Source: Salvelinus alpinus (Eukaryota > Chordata > Actinopteri > Salmoniformes > Salmonidae). From it: 64,000 nucleotides of DNA. Position 1 is the first letter of the stretch, and each line of letters opens with the position of its first letter. The DNA lies in assembly GCF_045679555.1 (NCBI RefSeq), contig NC_092120.1, positions 12,389,805 through 12,453,804 on the forward strand. The letters run 5' to 3'. The notes beneath the pieces were generated by a model. The model saw only the letters and a list, made by a program, of their open reading frames with translations, searched no databases and had not been told where the DNA came from. A program made the translations under genes and the position numbers. Positions 1 through 64,000 of the stretch are shown here, in pieces.

Positions 1-406
1 TGTAATCAGGCACACACTTTAATTGGCAGAAGTAACAACAGACGGACGCAACTGCGTCAAAAAACCTCCAGCCAAAATGGCAAAAGTGCAAAGCGTGACA
101 ACAGTCACAATAATGCATTAGTTAAACAATAAACACACTCGGGTTCAACACGGTACCCGGGGAAAAACCAGCCTGGCGCGTAACACGAAACATGTAACAA
201 AACAATTCCACCCAAAGACATGGGCGAAACAGAGGAAATATATATATGTAGTGCGATTAGGGAATGTAAACCAGTTGTGCGGGGAAACAAGACAAAACAA
301 ATGGAACAAGGACAAGTGGAGCGGCGATGGCTAGAAGACCGGTGAAGTCGACCGACGAACGCCGCCCGAACAAGGAGAGGAGCCGACTTCGGCGGAAGTC
401 GTGACA
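1..406 (-). mobile_element. LTR of a retrotransposon, minus orientation, cut by window edge or complete
   Basis: Read on the minus strand the block begins TGTCACGACTTCC at 406 and ends CCTGATTACA at position 1, the TG...CA boundaries expected of an LTR. An AATTAAAG polyadenylation-like signal lies near its 3' end. It abuts a 5'-truncated Tc1-like element at 407, so it probably inserted into that element. Because the window starts exactly at the LTR end, I cannot tell whether it is a solo LTR or the 5' LTR of a full element lying to the left. The target duplication cannot be checked. The family (probably Ty3/Gypsy-like) is an inference from general appearance. Confidence 0.55.
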
Positions 407-1771
407 ATATTTGAGATTCTTCAAATAGCCACCCTTTGCCTTGATGACAACTTTGCACACTCTTGGCATTCCCACAACCAGCTTCATGAGGTAGTCACCT
501 GGAATGCATTTCAATTAACAGGTATGCCTCCTTAAAAGTTAATTTCTGGAATTTCTTTCCTTCTTAATGCGTTTGAGCCAATCAGTTGTGTTGTGACAAG
601 GTATAGGGGTATACAGAAGACCAAGTCCATATTATGGCAAGAACAGCTCAAATAAGCAAAGAGAAATGACAGTCCATCATTACTTTAAGACATGAAGGTC
701 AGTCAATATGGAACATTTCAAGAACTTTGAAAGTTTCTTCAAGTGCAGTCGCTACAAACCATCAAGCGCTATGATGAAACTGGCTCTGATGAGGACCGCC
801 ACAGGAATGGAAGACCCAGAGTTACCTCTGCTGCAGAGGAGACGGTCATTATAGTTACCAGCCTCGGAAACTACAGCCCAAATAAATGCTTCACAGAGTT
901 CAAGTAACAGACATGTCAACATCAACTGTTCAAAGGAGACTGTGTGAATCAGGCCCTCATGGTCAAATTGCTGCAAAGAAATCATTACTAAAGGACACCA
1001 ATAAGAAGAAAAGACTTGCTTGGATCAAGAAACACGAGCAACGGACATTAGACCGGTGGAAATTTGTCCTTTGGAGTCCAAATTGGAGATGTTTGCTTCC
1101 AAACGCCGTGTCTTTGTGAGACACGATGTGGATGAACGGATGATCTCCGCATGTGTATTTCCCAACGTAAAGCATGGAGGATGAGGTGTTATGGTGTGGG
1201 GGTGCTTTGCTGGTGACACTGTCGTGATTTATTTAGAATTCAAGGCCCACTTAACAAGCATGGCTACCACAGCATTCTGCAGCAATATGTCATCCCATCT
1301 GGTTTGCACTTAGTGGGACTATTATTTGTTTTTCCAACAGGACAATGACCCAACACACCTCCAGGCTGTGTAAGGGCTATTTGACCAAGAAGGAGAGTGA
1401 TGGAGTGCTGCATCAGATGACCTGGCCTCCACAATCCACCAACCTCAACCAAATTGCGATAGTTTGGGATGAGTCGGATTGCAGAGTGAAGGAAAAGCAG
1501 ACAACAGGTGCTCAGCATATGTGGGAACTCCTTCAAGACTGTTGGAAAAACATTCCAAGAGCGTGCAGAGCTGTCAAAGGCAAAAGGTGACTATTTGAAG
1601 AATCTCAAAAATATTTTTATTTGTTTAACACTTTTTTGGTTACTACATGATTCAATATCTGTTATTTCATAGTTTTGATGGCTTCACTATTATTCTACAA
1701 TGTAGAAAATAGTAAAAAATAAAGAAAAACCCTTGAATGGGTGGGTGTTCTAAAACTTTGGACTGGCAGTG
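407..1771 (+). mobile_element. Tc1-like transposon (family D), 5' end lost
   Basis: The right end reads into ...GGACTGGCAGTG followed by TA at 1772-1773, the typical Tc1/mariner terminus and TA target. The matching left terminal repeat is missing because the LTR at 1-406 takes its place. The interior carries a decayed transposase on the plus strand. The 3' inner terminal region (about 1640-1771) has the usual AT-rich stretch before the terminal repeat. The copy is inactive. Confidence 0.75.
634..1610 (+). pseudogene. Tc1-like transposase pseudogene (family D)
   Basis: An ATG at 634 starts MARTAQISKEK and is stopped immediately by TGA, where related copies would continue. Further on, translated pieces such as [11 protein letters not shown] (about 920-950) match the helix-turn-helix/paired-like region of fish Tc1 transposases. 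[20 protein letters not shown] (about 1015-1075) precedes the first catalytic Asp region. Pieces around 1345-1590 correspond to the PQSTNLNQIA region near the last acidic residue. Several frameshifts and stops make it non-functional. A full Tc1 transposase is about 340 aa, and this copy spans about that length in fragments. Confidence 0.7.
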
Positions 1772-1773
1772 TA

Positions 1774-2560
1774 TGCAGATTCTGCTCAAGGATGTTTGTT
1801 TGATAAACTCAACTCAATTCAGGAATCACATAGGATTAGTTACCCACAGAAAAGGTGTGCGGGTGTGGGATTGGTTTGAATGGGCACACACTCACGTAAT
1901 AAATAGAGCTTTAATTATCGATATGGGCGTTAATTTGTGAAATACGTTCGGGGTTTGATACCTTGTTCACATGAATAATACAACTTTGATTGAGTAGCAG
2001 GATGACGATAGTAGACAGTGGTGTTCAGTTTCTCTGTTCCCGAGGTAAGTGGGGGGGTCAATGAAACTGCTGTTTCCTTATTGACTGTCTTTCACATGTG
2101 GTCTTTGGGGTTGTTATTTTCCCTCAATCTATTTCCACTCCCATAGGTGGGAGCTCTCCAGGAAGCAAAGTTATCAGTGTTACCGATGGGAAAACTATCT
2201 CCATGTAAACTAGGAGATGCTAATAAACAAACTGCTTAACACACACACCTAGTGATTAGGGTTGGACAGTACTCAGGTGAAATTTTCACGTGATGCATTC
2301 ACTATTTACCTATTTTCCAGTCACCTTCACCTGATACCACCTAAGCTTCTAGATGTACAAAACAAACCATGCTGCATTGCAAGCTGAAACAATTATAATC
2401 AATATTGAAAATGTGAAGCTATGTTCATTTCTTAATCAATTTCATTTCTTAAGTTGAATACAACTCACATATTTTTGGTTTATGATGTCATAACATTATA
2501 TTTTATACAGTTGTTCATTTAGATTTACACCAACAGCTACACTATGTAGTAAAAATTAAA
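1774..2560. other. Gene-free AT-rich stretch
   Basis: I see no coding exon, RNA gene or clear repeat boundary here. Short ORFs present have no recognisable domain or splice context. Confidence 0.5.
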
Positions 2561-2815
2561 GGTTACCACTTTATTTGATGGTATAAAAATGGACAGTTAT
2601 TTATAGGAATTACATGGCAACATTGTAATTAAAACACAATAATAACCCATGAACCACTCATAGGATATCCATTAAAATAAACACCATAGGCACCACTTGG
2701 TACAAGTTAATAACCAATAGTTTAATCTTTTACAAAAAGTACCAGTTGATACAACACATTTCCTAGTAAATACCAGTGGAAACTACCATCAAATAAAGTG
2801 TTACCAACAATGTGC
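2561..2815. mobile_element. MITE with ~22-bp terminal inverted repeats
   Basis: The left end GGTTACCACTTTATTTGATG at 2561 is answered by an inverted copy ending at 2815 (TACCATCAAATAAAGTGTTA then CC). Arms differ by one base and one indel. The interior, about 210 bp, is AT-rich and noncoding. The GGTAACACTTTA-type terminus is common on fish non-autonomous DNA elements. No clear target duplication is visible, so the superfamily is left open. Confidence 0.7.
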
Positions 2816-4326
2816 GGTTGAGGTTGACTACCTCCAACCATGTATTTATGATGTTTATAACATAGCTTATGATATCAAAAAACTAGGAAACAACAAATTA
2901 AGCACGAGACAGGTACAGGCCTACTGCTCTCCATTGACCAAAACTACCAACACATGGTTAAGGCTACACGTTAAAGAAATAACCTGTGGTGGTGAATCAC
3001 CAGCATTCACTTCATCAAAATGTCCTCCAGTAACCTTATAAGTGTAAGCTTGACTGTAGTTTATGATCGACAATCAGCACTTTCATTGCCTGAAAAAAAC
3101 CACACGATCTGTCAAAGGTTAACATGGCCATAAAACATGTATTCCTATGCGCCAAACTGAAAAACCTTTTATTAGTATTCATACCTCATTGTCACGTGGA
3201 GGTTTGACTTTGAACAATAACCAATGCATTGGTAAATGTTTTATACCATCCTTATTGTATTGTCATCTAAAACCATTAGCAAAACTACTTGTCAATAGTG
3301 ACACGTGTATTCCAAAACATTGGGTGATGACTAGGGCTGTTAAGGTGAACCTATTACCTCCACACTGGCGGTCACCAGTCATGACCATTGTCAATTTCCA
3401 CATGACCGTTTAGTCATGGTAACTAGGCTTCTCCAAGCCCTGATGCTGCTGATGGTCATTAGTAGCCTACCAAACTTGCTAACTGCTTGGTACTCTTAGC
3501 TCTCTATTGTGCCTCTAATCACTCTGACATTAATGCAAATGTTTTCGAAAATCAAATCAAACACTTCAAGAGAACCCATGAGCTCATGTTGCACAACATT
3601 TCTATAGGCTATGCAATTGCGCGAGAAAAGAGTTTTGAAGCCCTCTATTAAAAAGAGGATCCCATCAGTGTTCTATAGGCTAGGCCTACTATGTTTATTT
3701 ATCAATTTTACTAATATTAAGCACATTGCTTCGCTTTACAACAGGAGTATAGCCTACCTGGCTGGCATGAAAATGAACCACGGGAAAAGCGTCCTTCATT
3801 CGCTATTTAAGTATAGATGACATGTATTTTTTTCCCATGCCCCTATTCCGAGACAGGGGCATGATATTGGTCCATTCTAAATCAAAACTAATTTCACACA
3901 TATATTTATTTAGTATATGTAAAGACAGCTTGTGAATGAGGCCCAGCGTGTGCAGTAAGACAAGAAACAAGCCGTGCCTTTTTTTGTTGCGACTTTTTCA
4001 AATCATAGTCGCACACCTCATGTAGCCTAGCCCATAGGCCTACAGTATGTTTGTATCACAAGCAAAGTGGCCAAATAACTTCTTAAAATTAAGCACATTA
4101 ATCCATTTTGCAACCGGTGTAGAGCCTAACTGGAATACATAGGCGGTGCGTGAGTTTCAAGTTTGGGGGAGATCATTTTCACCATAAAAATGCACCTTTA
4201 TAATAAAAGCATTACATGCATAGTGGCATTTGCTGTCACTTTTGAGAACAGTGTTTTCCCACTAATTGATTGAATTTTGGAACATTCATGCTTATAGCGT
4301 GTAGCAATACGTGTGCGTATTGCTAC

Positions 4327-4462
4327 TGTAATGAAACAGCAGGGAGCAGGTCTTGAACCCTCGACCTTCTAGCCCGAGGTCCAGTGCGCTATTGACTGTG
4401 CTGCAAAAGCATGCTCGTGCAGTAGAGTCGATTTCCACGCTTATAAACCCAGGGTAGTTACA
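4327..4462 (-). repeat. LTR copy 1 of the TRIM-like element
   Basis: 136 bp, TG...CA bounded, direct repeat of 4586-4721. On the minus strand it holds the tRNA-like box region and a TATAAG motif. Confidence 0.75.
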
Positions 4463-4585
4463 CTACTCCCTCCTTTCAAAGAGCGCGTCCTCGCGCTAGC
4501 TTGCGACTCTGTCTTACAGGAACGCGCTCACCGGCCAAGCACACGCACTGTCGTGGATGCAAGGTCCGATCACTTCTGACACCAA

Positions 4586-4721
4586 TGTAATGAAACAGCA
4601 GGGAGCAGGTCTCGAACCCTCAACCTTCGAGCCCGAAGTCCGGCGCCCTATCGACTGTGCCGCAAAAGCATGCTCAAGCGGCAGAGTCGATTTCCGCGCT
4701 TATAAACCCAGGGTCGTTACA
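4586..4721 (-). repeat. LTR copy 2 of the TRIM-like element
   Basis: 136 bp, direct repeat of 4327-4462 with scattered substitutions. Its tRNA-like B-box (GGTTCGAGACC on minus) is closer to consensus than that of copy 1. Confidence 0.75.
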
Positions 4722-4965
4722 CTACGCTTAGTGTAACGTGTGAAGAAATAGCCTAATAGTTTAACATTTCAGCTAAACGTTCTGATCGGTTTCATCAGCC
4801 TCGTTACTTTTAAAAGTTTTTGTATTAATTTGGGGTCTATTGCATCCGACAACTGTCCCAGAGTTTGTTTGGAATATTTATTTATTGCACAGAAGGACAA
4901 GTTGACCAATATAATAGGTAAACTTTTGTACGATGGGGGATAGTAGATTGACATAAGCTAGTGCT

Positions 4966-5250
4966 TGTAACGAGTGCGCTGAGTGTCGGGAAGCAAGTAC
5001 AGGGAGTGAGTGTTTTAATAAATAAACAAAACAATAAACACGAAACACAAACAACTCACCGACATGAAACAGAGTCAATAACACCTGAGGAAAGAACCAA
5101 GGGGAGTGACAGATATAGGGAAGATAATCAAGGAGGTGATGGAGTCCAGGTAAGTGTCATGAAGCGCTGGTGCGCTTGACGATGGTGACAGGTGTGCGGG
5201 ATAATCAGCAGCCTGATGATCTAGAGGTCGGAGAGGAAGTATACGTGACA
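4966..5250 (-). repeat. 3' LTR (minus orientation) of the 976-bp element
   Basis: 285 bp, TG...CA, preceded on the minus strand by a G-rich polypurine tract. Direct repeat of 5657-5941. Confidence 0.85.
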
Positions 5251-5329
5251 CTACCCCCTCCCCGACGCGCGGCTCCAGCCACAGGACGCCAACAAAGGAG
5301 ACAAACCCGGGGATCAGGAGCAGATCGGT

Positions 5330-5600
5330 CACCCCTGCTGAAGCGTGGAAACCTGTCACGCCGGCTGAGGCGCGGGAACCTGTCGAGCCGGCTGTGGCGT
5401 GGGAACCTGACAGACCGGCTGAGGCATGAGAGCCTGACGAGCCGGTGGAAGCAGGGGAGTCTTGCGATCTGGCAGAGGCATGAAAGCCCGACGAGCTGGC
5501 TGAGGCAGGGGAGTCTGGTGATCCGGCTGAGGCATGAAAGCCCGACGAGCCGGCTGAGGCAGGGGAGCCTGGCAATCTGGCTGAGGCATGAGAGCCTGTG
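5330..5600. repeat. GC-rich tandem array inside the LTR element
   Basis: Variants of a roughly 30-bp unit (core CCGGCTGAGGC followed by an A/G-rich half) repeat head to tail about nine times. The array keeps several frames open on both strands, giving Pro/Ser/Leu-rich or Arg/Leu-rich repetitive products. These look like by-products of the repeat rather than genes, though a degenerate proline-rich gag-like origin is possible. Confidence 0.6.
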
Positions 5601-5656
5601 GCGGCTCGCGGACCCAACGTCATTTACACTGACACCCCTTAGGTGAGGTGTTATAC

Positions 5657-5941
5657 TGTAATGAGTGTGCTGAGAATCGGGAAGCAAGTACAGGGAGGGA
5701 GTGTTTTAATAAATAAACAAAACAATAAACACGAAACACAAACAACTCACCGACATGAAACAGAGTCAATAACACCTGAGGAAAGAACCAAGGGGAGTGA
5801 CAGATATAGGGAAGATAATCAAGGAGGTGAAGGAGTCCAAGTGAGTGTCATGAGGCGCTGGTGCGCTTGACGATGGTGACAGGTGTGCGGGATAATCAGC
5901 AGCCTGATGACCTAGAGGCCAGAGAGGGAGTATACGTGACA
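5657..5941 (-). repeat. 5' LTR (minus orientation) of the 976-bp element
   Basis: 285 bp, direct repeat of 4966-5250, followed by the GTGCT target duplication at 5942-5946. Confidence 0.85.
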
Positions 5942-6989
5942 GTGCTTTTGCTGTTCATTAGGCATAATAATTTTGTTTGTAAAATAGGCTAAATGTGGAC
6001 AGTTCATCCAGCATCTTCAATATGCACCTCAGAATTCGAATAAGCGCAATTGTGTCCCCAATGTGTCAGTCTTCACTTGTAGCCTACTTCTTAGCTAAAG
6101 GCCTGTGAAAAGGACCTGATCATGTGACAGGCATTGGCGAATAAGAATTGAGATATCTGAGAGAGCCATGTGAGTGAGAGGTGCTTCGGAGCATGGCAGC
6201 CAGGGGAAGGGAATTATAATTATCATATTCAGCCCAAGAGCACCACGGCCACTTTGGCAGAAAAAGGCATGGATTTTTTAGGGGGCATTACGGCCACACA
6301 ATTGGGATGCCGCCAGGAAATTCAAGACCTGGTGAGATTATTATCAAGTACTGATGAAGTGTGTGCAGCCTGCACAAGAAACAAAATCAGAGCTCATGCC
6401 TTTCATGCAATTTTTTTCAAATCATAATTTGAGTCGCATCATGCAGCCTTTGAATGTATTACAAATCAAAACATATAGCCCAACATTTGTTTCACAACTA
6501 AAGTTGCATAAATAACTCAAAATTAAGCATATAGGAGGACCTGTTTCTTTGATAACCGCTCAACACAGAATAGCCGCATCTGCGCACTTCCTTGGAAATC
6601 GTTTGGAGAAAATATCATTTCTATGTTATTCAGCTATCTTCAATTGTATTCTTCATAAAATTGAATACAATAAAAATAATGCCATGTAATTCTAAGCAAA
6701 TCTTGTCTGCTAAATGAACTAGTGTAGCCCACAGCCATATCAGGGCCTAACATAAGGACAACTAGACTACATTTTTCTTCATAACATGTTTCTTTAGACC
6801 CGTCTAAAATAAATAATGGACTTATTGTGACGGTGTAGGCTATATTAAATGGAATTAGACATTTTAAATGCAGATGTTCCAAAAGGTCTGCATCAGTGGC
6901 TTGTAGGCTATGAGTGGAAGCCAAGAGATGCTAAACGTGTTTATGTTTATCCCCAGCTGACAAAAATGTCATGATTGCCACAGCCCTAG

Positions 6990-8879
6990 TGGGAGTGTTT
7001 CATGGTTAAACTACTGTTCAGCCAACAAACATCAGTATTAGCCTTTAAGGAGATTTCATGTTTTTCATCATGTGAAAAACCTGTAGCTGATGTAAGATGA
7101 ACAACAACATAAAAAGCAGCAGGCCAAAGTATAGGGATCATTTGTTAAACAGCACTCTTGGAAATAGCTTTTGACAACATCACTGTCTCAGTCAAAAAAA
7201 CAGGCTTGAGCTGGTCTGGCTTTTTCTGTCACTTATCAGCAAAGCACTTATTTTGACTGTGTTGTAAACCCCCAGTCATCTACAGAGGGAGGATAAAAGT
7301 CTTAAGTGCTGACTCAAATTCATATGTAGGCCTATAGAGACAAAACACAAGCTAACAATAAGAAAGGGACCCTCTAATTACTGTCTTTATAAGGGTAAGG
7401 CCTATGAGGACACACTGATAAACCACATAACATTTGAATACATGTTAAACTTGCTGAATATAGACTACAGTGTTGAAATATATCACGAATAAGGCTGGCA
7501 TTTGGATTCCCAACAGATCATAGATGTTTTGAGATTAAACCAAGACCATTGATGTTTGATTTGTAGTCACAATTAGGCTATTGCCATTTCTGTCTTTACT
7601 TGTATAAATCCCTCACAATGTTACACATTGAAAACACGCCATAATAGTGTATGCTCAGCAGCTCTAATGATTCCAAACAAAAATAGTAATAATTATACTA
7701 GTTATTGTGAGATCACTTCTACTTTTGGGGGACATGGCCATGGCTCATCATCAACCTTGATCCCTGTCCTAGATAAGTGATGTCCCAACACTTAGTCATT
7801 CAGACTGAGTCACGTCCTGTGACAAAGACATATGACCCTGTTCCTGCTTAATTGAACATGCGGTACATGATGTACCATTAAATGGTGGAAAAAGTACCAA
7901 ATTGTCATATTTGAGTTAAAGTAAAGATCATTAATATAAAATGACTCAAGTAAAAGTCACCCAGTAAAATAACCCTTTGACCCCCGGGACCCACTTAACG
8001 ACTCACCATATAAAACAACATCCCACCTGAGAGCGTCAAGGGCAAACAAGTCTTGGCCTGTTGCAGCTTGACCTCAAGAAGCTAAAAGCCATGGAACAGG
8101 TCTACAGGTCGATTTAAATGTTTGCCACAGAATCTCTACGCAAACATGACACCAAGGCACCATTACAAAGGCACAAACTGTTACAGTGCAATGGGTTCCT
8201 ATGAGTTTCTGTAAAGTCAAAGAGTGTCTAGTTTAAAAACTGCATTTTCACCTAATTTCATGGTAATTCTCTGGTAATTAACAAGTACACATAGTGACTA
8301 TGTGTAGAAATCAAATCAAAATCAAATCAAATCTCTGTGTACAGACACACATTACACTGTGGCAGTTGAAAGAATGCAATTGTTACTCTTAAAATAGTTA
8401 CACAGTAAATGGAATGACCACCTACGCATGAAATGTGAAACTAATTATTAAAAAGGTAAAAGTAAACCATTGACATTAAACACAATGGTGGATGTCAAAA
8501 CACTAGAGTAGCCTATATCCAGTGCAAGGGGTGGAATTGTCCTCAAAGATGGGTGTTGCCTGGTCCCCAAGTTAGAATCCACAAGGAACGCAGTGTTCTG
8601 GCTGGATTGGTATTCTTAGTAACATAACATCACCCACTGCTTCCTTCCGGTCTGTTATGAGTTGGGATTCTTGGGAACATGTTACACCCCTACTGTAGGG
8701 AATATTTGTCTCTGGACTGCACTGTTGTCCTCTCACAGAGGGTGGGGAAACAGGCCCTATCTGGAATGGCCCAATGTGCCCTCACATCTGAGGTTACTGC
8801 CCTCCCTGAGACTACATGTACTGAGAAGGGACAGTTAAAATGTATCTCTTGCGCCAATAAGTTTGAAAAAGTAAACTTA
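6990..8879. other. Gene-free stretch with degraded repeat pieces
   Basis: No coding exon is visible. About 7885-7975 (AAAAAGTACCAAATTGTCAT onward) looks like a fragment of a dispersed salmonid repeat. AAATCAAATC reiterations at 8310-8335 look like the reversed 3' tail of a LINE ending in GATTTGATTT. Confidence 0.4.
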
Positions 8880-8881
8880 TA

Positions 8882-10369
8882 CTGAACAAAAATATAAATG
8901 CAACATGTAAAGTGTTGGTCCCATGTTTCATGAGCTGAAAGAAAAGATCCCAGAAACGTTCCATACACACAAAAAGCTTATTTCTCAAATTATGTGCTCA
9001 AATTTGTTTACATCCCTGTTAGTGAGCATGTCTCCTTTGCCAAGATAATGCATCCACCTGACAGGTGTGGCATATAAGATGATTAAACAGCATGACCCTT
9101 ACACAAGTGCACCTTGCGCTGGGGACAAGAAAAGGCCACTCTAAAATGTGCAGTTTTGTCACACAACCCAATGCCACAAGTGTTTTGGGGGAGCGTGCAA
9201 TTGGCATGCGGACTGCAGGAATGTCCACCAGAGCCATTGCCAGATAATTGAGTGTTCATTTCACTACCATAAGCCCCCTCCAATGTTGTTTTACAGAATT
9301 TGTCAGTACGTCCAACTGGCCTCACAACCGCAGACCACGTGTAACCACGCCAGCCCAGGACCTCCACATCTCGCTTCTTCACCTGCGGGATCATCTGAGA
9401 AGCCACCCGGACAGCTGATGAAACTGTGGGTTTGCACAACCAAAGAATTTCTGCACAAACTGTCAGAAACCATCTCAGGGAAGCTAATATGCGTGCTCGT
9501 CGTCCTCACCAGGGTCTTGACCTGACTGCAGTTTGGCGTCATAACCGACTTCAGTGGGCAAATGCTCACCTTCGATGGCCACTTGCACACTGGAGACGTG
9601 TGCTCTTCACGGATTAATCCCCATTTCAACTGTACAGGGCAGATTTTAGACAGCGTGTATGTCATCGTGTAGGCGAGCGGTTTGCTGATGTCAATGTTGT
9701 GAACAGAGGTCCCCATGGTGGTGGTGGGGTTATGGTTTGGGCAGGCAAATGCTACGTACAACAAACACAGTTGCATTTTATCGATGGCAATTTATGCACA
9801 GACATACCGTAACGAGATCCTGAGGCTCATTGTCATGCCATTCATCTGCCGCCATCACCTTATGTTTCAGCATTATAATGCACAGCCCCATGTCACAAGG
9901 ATCTGTACACAATTCCTGGAAGCTGAAAATGTCCCAGTTCTTCCATGGCCTGCATACTCGCCAGACATGTAACCCATTGAGCATGCTCATGATGCTCTGG
10001 ATCGACGTGTACAACAGCGTGTTCCAGTTCCCACTAATATCCAGAAATTTAGCACAGCCATTGAAGAGGAGTGGATCAACATTCCACTGGCCACAATCAA
10101 CAGCCTGATCAACTCTATGTGAAGGAGATGTGTCAGGCTGCATGAAGCAAATGGTGGTCACATCAGATACTGACTGGTTTTCTGAGCCACACCGTTACCT
10201 TTTCTTTTAAAGGTATCTGTGACCAAAAGATGCACGTCTGCATTCCCAGTCATGTGAAAAACAATAGTGCTTAATGCATTTATTTAAATTGACTGATTTC
10301 CTTATATGAACAGTAACTCAGTAAAATCTTTGAAATTGTTGGATGTTGCATTTATATTTTTGTTCAGTG
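8882..10369 (+). mobile_element. Tc1-like transposon (family C), both ends present
   Basis: The left end ACTGAACAAAAATATAAATG at 8881 and the right end TGCATTTATATTTTTGTTCAG at about 10348-10368 are inverted copies. TA dinucleotides flank the unit at 8880-8881 and 10370-10371. The 1.49-kb length fits a Tc1 element. It carries a broken transposase on the plus strand. Confidence 0.85.
9290..10169 (+). pseudogene. Tc1-like transposase pseudogene (family C)
   Basis: Fragments in all three plus frames line up with a Tc1 transposase. ISAQTVRNHLREANMRARRP (about 9446-9505) is the second helix-turn-helix and linker. LRWPLAHWRRVLFTD (9570-9614) is the first catalytic Asp block, followed directly by a stop. 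RGPHGGGGVMVW (about 9703-9739) is the glycine-rich box. VLPWPAYSPDM (9940-9971) is the block before the final acidic residue, again interrupted by a stop. Multiple stops and frameshifts mean no active enzyme. Confidence 0.75.
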
Positions 10370-10400
10370 TAAAATTAACTTGGCCTTAATGTTGGTAAAT

Positions 10401-10478
10401 GTGGAAAAACAAGTTATTCTGTTGAAGGCAAGGTGGTCCAAAAGTGGAACAAGTTATTCCTACAAAAGCAAGGCAGTC
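10401..10478 (+). repeat. Two-copy ~38-bp tandem duplication
   Basis: ACAAGTTATTC...GCAAGG(T/C)(G/A)GTCCAA occurs twice in a row just right of the Tc1-like element, with substitutions between copies. Confidence 0.5.
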
Positions 10479-10479
10479 C

Positions 10480-12842
10480 AATGCAAAATTAACAGCTCAA
10501 CTGACACAGACAGTGAATGTGCTTTACATTTGATGACATGACACAGTGTACCATGTGGATGAGATGTGATCTCAGCCCAACGGCCATGCAACTCTGGGTG
10601 TGTGGGACTGGGTTCAGAGTTCACACTGAGGTGGCCTGTATTACAGCACTACTGGAACTGGGCAAACTCCCTCTAGAATTTCCTAAGGCTATGCTCTGGC
10701 CCTGCATAGAAGAGTAGTCTCTCCATTCTCTCTGCTGTCACAGATAAACTTCTGTGTCAGCTGACTTCTGGGAAACTGTTGCTTTTTTAAGTATCAGGGG
10801 TGGGACTTAGTTGGCTGTTGCTAAGGGGAAGTGGAGAAACTTTCAGCTAATCTTCAACTTTGCTTTATTGAAAACTGCAGTTAAAGCTAGCCCTCTTGAA
10901 GAAGTCACAAACTTGCAAACAGCCTAAATCCCAATCTTGTTGAGAAAAAGCTTTTTTTGTGAGAGAAGCTTTATTGAATTAAAGAGAATGAACTGATTTA
11001 AAACAAAAAATGTAGCTTTTAGCCTTTTAGCCTAAAATAGTCTGAGACATTTTATTTTCTCACAACATCAAAACTCCATGGTTTCATCATACTCAATGAT
11101 CAAAACGTTCCTTGATGTTAAAGGTAGGCCTAAATGGAGACGGTAAATCTTCCACATTCCAGAAAGAGATAATGAAGGCTACAAACTAATTAAAGCATGT
11201 AAACTACAAAGTATTTGATGGCATAGAAACAAACCTGTTTACAACATGCTCTAAACCTGTATAACATTACAGGTGACAAACCTCTGCTGTGCAGTGTTGA
11301 CTTTATGCACAGGCAGGAAATGGCAAGAGAATAGGTATAATCTGGGACACCTTATCTAGTGCACAACTTATTTTTCTTTCCTCCGGTAAAGTCTGCTTTA
11401 ACATACTGTAGGTAAACATGCCTTCAAAAGTCACATTTATAGAATGCTTCCCTTGCAACCACTGGGTGAAGAGAAGATCACCACAGATATGCTAGTAATC
11501 CACTCCTGAGCTACAGGTATTTGATTCTGTGTTGGTGGTTGGCTAGTTTCACAGGTGTGACCAGGCAGAGATGAGGCATGATTAAGAACACAGTTATTAT
11601 TACACAAAGATACCAAATGTACATGTATGTTAACAGAGTTTTCCAGTCTGGTCCTTGTGAGTGCATATGTATAGATGCAAATAAGGTTTTATATGACACA
11701 CATTTATTTCTAAAAATGTTATTCCTGTATGATCAAGCATTCTAAATAATCATAAAGAATAGGTCAGTGTGTGCACTGAATTGGCAGGTATGACAACATG
11801 TCACCTGACTGAGCACTTCAGTTACATGGCAGTACAGGCTCACAAGGGAAGTGTTCATACAGCAGATTCACCCATATACAAGTACATATTGCACGAAGAT
11901 AGTGGGCACGCAGATATTGGGGGAACCGGTCTACACTGAGCAGCTCACTATGAGCAGCTCCTTCTCAAATGCTGCCATGACTGGCCAATAGGTAGCTAGA
12001 TGGTTGTCTCCAGATATTGTCTCCGGCTCATACTTGACTTGCATGCTAGTTAGTTAACGTTGGGGCTATCTCCCAACAGTGTTTGGGGGGGGGGGGGGGG
12101 GCTGCGTTAGTCTGCGAGGTCCTCCTGACTTTAGAATCTGGAAAGTCTGTCTCTCAGTCAAACCCACATGGCCATCAACGCACAGCCCCCCGAGCGCCAC
12201 CCCCTTCCAATGCAACTGTTGGATTTTCTCATCCAAAACAACTTCAGGATTTTTGTCTCCCTAGCTGTCTAACACTTGAGTCGCATCAGGAAGTCTAGGA
12301 CTGCGTGGGGTGGATCGCCTGAACACTGAAGTATGTGTGACGTGAAGCCAATCTGGTACAAGTTACACTGAAACTTCCTTGCCCAACCTTAACAATGAGC
12401 CTGGTCACAATGAGTAGGACTTTCATGAGAACTCAGGCCCGGCTCCAGGAGCAGAGAAACTTGTGCCCCCCTCAATTTTATTTTTATGTCCCTATATAAA
12501 AATAGCTAAAAAGTTTAAATGATTGATTGCATTGTGTCTGCACAGTTGACAGAGCACACTGCGGTGTGTGTAGGGGGCCATGGAAAGCCACTGGGGTGGT
12601 TAGGTATGACTCCTTTGGGTTTCCATAAAAAGCAGGAAAAACATCTAATCTTTTGTAGCCATCACATTTCCGGTCACAACTTGCAGACTTGTTACGTGCT
12701 GCTGTGCATTTTCTTGCCAACCTTACTTTGCTACCTGACAACTTTACGGTTTTTACTTTTTAATTACCATTTATATTTTTAGTTTTCCCCTAACTCAACT
12801 TTTTTTCATTCAACTTTTTCACTCTGGACGTTTTATCTGGAC
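10480..12842. other. Gene-free stretch with a G17 homopolymer
   Basis: No exon or transposon terminus could be supported. An uninterrupted run of about 17 G lies at 12085-12101. The region before 12843 may include the decayed 5' UTR of the LINE that follows. Confidence 0.4.
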
Positions 12843-13727
12843 ATGATTTATCTGGACTTCCAACAGCCGAAGCTAAGTAGTAACATTAACATGATGCCTT
12901 CTAATTGCAGTCGTTGTACTCATAATATACAGGAGAACGATCGCCTTACGACGAAGATAGCTGTGCTGCAAGCCCAGCTTCAGACGCAATCGTTAGGCAA
13001 GGGTAATTTCAGTGTAGGAAAGGATGAAACAGCGTTTGTGCCACCAGTAAGTACAGATAGTAGTATAAAACCCCTCGCACGGTCCCCGCAGCCGGACAAC
13101 TTTCTCATGGCTTCTGGAGGGAAATGCTGTAGGAATGCTCAACCGGTGTCGCTCATTCAGCCAACAGAAACTTTCAACCGGTTCTCCCCATTAAGCAGCG
13201 AGTCGGAGTCAGAGGCCGAGCCTTCACTGGTCTCTACTCCTCCCGTTACGGGGTCTGAGACGCCGAATCTTCCCACCATTAGCTCTGATAAATTGAAAAC
13301 CCTAGTCATTGGTGACTCCATTACCCGCAGTATTAGACTTAAAACGAATCATCCAGCGATCATACACTGTTTACCAGGGGGCAGGGCTACCGACGTTAAG
13401 GGTAATCTGAAGATGGTGCTGGCTAAAGCTAAAACTGGCGAGTGTAGAGAGTATAGAGATATTGTTATCCACGTCGGCACCAACGATGTTAGGATGACAC
13501 AGTCAGAGGTCACCATGCGCAACATAGCTTCAGCGTGTAAATCAGCTAGAAAGATGTGTCGGCATCGAGTAATTGTCTCTGGCCCCCTCCCAGTTAGGGG
13601 GAGTGATGAGCTCTACAGCAGTCTCACAACACAATCGCTGGTTGAAAAATGTTTTGTAACATGTAACATTTACGATAGCAAATTCCAATTTACAACAACA
13701 ACAAAAAACGGCGTTTTCGTCTTTTGA
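12843..13727 (+). pseudogene. LINE ORF1 with zinc-finger-like N-terminus and SGNH hydrolase-like domain
   Basis: 294 codons are open. The N-terminal part has CSRC (aa 21-24) followed by a leucine-spaced helix (LTTKIAVLQAQLQ), a likely coiled coil. The centre is Ser/Pro-rich. From about aa 157, LVIGDSITRS carries the GDS nucleophile block and IHVGTNDVR the block V-like Asn/Asp of SGNH esterases. VSGPLPVR follows. Esterase domains in ORF1 are established for CR1-like LINEs. The C-terminus is lost: after about aa 270 the reading enters unrelated sequence and stops. It was probably an RNA-binding/lipid-esterase-like particle protein; now defective. Confidence 0.75.
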
Positions 13728-13737
13728 GCTTCTAGTC

Positions 13738-16304
<2,567 letters not shown>

Positions 16305-16375
16305 CTGTAGTCTGGCCCAGGAGTGTGAAGTTGAATGGAAAGGCTCTGGAGCAACGAACCACCCTTGCTGTTTAA

Positions 16376-16735
16376 CATGTTAAATCTCATGTTAAAAGGA
16401 ACCACCAGCTTTCATATGTTCTCATGTTCTGAGCAAGGAACTTAAACGTTAGCTTTCTTACATGGCACATATTGCACTTTTACTTTATTCTCCAACACTT
16501 TGTTTTTGCATTATTTAAACCAAATTGAACATGTTTCATTAATTATTTGAGGCTAAATTGATTTTATTGATGTATTATATTAAGTTAAAATAAGTGTTCA
16601 TTCAGTATTGTTGTAATTGTCATTATTACAAATAAATAAATAAAAATCGGCCGATTAATCGGTATCGGCTTTTTTTGGTCCTCCAATAATCGGTATCGGC
16701 GTTGAAAAATCATAAAATCGGTAGACCTCTAATAT
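16376..16735. repeat. Degraded DNA-transposon tail with ATCGGTATCGG repeats
   Basis: Between 16648 and 16735 the motif AATCGGTATCGGC occurs twice with further half copies (AAATCGG). The region resembles the end of a dispersed fish hAT-like repeat. Its left boundary is uncertain. Confidence 0.4.
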
Positions 16736-19158
16736 CCCAAAAATATGGGGGATTGGAAATGATGCAGACAATTACATTGATGGAAGCAACAATCTATCCG
16801 CAATATTAAAGCTGATCCACCCACTAAAATGATATCTATATATACACACACACTTTCTTAAAAGAGTCAGAATTGATCTAAGATGACTCAATACATTTTT
16901 CATTAACTTTCTCGTTTCTGCAAAGTTAATATTTTAGTCGTGTAATTTTACATCTAAGATGTTGGTGCAGTATTTCTTAAGTCATTTTTGGGGTATGAAA
17001 ACAAGTCGTTTCCCGTTGAATGACAAGCACGTAATTGAAGAATCCCTACTGTTGATCAATGACTATAAAAAAGGCGTAGACTTCGGCTACTAAAATTAGG
17101 GTTGCTGTGAGAAAGAATTTGCACAAACAGACCAAAAAACCCTGCTCGAAGATAACAAACTAAAACTCCATAAGCACAAACTGTTCCGGATGGGAAGCAT
17201 CCGGACGCCTTTAGACACTTTATCCTGGTGCCGTGCCTGTGGGAACTACTCTTTACCTTAAAAAAAAAAATCCACTCTGAAATAACAGTTTAGTTACGGT
17301 GTCATATGTGATTTGTGCTTACTATCAATCTATTTTTATGGTGTAATATGTGGCTGCCTTAGCTTCAGGCCTGGGCAATTCCAGTCCTCGGGGCCTGATT
17401 GGTGTCACTTTCCCCCTATCCCTAGCAAACACACCTGATTTAAACTAATTGCATTTAACTGAAGATCATGATTAGTTGATTAGAGTCAGGTGTGTTAGCT
17501 GGGACTGGTTCAAAAGTGTGACACCATAAGGCCCATGAGGACTGGAGTTGCCCAGGCCCGATGTAGCTAGTGCCTGGCAAGACCCACTTGAACTAGCCCT
17601 TTGGTGATGGTAACCACGGTGGTTGCCAACTTCATTAGCAGGAGGATTAGGGGAGGTCTGAAGTGAGCATTAGTCACCATGGAGAGGGCCTACTACAATT
17701 CCTCATAAGACCTCTATTGGTGTGTGTTTGTGCTGTAACCAGAGACGACAAAGGAGATCTGAACAAACAGAACTACCACACACACACACAGAGTGATCAT
17801 TAATGACTAAGCGCAACATGACCCTTTGAAAGGGTTCCCTTAATTGAGGCTTGATATAGCTGCAGGCCTCCTGCACAAACTTGTTCGCATTAAATTAAAG
17901 TACATTGTGTTTACTCTAGCATATTGGTTGTTTCCAAACCACTTTTCATTACCAAAGAAAATCCTCTTTATCCAAAGTATGGCATGCTCTGACACAGGTA
18001 ATGTGAATTTGTTGCAAGATTAGCCTAGGTGAGACTAGTGAGTCTTCTACAGATATCATTTTCTCATTGACAACCTCATAAGTTACACATACTACATTTG
18101 GAGAACTGTTATGAGACGGAGTGCAAACAAGTGAACTCAAATTTCCCCTCAACTTCCGTCACTACCCTGTGATATCTCCAACTTTCCTCGGCCCAGCAGA
18201 CGTCAAACAATACCTGCTCTGTGGCTGATTTCCATAGCTGTGTAAAACATGCCTGATTAGATTGTACATTGCTGACCTATGCTTCCTTCCGCCATTGGCC
18301 CCCCAACTGCTCCAGTTCTCCTCCTTAAGCTTCAGGGGAAAGCGTTATCTACAATAACCAGTCTGATTCTGACCTTTCTATACATCAGTGACAGACACAT
18401 ATGCAAAAAGAGAAGTGTGGTATTTCCGGGCTTTCGCTCAAATCAGTCATTTTATGGCCTATGTGCAAGAGGGTTTCAATGTCATGTCATTTTAAATTTG
18501 CATATCATTTAAAAAAATTGAGACTGGATGCATTACACCCGTGGCACTCGGAGATATACTGCTTTGGTATGCAGAAGCAACTCTCAAGTTGGTAAATTAG
18601 TCTGAGCAACAAAGGATGTGGTTAATATTAGCTTCAACTGTTACAACGCTATGATTGTGGTGCAGATAGAGCTGTCAGATGCAATTTGTGGAAACATCTC
18701 TAAAGTGTATAAGGAGGTCACAGCCATAATGCAACATTGTAAAGATCTTTGGACTCCTGTCAACTTATTTTATTGGCACCCAACAGGTTCTGGCATTCTT
18801 AATTTAATAATGATGTTTCTGACAACTGAGGCTGCAGCGATACAGTGGTGGCCTGCCCATGACACACATATAGGCATGGTTACCACAGAAGCTTCATTTC
18901 TAGGAAATAACCTCACAGTGTATGTCCAGGGGGTATGGTGTGAATAAACATGTTTGACTGTGTGTGTGTGTATAGATGACTATGTACAAAACAGGAATTA
19001 ATTTGTGTATGTGGTTACTTTTCAGCACCAGAAACTAGCACAGTGCAGATGTCACTGCTGTCTTTTCACCCCCACCCCTTCTGAGAAGTAGTCTCAAAGT
19101 TGACAGCAAAACTTCTGCTTTCAGACAATTGCTGCCACAAAGTGAATAAAGTCACATT
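16736..19158. other. Gene-free stretch downstream of mcl1
   Basis: Contains one clear MITE (17366-17563). No exon supported. The ORF at 18618-18947 has no recognisable domain. Confidence 0.4.
17366..17563. mobile_element. Palindromic MITE, hAT-like ends
   Basis: CAGGCCTGGGCAATTCCAGT at the left is answered by an inverted ACTGGAGTTGCCCAGGCC at the right, and the inverted similarity continues inward (CCTC.GGGGCC / GGCCCATGAGG). The 198-bp unit has no coding capacity. The CAGGsCTGGGCAA end is typical of hAT-like MITEs. Flanks TAGCTT and TAGCTA suggest an imperfect target duplication. Confidence 0.7.
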
Positions 19159-19159
19159 C

Positions 19160-20365
19160 TTTATTCATTGCAGTCACAAAAGTTGCATGATTTTATCCTT
19201 TAATCATATAACTTCAGGAGAATAAAGGAATTTGCCAGCAAGATGCATCAGGAGGGTTAGTGCTAGTTTGTTAGGTGGAACTGCTGTACACGTTTACAGT
19301 CCAGACGATCTTGCCTCTATTGAACCAATGCCAGATACCATTTGCAATCTTTAAGCTCATATTTAAAAAACTTATACCTGTGAGCACATTGCATTTACAT
19401 GGATATAACTTGGAAATGAAACACTTCAAATACAAAATCAGCATAGTCTTGAGAATGGAATTTTGAACTGACTTTAAAAACAGGTTCCCCCTTCCCCCTC
19501 CCAGTGCAACAGCCACAAGATTTCCTTAACCAGGAAGTCACATTACATCCACGCAAATGCATTGCCAGGCATGACTGGCAAATCTACCCCAAGGAACAGG
19601 AATATGGACTTATGAATTGGGTGTAGGCGAGATGACATGCGTGTAAGGCAATTAAATGCATGTAGAATACAGTCTTCCCTGCTGTAAGAACTTTACATTT
19701 TCAATGCCCATAAACTGGGTATACCTTAGTTGAATTCTAAGGCCCTCACTGGTCAGTTCAATGCAGATTCTGCCTTTCTGCCACCAATGCCTGTTTGTAC
19801 ATGTATGACTAATATCACAAGGAATAGAAACAAGTCATTTGAGCCAACTTTATGGTCAGAGGCGGAACTTTGCCATTGTGAAGTATAGCTATAAGCTAGT
19901 GCTTTTCCACCTTGATTACAAAAAGTTGAACATTTGCAGATTAATTAACTGTTTTTGTACGGGTCTAAATTCAACTATACATTTATTTCAAAAATAAAAT
20001 GTCTGTACTTTTTACATTAAATAAAAGCTCCATTTAACAAGTCCATTAAATTTAAGTAGTCAGATGAATATATTTGGAGACCGTTCCGACAACTACCAAA
20101 TATCCTCAAATGGCCACTCAAACAAAAAAAAAACAGCACCAACACATGATGCGGAAAAAAGCTAACTTGAGCTTGACACCAAAGCACTGTCCCAATTCAG
20201 TCCATCACTATAATCCAACAGACTGATGACCCTCTTCTTTGACTAAACAGGACATCATTGGGTAGTCATTCCAATCATGGTGATATTAAGGATTTCAGAG
20301 AACTTGCGGGAATAGTCCATTTTCTTTGTTGAAAAAAAGTAACAGATAGTCTTTTATAGTTCAAT
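19160..20365 (-). other. mcl1: Probable 3' UTR of mcl1
   Basis: Downstream of the mcl1 stop, minus-strand AATAAA signals occur at 19982-19987 and 19160-19165. Either could end the transcript. Assignment is by position only. A palindromic AATAAAG...CTTTATT pair at 19145-19165 gives a signal on both strands. Confidence 0.45.
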
Positions 20366-21561
20366 TCACCTGATCAACATGGCGAGTGTTGCCCCAAGCC
20401 CAGCAACTCCAGCAAAGGCTAGGAGGGTGTTCCTTACTGAAGACTCTGGATCTTGCACATGAAAGAACTCTACAAATCCATTCTGAGTAAGAGACAAAAA
20501 TACAGAGTTAGGTTTATGATTAGCTACTGAACAAGTAGGCTAAATAAGATTAACTGTCCTCATTTAGATTTGAAGATGTGAGCCAATGACTCATGGGCCA
20601 CATAGAAGACTCACCCAAGCATTGTTTTTGACCAGCCAGTCCCTTTGGTCAGAGAGGAGGTATGTGGCGATCTCTTGGCCCACCGACCCAATGCAGTGTC
20701 CCCTGCCCATCTCCTTCAAGTGCTGGCTCACCACTGCTCCAAATGACACCAGGCTGGCGATGCGACCCCAGTTCGTGGTCCCATCACTGAACATGGCCTT
20801 GGCCACAGAATTGATGAAACCCATGTCATCGCATCGGTCATCTAAGTCAAGTTTGGCGATCATACCTAAAAAAAAATATATATATTAAAGTCTGAGTAAA
20901 ACGAACTAACCACATTCCTGATAATATTGCTGTTATTCAGCAAGTTAGCGCATATTGCGCTCAATACCATCTTTAAAACAGACTATACAGATACTTAGCT
21001 AGCTAGTGCCAGTGATTAGGATCTATAGAGATGATTACTGTAAATCTACGTACCATTGTATGCGTATTGGTGCTTTGATATGATATCCTTCACCACTCGT
21101 GTCATCGTCGTAAGAGCCTTGCTTTGCTTCCAACGAGGCGGAGACAGTCCTGTATAGCCCCCCAATAAGTTGTCAATTAGTTGTCTTGTATCATGTTCCA
21201 ATACTTCATCGCCCGATGGACAATTCGATAGTTCAGGCCCACATTCTGACGCCTTCTGTCGAGTGCATGGCAAAGAACCGTCAGAGTCGTCATTGTTGCT
21301 TCGGTCTGACAAATGATTACCCAGGACGTTGCTTTTCACGACATTCACTCCTAATTTCGTGGGTCGTTGTGGAGTGTCGCTAGTCCCGTTACCCAAGTCA
21401 GTATCCACTTTTGACTTCGGTGACGCCCCAGCACATACGGCCCTAGTCTCGCCGAAATAGTACAAAGAGGTACCAGCAGGGTACGAAGAGCCTCCGACGA
21501 CTCCATTTTGAATATTCAACATCGTAGTTGTGGCTCGTGTAATCGACTTCGACAGAATCAT
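20366..21561 (-). CDS. mcl1: Induced myeloid leukaemia cell differentiation protein Mcl-1
   Basis: Three exons on the minus strand, 21561-21054, 20865-20615 and 20482-20366, join in frame through GT-AG introns to give 291 aa. MCL1 is a BCL-2 family survival protein at the outer mitochondrial membrane that holds BAK and BH3-only proteins. Residues 1-148 are variable and rich in Ser/Thr/Asp, as in the short-lived PEST-bearing N-terminus of the family. A BH3 region lies at about 149-165 (ALTTMTRVVKDI). BH1 is FSDGTTNWGRIASLVSFGA (about 195-213), BH2 is WLVKNNAWNGFVEFF (246-260, split by intron 2), and a hydrophobic tail anchor covers 272-291. The three-exon structure fits MCL1. Oddity: the BH3 core that reads GD in mammals reads VK here. 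Synteny with ensa supports the call. Confidence 0.95.
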
Positions 21562-22240
21562 CTTGACTTAACCTTTAGATAAAGAAACAAGAATTTGAAA
21601 AATAAAGGTACGCTTCTAGCAGTTATTTTAAGAAAAGCTAGCGCTTAGCTACTTTGTTGCTCAAATATCCCCCATCATTGACTGCTAACTACAACAGTGA
21701 GCCCGAAGAGGAAATGACCAACCTTTTGTCGTGTAGTTAAGAGGGAGGGGAAAGTGGGAGGGACTTCGATGACTTTCGACTCTGCCTCCTCCATTGGGTC
21801 TCCCCTCTTCCTTGAAGTAGTTTCACAATTCTATCTGGGATGGTTTTCCAATAACATTCAGATAAATACCTCCACGAAGAGAGGATATAAAAAAGCATTT
21901 CTCTGCATTGAGCAGTACAGATAAATAACACATTTTTATGTACACTTTGATGTAGCCCTTCAGAGACCATTGATAGTGAATGCGGAGTTCTCCTGTCCCC
22001 TAGTGGCCAATGACGGGTATAGACTCATTTATCAACATAAAACGGTGATCCTAGACTTTGTTTGTCATTTATCAACATAAAGTGGCGGTATCCTGCCCTG
22101 TGCGGTTGCAAAGATTACTGTAGCTAGAGACAGTTGGTTGGTTATTGGTTTCTAATGTAAACTTCACCAGCACTGGTGATCAAATCAATAATGTGAGAAG
22201 ATAATTGAAAATAGCCAAAAGTCATTCATATTCATGTAAA
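21562..22240. promoter_or_regulatory. mcl1 5' UTR/promoter region and mcl1-ensa spacer
   Basis: Upstream of the mcl1 ATG. No TATA box is obvious. A 16-bp motif CATTTATCAACATAAA is repeated at about 22027 and 22068. Function unknown; assignment is positional. Confidence 0.35.
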
Positions 22241-22242
22241 AG

Positions 22243-24945
22243 TTTATTTCAAATACTGACAAATTTGCTCCACTACTTCCACACAACAAACATTATTAGT
22301 ACTCATGTACTTTCTAATTTCTTAAAATCAATCTTTTGTTTTGTCTCCAGCTCCACAATACGCATATCCTGATGTAAACCCCCAGTTATTGGGAGCAAGG
22401 GTGCTCCAGATATCCCTGCAGTCTTGGGCCAGGATAAACTTTTGTTGTAGTTATGTAGTGATGTAAGAGAACACTAAAACATCTTTACTGTATGCAAAAC
22501 CAAAAACAGTTTCAGTAAGCAGCACACAGTCATTTTAATTTGTTTACATTCTGGCACATACTTATGGTTGAACAGGTGACATGGTATTTTAACAAACCCT
22601 GCTATACCCCTCATTGCATCGCTCCATACAAAGCCAGACAGTGCACAAAAACATAGCAATCAAGAATTCCTCTGTTGTTTCAACAACCTTAATTTCAGCA
22701 GCATATCCAATTATATTATGACACTTTTTAAGCCTGCAATGGCAAGCTACAATTATTTAGGATTCTGCACGGTCTTTCTGTTCAAATTCAAGTAACAAGT
22801 TGGGGTCAATTAAATTTAAACTCCTGCTGGCCAGTTCCCAAAATGGATTGCATTGAGCATGGGTAGAATTTCAATTCATATCCTAATTGAAATGGAATTA
22901 TACCCCCAACCCTGGAGGGGTTAGTCAGTCTCCAATTGGCAGACATTATTCATGGTAGGAGTGGGTCCAATTGTTTGAATCCTGGGACAGGCTTTCTTTA
23001 TAGGGTAATATCTCCGTTTAAGATTTGTCATCGACTGAATCAGCAGCATTTACACATTCATATTATACAGATTAAGATCTCTGTCGTAAAAAAAAGAAAA
23101 AGATAAAGCAGAAGTAGTGTATTCACCGACAGGAGAAAGGAAACATTGAATCAGAGAACTACAAGTAGTGAATCAACAGAAAGAAAACAAATCCTCAACC
23201 CCCAAGTCTATTTACACCCGCTGGGACAGAGAACAGCAGCACATTCATACAAACCCAGACAAACACACTATCTTCTTCCCTGCAATTTGACACAGATCCG
23301 TGTCTAATATTCAAAAGCTGCCAAGATGGGAGTGATCAAGTGTGTATTTTATAATTTGTGTGGAGTGTGTGATACATTGAGATAGGACGACTAGCCTTTA
23401 CTTTTGTATGATTTATCTAACACACCTCTGACCATAATTACTTTGCAAGTTGAGCCATCCCAACAGGTGTGAGCAGGGTCAACTAAATACACTCACACTT
23501 TTCCCCCTCTCCTCATGTCATAAAATCCCTTCCCTTTGCCATGTGTCAAGTGAGCATATCTCTAAAGCGCACTGTGTGTTCCAGTTAGGTCTGTGTGAGC
23601 CCGGGGCCAGTCAGGGTCAGTTTATCAGGTGGCCGACTGTTTACCCCATTACTGACGTCACAGATTTTTATATTTAGAATGTCAATACGTAAGGCTATAT
23701 GCTTTAGCAGTACGCTGTGAGGCTCCTGCTACGTTGAATTTGAAGGAGAGACTGAGGAGAGGTTTAGCAACTAATGTAATTGGGAACTAGGCAGTAATCT
23801 TCTGTTACTGGAAGAGTTTCTCAACAGGAGCTGCCATTAACAGTGAAGAGCCAGATTGTAGTAAATGGCTAATGCGTGACAATGAACAAACAACCCATTA
23901 TAAAGACACAAATCATACCAAATGTCACATTTCTCAACACAATACAGAAATATACACTGAATTGATCCCCTACAAATAATTTAGGCTTTTTGATGTGATG
24001 TAATAGCCACAGAACTGAGATTTAACTTGAGTATTATACAGTTTCTTATTTTCCCAGCCTTAAAACGATACATGGGTATTTAGTTTGCTTTGCCATTGCT
24101 TTCGCCATGGGCAGCCTACAGACAGTGTGTGGATTGTCAGGACATTGAGAGGGAAGGATGGAAGGTGTGGAGAGTGACCATGGACATTCCAGGGCTTCAT
24201 TTGGTTGCTTGCTACTTCCTATCAGTCGTCTAACCCCTCCAGATTTGCACATTTTGTTACATGTTACAATCATGCAGCATATTTAGAAAAAGAAGAGCAA
24301 CAGGGAGTCAAGAATTAAAGCGACATGAGCAGAAAATGTGCAGTTTCATATCCGTTCGTTCAGGTCAGCGTGGACGACCTTGGATTTTTGTTTGACAAAA
24401 CATGAGATAAAGGAAACCTCAAATCAGTTTCCACATTTCCCTCTGATTACCACTCCATTCCTTTGGATACTTCACCATGGTTCCCTTCCCTCCCAGATTT
24501 GGTGTGCAAGCAAAATACGCAAACATCTACCCCCAGCTTTGACGAGAACACAACATCGAAAAATGTAGAGCGATCATGGTTCCTAACTCCCTCGTCAACA
24601 ACATATTTTGGTGTTGTTCGGGATGCAAAAACGTACTGTACATAATACAAAGTGCATTAAACTCAGCCTCCCCGATGGCACATCTACTTTATGTACCTCT
24701 GAACACCAAACCAAGACATAAGGGAGGCGGTAGAGCAGAGTGCACAGAGAGCAGAGCTGTGTGGAGAGATGGTAGAAAAGGTCCCAGCTCACCTCCCCAC
24801 ATACAAGCAATATGTACTGACTTTCACAGCTCTCCCCGATATGTTAAAGCCAAGTGAAGCCTGGAGATGACTAGGGGGGGGGGACATTGTTGGGGGACAG
24901 GTGAGGAATGTTAGCTGGGGGCCTAGTGGATGCGTGGAGGCTAGG
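22243..24945 (-). other. ensa: Probable long 3' UTR of ensa
   Basis: No exon is found between the ensa stop at 24946 and a minus-strand AATAAA at 22243-22248. A 3' UTR of about 2.7 kb is plausible, but shorter forms cannot be excluded. Confidence 0.4.
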
Positions 24946-27900
24946 TTAGCCTGCTAGTTTACTGGTCACCAAGGAGGACCTCCTCTGGGGCAGGTCCTGC
25001 GGCGTGGGAATGTGGTCCCCTGTGACGAGGTTCTTGTCAGGGCCCGCCACGGGCAGCTGTTTGTTCTTCATCTTGGCCTTGGCCATGTTGTAGTCACCTG
25101 AGTCAAAGTATTTTTGCTAGGTGGGGGCAAGAAAGAAGGAATTCAATTCAGGTTGTCTGGAGTAGATCTGCTAGTTAAAGTTAATAGGCAAGTTTCCATT
25201 GACGCTGGTTTATTTGCCAAAAGCAATGCCGCAAAAAAAAAATCTTTGCAACGTGTCATATAGGAGAAACGTTCTAAAGATCGACAACATTTTTATCCAT
25301 TCAACAGGGGTGGATTTTCTTTTGTCTAACATTATTGCGACAAATTATAAATGGAAACAATGTTTTTGGAATAGATGGTGATTGTCGAATCATTTTGAAG
25401 GTACGTGGGGCATGTGATGTCACAGGTAACTATAAAGCTCCACTCCACATTTAACTCTAAATGCCTACTGCTTGCAAAATCCATTTATTCAACTATAAAA
25501 ATAATGTTTCTTTGCAGGACAAGGATTGTCCTGACTTTCAAGAATGCCTAAATTGTTTCACCTTGCTTTTCTGGTTGGCTGGATGCAAGTTTCAACATCC
25601 AATTATTTCAGATTTACAGGAGTGCAAGTTTCACCATGGCGATACATTGACGATACATGAGAATTATTAGAATATCGAAATATTAGTCAATTATTGCATT
25701 CTATGCATGCTGGCTTTCCCTGGCTATACCCGAGACATGAAACAGATATGTAGGAGGGCATAGAGGCTGTGCTTTAATACATTGACGACAATTTGCCTAA
25801 ATGGGTAATGGAAACACTTCAACCACTATATTGTTAGTTGACACTGTAGGTTTTCGCGGAAAAGTATTTTTTTTTTAAGGTGCGAGGTCATTAAGTATAG
25901 CTGTTTTTAACGACATAAGATAGTTATACGGAAATGCACCGTAGCAGGTAATTGTCACATCTATTTTCTTTGTGAACATTCTAAAATGTGGACAAAAAAT
26001 TTAAATAATATCACTGGACAAGTTAATTTGAACATAGCTACTGCCACAGACACACCAAGGCAATCTGAGATGCTCATGAATGCAGAACGTATTGATATGT
26101 CTTAAAGAAGACTATTCTAAGCCTATGTGATTTCCTAGTCAAGTGGTCAACAAGGGTGTGTAGGCGTTTGTTCCAGCCTAGCACTTCACTAACATGTTGA
26201 ATCAAAAGCATGCATTATCTGTGGCTCGCCGGGAGAAGCGTTCCACCTACCCCTTTCTGTAGCCTCTTCATGAGGAAGTCGGAGCCTCCAGGCTTCTGGC
26301 CCAGGCCGGGGTACTTGGCCTTCAGCTTTACCTCTTCGCCCTTCACAAGGTTGGCATTCTTTTCCTGAGAGTCCTGTCCAGACAAAGAAAACATTTCGAT
26401 GTGCCGTCATATGGGTGCTACTTGCAAGGAATTTAGCTAAAGAGGAGAAACATCTAAACAATAGGCCTATGTAGCCTACGCCTATCATAATGTCAGCCAT
26501 GATGCGCAGAGAAGAACAAGCATAGGCTTTTAAAATAGACATTCTCCATTTAACTGTCCAATGCCTTGTGATATGCAGTAACATATCCTGATGCCTAGTC
26601 ACCTTACCTCTACAATTATCTACCTCTATTACTCCAGTATCCCTGCACATTGTAAATATGGTACTGGAACTGACTGACCCTGTATATATTATGCTTACTT
26701 ACTTCCTCGTGTTCTTATTTCCATTTCTTGTGTGTTTATGTTCTACCTTATATATTTTTTTGTATTACATTGTTATTGATTACAGCATTGTTGGGGTTAG
26801 AGGTTACAATAAGGACATTTCACTGAACTTGTGAAATTAAAACTTAAAACTAATAAGAAGGTTATAAGATGGTCTGATGATGACAAAACAAAAAGATTAC
26901 TGGGCTGGCACTGTGCTCTTCAGAAAGGATTGCATCTGAATCATATCGCTTAACCCTACTCATATTCAGCTGTGAAGTGGGCTAACGCCATGAAAATGAC
27001 TTGAGGGAGTTGAAGCGTCTTCATAGTGAGTCACTCTCTGTATGCGCTCCTGCAACACTATCTCTCACGCCCTCATGGTTGCCTGCAATGAACAACTCAC
27101 ACAGAAGACGAGTGTTATGATTGAGTAAGAATTAAGTGACTAGAAAGCCGTTCACATCCATTATTTCCCCCTCTCATACACATTTCTTCAGCTGATGATG
27201 ACAAAACAGCCTTGTTACCAGTTTCCCCATCACTGACATGTTATTGGTGCCATAAAAACAAATTGTTTTCCCCTCATGAAGCCGTTTGTCTGCAAATATG
27301 TACAAGCCAAGTGTGGCCTTACTTTGTGGTTATTGAAAAAAATATTATACAGAAACAGGCCTTGAGTAATTGCTGACCAAAGTCTAGGTACACAGAGCTT
27401 GCAGAGTGGTTCTAGTTTTCACATGACACCTTCATGCTAAAGCTTTTTGTAAGGTGTAAGCCTATGGTTTACTGGAGGCAACTCCTGCACTAGACAAACT
27501 GGTTTACCCTTTACTGCCAGTGTGGAGTCCATGGACAGATGCCAGTGGAAAGTAGGTTAACAAGACACACCTTGTTATTGCCCACAGTCCAGATAGACTC
27601 TGAGCAGAAGTCAGCAAAACATTCTCTATTGGGGCAATTCCACAGTAACAGAGTTAAGCTGAGACTGATTTTTCACTTTAAAATGTCAAACAAAAACCAA
27701 TGATTGCAAAATTAAATAAACCATACAACTCTATGCAGAAGGACTACTTTCAACAATTTCCACATTTTTTTTTTACAAAAAAAAGAACAAGTACTTGCAG
27801 AACAGTGCAGATGCAAAGTTTGGTAACAGAATGACAGCACAAACACAACCCGTCATACTGTTTGTATCTGCACTGTTCTTCAAGTAAATGTGTTTTTGTC

Positions 27901-29283
27901 AATTATTTGGTGGAAACTTAAAGTAGTCCTTGTGGATGCATGCTTTTTTAACTGTGCAATCATTGGTTTTTAGTTTGGCATACATTTTAATTGGAAACAT
28001 CTGAGTCTCAGCATCACTGTTAACATGGCATTGCCCATTGTTAACTTACAACACATTGTTACTTATCTGGCTAAATAAAGCTAAGAAAACATTGAGAAAC
28101 CCACAAAACACTGCAATTGAAGTACATGAGAATATCTGCCATTCCATGTAGAGGACAGTGAACGCAACGCTAGCAGGGGCAGGGACAATAAGTGACTCAG
28201 GGTAGAGAATCCGATGAACAGATTCTGTTGCTGGTTCACTTGGATCCATAACAAAAATGTAAAGGTTACTATATTCAGCCCCAATGAGGGACAATGCAAG
28301 AGTGGACAGGATACTTTCCAGTCCCTCAAACAGTTCCAAACTGCTAGACTAGACCAATAGTAGCTAGCTACCATGAAATGTTATTTTCTCACATGACCGT
28401 TTCTCTTCTTGTCATTGTATCAAAATACCATTGTATTATTAGCACCCATTATCATTGATAAGACAAAGTATAGCATCAGTAACTTCCCTATGTAGACATG
28501 CTAGTCAATGCATATTGATATGACCGGTGGGTTTGTCAATAGACCTCTGACCTTCACCAGCATCCACTCAGGATGCTGCCTGTACAAGTGCCTTTTCATC
28601 AGTGTACTCCATTTGATAGATGTCACATATTGGCCTATATTATATATAGCTAAACCTAATATCAGTGCAACACTTTAAATAACATTCACAAAGTATAGGG
28701 GACTGAAACCGAGTATGAATCAATAGATCTAGCTTATACATCCTTATAAGCTTTGTGTGACTGATCAGCTAGCATATAAGTGACTGATGATTGACCCTGG
28801 TTTCCATTAAAACGCAGATTTCAAAGGATAGGCTACAATATTATTGTTTGCATGACAGTATCGAACGCCGGTAGACTCAACCTCAACTACTGCTGTGTCA
28901 GGATAGACCAATGAGGCCCAGGCATATCTCATAACCTATGGACCAGTGAGCCAATTGCACAAGGGAAAACTCAATAAATAACTCAATAATACAGTACCTA
29001 TGTTATTATTGATTATCGGGAGACACGTACATCTTACTCAAGACCTTTCCAAAACATTTATACACACTGTCATTGTTGGTAAACGAGACGTTTACAGGTT
29101 TGATGCTATAACGAAAGCTAACTAGCTAGCAATCAATTCAAACACGTTACTTGTAACGCGTTACAACAAACAGAGCTAGCGTTATGGCTAACTGACAAAC
29201 TCAAGATAGTGTCACGATATTAAACCCACCTGTTTTTCATCCTCATATTCCATCTGAGTATCTGATAGATTTTCGGACGACAT
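24946..29283 (-). CDS. ensa: Alpha-endosulfine, PP2A-B55 inhibitor
   Basis: Exons 29283-29230 (18 codons), 26373-26251 (41 codons) and 25116-24946 (56 codons plus stop) join in phase 0 through GT-AG introns to give 115 aa, close to the usual 112-121 of the ENSA/ARPP19 family. The conserved core [20 protein letters not shown] is in exon 2. The exon 3 start [20 protein letters not shown] carries the Greatwall target Ser (Ser65 here) in FDSGDY. The C-terminus [12 protein letters not shown] includes a PKA site at Ser107. When phosphorylated by Greatwall, the protein inhibits PP2A-B55 and lets cells enter mitosis and meiosis. [10 protein letters not shown] and [10 protein letters not shown] favour ensa over arpp19. 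Intron 1 (2.86 kb) holds a LINE tail and a palindromic MITE. Promoter is shared with hormad1. Confidence 0.95.
26570..26850 (+). mobile_element. LINE 3' end fragment in ensa intron 1
   Basis: CTAGTCACCTTACC...TGTACCTTATATA-type sequence runs into GACATTTCACTGAACTTGTG and AAATTAAAACTT, the 3' UTR pattern of fish CR1/Rex1-type LINEs. 5'-truncated, no coding sequence left. Confidence 0.5.
27631..28036. mobile_element. Long foldback MITE in ensa intron 1
   Basis: The left arm GGGGCAATTCCACAGTAACA and the right arm TAACATGGCATTGCCC are imperfect inverted copies. Inverted similarity continues through CAATGATTGCA / TGCAATCATTGG and GTGCAGATGCAAA / TTTGTATCTGCAC to the centre, so nearly the whole 406 bp can fold on itself. 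No coding capacity. Confidence 0.7.
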
Positions 29284-29872
29284 TACGCAGCTCTAATGGA
29301 CTGGAAGTCCGAATTGCTTGAAAACGCACGTTAGAATGTATGCAGGGGTGCTCCTCGCCTCCTCTAGCTATTCCACTGCTAGCAAAATCTAACCTGCCTC
29401 TCGTGAACAAGTCTCCTCGATAAAAAAAAAAAGGCTAAATATTTTCTGACGCCGTTGTGTGGGATTGCCATTTGTGACAGACATATACAGTAACCAATTG
29501 TATAAGGAAACACGTTGTATTAGATACCAAGAGAGCCAATGAAATGCTACTACTCGTAGAGAGATGCTGATTGACAGGGCTGTGTCCAATAGAGTGCGGA
29601 TATTCAATCTGTGCGCAGCGTTGCATCAAACTACACCAACAACAGAGCGAATTCCCTACAGTGCCGCAACATAAACACCTTCATTTAAAACTGATGTTTA
29701 CCTCCGCCAGGACATATCACTACCTTTGATATCTCTATTCACGCAATGTATGTTGTGGTGGCAAGAAAATGTACGTTATCTAAGGCTGCCCTCTGATTGG
29801 CTACTTTAGCTGTCCTTTTTGGCGGGTAACTGTGTCTGGCGCGAGTTTGGCCCACGGTCCAACAGTTTCTTA
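29284..29872. promoter_or_regulatory. Divergent ensa/hormad1 promoter
   Basis: The ensa start codon (29283, minus) and the predicted noncoding hormad1 exon (ending at a GTAAGT donor at 29873, plus) are head to head. Between them lie CCAAT boxes at 29494, 29536 and 29586, and an inverted one (ATTGG) at 29796. An E2F-like TTTTTGGCGGG lies at 29816-29826, and GGCGCG at about 29838. CCAAT boxes are typical of bidirectional promoters. E2F6-type sites are known to silence germline genes such as meiotic factors in soma. Use of these sites here is inference. Confidence 0.6.
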
Positions 29873-29879
29873 GTAAGTT

Positions 29880-30215
29880 CGATCTGGCTAGCTAGCTAGC
29901 TTGTTTTTGGTTGTTATTTTTTTTAACCAAAAAACAGATTGAGTGACTGCGCTCTATCTAGGTAGTAATAGCTAGCTATGTGAGTTATGTAATTTCATAC
30001 TAATCACAATAGGTTGTAGAGTAAAGTCAGTGACATCAGTGGCTGTGTGTACTGCTGCTAGCTACGTTAGCTAGCAAATGTAATGTAGATAGCTAGTTAG
30101 CTAAAGTAGCTAGCCAGATTAGTATAAAATATTTCTGTATCTATCTGTGTAAACTAGTACTTAGCTAGCTAGCTACATATTTCAACATAGCTTTACCTTG
30201 ATAGCTAGCTATCTG
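29880..30215 (+). repeat. Clusters of TAGC tetranucleotide repeats in hormad1 5' intron
   Basis: GCTAGCTAGC runs recur at about 29886, 29970, 30058, 30090, 30163 and 30200 within the predicted first intron (29873-30241). The predicted acceptor TTTATTTTGTAG lies at 30241. Confidence 0.6.
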
Positions 30216-30275
30216 GCTTCTAATGAATCTTTATTTTGTAGATTTGACAACTTGTTATCAACTAGTATTACTACC

Positions 30276-33200
30276 ATGGCATGTGAACAACGTTTGCGGG
30301 CTGCTCAGGTAAAACCTCTGGCTATCCATAGCCAGACCTTGGTCCTATTGAATTGCTGTTTTATAGCTAGCAAATGGCATGTTCTAATAACGTTAGCATG
30401 TTCTGTGGATATCTACATGCCTCTATTTATTCAGACATCTTCAAATGGCCTTGGTGTAAGCGCCTGTCTTTGTTATATTTTATAGGGCACCCAGTTGCTG
30501 CCAAATGTAGTTTCAACAGAGCAGCAGTCCTTGATTGTTGTGAAGAAACTGCTGGCCATTGCAGTCTCCAGCATCACTTATCTCAGGGGTCTTTTCCCAG
30601 AAAAAGCTTATGGGAGAAAATTTGTTGAAGGTCAAACACATTTTATGTTCTTTTTAAATGTACTCAATTGTTATTTAAATGTTGATACTGTAGCTAGCCA
30701 ACATCTTCAAGAAGTAGACTTACACTTTTTTGTCTCTATGCCACAGAGCAGAAAGTTATGATCCTCAGGGAGGAGCGCACCTGCCCTGGTGCCAGTCAGA
30801 TTGTACAGTGGTTAGTATACACCACCAAGCCTCAGTGGGAAATTCCAGTACAGTGTTTTCTCTGTGGCCAAATCCTTTCCCTTTATCCTGGTTAGATTAT
30901 TTATTCAGTGTTGATTAATTAAGACTATTTTATACACCTCCCAGGATGCAGGGATGCTTTGATGCCCTTCAGAGGAAATACGTAAGTGAGATACTAGCAT
31001 TTAGTTGTTTATTCATTATCTACATGTTATTAATGTTAATTAATTACATATAATGAATGTCTTGTATTCCAACAGTTGAGGGCGGTCGTTATGTCTGTGA
31101 GTATATCTCATCAAATATTTTCTTCAGCATATAAAGCATTTTAATTAGTTGCTAAATAGTTGCTAAAGTTTGTATCCTCCTTCCACTTTCTATAGATATA
31201 CACAGACCCAGATAATCCAAAGGTAATAGACAACTTTTTAACCCCATAGGTATCGATCATAGTAATGCTTTGATTCTCTGGACTAGAACAAGCGCTACAG
31301 TATATGTAACCTCTTGAATCAAGCCTTTTCTCATTGTGACACTGGTCTTTCTTTACAATTTGCAGAAGATTACTGAATGCTACCAGTTCAAAGTCCAATA
31401 CACTGAAAAGGGACCCAAAATTGACTTTGAAAGGTATAGCTTTGTGAATGTGTATTAGGGTTGAATGGCAGGAACCCGGTTACTGAGATATACTGCCCAA
31501 AACCACTCCCCTTTCCCGGGATAAATAACTGAGAAACCGGTAAATTATAATAAATTATTTATATGAACAGCATGACGTGAAATGGAACTGTTAAATTATA
31601 TACAATGTCTAAATTTGGATTCTGTAAGGCCTTGCCTCTGGTCACTGCATAATGAATCATCAACTTTCAGGGTGGGAACCGACAGCCCATCTCAGTATGT
31701 AGACCTTCCCTTGGTAACTTTTTTTATTGTGATAGGTAGACCTACATTTGCTGCAGCACAGCCTACGCTACAGTAATATAAAGACCGAATGCGCATCTAA
31801 TTTGCACATCACCATCTGGCTTTCGGGGATCACCTTATTTTTTTATTGTAAAGATTATATATTTTTTGGATTGCAGAGTTTAAAACACTCCTATATCGTT
31901 TCTTTAAATCAGTGCATGAGTGAACACTTTCTCGCTGTCTTTCTCTCTCCATCAATTCCATTCAAATTGCATCCAAAATAGATAATCGTGTTCAAGATTG
32001 ATATATATAGGCCTATATATACAGTGCATTTGGAAAGTATTTAGAACTGTTATGAACATGACGGGAGACAGAGAGCTGGTTTCAAGCGCAGTGCGCAGCA
32101 GGTGTTTATTTGTAAAGGACCCACAGGAGGAGGCAGGTAGCTGGGTCCAGGGGCAGGCATAAGGTCATACACAGGGGGTCCAAAAAAGGCAACCGTACTG
32201 GCAGGGAAAAGGCTAGTAACGTCATCTGGGAGATCAGGCAATAGGTTGATAACAGGAAATCCGATAGGCTAAAGTACAGGCAGGGAATAGGCAAAAGGCG
32301 TCGTTAGTGAGGCAGGAAAAAACTAGCATACACGGGAGGATTAAATTACGGCAGCAGGTAGCCTAGTGGTTAGAGCGTTGGACTAGTAACCGAAAAGTTG
32401 CAAGATCGAAACCCCGAGCTGACAAGGTAAAAATCTGTTGTTCTGCTCCTGAACAAGGCAGTTAACCCACTGTTCCTAGGCTGTCATTTAAAATAAGAAT
32501 TTGTTCTTAACTGACTTGCCTAGTTAAATAAAGGTATAATAAAAAATGATTAAATTACAGGAAAAACAGAGCTCTGAATAGAAGTGTGTCACAAAACAAA
32601 CAATACCTCACAGTGATGGGGTGTGAGCTAGAAAGTGAGCTGCATTCAGGGGATCTACGTGTGTGAGTTGGAAGCAGGTGTTACAAGAACCCTTCACTTT
32701 TTCCACATTTTGTTACGTTACAGACTCGTTTTCCCCCCTCATCAATCTACACACTACCCCATAATGACAAAGCAAACAGGTTTACCTTTTTTTGTTGCAA
32801 ATGTTTAAAAAAATAAAAAACTGAAATATCACATTTACATACAGTTGAAGTCGGAAGTTTACATACACCTTTGCCAAATACATTTAAACTCAGTTTTTCA
32901 CAATTCCTGACATTTAATCCTAGTAAAAATTCCGTGTTAGGTCAGTTAGGATCACCACTTCATTTTAAGAATGTGAAATGTCAGAATAATAGTAGAGAGA
33001 ATGATTTATTTCAGCTTTTATTTCCTTCATCACATTCCCAGTGGGTCAGAAGTTTACATACACTCAATTATTATTTGGTAGCACTGCCTTTAAATTGTTT
33101 AATTTGGGTCAAACGTCTCAGGTAGCATTCCACAAGATCCCCACAATAAGTTGGGTGAATTTTGGCCCATTCCTCCTGACAGAGCTGGTGTAACTGAGTC

Positions 33201-36200
33201 AGGTTTGTAGGCCTCCTTGCTCCCACACGCTTTTTCAGTTCTGCCCACAAATGTTCTATAGGATTTGAGGTCAGGGCTTTGTGATGGCCACTCCAATACC
33301 TTGACTTTTTTGTCCTTAAGCCATTTTGCCACAACTTTGAAAGTATGCTTGGGGTCATTGTCCATTTGGAAGACCCATTTGCGACCAAGCTTTAACTTCC
33401 TGACTGATGTCTTGAGATGTTGCTTCAATATATCCACATAATTTTCCTGCCTCATGATGCCTTCTATTTTGTGAAGTGCACCTTTCACTCCTGCAGTAAA
33501 TCACCCCCACAACATGATGCTGCCACCCCCGTGCTTCACGGTTGGGACGGTGTTCTTCGGCTTGCAAGCCTCCCCCTTTTCCCTCCAAATATAACGATGG
33601 TCATTATGGCCAAACAGTTCTATTTTTGTTTCATCAGACCAGAGGACATTTCTCCAAAAAGTATGATCTTTGTCCCCATGTACAGTTGCAAACCGTAGTC
33701 TAGCTTTTTTATGGTGGTTTTGGAGCAGTGGCTTCTTCCTTGCTGAGCGGCCTTTCAGGTTATGTCGATATAGGACTCGTTTTTACTGTGGATATCGATA
33801 CTTTTGTACCTGTTTCCTCCAGCATCTTCACAAGGTCCTTTGCTGTTGTTCTGCTGGGATTGATTTGCACTATTTGCACCAAAGTACGTTCATCTCTAGG
33901 AGACAGAACGTGTCTCCTTCCTGAGCGGTATGACGGCTGCGTGGTCCCATGGTGTTTATACTTGCGTACTATTGTTTGTACAGATGAACGTGGTACCTTC
34001 AGGCGTTTGGAAATTGCTCTCAAGGATGAACCAGACCTGTTGAGGTCTACAATTTTTTTTATGAGGTCTTGGCTGATTTCTTTTGATTTTCCCATGATGT
34101 CAAGCAAAGAGGCACTGGGTGTGAAGGTAGGCCTTGAAATACATCCACAGGTACACCTCCAATTGACTAAAATTATGTAAATTAGCCTATCAGAAGCTTC
34201 TAAAGCCATGACATCATTTTCTGGAATTTTCCAAGCTGTTTAAAGGCACAGTCAACTTAGTGTATGTAAACTTCTGACCCATTGAAATTGTGATACAGTG
34301 AATTATAAGTGAAATAATCTGTCTGTAAACAATTGTTGGAAAAATTACTTGTGTCATGCACGAAGTAGGATTCCTATCCGACTTGCCAAAACTATAGTTT
34401 GTTAACAAGAAATTTGTGGAGTGGTTGAAAAACAAGTTTTTTAATGACTCTAACCTAACTGTATGTAAACCTCCGACTTCAACTGTAAGTATTCAGACCC
34501 TTTGCTCAGTACTTTGTTGAAGCACCTTTGGCAGCGATTACAGTCTCGAGTCTTCTTGGGTATGACACTACAAGCTTGGCACACCTGTATTTGGGGAGTT
34601 TCTCCCATTCTCTGCAGATCTAGTCAAGTTCTGTTAAGTTGGATGGAGAGCGTTGCTGCACAGCTATTTTCAGGTCTCTCCAGAGATGTTCAATCGGGTT
34701 CAAGTCCAGTCTTTGGCTGGGCCACTCAAGGACATTCAGAGACTTGTCCTGAAGCCAATCCTCCGTTGTCTTGGCTGTGTGCTTATGGACGACGGGGCTG
34801 CGTGGAGCAGGTTGAGAGCTTCAAGTTCCTTTGTGTCCACGTCACCAACAAACTAACATGGTCCAAGCACACCAAGATAGTCATGAAGAGGGCACGACAA
34901 AACCTATTCCCCCTCAGGAGACTGAAAAGATTTGGCATGGGTCCTTAGATCCTCAAAAGGTTCTACAGCTGTACCATCGAGAGCATCCTGACTGGTTGCA
35001 TCACTGCCTGGTATGGCAACTGCTCGGCCTCCAACCGCAAGGCACTACAGAGGGTAGTGCGAACGGCCCAGTACATCACTGGGGCCAAGCTCCCTGCCAT
35101 CCAGGACCTCTATACCAGGCGGTGTCAGAGGAAGACCCTAAAAATTGTCAAAGACTCCAGCCACCCTAGTCATAGACTATTCTCTCTGCTACTGCGCAGC
35201 AAGTGGTACCGGAGCGCCAAGAGGCTTCTAAACAGCTTCTACCCCCAAGCCATAAGACTCCTGAACATCTAATCAAATGGCTACCCAGACTTTTTGCATT
35301 GCCTCCCCCTCTTTTACTCCGCTGCTACTCTCTATTGTTATCATCTATCCATAGTCACTTTAATAACTCCACCTGCATGTACATATTACCTCAACTAACC
35401 GGTGCCCAGGCCTCCCGAGTGGTGCAGTTGTCTAAGGCGCTGCATCGCAGGTTCGAGTCCAGGCTCTGTTGCAGCCGACCACGACCGGGAGACCCATGGG
35501 GCGGCGCACAATTGTCCCAGCGTCGTCCAGGTTAGGGGAGGGTTTGGCCGGCAGGGATATCCTTGTCTCATCGCGCACTAGCGACTCCTGTGGTGGTCCG
35601 GACGCAGTGCACGCTGACACGGTCGCCAGGTGTACGGTGTTTCCTCCCGACACATTGGTGCGGCTTGGTTGGGTTGTGTTTCGGAGGACGCATGGCTCTC
35701 GACCTTTGCCTCTCCCTAGTCCGTACGGGAGTTGCAGCGATGAGACAAGACTGTAACTACTACCAATTGGATACCACGAAATTGGGGTGGGGGAAAAAAA
35801 CTAGCCGGTGCCCCCGCACATTGACTCTGTACCGGTACCCCCCTGTATATAGTCTCGCTATTGTTATTTTACTGCTGCTCTTTAATTACTTGTTACTTTT
35901 ATTTCTTATTCTTATCCGTATCTTTTTCAAACTGCATTGTTGGTTAGGGGCTCGTAAGTAAGCATTTCACTGTAAGGTCTACCTGTTGTATTCGGCACAT
36001 GTGACTAATAGGATTTGATTTGATTTTAACTTTCGCCCCAGTCTGAGGTCCTGAGCACTCTGGAGCAGGATTTCTTCAAGGATCTCTCCGTACTTTGTTC
36101 CGTTCATCTTTCCCTTGATCCTGACTAGTCTTCCAGTCCCTGCCGCTGAAAATTATCCCCACAGCATGATGCTGCCACCACCATGCTTCACCGTAGGGAT

Positions 36201-39200
36201 GGTGCCAGGTTTCCTGCAGACTTTACGGTTGGCATTCAGGCCAAAGAGTTCAATCTTGGTTTCATCAGACCAGAGAATCTTGTTTGTCATGGTCTGAGAG
36301 ACTTTAGGGGCCTTTTGGCAAACTTCAAGCGGGCTGTCATGTGACTTTTACTGAGGAATGGCTTCCATCTGGCCACTCTACCACAAAGGCCTGATAGGTG
36401 GAGTGCTGCAGAGATGGTTGTCCTTCTGGAAGGCTCTCCCATCTCCACAGAGTAACTTTGGAGCTCTGTCAGAGTTACCATCGGGTTCTTGGTCACCTCC
36501 CTGACCAAGGCCCTTCTTAGTTAGTTTCCTGGCCGGGCGGCCAGCTCTAGGAAGAGTCTTGGTGGTTCCAAACTTCTTCCATTTAAGAATGATATTGTCT
36601 TCTTGGGGACCTTTAATGCTGTTGAAGTTTTTTGGTACCCTTCCCCAGATCTGTGTTACAATCCTGTCTCGGAACAGACACAATCCTGTCTCGGAACTCT
36701 ACGGACAATTCCTTCAACCTCATGGCTTGGTTTTTGCTCTGACATCAACTGTGGGACCTTATATTGGCAGGTGTGTGCATTTCCAAATCATGTCCAATCA
36801 CTTGAATTTACCACAGGTGGACTCCAATCAAGTTGTAGAAACATCTCAAGGATGATCAATGGAAACAGGATGCACCTGAGCTCAATTTCAAGTTTCATGG
36901 CAAAGGGTCTGAATACTTATGTAAATAAGGTATTTCTGTTTTGTTTTCTAATAAATTTGCCAAATTTTCAATAAAACTGTTTTTGCTTTGTCATTATGGG
37001 GTATTGTGTGTAGATTGATGAGGAACGTTAAAAAAAATCAATTTTAGAATAAGGCTGTAATGTAAAAAAAATTATGTTAAACTCAAGGGGTCTGAATAGT
37101 TTTCGAATGCACTCTAGATGTGCTAACCTACCTCTTTCAGGAAATAAATCCAATGCAGTATTATTCTTATATTTATGTAATGAATGATGGGTAATGCATA
37201 ATAAGCTTCTAACTTATATCCTCTGTCTCTTGCGCAATACACAAGCACCTGTGCTCTGCTGGACTCTGTAAAAAAAAATGCTCCTTAGCTCTTGGAGTCC
37301 CATGCAGGAAAATCTAGACTAGAATAGCTTACTGGAAATTTAGTTTTTTGTATTTCTTATACCAATAGACTATTCGAAGAGGGACACAAGCTCTTGTTTG
37401 CCGAATGTTAAATACAGCAGCTAATAGAACTCCTGTGTAGTTTGAAAGAAGAGGGAACTCGCGATGGGGTAGGCTATAGCAGTTATTTATGCAGACCTAT
37501 AACCATCCAATCCTCGTGAAGAGAAATGAAAGGCTTTTGCATCTCATTCTAGTCCTATATTATTCAAGCATGTCATTAGAATGATGAAGATAAGGACAAC
37601 AACACTTATTTCATTTAACTGTTGAAAGGAAGGAAGGAATGAAGCAACACTAGATAGAGAAAGAGGAGGTAGGCTAATAACATTAGGGGAAATATTATGA
37701 CAAATGTAAATCAAATTCACTAGCCTATACTTGTAACTTTGTAGACCGCATGTGCTGCACCAGAATCGCATGTTCTCTCCCTGCTTTATCATGGTTTCAA
37801 CAAGGTGCCTAATTCCAGTCCATATAATACAGTATAAACAATGCAGTACAGTAATACAGTTCACACTCAAAAAGATTACTGGAGCTTGTTTCATTTATTT
37901 ACCAAAGAGAGCATATAGCTAGCTACATCTATGTGCTATTATGTTTTTCTGTCTTATGTAATGTTCAGTAGCTGTATTGGATAACGGTACAATCATTTGG
38001 GCTTGGGCTCATTAAATGTCTTTAATGTAGGGCTCATAAAATGTATTTAATCAGGTTTAGGTTGCATCAGGCATGAATTTTCGATCAAAGCTCTAATAAA
38101 ATCCAGACATAGGTCTATTTATATGCTTTTGAATGACACATCCGGTTTTGGCAGGAAATACCGGCTTCACAAAAGTGATTTATTCTCGGGATGGAACATT
38201 TGTAAAATACCGGGAAAATATTCAACCCTAATGTGTATAACATAATGATAACATGTCAGAATTTCATTGAGAAACATTGAAGAAAGAAACTTTTAATTGT
38301 CTAAAAAATGTTTACATTTATTCTTGTTTTAGCAAAAACAGCAAGAATCTGGGAAAGATGGCTTGCAGCAACACAAAGAAGTCCAGCATCCTCCTGGTGC
38401 GTAAACTCTACACACTGATGCAGAACCTGGGTCCTCTGCCAGACAATGTCTGTCTCAACATGAAACTCTCTTACTACGACGACGGTAAAGACCACACAAT
38501 GATGTCGAGCAGACTAAAAGAAAAGGGATGATGTGACGCAATACGCTGCGCAAGTGACATACTTCCGGGGTAATGTCCCGGGTCTTTTAAATGCGCTCCA
38601 AGATTATATGATCAAATTCATTTAATTACACTGAGTATACCAAACATTAGGAACACCCCATTGACCTCAGAACAGCCTCAAATCATCGGGGCATGGACTC
38701 TACAAGGTGTCGAAAGCATTCCACAGGGATGTTGGCCCATGTTGACTCCAATGCTTCCCACAATTGGGTCAAGTTGGCTGGATGTCCTTTGGGTGGTGGA
38801 CCATTCTTTATACACACGGAAACAGCATTGCAGTTCTTGACACAAACCGGTGCGCCTGGCACCTACTACCATACCCCATTCGAAGGCACTTCAATCTTTT
38901 GTATTTTCTATTCACCCTCTGAATGGCACACATACACAATCCATGTCTCAATTGTCTCAAGGCTTCAAAATCCTGTCACCTTCCCTTCATCTACACTGAT
39001 AGAAGTGGATTTAACAAGTGACAGTAAGGTATCATAGCTTTCACCTGGTCAGTCTATGTCATGGAAAGAGCAGGTGTTTTGTATACTGAGTGTATATTTA
39101 AGCAATAAGGCCCGAGGGGGTGTGGTATATGGCCAATATACCACAGCTAAGGGCTGTGTCCTAGCACAACCCCCGTGGTACCTTAATGCTATTATAAACT

Positions 39201-42200
39201 GGTTACAAACATAATTAGAGCAGTAAATATAAATGTTTTGTCATACCCATGGTATACCATGGCTTTCAGCCAATCAACATTCAGGGCTCGAACCACCCAG
39301 TTTTTAATTGTGTATTGATTTGGTCATACCCAATGCTTTTTATCAACATATTTGACGCTGAAAAAGTAAGACAGACACATCACGAAAGATAGAAAAGTCT
39401 CATTTGAACTACATCTCCTGCAGCGATGTTAGCATGCTGGAGCATGCCTGCTTGAGCTGAGGACTTACAGGAAGGTAACAACCTGTTAGTTACAGGCTTT
39501 TTGATGTGTTTTATATTAGATTAGCTGGGAGTGTTTTTCACTGAAAGTTGCCAGCTATTGCCTTTTGATTTGTAGTTCATATGTGTAGTTCAAATGAAAT
39601 GGTTGTAACTTTTCCGCTTCGTGCTTTTTGAGCGTCAAATACGTTGAAAACCGGCATATGGTATATAAATATATACAAAAACACTTTAATATATATCTTA
39701 AATGACCACGTTTTTATGAATTTGACAATAAACATTTTAAGCCCATTAGCCTACAAAACCCGGACGGAGTACGGAAGTCAAATTGAAGTGCATCTTTCAT
39801 AGGGTATAACAAGTATATGTTTTCAAAAAAACATATAAAGAGTTTGTGTGTGTGTTTGCATGTATATCTCAGTCACTCCCCAGGACTACCAGCCCCCAGG
39901 CTTCATGGAGGGGGACAGCGATAGCATGCAGTTTGAGAAGGAGCCTGTCAACCTGACTATGGGCGAGGTGGTCACTCCCTTCCACACCCTGAAGGTGGAC
40001 GTGACCACAGAGAGAGAAAGGCTGGAGCAGGTATGAAGGAAAGGGGGGAAATAACTAGAGTCAGTAATGTCAACCAGACTAGCGGGTGACACGTTGATTA
40101 ACAGCTGTCCCCTTGTCTCTGTAGGTTGATGACGAGCAGCCCATCTGCGTGAGGGACAAGTGGGAGCTGAAGATGGAGGAAGGGACAGTGACCAAGATCA
40201 GCAGTCAGCAGGTGAGACCTGAGGCCTCTAGGCTAATTTGACTGGGCACCGATGGCATGGCGCTATTGTTTTAACCCAGTAGGGGGCGTTGCTGTCTATC
40301 CCATGGGATGCATCTATAGTCTATAACATTTTTTATGGGGTTTCTACTTTTAGACTCACATGATAAAAGTAATGGAAAATCCGGACAACGACCTTTACTT
40401 GGACAATTCCGGTAGGACCTCCTCTGTCAAATCTTAGTATAAAGAAGTTTCGCTGAACATGATAACAGTAGTGCTATTTTCTCTTTTAAGAAGTCAAATG
40501 CAGTCTGAAATCCATGTTTTGTTTTATTGTGTTTTCATCGTGTTTGATGCTCAAAGAGGTCCAGGTGAACTGCCAGGAGAAGATGGAGGTGTGTGAGGAG
40601 AGCACAGAGAACTCTCAGGTAAAATAACAGCAAAATGTACATTCTGCATAGTTACGACTAAGATAGGCCTTGTATCAAGCAAATGCAAATACAGAACAAT
40701 ACAAATGCATTGGTGGGATAGTACTGTAGGAATATAAAGTAATATAGGGGTGCTCCAGTTGTGAAGGTAACGGTCTGTGGTTTGATTGACCTGTCTGTCT
40801 CAGATGGACACTTTGGGAAAGAGGACATCTGACCTGGAAGTGGTCATTAAGAGGACCAGGAGCGGACGCGTCACCAGGTCCACCCTGGTCAGTGCCCCCC
40901 AAAACATACAACCCTATCTAACTCCTACTGGTCCTGTTTAAATGGAAGACATTTTTGTATAGCGTAATGTAAAAATGACCACGAAGGATGTACAGTTGAA
41001 GTCGGAAGTTTAAATACACTTAGGTTGGAGTCATTAAAACTCGTTTTTCAACCACTCCACAAATTTCTTGTTAACAAACCATAGTTTTGGCAAGTCGGTT
41101 AAGACATCTACTTTGTGCATGACACAAGTAATTTTTCCAACAATTGTTTACAGACAGATTATTTCACTTATAATTCACTGTATTACAATTCCAGTGGGTC
41201 AGAAGTTTACATACACTAAGTTGACTGTGCCTTTAAACAGCTTGGGAAATTCCAGAAAATGATGTCATGGCTTTAGAAGCTTCTGATAGGCTAATTGACA
41301 TAATTTGAGTCAATTGGAGGTGTACCTGTGGATGTATTTCAAGGCCTACCTTCAAACTCAGTACCTCTTTGCTTGACATCATGGGAAAATCAAAAGAAAT
41401 CAGCCAAGGCCTCAGAAATTTTTTTGTTGACCTCCACAAGTCTGGTTCATCCTTGGGAGCAATTTCCAAACGCCTGAAGGTACCACGTTCATCTGTACAA
41501 ACAATAGTACGCAAGTATAAACACCATGGGACCACGCAGCCGTCATACCTCTCAGGAAGGAGATGCATTCTGTCTTCTAGAGATTAACGTACTTTGGTGC
41601 GTAAAGTGCAAATCAATCCCAGAAAAACAGCAAAGGACCTTGTGAAGATGCTGGACGAAACAGGTACACAAGTATTGATATCCACAGTAAAACGAGTCCT
41701 ATATCGACATAACCTGAAAGGCCGCTCAGCAAGGAAGAAGCCACTGCTCCAAAACTGCCATATAACAGCCAGACTACGGTTTGCAACTGCACATGGGGAC
41801 AAAGATCGTACTTTTTGGAGAAATGTCCTTTGGTCTGATGAAACAAAAATAGAACTTCCAAAGTTGTGGCAAAATGGCTTAAGGACAAGAAAGTCAAGGT
41901 ATTGGAGTGGCCATCACAAAGCCCTGACCTCAAATCCTATAGAACATTTGAGGTCAGAACTGAAAAAGCGTGTGTGAGCAAGGAGGCCTACAAATCTGAC
42001 TCAGTTACACCAGGTCTGTCAGGAGGAATGGGCCAAAATTCACCCAACTTATTGTGGGAAGCTTATGGAAGGCTACCCGAAACGTTTGACCCAAGTTTAA
42101 CAATTTAAAGGCAATGCTACCAAATACTAATTGAGTGTGTGTAAACTTCTGACCCACTGGGTATGTGATGAAAGAAATAAAAGCTGAAATAAATAATTTC

Positions 42201-42828
42201 TCTACTATTATTCTGACATTTCACATTATTAAAATAAAGTGGTGATCCTAACTGACCTAAAACAGTGAATTTTTACTAGGATTAAATGTCAGGAATTGTG
42301 AAAAACTGGGTTTAAATGTGTTTGGCTAAGGTGTACGTAAACTTCAACTGTATCTATGGTACTAGCTTCACAAGCACTTCCCTGCAGTCTGTGATTTACT
42401 GTCTTTGGTCTGTGTGTGTGCAGGAGAGAAAGGCTGAGACTGAGGTGCACAGCGTCAGCAAGAAGAAGCCCTCTCCCATCGAAGACAAAATGGTGGGAGA
42501 CACGCCCCCTCGAGCATCATAGATTTCATCCCCCAGTCTTACTCACAGAAGGAGTGATAATAATGTGCAAATTGTCTTTTAAAGATAAAAGTTCCCAGAC
42601 CTACATGTTTTTTAACAAGTCAATATGACTCATTCAGTCCATCCCATCTAGATGTATACAGAATATTGTTTGGCAATCATTATTCATTTTAGAGCCTTGC
42701 ATTAGTTAGTAAACTGTCTGTCACTCTCTGATTAACAGATATCCCAGTTCGAGTTCCCCTGCAGTCAGGATGTCCAGACCTCTGTGCCGAAGAAACGCAA
42801 GTTCAGCGAACCCAAGGAACGCTACTGA
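30276..42828 (+). CDS. hormad1: HORMA domain-containing protein 1
   Basis: Fifteen coding exons, all GT-AG and in frame: 30276-30308, 30486-30630, 30747-30810, 30945-30981, 31076-31096, 31196-31222, 31366-31433, 38333-38484, 39873-40030, 40125-40211, 40354-40411, 40557-40618, 40804-40887, 42424-42492, 42739-42828. Product 384 aa (mammalian HORMAD1 about 394). The start has a good context (ACCATGG). HORMAD1 coats unsynapsed meiotic chromosome axes, promotes double-strand breaks and is removed on synapsis. The HORMA fold spans about aa 15-235, with the diagnostic [36 protein letters not shown] and DYQPPGF. The C-terminus [13 protein letters not shown] (372-384) combines a nuclear signal with the conserved closure-motif-like end. 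The 6.9-kb intron 7 is almost wholly nested transposons. Exons 5 and 6 are only 21 and 27 bp. Confidence 0.95.
32049..32688. mobile_element. Probable solo LTR carrying a SINE
   Basis: Starts TGTTATGAACATG and ends GGTGTTACA, that is TG...CA with short inverted ends, flanked by AGAAC on both sides (32044-32048 and 32689-32693). Minus the SINE and its duplicated target, the unit is about 430 bp. No coding sequence. The LTR nature is inferred from the ends and 5-bp duplication. Confidence 0.6.
32350..32547 (+). mobile_element. HpaI-type tRNA-derived SINE
   Basis: The tRNA-like head has an A box TAGCCTAGTGG and a B box GATCGAAACC. The body is CCCCGAGCTGACAAGGTAAA, and the tail is GAATTTGTTCTTAACTGACT then AGTTAAATAAAGG. 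A perfect 11-bp target duplication GATTAAATTAC flanks it (32339-32349, 32548-32558). This pattern is that of the salmonid HpaI SINE family. Confidence 0.9.
32842..34485 (-). mobile_element. Tc1-like transposon (family B), near full length
   Basis: Terminal inverted repeats begin CAGTTGAAGTCGGAAGTTTA and are mirrored at the right end (CCTCCGACTTCAACTG). TA flanks at 32840-32841 and 34486-34487. At 1644 bp it is full size. It sits inside the family A Tc1 and the host sequence resumes directly (TAAGTATTCAGACCC). Confidence 0.92.
33071..34095 (-). pseudogene. Tc1-like transposase pseudogene (family B, intron 7 copy)
   Basis: The minus-strand ATG at 34095 starts [11 protein letters not shown]. 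The helix-turn-helix segment [20 protein letters not shown] and the [14 protein letters not shown] linker are intact. After KVSISTVK (about 33765) the frame shifts, and further shifts separate [18 protein letters not shown] (catalytic Asp region) from the last block WPSQSPDL. The gene has near-normal length (about 341 codons) but is disabled by frameshifts. Confidence 0.8.
34785..36030 (+). mobile_element. 5'-truncated CR1/Rex1-like LINE, split by a SINE
   Basis: The coding part (about 34800-35270) holds the end of a reverse-transcriptase ORF, with [39 protein letters not shown] and [16 protein letters not shown] followed by a stop. One in-frame TAG occurs after FGMGP. The 3' UTR continues after the SINE and ends TTTCACTGTAAGGTCTACC, then GGATTTGATTTGATTTT. 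The host Tc1 resumes at about 36030. Inserted by target-primed reverse transcription, hence the 5' truncation. Confidence 0.8.
35408..35804 (+). mobile_element. tRNA-derived SINE inside the LINE
   Basis: Head AGGCCTCCCGAGTGGTGCAG with B box GGTTCGAGTCC. Long body with CACGACCGGGAGACCCATGG and TTTCGGAGGACGCATGGCTC. Tail ATTGGGGTGGGGGAAAAAAA. A perfect 9-bp duplication CCGGTGCCC (35399-35407 and 35805-35813) flanks it. A common salmonid SINE; family name left open. Confidence 0.85.
38630..39092. mobile_element. Non-autonomous Tc1/mariner-like element in hormad1 intron 8
   Basis: Left end CACTGAGTATACCAAACATT and right end GTATACTGAGTG are inverted copies flanked by TA (38628-38629, 39093-39094). 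The 463-bp interior is a remnant with no usable ORF. Confidence 0.7.
39098..39303 (+). mobile_element. MITE (GGCCCGAGGGGGTGTGGTAT family), hormad1 intron copy
   Basis: It contains ATATGGCCAATATACCACAG, CTAAGGGCTGTG and ends GGCTCGAACCACCCAGTTT. Shared in reverse orientation with 47219-47484, which establishes it as a dispersed repeat. Confidence 0.65.
40993..42350 (+). mobile_element. Tc1-like transposon (family B), second copy, internally deleted
   Basis: Same terminal repeats as the intron 7 copy (CAGTTGAAGTCGGAAGTTTA; right end AACTTCAACTG), TA at 40991-40992 and 42351-42352. It is in the opposite orientation to the intron 7 copy. Length 1358 bp, about 290 bp shorter because the middle of the transposase is lost. 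Lies in hormad1 intron 13. Confidence 0.92.
41381..42108 (+). pseudogene. Tc1-like transposase pseudogene (family B, intron 13 copy)
   Basis: ATG at 41381 starts [11 protein letters not shown]. The helix-turn-helix segment [20 protein letters not shown] is intact. A stop ends this frame at 41587 and a second frame continues ([20 protein letters not shown] to [10 protein letters not shown], the first catalytic Asp block). After KIEL the sequence jumps to the region before the last acidic block (PKLWQNGLR), so the glycine-rich box and second Asp are deleted. Inactive. Confidence 0.85.
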
Positions 42829-43335
42829 CCTCTGACCTTTCCACTTTACCTATAAGATACCTTTCAAGACAAGAACCGATTTTCTAATTTGCATGGGCAA
42901 AATCTCTAAGCTTTTTTAGTTGTTTTAAAGGAAAGGTGTAGTGCCCACCGCCAACACCACCATAGTACAGCTGCATTCTGTTGGATGGATCTTTCTAGTC
43001 CACCTTGTTGTTTATGTTTATACTTTTGTTTCCATTGTTGAGTTTCATGCTAGTGTGTGATATGGAGACTGGGGGAAATGTATTTTCTACAATTGTATAT
43101 TGGGGTCTGTGAAGTGCAAAACTCACAGTTTTATTTATTTCAAAGGATGGCATTTTTATTGTGACAATACTGTTTTTTTAAATCGTTTTTTTTATGATTA
43201 CAATGAACTTTACACTGTGCAAAATTGTGTTTATTTTTTATATTGTTATATAATGTATCAATATACAGTACCCTCCAGTTGTAAGTTATTTGATTAAATG
43301 TATGTTTCTAATAAATTAAAGTGCCTTTTCTCAGT
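42829..43335 (+). other. hormad1: hormad1 3' UTR with polyadenylation signal
   Basis: After the stop at 42828 the sequence is AT-rich and reaches AATAAA at 43310-43315, giving a 3' UTR of about 0.5 kb. Confidence 0.65.
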
Positions 43336-44306
43336 TTTGAAAAAGGTTTGTTATTTCGGTGTGTATGGTTAAGAGCAGATAGTTCTACACACTAGTGCTG
43401 AACCTCAGATATAACTGCTTCCATCAGCAGCAAACCTGGGTGCACCTGTTTTAGTGTCGTGGTTGCAAAAAGGAAACAAGTTCTTGCTACAATTCAAGAT
43501 CAAAGAGCTTCAGCTTCCTGTCTGCAAGATCTGATACTGTTAGCATGAGCGCAAAAAATCTATACAATACTGTATAATCTTATTAAATAATAGCCAACCT
43601 TAAATAAAGGGACTGCCAAATGGCAGCATTTGCATGAGGTGTGACTTAAATTAAGCTGTTAAGTGAAAGTGGATTATATCTGTACACACTGACCTTTGGG
43701 CTGAGATAACCGGCCATCAGCAGCCTCCTGCCAGGCTGCTGTGTGTTTTTAATCAGCTGTTGTTTTTCCCAGAGAGGGACATTTGCTGATAGACTGCCTT
43801 AACCCACTGCAGATCAATACTGCAGGAAGCCTTTGTGATGCATATCCAAACAGGCCCTCTTCTCTCCACCACACCGGCTGGCGGGAGAAGGAGAGTCCAT
43901 CAAATCAGCTCCTACATCCAAACAGGGCTTGTCTTCGACACTGGAGAATAACCTCATTTCATTGTCTCTTGTTTTTTATGGGCACTGGAGATAACATTCA
44001 AGTGGAAAGTGGAATGGACTGCAAAATCTAGTGCAATGCCCTCTGCGCCTTTGACAATACCAACACAGCAGCGAATTGACAAACTGTATGAGCTGTGAAA
44101 AGCATTTTTCAACTGTTTTTATTATATCGACAGCCCACTGTCATAAAATGACAGTAAGAAAGTCTCTCTAGTCATGTTATACTATATTGTAGTTACAGTA
44201 CCTGTGTATCCAGGTTGATTATTCTAACCAATACTTCATCTAATAGTGCACATTGAACAGGTGGCTTTTATAATTTAAGATTAATCTAACTCCTATAGCT
44301 TTGTAA

Positions 44307-44430
44307 CAGTGGAAACTGGTGAAGGGAGGACGGCTCATAGTAATGGCTGTAATGGAGTGAACACATGGAAACGTGTTTCATTCCAGCCACTCCATTCCAG
44401 CCATTACTATCCCTTCACCAGCCTCCACTG
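44307..44430. mobile_element. Short palindromic MITE
   Basis: CAGTGGAAACTGGTGAAGGG at the left is inverted at the right as CCCTTCACCAGCCTCCACTG. AGTAATGGCTG / CAGCCATTACT extends the palindrome. 124 bp. The ends (CAGTGG) look hAT-like. Confidence 0.75.
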
Positions 44431-47099
44431 CTTAATAATTATTGGCAACTGGCTAATTGACGGCATTGATGGGACTTAAAATGTAGCTACAGTTTTAACA
44501 TGTGTAGTTTATACTAAGGTTTATTTGCTCTTGTACACATTAGTGTCTAAAAGCTGAATTGCAGTGTATATCAGGTGTGTGATACATCAGAGAAAATACA
44601 GTATGATTGAAGCTCTTCAGCCTACTCCAATGAGGTAAAGTGAACAAATTAATCAAAAACGACACGCCAACATCAGCAGACAACATCTGAATTGCAATGC
44701 TACTTACCTCCACTCCCTATCCCTCAAACATTATGCCTGTACTACACACCTCTCAAGAAATGAATTCTGAAATTAAATTCAGGGACACAGGTCGAATGGC
44801 AAGTGTTAACAGATCAATCAGCTGGTCAAACATGAGGCTGGTTTCAGAGGCCGTCTCTCCCCCTATGTGGAGCCAAGGCCCGGGTCTCTGAGTCAAAGTC
44901 AATATGAACCGGCCGATGCGGTTCGTGTGATGAGGAGGGAAGCCCTGTCAGACAAACAGACAGAGGGACTGATAGACGGATGGACTGGCCCATCCCTGGG
45001 CCTTAGATTAGAAAGACTCAGGCTGCATGTAGGGGGTGCTGGGATTATGCCTGCAGGGCCTGTGGGCCCCAGAGGCGGTTGGGGTTTAGAGGCGAGCGGG
45101 GGAGAGGACTGGACATTCAGCCAGGGACCGTGACCCCTTTGACCTTGCCAGAAGGGCAGCAAATGTTTCCTAGCTGATTAGCAGTTCTTCAACAGAGCAT
45201 CATGGCTGATGGGATCTCTTTGCTGTAAGGTAAAAGGAAACTGGGGGAGTCTCCTCTGAATATAGATGGCATTGTATCTGAGCATGACTATGAACAATAA
45301 CAACTATTTGAGGGTAAGCCTGATATATATTGATTAAAGTCTGCAAAAATAAACAATAGGGGAGCCGTGAACTAAATTAGAGAAAAACACACTGAATAGC
45401 TCTAAACTAGTATAAATAATATGTATTACAAAAGTATTTAAAAAACATACTATACTGTAATTTGCAGTTTGGTAGTTTTGAAAATGACCACAAGGGGGTG
45501 ATAGGCTGCTGCAGAACATTATGAGACTCAGGCCTAGATGATAAAGGATGCAGTATCTGTAGGCCTATGTGACTATTGACAAATACTTCCATGTACTTGC
45601 ACCAATGAACAGGTTTATTTCTTTCTCTACAGTATTCACTTCCAACTGCATTACATTTTAATCACAAATGAAACTCTCTAAAATGATTTGTTTTGTGATG
45701 CCATAAAACCACTGTCTGCAGAGTGATAGCCTATTCCTATTTGATTTGCATAAAATAAGTTAAATAAGATTCCATGTGAGCAGGTGTTTCCAGGGAGAAC
45801 AGAATTATGAGATTGAATCTGTGTACATGGTCAGTGTTGAGCAGTAGTGTTACCTACTTGAAACAGATGCTCAAAGATGTGCTTCCATTGTGATCCGAGT
45901 AGACAGCTGAATTGTTTACCAAAGGCCCTTTCTTCAGTTCAGGACACTTACAATGGCTGAGTTCTGACACTGAGGATTTCTGAGGGAGTGGGAGGGAGGA
46001 GGAGGGCAGATTGAAGGGAAAGCTTCTGCCTTGTACCCCTTTTCTCTGTGCTCAGATGGACCTCACCCTCCCCCAAAGCCACCGGAGGGCAGGGGTTTAA
46101 ATGTCACGCTTGGTCATCAGAGCGCCCGGCCAGGCTCGTGTCTCTGGGGGGAACACGCCAGGAGAGAAAGGGGAGGGAGGGAGAGACACTTGCCTTCACC
46201 ATTGTCCATTACGATAGGCATGAGCTGCTAACTGACTCCAAATCAAGTGTATCCTCTCGCCACGTGAACTGCCTGTCCAACTTGGTCAAACACAATGCTT
46301 TTATCCTTATGAAAAAGCAGTCCTGGTCATGGTACGTTTTGTTGAAAAGCTTTAAGGAAGTCGGATATACATTTGGTCACCAGGTGCATGAAAAATGCTC
46401 TATACAGTATGTCACCTGGAGCCTTTGAGATCGTTCTGCACATTGCACTCTAGCATGTCCTTAAACGTGACAAAATCTATGCAAACTTTTCCATTCAATT
46501 ACATTCAACCCAACTTGGAAACGTAAAAGGCTAACTGATGAGACCAACTTCAACTTGAAATACAAGCAACGAACAAAATATATGAGTGGCTGGTGACTTC
46601 ACCCTGGCCAAGGTCTGAGCCCATATTTTACACACTCACTTGATTGAGTGTTTCATGTATCTATTTGTTCTAAATAGTGGCACACTTGACCTTGGGCGAG
46701 ATGTGTGTGCTTCTAACATAGCCGAGAATCATCCCTCTGGCAGGATCAAGGGAATGACCTTGAACTGCAAGCACAGGCGTAGCTGAATGCACAAACTCAT
46801 TTAACTCCTGGGTTTGCTATCGACATGCTGTAATCGTTAACGTTACGGATGATGAATAACTACTGACTGCCGTACCTACAGTACCCAAGGCTAGGCAGGA
46901 GAACGCATGCTGATGGTCAGATGACTTGGGCGACATCCCTTATAACAGTTTTATAGAGCCACGACAACAGGGCCAGCACAGATCTAACACACAGTAAAGC
47001 CCTTGAAGGTGTAGGCTACGTCTTCTTTAATGCATTACTGTAGAAAACTGAACCTACAGTACATCCCACATGAAAAAAGACAATAGTCTTTAGACAATA

Positions 47100-48095
47100 T
47101 ACTATGGTAGGAATGTTTTTGCAGACTTTTTTTGTATTTATTGTAGTATACTGTAGTATTTACAGTTTACTATAGTATAAATACTCTAGTGAAAAAAAGA
47201 GTAGTATATACTATGTTATAAACTGGGTGGTTCGAGCCCTGCATGCTGATTGGCTGACAGCCGTAGTATATCAGCCCTTATACCACAGGTATGACAAAAC
47301 TGCCTTAATTACATTGGTAACCAGTTTATAATAGCAATAAGGCACCTCGGGGGTTTGTGATATATGGCCAATATACTACGGCTAAGGGCTGTGTCTGGGC
47401 ACTCCGCATTGCGTCGTGCGTAGGAACTGCCCTTAGCCGTGGTATATTGGCCATATACCGCATGCCCTCAGGCCTTACTGCTTAAATAATAACTGTAGTG
47501 CTTTTGCAGACTGTAGCATACAGTAGTATTTTCTATAGTGTTTTGGCGGGATGTCGTACAGTATACTGTAGTATTTACTGTAGTGTTTTGGGGGTCATTA
47601 TAGTAAAAAAATATATGTTTTTATTATCTGTGATATAGAAGTGGAGGCTATCTCCTTGAGGAAACCTATTGGAGAAATTGTCCATAACCTGTAAGTAGGT
47701 AGGACTGGCTTCTGAAAGGATAGTTCAGAGATTCTGCTCTAGGGAACACAATATATGGGTGGCGCAAATTGGGTTATGGGCGAGGGGAATGGGAATGGGC
47801 AGGGTATATGCAAATGAAATATTGTAGTATTTACTATAGTTAAAAAAAAAAAATGTTTTTGCGGACTGTAGTGTTTTTGCTGACATTTCTGTAGTATTTA
47901 TTACAGTGTTTATTTGTGGATAATACTGTAGTGTTTACTATAGTATTCCACAGTATACCACAAATTCTATACTAAGCACTATACATGATCGAGGGATACT
48001 AGTGTGTAGTATAGTATTGTACAGTATACTACAGTTTAATACAGAATTCTATAGTAAGTATTGTAGTATTCTATAGTAAATTATAGTATGTTCAG
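47100..48095. repeat. Degenerate TATAGTA/TACTGTAGTA repeat field
   Basis: Dozens of variants of TACTGTAGTATTTACTATAG occur on both sides of the MITE at 47219-47484. The motif is close to self-complementary, so the field is rich in short palindromes. No genes. Confidence 0.6.
47219..47484 (-). mobile_element. MITE (GGCCCGAGGGGGTGTGGTAT family), inverted copy
   Basis: Starts AAACTGGGTGGTTCGAGCCC, the reverse of the end of 39098-39303, and ends ATATACCGCATGCCCTCAGG then CCTTACTGCTTA. An internal inverted pair TATGGCCAATATACTACGGC / GCCGTGGTATATTGGCCATA is visible. Confidence 0.7.
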
Positions 48096-49047
48096 GAAGT
48101 TCCGTTTACATGTACAAATGAAGCTGAGCAGCTGAAGTTTAGCACCAGGTTCTCACTTTGACAGCTATCACACACAATCTGCTGGAGGGAAAGAAAAGTT
48201 TGACTCCTTGATTCTCCTTCTCTCCCACATGCCGGGGCCCGGGGAGGCTGACTTCTGCCCTGGTAGTGTTTCCTCCTCTCCAGGCTGAAGGGTTTTCATC
48301 TCAGCGGGATGCCAGGGCAGACACTTTCCTCCTCCTGCTCCCTCCTCCCATCCAGCACGCACAAACACTACAGTGATTTCCATTTCTGTTGTAGTGTGTG
48401 GAGCTAACAGTAACCACCCGGGGCTGAGGTAGCCGCCCAGATAACAGCAAGTCTCCAACACAGGAATGGAGATGGCATAGGAAGAACCCCTGAGACCAGT
48501 CTGGACCCACAAGTCCTGTGGATAGTGGATACATCCCAAGTTAAGTATGTTCATATGACACACACTCAGCCTTTTGCTCCTTTGTGGAGCATGGACCTCG
48601 GGCTCAGCTACTTGGTGTCAGAACCGTGCCACGAAGCACAGTATGGTCTACAATGAATTTGACAAGCCACTTTAGCGTGAAGCTCATACACTCTTAGAAG
48701 AAAGGTTTTGAAAAGGGTTATTTGCAGAGGGATAGGGTTCAACCAAGAACCATTTTCATCTGAAGAACCCTTTTTGGAAGATGAGGGTTCTTTGTAAGGA
48801 AAAGAGTTCAACCTAGAACCTTTCTCGTCCTAAAAAACGTTTTTGGAAAAAGGATTCTTTGAAAGGCAAGAAGGGTTCTTCCTAGAACCCTTCTGAATCT
48901 GAATATCTTTTCATTGTATTTAAAAATATACGATATACTGTATATTTTAAATAGTGCCTAAGCATTAGTGTTTATCTCAATGTTTAAACTTTAACGCTTT
49001 AGAGTTTATTAAAAGGATAGGTATGAGAATGTTTTAAACTGTAGCTA

Positions 49048-50395
49048 CAGTGCCTTCGGAAAGTATTCAGACCCCTTGACTTTTTCCACATTTTGTTACG
49101 TTACAGCCTTATTCTAAAATGGATTAAATTGTTTTTTCTTCTCATCAATCTACACACAATACCCCATAATGACAAAGCAAAAACAAGTTTTTAGAAATGT
49201 TTGCTAAGTTAAAAAAATTATCAAAAATGAAATATCACATTTATATACATTTTCAGACCCTTTACTCTAGTAAAGGGTTTACCCTAGTACTTTGTTGAAG
49301 CACCTTTGGCAGCGATTACAGCCTCGAGTCTTCTTGGGTATGACGCACACCTGTGTTTGGGGATTTTCTCCCATTCTTCTATACAGATCCTCTCAAGCTC
49401 TGTCAGGTTAGATGGGGAGTCTGGCTGGGCCACTCAAGAACATTCAGAGACTTGTCCCGAAGCCCTTCCTGCATTGTCTTGGCTGTGTGCTTAGGGTTGT
49501 TCTCCTGTTGGAAGGTGAACCTTTGCCCCAGTTTGAGGTCCTGAGCACTCCGGAGCAGGTTTTCATCAAGGATCTCTCTGTACTTTGCTCCGTTTATCTT
49601 TGCCTCGATCCTGACTAGTCTCCCAGTCCCTGCCGCTGAAAAACATCCCCACAGCATGATGCTTCCACCACCATGCAGGGATGGTGCCAGGTTTCCTCCA
49701 GACGTGACGCTTGGCATTCAGGCCAAAGAGTTCAATCTTGGTTTCATCAGACCAGAGAATCTTATTTCTCATTGTCAGAGTCCTTTAGGTGCCTTTTGGC
49801 AAACTCCAAGAGGGCTGTCATGTGCCTTTTACTGAGTGGCTTCCGCCTGGCTATTCTACCATAAAGGACTGATAGGTGGAGTGCTGCAGAGGTGGTTGTC
49901 CTTCTGGAAGGTTCTCCCATCTCCACAGAGGAACTCTAGATTTCTGTCAGAGTGATGATTGGGTTCTTGGTCACCTCCCTGACCAAGGCCCTTCTCCCTC
50001 GATTGCTCAGAGTCTTGGCGGTTCCAAACTTCTTCCATTTAAGAATGATAGAGGCCACTGTGTTCTTGGGGATCTTCAATGCTGCAGACATTTTTTGGTA
50101 CCCCTGCCCAGATCTGTGCCTCGACACAATCCTGTTTCGGAGCTCTACAGACAATTCCTTCGGCCTCATGGCTTGGTTTTTGCTCTGACATACACTGTCA
50201 ACTGTGGGACCGTATATAGACAGGTGTGTGCCTTTCCAAATCATGTCCAATCAATTGAATTTACCACAGGTGGATTCCAATCAAGTTGTAGAAACATCTC
50301 AAGGATGATAAATGGAAACAGGATGCACTTGAGCTCAATTTCGAGTCTCATGGCAAAGGGTCTGAATACTTATGTGAATAAGATATTTCAGTTTT
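49048..50395 (-). mobile_element. Tc1-like transposon (family A), second copy, right end lost
   Basis: Left end CAGTGCCTTCGGAAAGTATT follows TA at 49046-49047, the same family as 32022-37114. The right side ends in AGATATTTCAGTTTTAAATA without a terminal repeat. Confidence 0.85.
49284..50169 (-). pseudogene. Tc1-like transposase pseudogene (family A)
   Basis: ATG at 50169 (minus) starts MRPKELSVELRNRIVSRHRS. The helix-turn-helix segment [20 protein letters not shown] follows. A small deletion removes the linker near [22 protein letters not shown] (about 49720-49770) is the first catalytic Asp block, [14 protein letters not shown] the glycine-rich box, and [12 protein letters not shown] the second Asp block, with Asp replaced by Asn/Glu context. 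The stop lies at 49284-49286. About 295 codons are left of about 340; frameshifted and inactive. Confidence 0.8.
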
Positions 50396-50837
50396 AAATA
50401 TCCTGAGTGTTGGTGTTAATAAGCACAAGTGATTGTGTCATTTTTACTCTGTGTAGAGTAAAATACCCAAAACCATTCCCATCATTATCATATTTTCCAG
50501 CATGCTCTATTGCAGGTTGATTTTTAGAATTGTTTGTTTCAGTATCTATGTTTTTGCATGTACATTGATTGATTGATTGATCTTATGCTACACAAAGATA
50601 AACAAGATACATTTTTCTAAACTAATCAAATCTGATAGTGGTTGGACGTAATGCACCCATTACTGAGATGGCTGTTCCAGTTGAGATGATTTAATTAGTC
50701 TCTTTTATCAATCTTCCCTACCTTGGCAGTCATTCTGAATGCAGGTTGCCGGTGATTAAAAGTTCAAATTGTTGGATATTCTCACTCTGGCTGGATTCCA
50801 ATAGGAATTAGACATCACTTTGCAAGCCAGCACAATG

Positions 50838-51010
50838 GTCCTGTGTGGCTCAGTTGGTAGAGCATGGTGCTTGAAAAAACAGCGTTGTGGGTTCAATACC
50901 TATGGGGGACCAGCATGGAATGTTTTTTTTAAGTATGAAAATGTATGTACTCGCTACTGTGAGTCTTTCTGGATTATAGCGTCTGCAAAATTACTAAAAT
51001 GTAAAAAATG
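50838..51010 (+). mobile_element. tRNA-derived SINE
   Basis: A box TGGCTCAGTTGG and B box GGTTCAATACC have spacing typical of a tRNA-like head. The tail TGTGAGTCTTTCTGGATTAT, then GTCTGCAAAATTACTAAAAT, matches a widespread salmonid SINE pattern. Not a functional tRNA gene: the acceptor stem does not close. Confidence 0.75.
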
Positions 51011-51921
51011 TAGTGATGTGGCATGTAAACCATTAGTTTCATAACACCACCGTGTTAGGGTATATCTAGTCCCTCAATGAAAAGCCGTATGATATATGTA
51101 AGGTATTGTCATAAAGAGTTACATTTGAAAGGCGGAACCGACTCTGGGTCTTTTTGTTTCTGTCTGCTCTTGTAGGTTTAGATAAGAATTGTATACCTGT
51201 CTTTTATACCTATACACCATTCTTGTGTGTGTTCAATAAAAAACATTTGAACGAGAAAGGTGGAACCGTTCATAGAGGGTTCTACCTAGAACTAACCAAG
51301 ATGGCGTAGCAGTAAGACGTGTTTGTTTTAGTCCTGTGTAAATATTCATAAAAAAAAGAAATTGTATTACATTTCAATATATTTCAATCTATTCTTTCAA
51401 TTTTGAAGACCCATCTGCTAGCCACGGCCCGCTAACTTTCTGAACGCCGTCTCTCCCGCTCGCCTAGTGTAGTAACGGCTACCGAACGGCTCCCTGTTTC
51501 ATCTATTGCTGCTAATTGGACCCTATGATCACTCGGCTAGACAGTTGATGCCTGCTGGTCTGTTCATTAACACTTTACTTCATTTTGTTAATCTGTCGGC
51601 CCCAGCCTCGAACTCAGGCCCTGTGTGTAGCTAACTGACCCTCTCTGCCTATTCATTGCCTTTTACCCGTTGTTGTTGTTGTCTTAGCTGTTTACCCGTT
51701 GTTGTCTTACCCGTTGTTGTCTTAACTCTCCCAATCAACACCTGTGTTTGCTTTATGCCTCTCTCTAATGTCAATATGTCTTGTATACTTTTGTTTAGGG
51801 TGGCTCTCATTGTTTTATTTTACTGCGGAGCCCCTAGTCCCGCTCAACATGCCTCAGATAGCTCCTTTGTCCCACCACCCACAAATGCGGAGACCGCACC
51901 TAGCTTAACTGGCGCCACTCA

Positions 51922-52239
51922 ATGCCTAGGTTAACCTCCACTGTACTCGCACCCTACCATACTCTTGTCTGTACATTATGCCCTGAATCTATCCTACCAC
52001 GCCCAGAAATCTGCTCCCTTTATTCTCGCACTAGACGACCAGTTCTTATAGCTTTTAGCTATACCCTCATCCTACTCCTCCTCTGTTTCTCTGGTGATGT
52101 AGAGGTTAACCCAGGCCCTGTGTGTCCCCAGGCGCTCTCATTTGTTGACTTCTGTAACCGTAAAAGCCTTGGGTTCATGCATGTTAACATCAGAAGCCTC
52201 CATAAGTTTGCTTTATTCACTGCTTTAGCACACTCCTAG
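51922..52239 (+). pseudogene. LINE ORF N-terminus with 2A-like peptide and endonuclease start
   Basis: Residues 41-57 are hydrophobic (VLIAFSYTLILLLLCFS) and lead into GDVEVNPGP (residues 58-66, 52093-52119). This matches the D(V/I)ExNPGP consensus of 2A-like ribosome-skipping peptides. After it comes the endonuclease start GFMHVNIRSLHKF, with the catalytic Asn of the family. The frame stops at 52239 where an intact copy would continue, and later pieces lie in other frames. 2A-like peptides are known from several non-LTR retrotransposons. Activity here is inferred from the motif only. Confidence 0.75.
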
Positions 52240-52241
52240 CC

Positions 52242-53830
52242 GTGTCTGAATCCTGGCTTAGGAATGCCACCAAATTTCTGAAATTTCCATCCCCAATTAC
52301 AACATTTTCCGTCAAGATAGAACTGCTAAAGGGGGCGGAGTTGCAATCTACTGTAGAGATAGCCTGCAGTGTTCTGTCATACTATCCAGATCTATGCCCA
52401 AACAGTTTGAGCTTCTACTTTTAAAAATCCATCTCTCCAGAAATAAATCCATCACTGTGGCCGCTTGTTATAGACCCACCTCAGCTCCCAGCTGTGCACT
52501 AGACACCATATGTGAATTGATTGCCCACATTCGTACTGTTAGGTGACTTAAACTGGGATATGCTTACCACCCCGTCCATCCTACAATCTAAGCTAGATTC
52601 CCTCAATCTCACACAAATTATCAAGGAACCTACCAGGTACAACCCTAAATCCGTAAACATGGGCACCCTCATAGATATCATCCTGACCAACTTGCCCTCT
52701 AAATACACCTCTGCTGTTTCCAACCCAACAAATCAGCTGGGCTAGACAATCTGGACCTACTCTTCCTAAAATTATCCACCGCCATTGTTGCAACCCCTAT
52801 CAACCTCTCTTTCGTATCGACTGAGATTCCTAAAGATTGGAAAGCGGCCGCGGTCATCCTCCTCTTCAAAGGGGGAGACACTCTAGACCCAAACTGTTAC
52901 AGACCTATATCCATCCTGCCCTGCCTTTCTAAAGTCTTCGAAAGCCAAGTGAACAAACAGATCACCGACCATTTCGAATCCCACCGTACCTTCTCCGCTA
53001 TGCAATTCGGTTTCCGAGCTGGTCATGGGTGCACCTTAGCCACGCTCAAGGTCCTAAACGATATCATAACCTCCATCGATAAAAGACAGTACTGTGCAGC
53101 CGTCTTCATCGACCTGGCCAAGGCTTTCGACTTTGTCAATCACCGTATTCTTATCGGCAGAATCAACAGCCTTGGTTTCTCTAATGACTGCCTCGCCTGG
53201 TTCACTAACTACTTCTCAGATAGAGTTCAGTGTGTCAAATCGGAGGCCCTGTTGTCCGGACCTCTGGCAGTCTATGGGGGTGCCACAGGGTTCAATTCTT
53301 GGGCGACTCTTTTCTCTGTATACATCAATGATGTCGCTCTTGCTGCGGGTGATTCTTTGATCCACCTCTACGCAGACGACACCATTCTGTATACATCTGG
53401 CCCTTCTTTGGACACTGTGTTATCAAACCTCCAAACAAGCTTCAATGTCATACAACACTCCTTCTGTGGCCTCAAACTGCTCTTAAACGCTAGTAAAACT
53501 AAATGCATGCTCTTCAACCGATCACTGCATCCACCCGCCGCCCGACTAGCATCACTACTCTGGATGGTTCTGACTTAGAATATGTTGTCAACTACAAATA
53601 CCTAGGTGTCTGGTTAGACTGTAAACTCTCCTTCGAGACTCATACTAAGCATCTCCAATCCAAAATTAAATCTAGAATCGGCTTCCTATTTTGCAACAAA
53701 GCCTCCTTCACTCATGCTGCCAAATATACCCTTGTAAAACTGACTATCCTACTGATCCTTGACTTCGATGTCATTTACAAAATAGCCTCCAACACTCTAC
53801 TCAGCAAATTGGATGCAGTTTAACACAGTA
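52242..53830 (+). pseudogene. LINE endonuclease/reverse transcriptase remnants
   Basis: 52521-52745 holds the endonuclease GDLNWDML and GTLIDIILTNLPSKY blocks. 52740-52930 holds PKDWKAAAVILLFKGG and CYRPISILPC in shifted frames. 52949-53578 is the palm: FGFRAGHGCTLATLKVL, AVFIDLAKAFDFVNH (catalytic Asp) and HLYADDTILYT (YADD box intact). The usual GVPQGS block between them is altered to GATGFNS. 53503-53823 continues into the thumb (YKYLGVWLD). Frameshifts and deletions disable it. Confidence 0.85.
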
Positions 53831-56800
53831 CCATCCGTTTTGTCACCAAAGCCCCATATACTACCCAACACTGCGACCTGTATGCTCTCGTTGGCTGGTC
53901 CTCGCTACATATTCATCCCTAAACCCACTGGCTCCAGGTCATCTATAAGTCTTTGCTCAGTAAAGCTCCGCCTTATCTCAGCTCACTGGTCACCATAGCA
54001 ACACCCACCCATAGCACGCGCTCCAGCAGGTATATTTTACTGGTCATCCCCAAAGCCAACACCTCTTTTGGCCGCCTTTCCTTCCAGTTCTCTGCTGCCA
54101 ATGAACGAATTGCAAAAATCACTGAAGTTGGAGACATATCTCCCTCACTAACTTTAAGCATCAGGTGTCAGAGCAGCTTACCGATCGCTGCAGCTGTACA
54201 CAGACCATCTGTAAATAGCCCATCCAACCAACTACCTATCTCATCTCATCTCATCCCATATTTGTTTTTGTTTTTCTGTTCTTTTGCTCACCAGTATTTC
54301 TACTTGCACATCCTCATCTGCACATCTATCACTCCAGTGTTAATTGCTCAATTGTAATTATGGCCTATTTATTGCCTTACCTCCTTACTTCATTTGCACA
54401 CACTGTATACAGATGTTTCTATTGTGTTATTGACTGTACGTTTGTTCATCCCATGTGTAACTCTGTGGTGTTGTTTTTGTCGCACTGCTTTGCTTTATCT
54501 TGGCCAGGTTGCAGTTGTAAATGAGAACTTGTTCTCAACTGGACTACCTGGTTAAATAAAGGTGAAATAAAAATAATAAAAACAGAGGGTTCTGTGAAGA
54601 ACCCTACATAGAGGGTTATAAGTAGAACCCTCTGCAAAGGGTTCTACCTAGGACCAAAAAAGGTTCCCCTATGGGGACAAACCGAAGAACCCTAAATGGT
54701 TCTACTTAGCTCCTTTTTTCTAAGATATGGCTTGGCCACAAAAGTTCTGTCTAGACAATATATGGGGCATACAGTCCAATCTAACCATTACAATTGACCC
54801 CGTAACATGTGGCACAACTACAACTAAATTGTGGCTGAATTATTAATACAATAGTATACACAGCATTAAGAGGGGGCATGAAAGGAACCAACATGGGAAT
54901 GGTCAGCTAATTTCATATGGGAGCCTGAGGGCGCATTCCACCCAGTGAAGACCAAACATATTGACATCTCTGTGTGGGGAGAGACTGTATATATATCAGG
55001 TTGGTGCTGGACTAGAAAAAATAAGCAGCACGACACCAGTTCACTTACAAACCACCTTCAGTCCGCTTCTATGCATTCTATGTTCCCTTTTTATTGTAAA
55101 CATGGACATCCATAACACACTCTCACTGACTACATGACATGCTGGAAGTAGAATAGGCCATATTATTTTACAATATTTTTCAAAGCCTAATACCATATCT
55201 GTCTGTTTATTAGTAGCCTCACACTGAATGAAACTGACACTACAATAATAATTTGCCCCCCATATCAATAGGTCATGAAAAAATGTTGGTTTGGAGACAA
55301 GATGAATTGTGAAACAGTACAAGCCTATAGTGTATTGGTAAGGGCAAGGTGTTTTATTGAAGGTGGTTGACCATCACCAAGCTCCTTGGCTAACATTTCT
55401 AGAAGTGTTCAAAAGCCTTTGTCCACTCTGCACTTCCATTTCCACCTATCTAGGAATTGTGATGACCGTGCCTCGAGGCGACAGAGACACCTTGAGGAGC
55501 GCCCACCTTTAAATCCGATGCTCCATGACTTCAACCATGACCCCTAGCTGGGGGGATCCCTCAGGCGAGATTTAAACGAGCTCCCCCAGGTCCGCTGCGG
55601 GTCCTCTCACACCATTACGTTTACAAGAGATGAATAGACTTTTATTTAGCAGTTGGTTAAATATACTCATTCGACTATAGAGAGACGATTTGGGTAAATG
55701 GCTACACATTTGGGTGAATGGACTGACTGTAGGCTATGCGTAAATATTGAGACTAAAGGAAATGGGTGATTATGGAGGGGCTGTGACAGAATGTAGAGGT
55801 CTGCACGAACATTATTCTGCCCCCGAAAAATCGCGCGCGCCATACACATTTTTGGATAAAATACATTTCAATGCTCGTTTTAATGTGCATTAAAGCATTT
55901 CAGTTGATCATTAGACTTTTCTAGAAATAGTATCTCTGACATTGTCCAATTATTTGTTCTATCTTTTGCTATTATGGAGGACGGAAGGCAAGAAAAGCAT
56001 ACAATATCGGGATATTGATCCACGCCCATCACTGCAGAAAAAAAGTCGGTTCAGGGGGCTACACAATTCAGACTGGACACCGCGATCGATAAGATACTCT
56101 ATCAGCCGTTTCCATGGAAACTCGCAGAGCAAGGACAGAGGCTGCCATGTATTTATTTACACCTGCCTATTTCATATACCTATGGTGATAATGAAAGTGT
56201 CCAGGAAATTAATGCAACGATGTTGGAATTTATATATATTCCACTTTTAAATAAATTATACAATGTGTAATAACTTTGAGTAGGCCTAAATAAAAAAAAT
56301 TGTAATGGGACAGATATTTAACAATAGGGGTTTCATGTGGCAATAGAAAAAAATGAAAATACATTAAATTATTTCAGAAAAGCTAATAATGTTGAAATCA
56401 GCAGTTGTTTCCTGACATTGGAGAGGGCTTCTTCCGTTGTTGACCTCAATTTGGAGGTCGAGCAAGCATGATCAATGTGCTGGCCATTAGCTCACCATGA
56501 GCAAATGTAGGGGCAAGGCCAGAGAGCAGAGAGAAATTGGATGAGAGAGAGAGGGAGTGGTTGAGGGATTGCCTACGCTTTCCTCTTGGTCAGCACTGAA
56601 GATCACAACGTTGCACCAGAGCCAGACAGAATGTCAAGAGAACTTGACACCAGACATACTCTTGTCTGTCTGCAGTGTGCATTGAACTTATCACACTTTA
56701 AACAAGGGACTCATTGGCTCCTGGTGCTCCACTGGTCCGCCCTAAGTGGGGGGGATGGATATCATGATCTGGCCTGTGTTGATCATGTGTTGTTGTATTG

Positions 56801-58207
56801 ATTGGCAATCGAAGCTACTGCTGAAAATGCAGGAGGAGAAGGGAATTGGTTGTGGGGACTTGCTACAGTGGATCTGGTGTACAATGCTGCGGTCATGGAC
56901 ATTGAGTCGTAGGAAACAGTGGTTATGGAAAACCATGTACTGTATATTGAGTGCCTTTTTAAAGATTTTCCTTCAATCTAGTTTGGTTTAAGTTCATGCA
57001 GCTTTCCGCTAACAAAAATGTAATCAAATTAAATCACATGCAAATTCCTAAATGATTATGTATTTCCTGACACTATTACATGATCTATTTCAGTGAAAAC
57101 AACTACAATGTAACATTATAGGCTACATTTGTATTGTACAGTGCCAGGTAGTCAAGTAGTGGGTCAGAGTGCACCATTGCAGTGTATTGCTGAGATGGAG
57201 GGAGGGAGCAGGGTAGGAGAGGCTGTTCCTGTTTTGTAAGCTGTGACATAGTGGTGTTGATGGGCACGTGGCTCTGCAGAGTTGTTCAGGGGCTACTGGC
57301 CACTGCCTTGACCTTTGACCCAGGCCTTCATTGTGGGGGTTGGGTTCTCGACTCCTCGTACCTCCCATCCCAACACCTCAGTTCAGCCCCTCAAGCCTCC
57401 TCTCCTCCGCTACACCTTATTCCGATCAATGACAGTTTCATGTGGCTTCTCAGGCCTGCAGTGACGTGTGTCCTATTGATTTATCGACATTACTCCAGGC
57501 AACCAGACCCAAAAGCTTTCTCTCAGTAGGCAGCCAGACTCCAGCTCAGTAGAGCTACCACCCCCTGTACAGGATGGGCCCATGCCAAGTCATCGAACTG
57601 GAAACAGCACTGGTCGTAAGAGCATCACATTAGCAGCAGACACATCCAAATGGAATGTGTCGCTTAGCCAATGCCTTCTCCAGAGCTCCTCCATCCATTC
57701 TGTATCATCCACCATTCTATCCTCAACTGGACATTGAACAGGGACAATGGGAGCCGCACTCTCACACAAACACATACTGTCTCACCAGTTTCCAGAGGCG
57801 GCGACTCAGTTTTATGGTTAAAAGGTTATTTTCTCTTCTCTTGTCATGCCCATGCTTCATCCTTGTGGCTGTTGCTCTCATCTGCCTCTCCTGTGGGCCC
57901 CCACCCCCTCAGGCTCTATGGTGTCCAGTGAAAGGCCGGGGAGTGGGGTGCAGCTGGACACTCCCTGTGGCCTGGCCTCTGAGGGGGAGGGGTTCACCAT
58001 TAGCATGGCCCACTGGCAGCTGGCTCAAAAGGAAGGGATTGGAGATCAGTGACCTGTCCACAGTGTCCAGCTGGGGGGTCATTTCACGGCCCACCTCCGG
58101 CCACGCGCTGGACAGCCATCTGTGTGTATTAGGCATCCTCTTATCGGGATGACCAACAAAAGTTACGAAAGCTGTTTGCCTAATCTGTGGAGAACCTCCA
58201 AAAGATG

Positions 58208-58262
58208 GCTACTGCCACAGCTGCCTCGGTGTGTGCTACTGCCACAGCTGCCTCGGTGTGTG
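58208..58262 (+). repeat. Perfect two-copy tandem repeat
   Basis: CTACTGCCACAGCTGCCTCG followed by GTGTGTG is repeated twice head to tail (27 bp each). An AATAAA follows at about 58276. Confidence 0.8.
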
Positions 58263-61200
58263 CATCTGCAGTCTAATAAAATGCTTTGGTGCTTTCAGTA
58301 TTACAACTATTACTGTGCTCCATCTGCACCTAATGACTGTGAATACTCTGTCCTATGAAGATAGTTTCTGTTTGTCACACATGTATTCCACATGTAAGAC
58401 ATAGATATGATCAGAACCATATTAAAATGTTCAACATCGGCTGCAGTGATTTTAGGGTGAAATCTCTGAATCGTGAAATCATTTGTACAGGGATGGAAAA
58501 AATGGTGTTCCTCTTTTTAGTGTGGAAGACAATGGAGGTAAATCAGCACAGATGGACTACCAGATCTACTTTACTCTCCCCATTCAGTTTGATGGCTCTG
58601 ATCAGGGAACAGATTAGCACTGGTTTGTTACCCCTCCTCCCTATCCTCCTCCTCCTACTCCTCTGCCCTCCCCCCAACCTTTCATCATCCTCTCCTTCTC
58701 TGCCCTTCTGTCTTAAACTGTTTAAGGTGATCGAATTTTGCCCATCCTCCCAGTATGGTCGGAGGGGATCAAAGGTGACTGACCCTTGCCTGATTATAAA
58801 GGTTGGGGACCTTCATAATAAACAGGGATCCTGCTAAACAGATCTGGATTGCTAGATAGCACTAGCTATATGCCTAAAGCTTCACCTTTATTTCCGAATC
58901 CAATATCCTATTAGCATTTATTAATTCTGCTTTATTGATGTGTTCATATCAGAGAGTTGTTTAATACGATTTCATGTATCGAACATAATTTTTTTTATTT
59001 TTAAATTTGCTTTATTTGTCCCTTGAATGAAGGGACAGATACATAGATAAGCATCCTCGTTGAAGGCTGCTGGCAAGCAGAGCCATTTCTTGTCCTGTAA
59101 CAGGATATCCTCACAAATAGAGGTGTAGAAAAGTGAGAACTGCCTCGTCTCATTTGCCCATAATAAGGGGGGGAAGGGGATGAGCCGAGTTTGGCCGAGG
59201 AGTATCGATTAATTTCCCAATAGCCTCTGGTCCATGAGCCGCGAACCCTGGCCTCTGTTGCTAGGTGACCACACCATCCAAGATGGAGCACAAGATGATG
59301 AAGGGTGACAGCAGAGCTGAGGGTCACTGGGGCCAGTGGTCATTCTGAGCCCCTGTGGGAGGCTTCGGACATGCAGATAATGCAATGAAACAGGATATAG
59401 GCTATATGGGCTATAGAGGTATCCTGCAAAGCATGAATATGTGTTATAAGGCGTTTAATGCCTTAGATGTGAAATCTCCCAGTGATATTCACAGCTTTCT
59501 GTACATTAGGCTCAAATCAATTGAATACGCATTGCAGTGTTTATGCAGCATAGGTTTTCCACCCTGGTCTAATACCTTTGCAGAATGGGTTAGGGTACAT
59601 CAATACAACATGGACTCCCCCCTCTCAAGTAGATGCTTCCAGTTTTCTGAATCAGACATGAATGTGTACATGAATGCGCAGGTTGTTTGTAAACAAGGAT
59701 ATTGCATAAACATGGCTGAGGCAGGTTTGATACCTACCCATTGCCTGGATTCTGTTGATCAGCCATTTACCTGGAAACTGTTGATATAAGAACAATTCCG
59801 CAAATGTACAAGCAACCAGAAGGTAGCTATTTACTGAACATTTAGTAATGTTCTCTTCAGCCTTTTAAGGTTTCAAACATGCATGTTTCAAATACAATGT
59901 AAGTGCATTTCTATCCAGACTTAACTGTGGCCACTGTTTATTAGAAATGCACTCAAAATGTATAAACATTATGGGGACATTATTAGGCTTCAATTTACTT
60001 TGTGGTGTTTCTAAACCAATGTAATAAGAATCACCCTCCACCCACATAACACAACAATCTGAAGTGGGAATTTACAATACCTAAATTCTCTTCTAAAATG
60101 GTCCAAAAATGTATAAGACGAGACCCTTATGACAGGTAATTTAATCATTTAAAACTCTAAGCTCTAAAATACATTGTCCGGTATAAATATATGTTACCCC
60201 AACTAATAATATAGTTATTATCTTGACTCAATGATAATAAAATATTTACAATAGATTCAGAACACATTGTCAGTAATAATTCATACAATAGGTACCATTG
60301 CAGCCTTTTTTCTTATTGATTGCACATCGTGAGAGGGTAAAATGATACGGAGGGGAAAAAAGGGAAACATTTCAACTCACAGACAGATGTAAAAGGATCT
60401 ACACCATTCTGGTCTCGGCAGTGAAGTTACCAGAAGGCAAAACCACATTGGGTTAAGGTCAGGGGGATAAGCCCATACTGTCAGCCATAAAAGGCCACCT
60501 TGTATTGTAGAGTTGCCAATGTAGCATTGCCTCCTCCCTGCATGAATCCTTTCCCTTTATCTTCTGCCATGTCTCTCATGTGAGCCTCAGTAGTTGCAGA
60601 GACATGTTTTATTTCTGTGTTTGAGTCCATATCCTGAGGACGGTTTGGAAGTTTATCTTTCTATTAATAATATTGGGGGGTGGGAATGTGGTTATGCATT
60701 TGCTTTGGTAGAAGGCAGGATGTTCTTTCCTCTTTTTTAAAAGCCCTGAGCTGGATGAGTATATTTTCTCTTAAACATTTGTATGCCTTCTGAGACCAAC
60801 CTTTTTCTGCCCTGAGGATTCTGTAGGCCTCCCTGCCCGAATAACTGAAACAACACTACAGTACTAGCCTACAAAAAAGGAAGAATATGGGCAGTTAAGA
60901 GCTACAGTATGGACATCCAAATGTGAAGTTCACTGATAGGGAAGAGAAAAAAGAAAGAGTGAGAAAGAAAAGTCAGCCTTTCTCTCTGTGTAATTAGACT
61001 GATGTGACAAATTTGCCCCAAACATTTGGAAAATTATAATTTATTACAATTACCACAGAGAGCCCCTGTAGCAAGAGTGCTTGAACTCTGTGTGTTTGTG
61101 TGTGTGTGTTTGGCTGGGGAGAGTGAGGGGGGTGTTTGAGATAGTATCAATCGCCAGGCCAGGCCATTGAATGTATTGATTAGTTACCTTTCTTATTAAC

Positions 61201-61821
61201 ATGCTGATTAAAGAGAGAAGGGAGAGAACCGGTAGGCAGGAGAGAGACGCACATATGCAGCTGGGACACAGAAGAGCCCTGCCGCAAGCAGGGAGACAGA
61301 GCTCAGGCAGAGGATGCAGAACGGATTAAAGAACAGGACAAGGAACAGAAAGCAGGGGATAATTTGAGGAGAGGAGAGCTCCGGAGCAGGCTGCGGCTGC
61401 GGAACGGAGGATGGGAGAGGAGGGGAAAATGGATGCAGGTGCTGACCTGACAGGCAAACAGACGAGAGAGACGCTGACGGCTTGAAACCCTAAACAGCAC
61501 CGACTGGACAACACTGAGCTAACCCGCAAAGACTCATACACTCTTGGCTGTAAGAGACACACACTCTCATGCTGACAGGCCAAGGCAAGCATTATGATGA
61601 TAGAAAATAGAACAGTACGTATGATGTTAATCTATATGTAAATGTTTCATAAGTGGTATCTCTAATGCACAGTGGCAAATGGTCATACATTGTTAAGCAG
61701 TTATGATTAGGGAATTCATAAGATGGTTATGGATATTTCTGAGAAATGGGTTTTTATTCCAAGCGGGACTGAAAGGTGTGGAGGGCATGCAAGGAGGGAG
61801 ATGATAGAACGGCAGGGTTTG

Positions 61822-62040
61822 TTTGTGTGTGTGTGTGTGTGTGTGCGGGGGGAGAGAGAGCATGAGAGAGAGACAGAGAGAGAATTGAATTGAGAGAGAG
61901 AGAGGCAGTCAGAGAGAGAGAGCATGAGAGAGAGGGACAGAGAGAGAAGCGAGAGGGATAGAGAGAGAAGAGAGAAGGATAGAGAGAGAAGAGAAGTGAG
62001 AGAAGGAGGGGGGTCAGGAAGAAAGAGGGGGAGAGGGGGT
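61822..62040 (+). repeat. (TG)n followed by (GA)n microsatellite tract
   Basis: About ten TG units near 61824-61844, then a 190-bp purine-rich AGAGAG/GGGAGAG tract. The Arg/Glu-rich ORF here is a product of the repeat. Confidence 0.85.
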
Positions 62041-63329
62041 GTTCATGTGAGTTTGCTTTGGAATCAAATCTGTTTAACTATAGGTAGAATAGAAAATAAA
62101 ATAGAATATGCAAGATCCAAAAGATATCGCATCAACATAGTCATAGGTATCCCAAGACAACCAAAAGGCATTAGCCGCAATAGGTTGCAATAAAGCAATC
62201 AGAATATTTTCTGATATTCTATTAGATTTGTTGTAGAAGAATCATAAATAGGTATTTTTTGAATAATTTCAGTAGGTACCATGCATGGATTCTTTAAAAC
62301 TATATTCTGGGATTTGAAAAAGAAACAAAATGGGGTCCCTGACACTTGTTTTGGTATATAGCTGAGGGATGGGGCTAGGGAAATGTAACCCCTCTCAAAT
62401 TCAAACAGCGCTCAAGACACAAGAACTGTGACAGAGTGGGATTATGGGCTTTCCATGGTGACATCATAAATTGGTTTACAGACAAATAATAATAGATAAT
62501 AGACAAATAAGAAAGACAGTTCCAAACCTCTCTGCCAATAACAGCTAGTTTTCAGTTTTCCCCTCCCCACTCAGACCACTACCAGACAGTCCTAGCTAAA
62601 TTCTTGCTTGAGAAATAGTTTTTTGCTAAAAAGCTTTGCCCATTTCAATATATTACAGTAAGGTACTTCATTGTTACTCAGAATTTTTTTGAGATTGATA
62701 CGAAAACGGCTGCAATGGGCCTTTAAGCTCATTAAATGACTGGTGAACAGCTTCCCAAATCCCAGACTGTGGCTTTAAAGTTATGCAACAAAAAGATGCC
62801 TCTAAATATTTTATTGACCAGGAGGAATAAGGTGAGATTGTAACCATGACCTAAAGGCAATATTTATATCACATTACCTTTGACAAGAGACAATTTTCTT
62901 TATACAACTTTGGGGTTTTAGTTACACAAGACCAATTTGGCTGTGTTTAATGCTACTGCACTCATATGTTCCTGTAGGCCTATGTTGCCATCTGCAAAAA
63001 CTGCACAAGGAAAGTCCGTTGTTGAGTAGCCTAATTCTAACGTTCAAACTTTACAGAACTCCTACAAAGTTAATGTAAGATGTGTACCAGAGCCTATGGA
63101 GTAAAACAAAGGGCAACTATATCGACCCTTCTAACCCGTCGAGCAGAATGTTGCATATTAAAACGTTTTTCCCTCTTTCGGGAAGCAAACATTAGCAATA
63201 AGATAATGTCATTAACATAAAGAATGGATGCCTGTAATTATTCTAACTATAATAGCGTTGTGATTTTAAGGTCTACATTTATAAATATGCAAGATGCCTA
63301 TATTGATTAGGCTAAACATCAACAAATAT

Positions 63330-63366
63330 GCACACACGCACGAGCACACACACACACACACACACT
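63330..63366 (+). repeat. (CA)n microsatellite
   Basis: Uninterrupted CA repeats of about 11 units preceded by imperfect CACACGCACGAGCA. Confidence 0.85.
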
Positions 63367-64000
63367 GAACACTTAGCCTACACTGAACTAAGCTAACTGA
63401 ACTAAGCTAAAACAACTCTAAAATGTTGTTTTATCGAAGACCCTCATGTTGATAACATTTATGCCATCATTTTAGCCAACAGCTGCACCTGGCTGCACAC
63501 GTGTGTCTTAATCTGAAAACTCGATGCATCGAAAAGTCGATACTCTTCAATTGTTAGCCTAGGCTAGGGCAAAAACTATCTGCGATGTATTATAATATAT
63601 TGCTTTAATTGAATTGAGACCAGTGTGAAGAAGTACAGTAATTTAGGCTAATTGTTTATCTTATTGGGCGTTTGAATCTAAATGTTTTTTAATTGTTTGA
63701 CAGGTTACAAATAACCTACGTGCAACATATTCTATTGCCTATAGGCCGTCCAAGTTTAATATTAAACGGTCAAATAATTCAAAACTAAAGTCAAATGACT
63801 AGAAAATTGTGTAAGCCATAAAAGCATAAGTGCACAAAGTAGTTCTGACCCTGACATTTAGGATATCATTAATGGCATTGGTAGGCTAATGACTGAATAA
63901 AGTTCATGTAAGATATGCTGCTATACTTTTAGAATAAAATAAAAATATTAGGACACAAAAAGATTAATTTCTAAATGGGTAAGTATCCTATATTCGCGCT

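Follow-up and report, generated by a model that had tools for sequence, protein, structure and literature searches.

The intron between coding exons 7 and 8 of hormad1, in the window studied here (the whole stretch of 64,000 nucleotides that was analysed), raises the question of how an intron of a meiotic gene came to be filled with transposons lying within one another, and in which order they arrived. Delimited by reading from its GT...AG dinucleotides and frame, it runs from 31434 to 38332 on the plus strand, and 6,791 of its 6,899 bases are transposon nest. Outside transposons and duplications there remain one 8-bp target copy and two stretches of intron, of 14 bp on the left and 94 bp on the right, and it is proposed that the ancestral intron was short, probably about 116 bp. 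Splicing would join 31433 to 38333, as judged from the splice dinucleotides and the reading frame. Exon 7 continues into exon 8 in frame by reading (...DFE-S-KNSKN...), so that the gene frame is kept across the nest as first claimed, and a Pfam search finds HORMA in exon 8 at 2e-11.

Elements of the nest

Junctions, placed by script and by reading of the sequence, delimit seven elements in four transposon layers: a hAT-like element contains a Tc1 (Tc1-A), which itself contains an LTR-like element holding one SINE (SINE1), a Tc1 of another family (Tc1-B) and a LINE holding a second SINE (SINE2). The original prediction spoke of a five-layer stack. The nesting stands, but the transposon depth is four, and five is reached only if the intron is counted.

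The outermost layer is a non-autonomous hAT-like element (31456-38230, plus strand). Its perfect 8-bp target duplication ATGTGTAT (31448-31455 and 38231-38238) and its 11-bp inverted ends, TAGGGTTGAAT at 31456-31466 and ATTCAACCCTA at 38220-38230, were all located by script and by reading, as announced; each 11-mer is found a single time in the 64-kb window. The element's own DNA amounts to 1,680 bp, in 31456-32021 and 37117-38230, and its three short frames gave no Pfam match. A first look at the genome gave 1,123 candidates for the hAT family. Family members have the same ends, exactly so in L048, L053, L055 and L062. When 28 other loci were scanned with loose end matching, the 8-bp duplication was exact in L048 and L052 and carried one mismatch in L047, L053, L059 and L064; in the remaining 22 the pair was absent or poorer, the left end being out of view for some.

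The second layer, Tc1-A (32022-37114, coding strand minus), is flanked by TA at 32020-32021 and 37115-37116, and its own DNA is split into four pieces. A broken frame at 36290-36508 (minus) matched PF01498, HTH_Tnp_Tc3_2 (E = 3.2e-20, 72.6 bits, cut-off 31.5), and a second tested frame had no Pfam match. Its inverted arms lie at 36900-37023 and at 32737-32841 plus 34486-34505. Three hAT copies (L048, L049, L053) read through the Tc1-A site over their full length, and a second Tc1-A of the window, at 49048-50395 and with a worn right end, is without the three inserts.

The first of these inserts is an LTR-like element, TGTTAT...GTTACA (32048-32685), between copies of AGAAC at 32043-32047 and 32686-32690; it has the TG...CA ends and 5-bp duplication of a solo LTR. 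A first look at the genome gave 1,088 candidates for the family, 40 of which were scored and yielded 41 matches. Leaving the element itself aside, 40 matches are listed, of which 38 have the same left end. Among the 41 matches listed, no two were found on the same strand at a distance fitting a provirus; one whole and one partial match lie about 170 bp apart on C19. Three other copies were inspected, all starting with TGTAAT. Two end with GTTACA (L090, L091) and the end of the third (L089) was not found. The duplication was confirmed in none of the three, the flanks of L090 being mismatched (CCATG and GAATG) and L091 being cut after 3 matching bases. Inside the LTR-like element sits SINE1 (32350-32547, plus strand), a putative HpaI element, between copies of an 11-bp duplication, GATTAAATTAC (32339-32349 and 32548-32558). 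Its site is empty in all three inspected LTR copies, and a further SINE1 copy, 93% alike, lies in L033.

Tc1-B (32842-34485, minus strand) is full length with both ends, CAGTTGAAGTC, and lies between TA at 32840-32841 and 34486-34487. Its frame is broken; it matched PF25787, HTH_SB (4.1e-25, 87.7 bits, cut-off 43), and DDE_3 at 2.0e-5 with 24.9 bits, under the Pfam cut-off of 28.6. Two Tc1-B copies elsewhere, L001 and L007, have flanks resembling Tc1-A, which raised the idea that Tc1-A had transposed as a composite with Tc1-B inside. This was rejected on their junctions, one lying in a diverged relative and the other in the opposite Tc1-A arm, which suggest that each inserted on its own at a similar site. 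Both are over-represented by a query that carried Tc1-A flanks, and no rate is drawn from them.

The third insert is a 5'-truncated LINE (34786-36027, plus strand) whose 3' end bears a TTTGAT-type tail. Unlike the other six elements, each with a target duplication, the LINE has none and replaced 24 bp of Tc1-A, as seen by comparison with the Tc1-A at 49048-50395 and with that of the second gene copy described below. No reverse transcriptase was found in this fragment, which is too short for it: one frame had no match, and a frame across the Tc1-A/LINE joint gave ALKBH8_N at 0.0049, below the cut-off. SINE2 (35408-35804, plus strand) lies within the LINE between copies of a 9-bp duplication, CCGGTGCCC (35399-35407 and 35805-35813), that extends with one mismatch to 15 bp, AACTA[A/G]CCGGTGCCC, and on reading it carries a visible GGTTCGAGTCC, a candidate pol III box. 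A search of Rfam returned no SINE match. LINE copies in L021, L047, L056 and L063 share the 3' end, and three of them (L047, L021, L056) span the SINE2 site without SINE2. These other LINE and SINE copies come from loci picked for other reasons; the other SINE copies are dispersed, as in SINEs of tRNA type, the putative class of both. The TA pairs around both Tc1s, the AGAAC pair and both SINE duplications, all named in the original prediction, were thus found again by script and by reading. The nest is more than a chance resemblance, since each family has other copies and copies without the inner inserts exist.

Tc1 insertions at a palindrome of the hAT family

The hAT element carries a perfect, AT-rich palindrome of 20 bp, TATATATAGGCCTATATATA (32002-32021), with one TATATATA run per half, and the Tc1-A of the nest entered at its last TA. 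This palindrome is a recurrent Tc1 landing site. Tc1-A or Tc1-B was found at it in 5 of the 28 informative hAT loci, and elsewhere in the element in 4, an enrichment with a post hoc P of 3e-5; when L051, where the Tc1 end is worn, is removed, the palindrome accounts for 4 of 8 (P = 4e-4). Two Tc1s, in L068 and L074, sit at exactly the TA used in the nest. For the other filled sites (L051, L060, L068, L074, L054, L081), only the right-hand junction is in view. The count left out L050 and L087, in which the palindrome site is not visible, as well as the C21 place. The test was kept to the families searched systematically along the element, and so also leaves out L054 and L081, with other Tc1-like ends, and L070, which has a Tc1-like end of another kind at a different place in the hAT.

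We infer that a preference of Tc1 elements for AT palindromes may have favoured the second layer, as a possible cause. A broader idea is that the hAT family acts as a set of dispersed landing pads: its copied palindrome would attract several Tc1 families, hAT copies would seed nests genome-wide, and nests in duplicated genes would provide a stratigraphy across rediploidization. The chances for and against this idea seem to us evenly balanced.

Further inserts within Tc1 copies are present at other hAT loci (L077, L078 and possibly L075). These, together with published repeat content, lead us to call the nest ordinary.

A second gene copy with part of the nest

Another copy of hormad1 lies on a different chromosome-sized contig, C4 (the window being on C35). 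Its eight coding exons form a single open frame on translation, the frame across the window's intron having been followed by reading. The C4 intron has the same hAT element: its ends agree, its target duplication differs by one substitution in the left copy, and within it Tc1-A lies in the same orientation at the same TA. It shows single-copy empty sites for the LTR-like element, Tc1-B and the LINE, the 24 target bases being present at the last, and hence both SINEs are absent. No hAT-empty site was found, both gene copies carrying the hAT. As C4 shares hAT and Tc1-A and lacks the three inserts, the outer two elements were in place before the gene copies separated, and the other five came later. 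This is the early-branch state expected from the announced order of hAT, then Tc1-A, then LTR, Tc1-B and LINE, then the SINEs within their hosts; the mutual order of LTR, Tc1-B and LINE is not obtainable from nesting.

The C4 locus also bears on whether the inner elements could be collapsed or misplaced repeats of the assembly, an objection that the original prediction had itself raised. The hAT, Tc1-B and LTR-like families are repeated, and regions of this kind can misassemble. But the window has no N, six of the seven elements have matching duplications and the LINE a clean 24-bp replacement, and another assembled locus, C4, repeats the skeleton with matching single-copy targets and different private inserts. 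An artefact is hardly credible.

In another reading, only the hAT is truly shared, and a hotspot palindrome received Tc1-A in each gene copy separately, at one and the same TA. The palindrome is repeatedly occupied, including at this very TA in two other copies, and the window and C4 Tc1-As differ by 10.1-10.5%, inside the range of the other nine copy pairs (9.9-12.4%). Since three Tc1-A copies cannot show common descent, a five-copy set was used instead. In its tree, the window and C4 copies are sisters with a support of 0.999. At 12 of 20 two-against-three sites these two are united, any other pair being united at 2 or fewer; when L074, a partial copy, is set aside, they are united at 19 of 29 two-against-two sites, and 6 and 4 favour the alternatives. 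Both end with CACTC, as do none of the 11 listed ends of other copies, 9 of which read CACTG or CTCTG. Against a double insertion, therefore, stand the same TA, the same orientation, an unusual last base and the shared-state sites, and we regard it as improbable. Tc1-B, at about 3.2% from the consensus of 40 copies, diverges less than either Tc1-A terminal branch (0.069 and 0.052), which agrees with the nesting.

Divergence between C35 and C4 is uneven: 5.6% in the flanks, 7.0% in the hAT and 10.1% in Tc1-A, where it varies by piece from 4.8% to 16.3%. This counts against a simple descent of Tc1-A, which should match the flanks. CpG decay does not account for the excess, the non-CpG figures (5.1, 6.2 and 9.2) being still uneven. 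Its source may lie in how AT-rich ends align, or in conversion from other copies.

The two gene copies most likely arose as homeologues in the salmonid genome duplication. Were C4 instead a later segmental duplicate, the date of the split would be untied from rediploidization. The stretches sampled for collinearity span only about 46 kb, and the flanks are 94% alike, above the ~87% given for early-resolved blocks in PMC8127823. However, the C4 samples are collinear with window positions 17914-22604, 29658-40064 and 57541-64000, in the same order and orientation on another chromosome-sized contig, and the same source assigns blocks with 90-95% similarity to an intermediate class. A segmental duplicate thus appears unlikely, if less so than a double insertion of Tc1-A.

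Proposed history and comparison with known systems

We consider it very likely that the nest grew stepwise from unrelated transposons in an ancestrally short hormad1 intron, two elements entering before the gene copies split and five after. A non-autonomous hAT would first have entered close to the splice donor, and a family-A Tc1 would then have entered it at the last TA of the AT palindrome. After C35 and C4 ceased to share sequence, the LTR-like element, a family-B Tc1 and a truncated LINE would each have entered Tc1-A independently, and finally one SINE the LTR and another the LINE. We infer that this growth was neutral. Retention for a function, for instance as an intronic regulatory element, has nothing in its favour except that the host gene is meiotic; inserts differ between the two gene copies, and intronic Tc1 elements had no effect or a slightly repressive one in the liver assay described in PMC10085797, so that a functional nest is very improbable.

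Taken alone, the nest is a local curiosity with ordinary parts, and its useful additions are the two-copy calibration and the palindrome. The C4 intron keeps a half-way state of growth, and insertion order and gene-copy separation therefore date each other. Applied genome-wide, such two-copy dating would time transposon bursts against rediploidization, block by block. The palindrome offers a testable cause for the pile-up of Tc1 elements in the hAT.

The Tc1s of the nest resemble the salmonid Tc1/mariner families DTSsa, SSTN1, Tss and SALT1, as these are presented in PMC2198921, in their TA target, their long inverted ends finishing with CAGT and their transposase domains of Sleeping Beauty / Tc3 type, a likeness at the level of features. 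For the time around the salmonid genome duplication, Tc1 bursts have been described with similarity peaks at 87 and 93% (PMC8127823). Near these peaks, Tc1-A copies are about 88-90% alike pairwise, and Tc1-B is mostly 91-94% similar to its best relatives, a loose likeness since the Tc1-B copies were picked by similarity; the present case is a single locus. In interruption matrices and TEnest, as outlined in PMC5657132, insertion order is read from which element interrupts which; here, in contrast, a second copy of the gene, which split off while the nest was growing, provides an independent check of the order. Finally, ZB prefers a ATATATAT target, of which the central TA is used, and Sleeping Beauty and Bari are cited as similar in PMC7913693. 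Unlike in that case, the preferred site described here rides on another repeat family, and many copies of it are hence on offer.

Structure of the nest in the hormad1 intron

The gene in which the nest lies is presumably hormad1, a name that we take from the original prediction, from the match of window exon 8 to the Pfam HORMA domain (2×10−11) and from general knowledge of the protein. As read from the sequence, the predicted intron that separates coding exon 7 from coding exon 8 extends over 31434-38332 (6,899 bp), 6,791 bp of which is the span between the outer edges of both hAT target copies; beyond these, the intron keeps 14 bp next to the donor and 94 bp next to the acceptor. The intron would have measured about 116 bp before the hAT insertion, one 8-bp target copy included.

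The hAT element (31456-38230) contains a Tc1 of family A (Tc1-A, 32022-37114), which itself contains an LTR (32048-32685) carrying SINE1 (32350-32547), a Tc1 of a second family (Tc1-B, 32842-34485), and a LINE (34786-36027) carrying SINE2 (35408-35804). All junctions named in the original prediction were located, and the reading frame, as claimed there, passes unbroken from exon 7 to exon 8 in the window sequence; the stack had been described as five-layered, but only four transposon layers, made of seven elements, were counted. The LINE is alone among the seven in having no target duplication, and it replaced 24 bp of Tc1-A, by comparison with two LINE-free Tc1-A copies, one at window 49048-50395 and one on C4, the contig with the second hormad1 copy. 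An 18-bp stretch of Tc1-A, ACAATCCTGTCTCGGAAC, is repeated at 22-bp spacing at window 36658-36697, and is single in both these copies. On the minus strand at 38593-38656, a sub-threshold SNORD64-like Rfam match (24.9 bits for a cut-off of 40, E = 0.28) is probably due to chance.

Relatives of the nested elements

Relatives of hAT were searched with the 1,101 bp lying right of the Tc1-A site, and the best 40 of 1,123 first-look candidates were scored. Among these 40, identity over the whole query was 89% for the C4 copy and 82% for the next best, some partial matches of about 570 bp reaching 87%. Among 28 other loci, the full element was matched in one piece at L048, L049 and L053, and exact 8-bp duplications were found at L048 and L052. 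Three frames of the window copy gave no Pfam match, and the element is named “hAT-like, non-autonomous” for this reason. In five loci (L061, L062, L068, L071 and L074), a 25-bp unit around hAT positions 1455-1501 has grown into a tandem array of roughly ten or more units, which is missing from the window copy.

Transposase frames are broken in both Tc1-A and Tc1-B. For the LTR-like family, 40 of 1,088 candidates were scored: the listed matches other than self were 91-95% identical, 38 of 40 had the same left start, and no provirus-like LTR pair was found among them. LINE and SINE relatives were present in loci fetched for other purposes.

A four-layer nest would be unsurprising, since Tc1 copies at other hAT loci hold further inserts (L077, L078, possibly L075), two more Tc1 copies lie within the same window, and Tc1-mariner elements make up 12.89% in Atlantic salmon, according to PMC8127823. 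Among the matches listed for nested elements in salmonids and for hormad1 with salmon, no title or abstract start mentioned this locus.

The second gene copy and the order of insertions

The genome was matched in two places by a query made of exon 8 and its flanks: in the window and, at 95%, in C4:45507622-45507930. The C4 gene copy has one open frame across eight coding exons. Its intron, fetched as locus L042, holds a hAT that has kept both its ends and is flanked by the target duplication ATATGTAT / ATGTGTAT, as well as a Tc1-A whose TA and orientation are identical to those in the window; the LTR, Tc1-B and LINE of the window are absent, with one copy of each target in their place. This bears out the proposed order of hAT, Tc1-A, then inner elements: the two outer layers therefore predate the separation of the gene copies, and the other five elements postdate it. 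C4 has private inserts as well, namely a different Tc1-B, which lies in the left half of the hAT palindrome described below, a 339-bp LTR-like piece TGTCAC...GTTACA flanked by GTCTG within Tc1-A (L042 6450-6788), and a third-family Tc1 in an upstream hormad1 intron (L042 1462-3065), for which the window site, near 31130, is empty. The 339-bp piece looks unlike the window LTR.

C4 samples were collinear with the window between 17914 and 64000, which fits a homeologous block. Flanks diverge by 5.6% between the gene copies, a value that would place the block in the 90-95% similarity class described in PMC8127823.

Two separate Tc1-A insertions are conceivable because the site is a hotspot, and the divergence of Tc1-A between window and C4, 10.1% compared to 7.0% for hAT and 5.6% for the flanks, counts against common descent. 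This excess, about twofold relative to the flanks, is also seen at non-CpG sites, so that CpG is not its explanation; by piece, divergence varies from 4.8 to 16.3% (window 32022-37114 against L042 5581-7523). Nevertheless, a five-copy Tc1-A tree paired window and C4 with a support of 0.999; the internal branch measured 0.020 and the two terminal ones 0.069 and 0.052. This pair was backed by 12 of 20 two-against-three sites, every other pair by at most 2, and in a four-copy comparison by 19 sites against 6 and 4. Both copies also end in CACTC, found in none of the 11 other ends listed. The nest Tc1-B differs by 3.2% from a 40-copy consensus, a lower-side estimate as these were chosen for similarity to it; the value is below each Tc1-A terminal branch, in agreement with the nesting.

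A palindrome in hAT as a landing site

Tc1-A occupies the last TA of a perfect palindrome in hAT, TATATATAGGCCTATATATA (32002-32021). The hAT query starts 13 bp right of that TA, and the state of the site thus played no part in the choice of loci, save for the restriction to the best 40 of 1,123. The site was visible in 28 loci (27 of L047-L074, plus window and C4 taken as one), and a Tc1-A or Tc1-B was found in the palindrome in 5 of them (window, L051, L060, L068, L074), the left parts of the last four being out of view, as were several copies' right ends. The exact same TA was used in L068, by a Tc1-B, and in L074, by an oppositely oriented Tc1-A; in L054 the palindrome holds a different Tc1-like end. 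Four Tc1-A or Tc1-B lie elsewhere in hAT (L063, L065, L066, L072). With 8 of 160 TA located in the palindrome, 5 insertions of 9 there give P = 3.3×10−5, in a test conceived after the data were seen and covering Tc1-A and Tc1-B, to the exclusion of other Tc1-like families that also enter hAT elsewhere (L070). Leaving out L051, whose end is worn, 4 of 8 remain (P = 3.7×10−4). Among nine further loci (L080-L088), the site was visible in eight: it was filled in L081, at the exact TA, by another Tc1-like element, and unfilled in seven, one of which (L083) has lost its palindrome.

Two other Tc1-B (L001 851-2471, L007 1020-2630) were observed within Tc1-A-like sequence at or near the site that Tc1-B occupies in the window, one of them in the opposite arm. 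Tc1-A may contain a second landing site, in its inner repeat.

A repeat family carrying such a Tc1 pad was not met in a small literature look that included PMC3544897, PMC3878927 and PMC7913693. The preference of Tc1 elements for the hAT palindrome is expected, since zebrafish ZB is reported to prefer ATATATAT, and Sleeping Beauty and Bari to be similar (PMC7913693).
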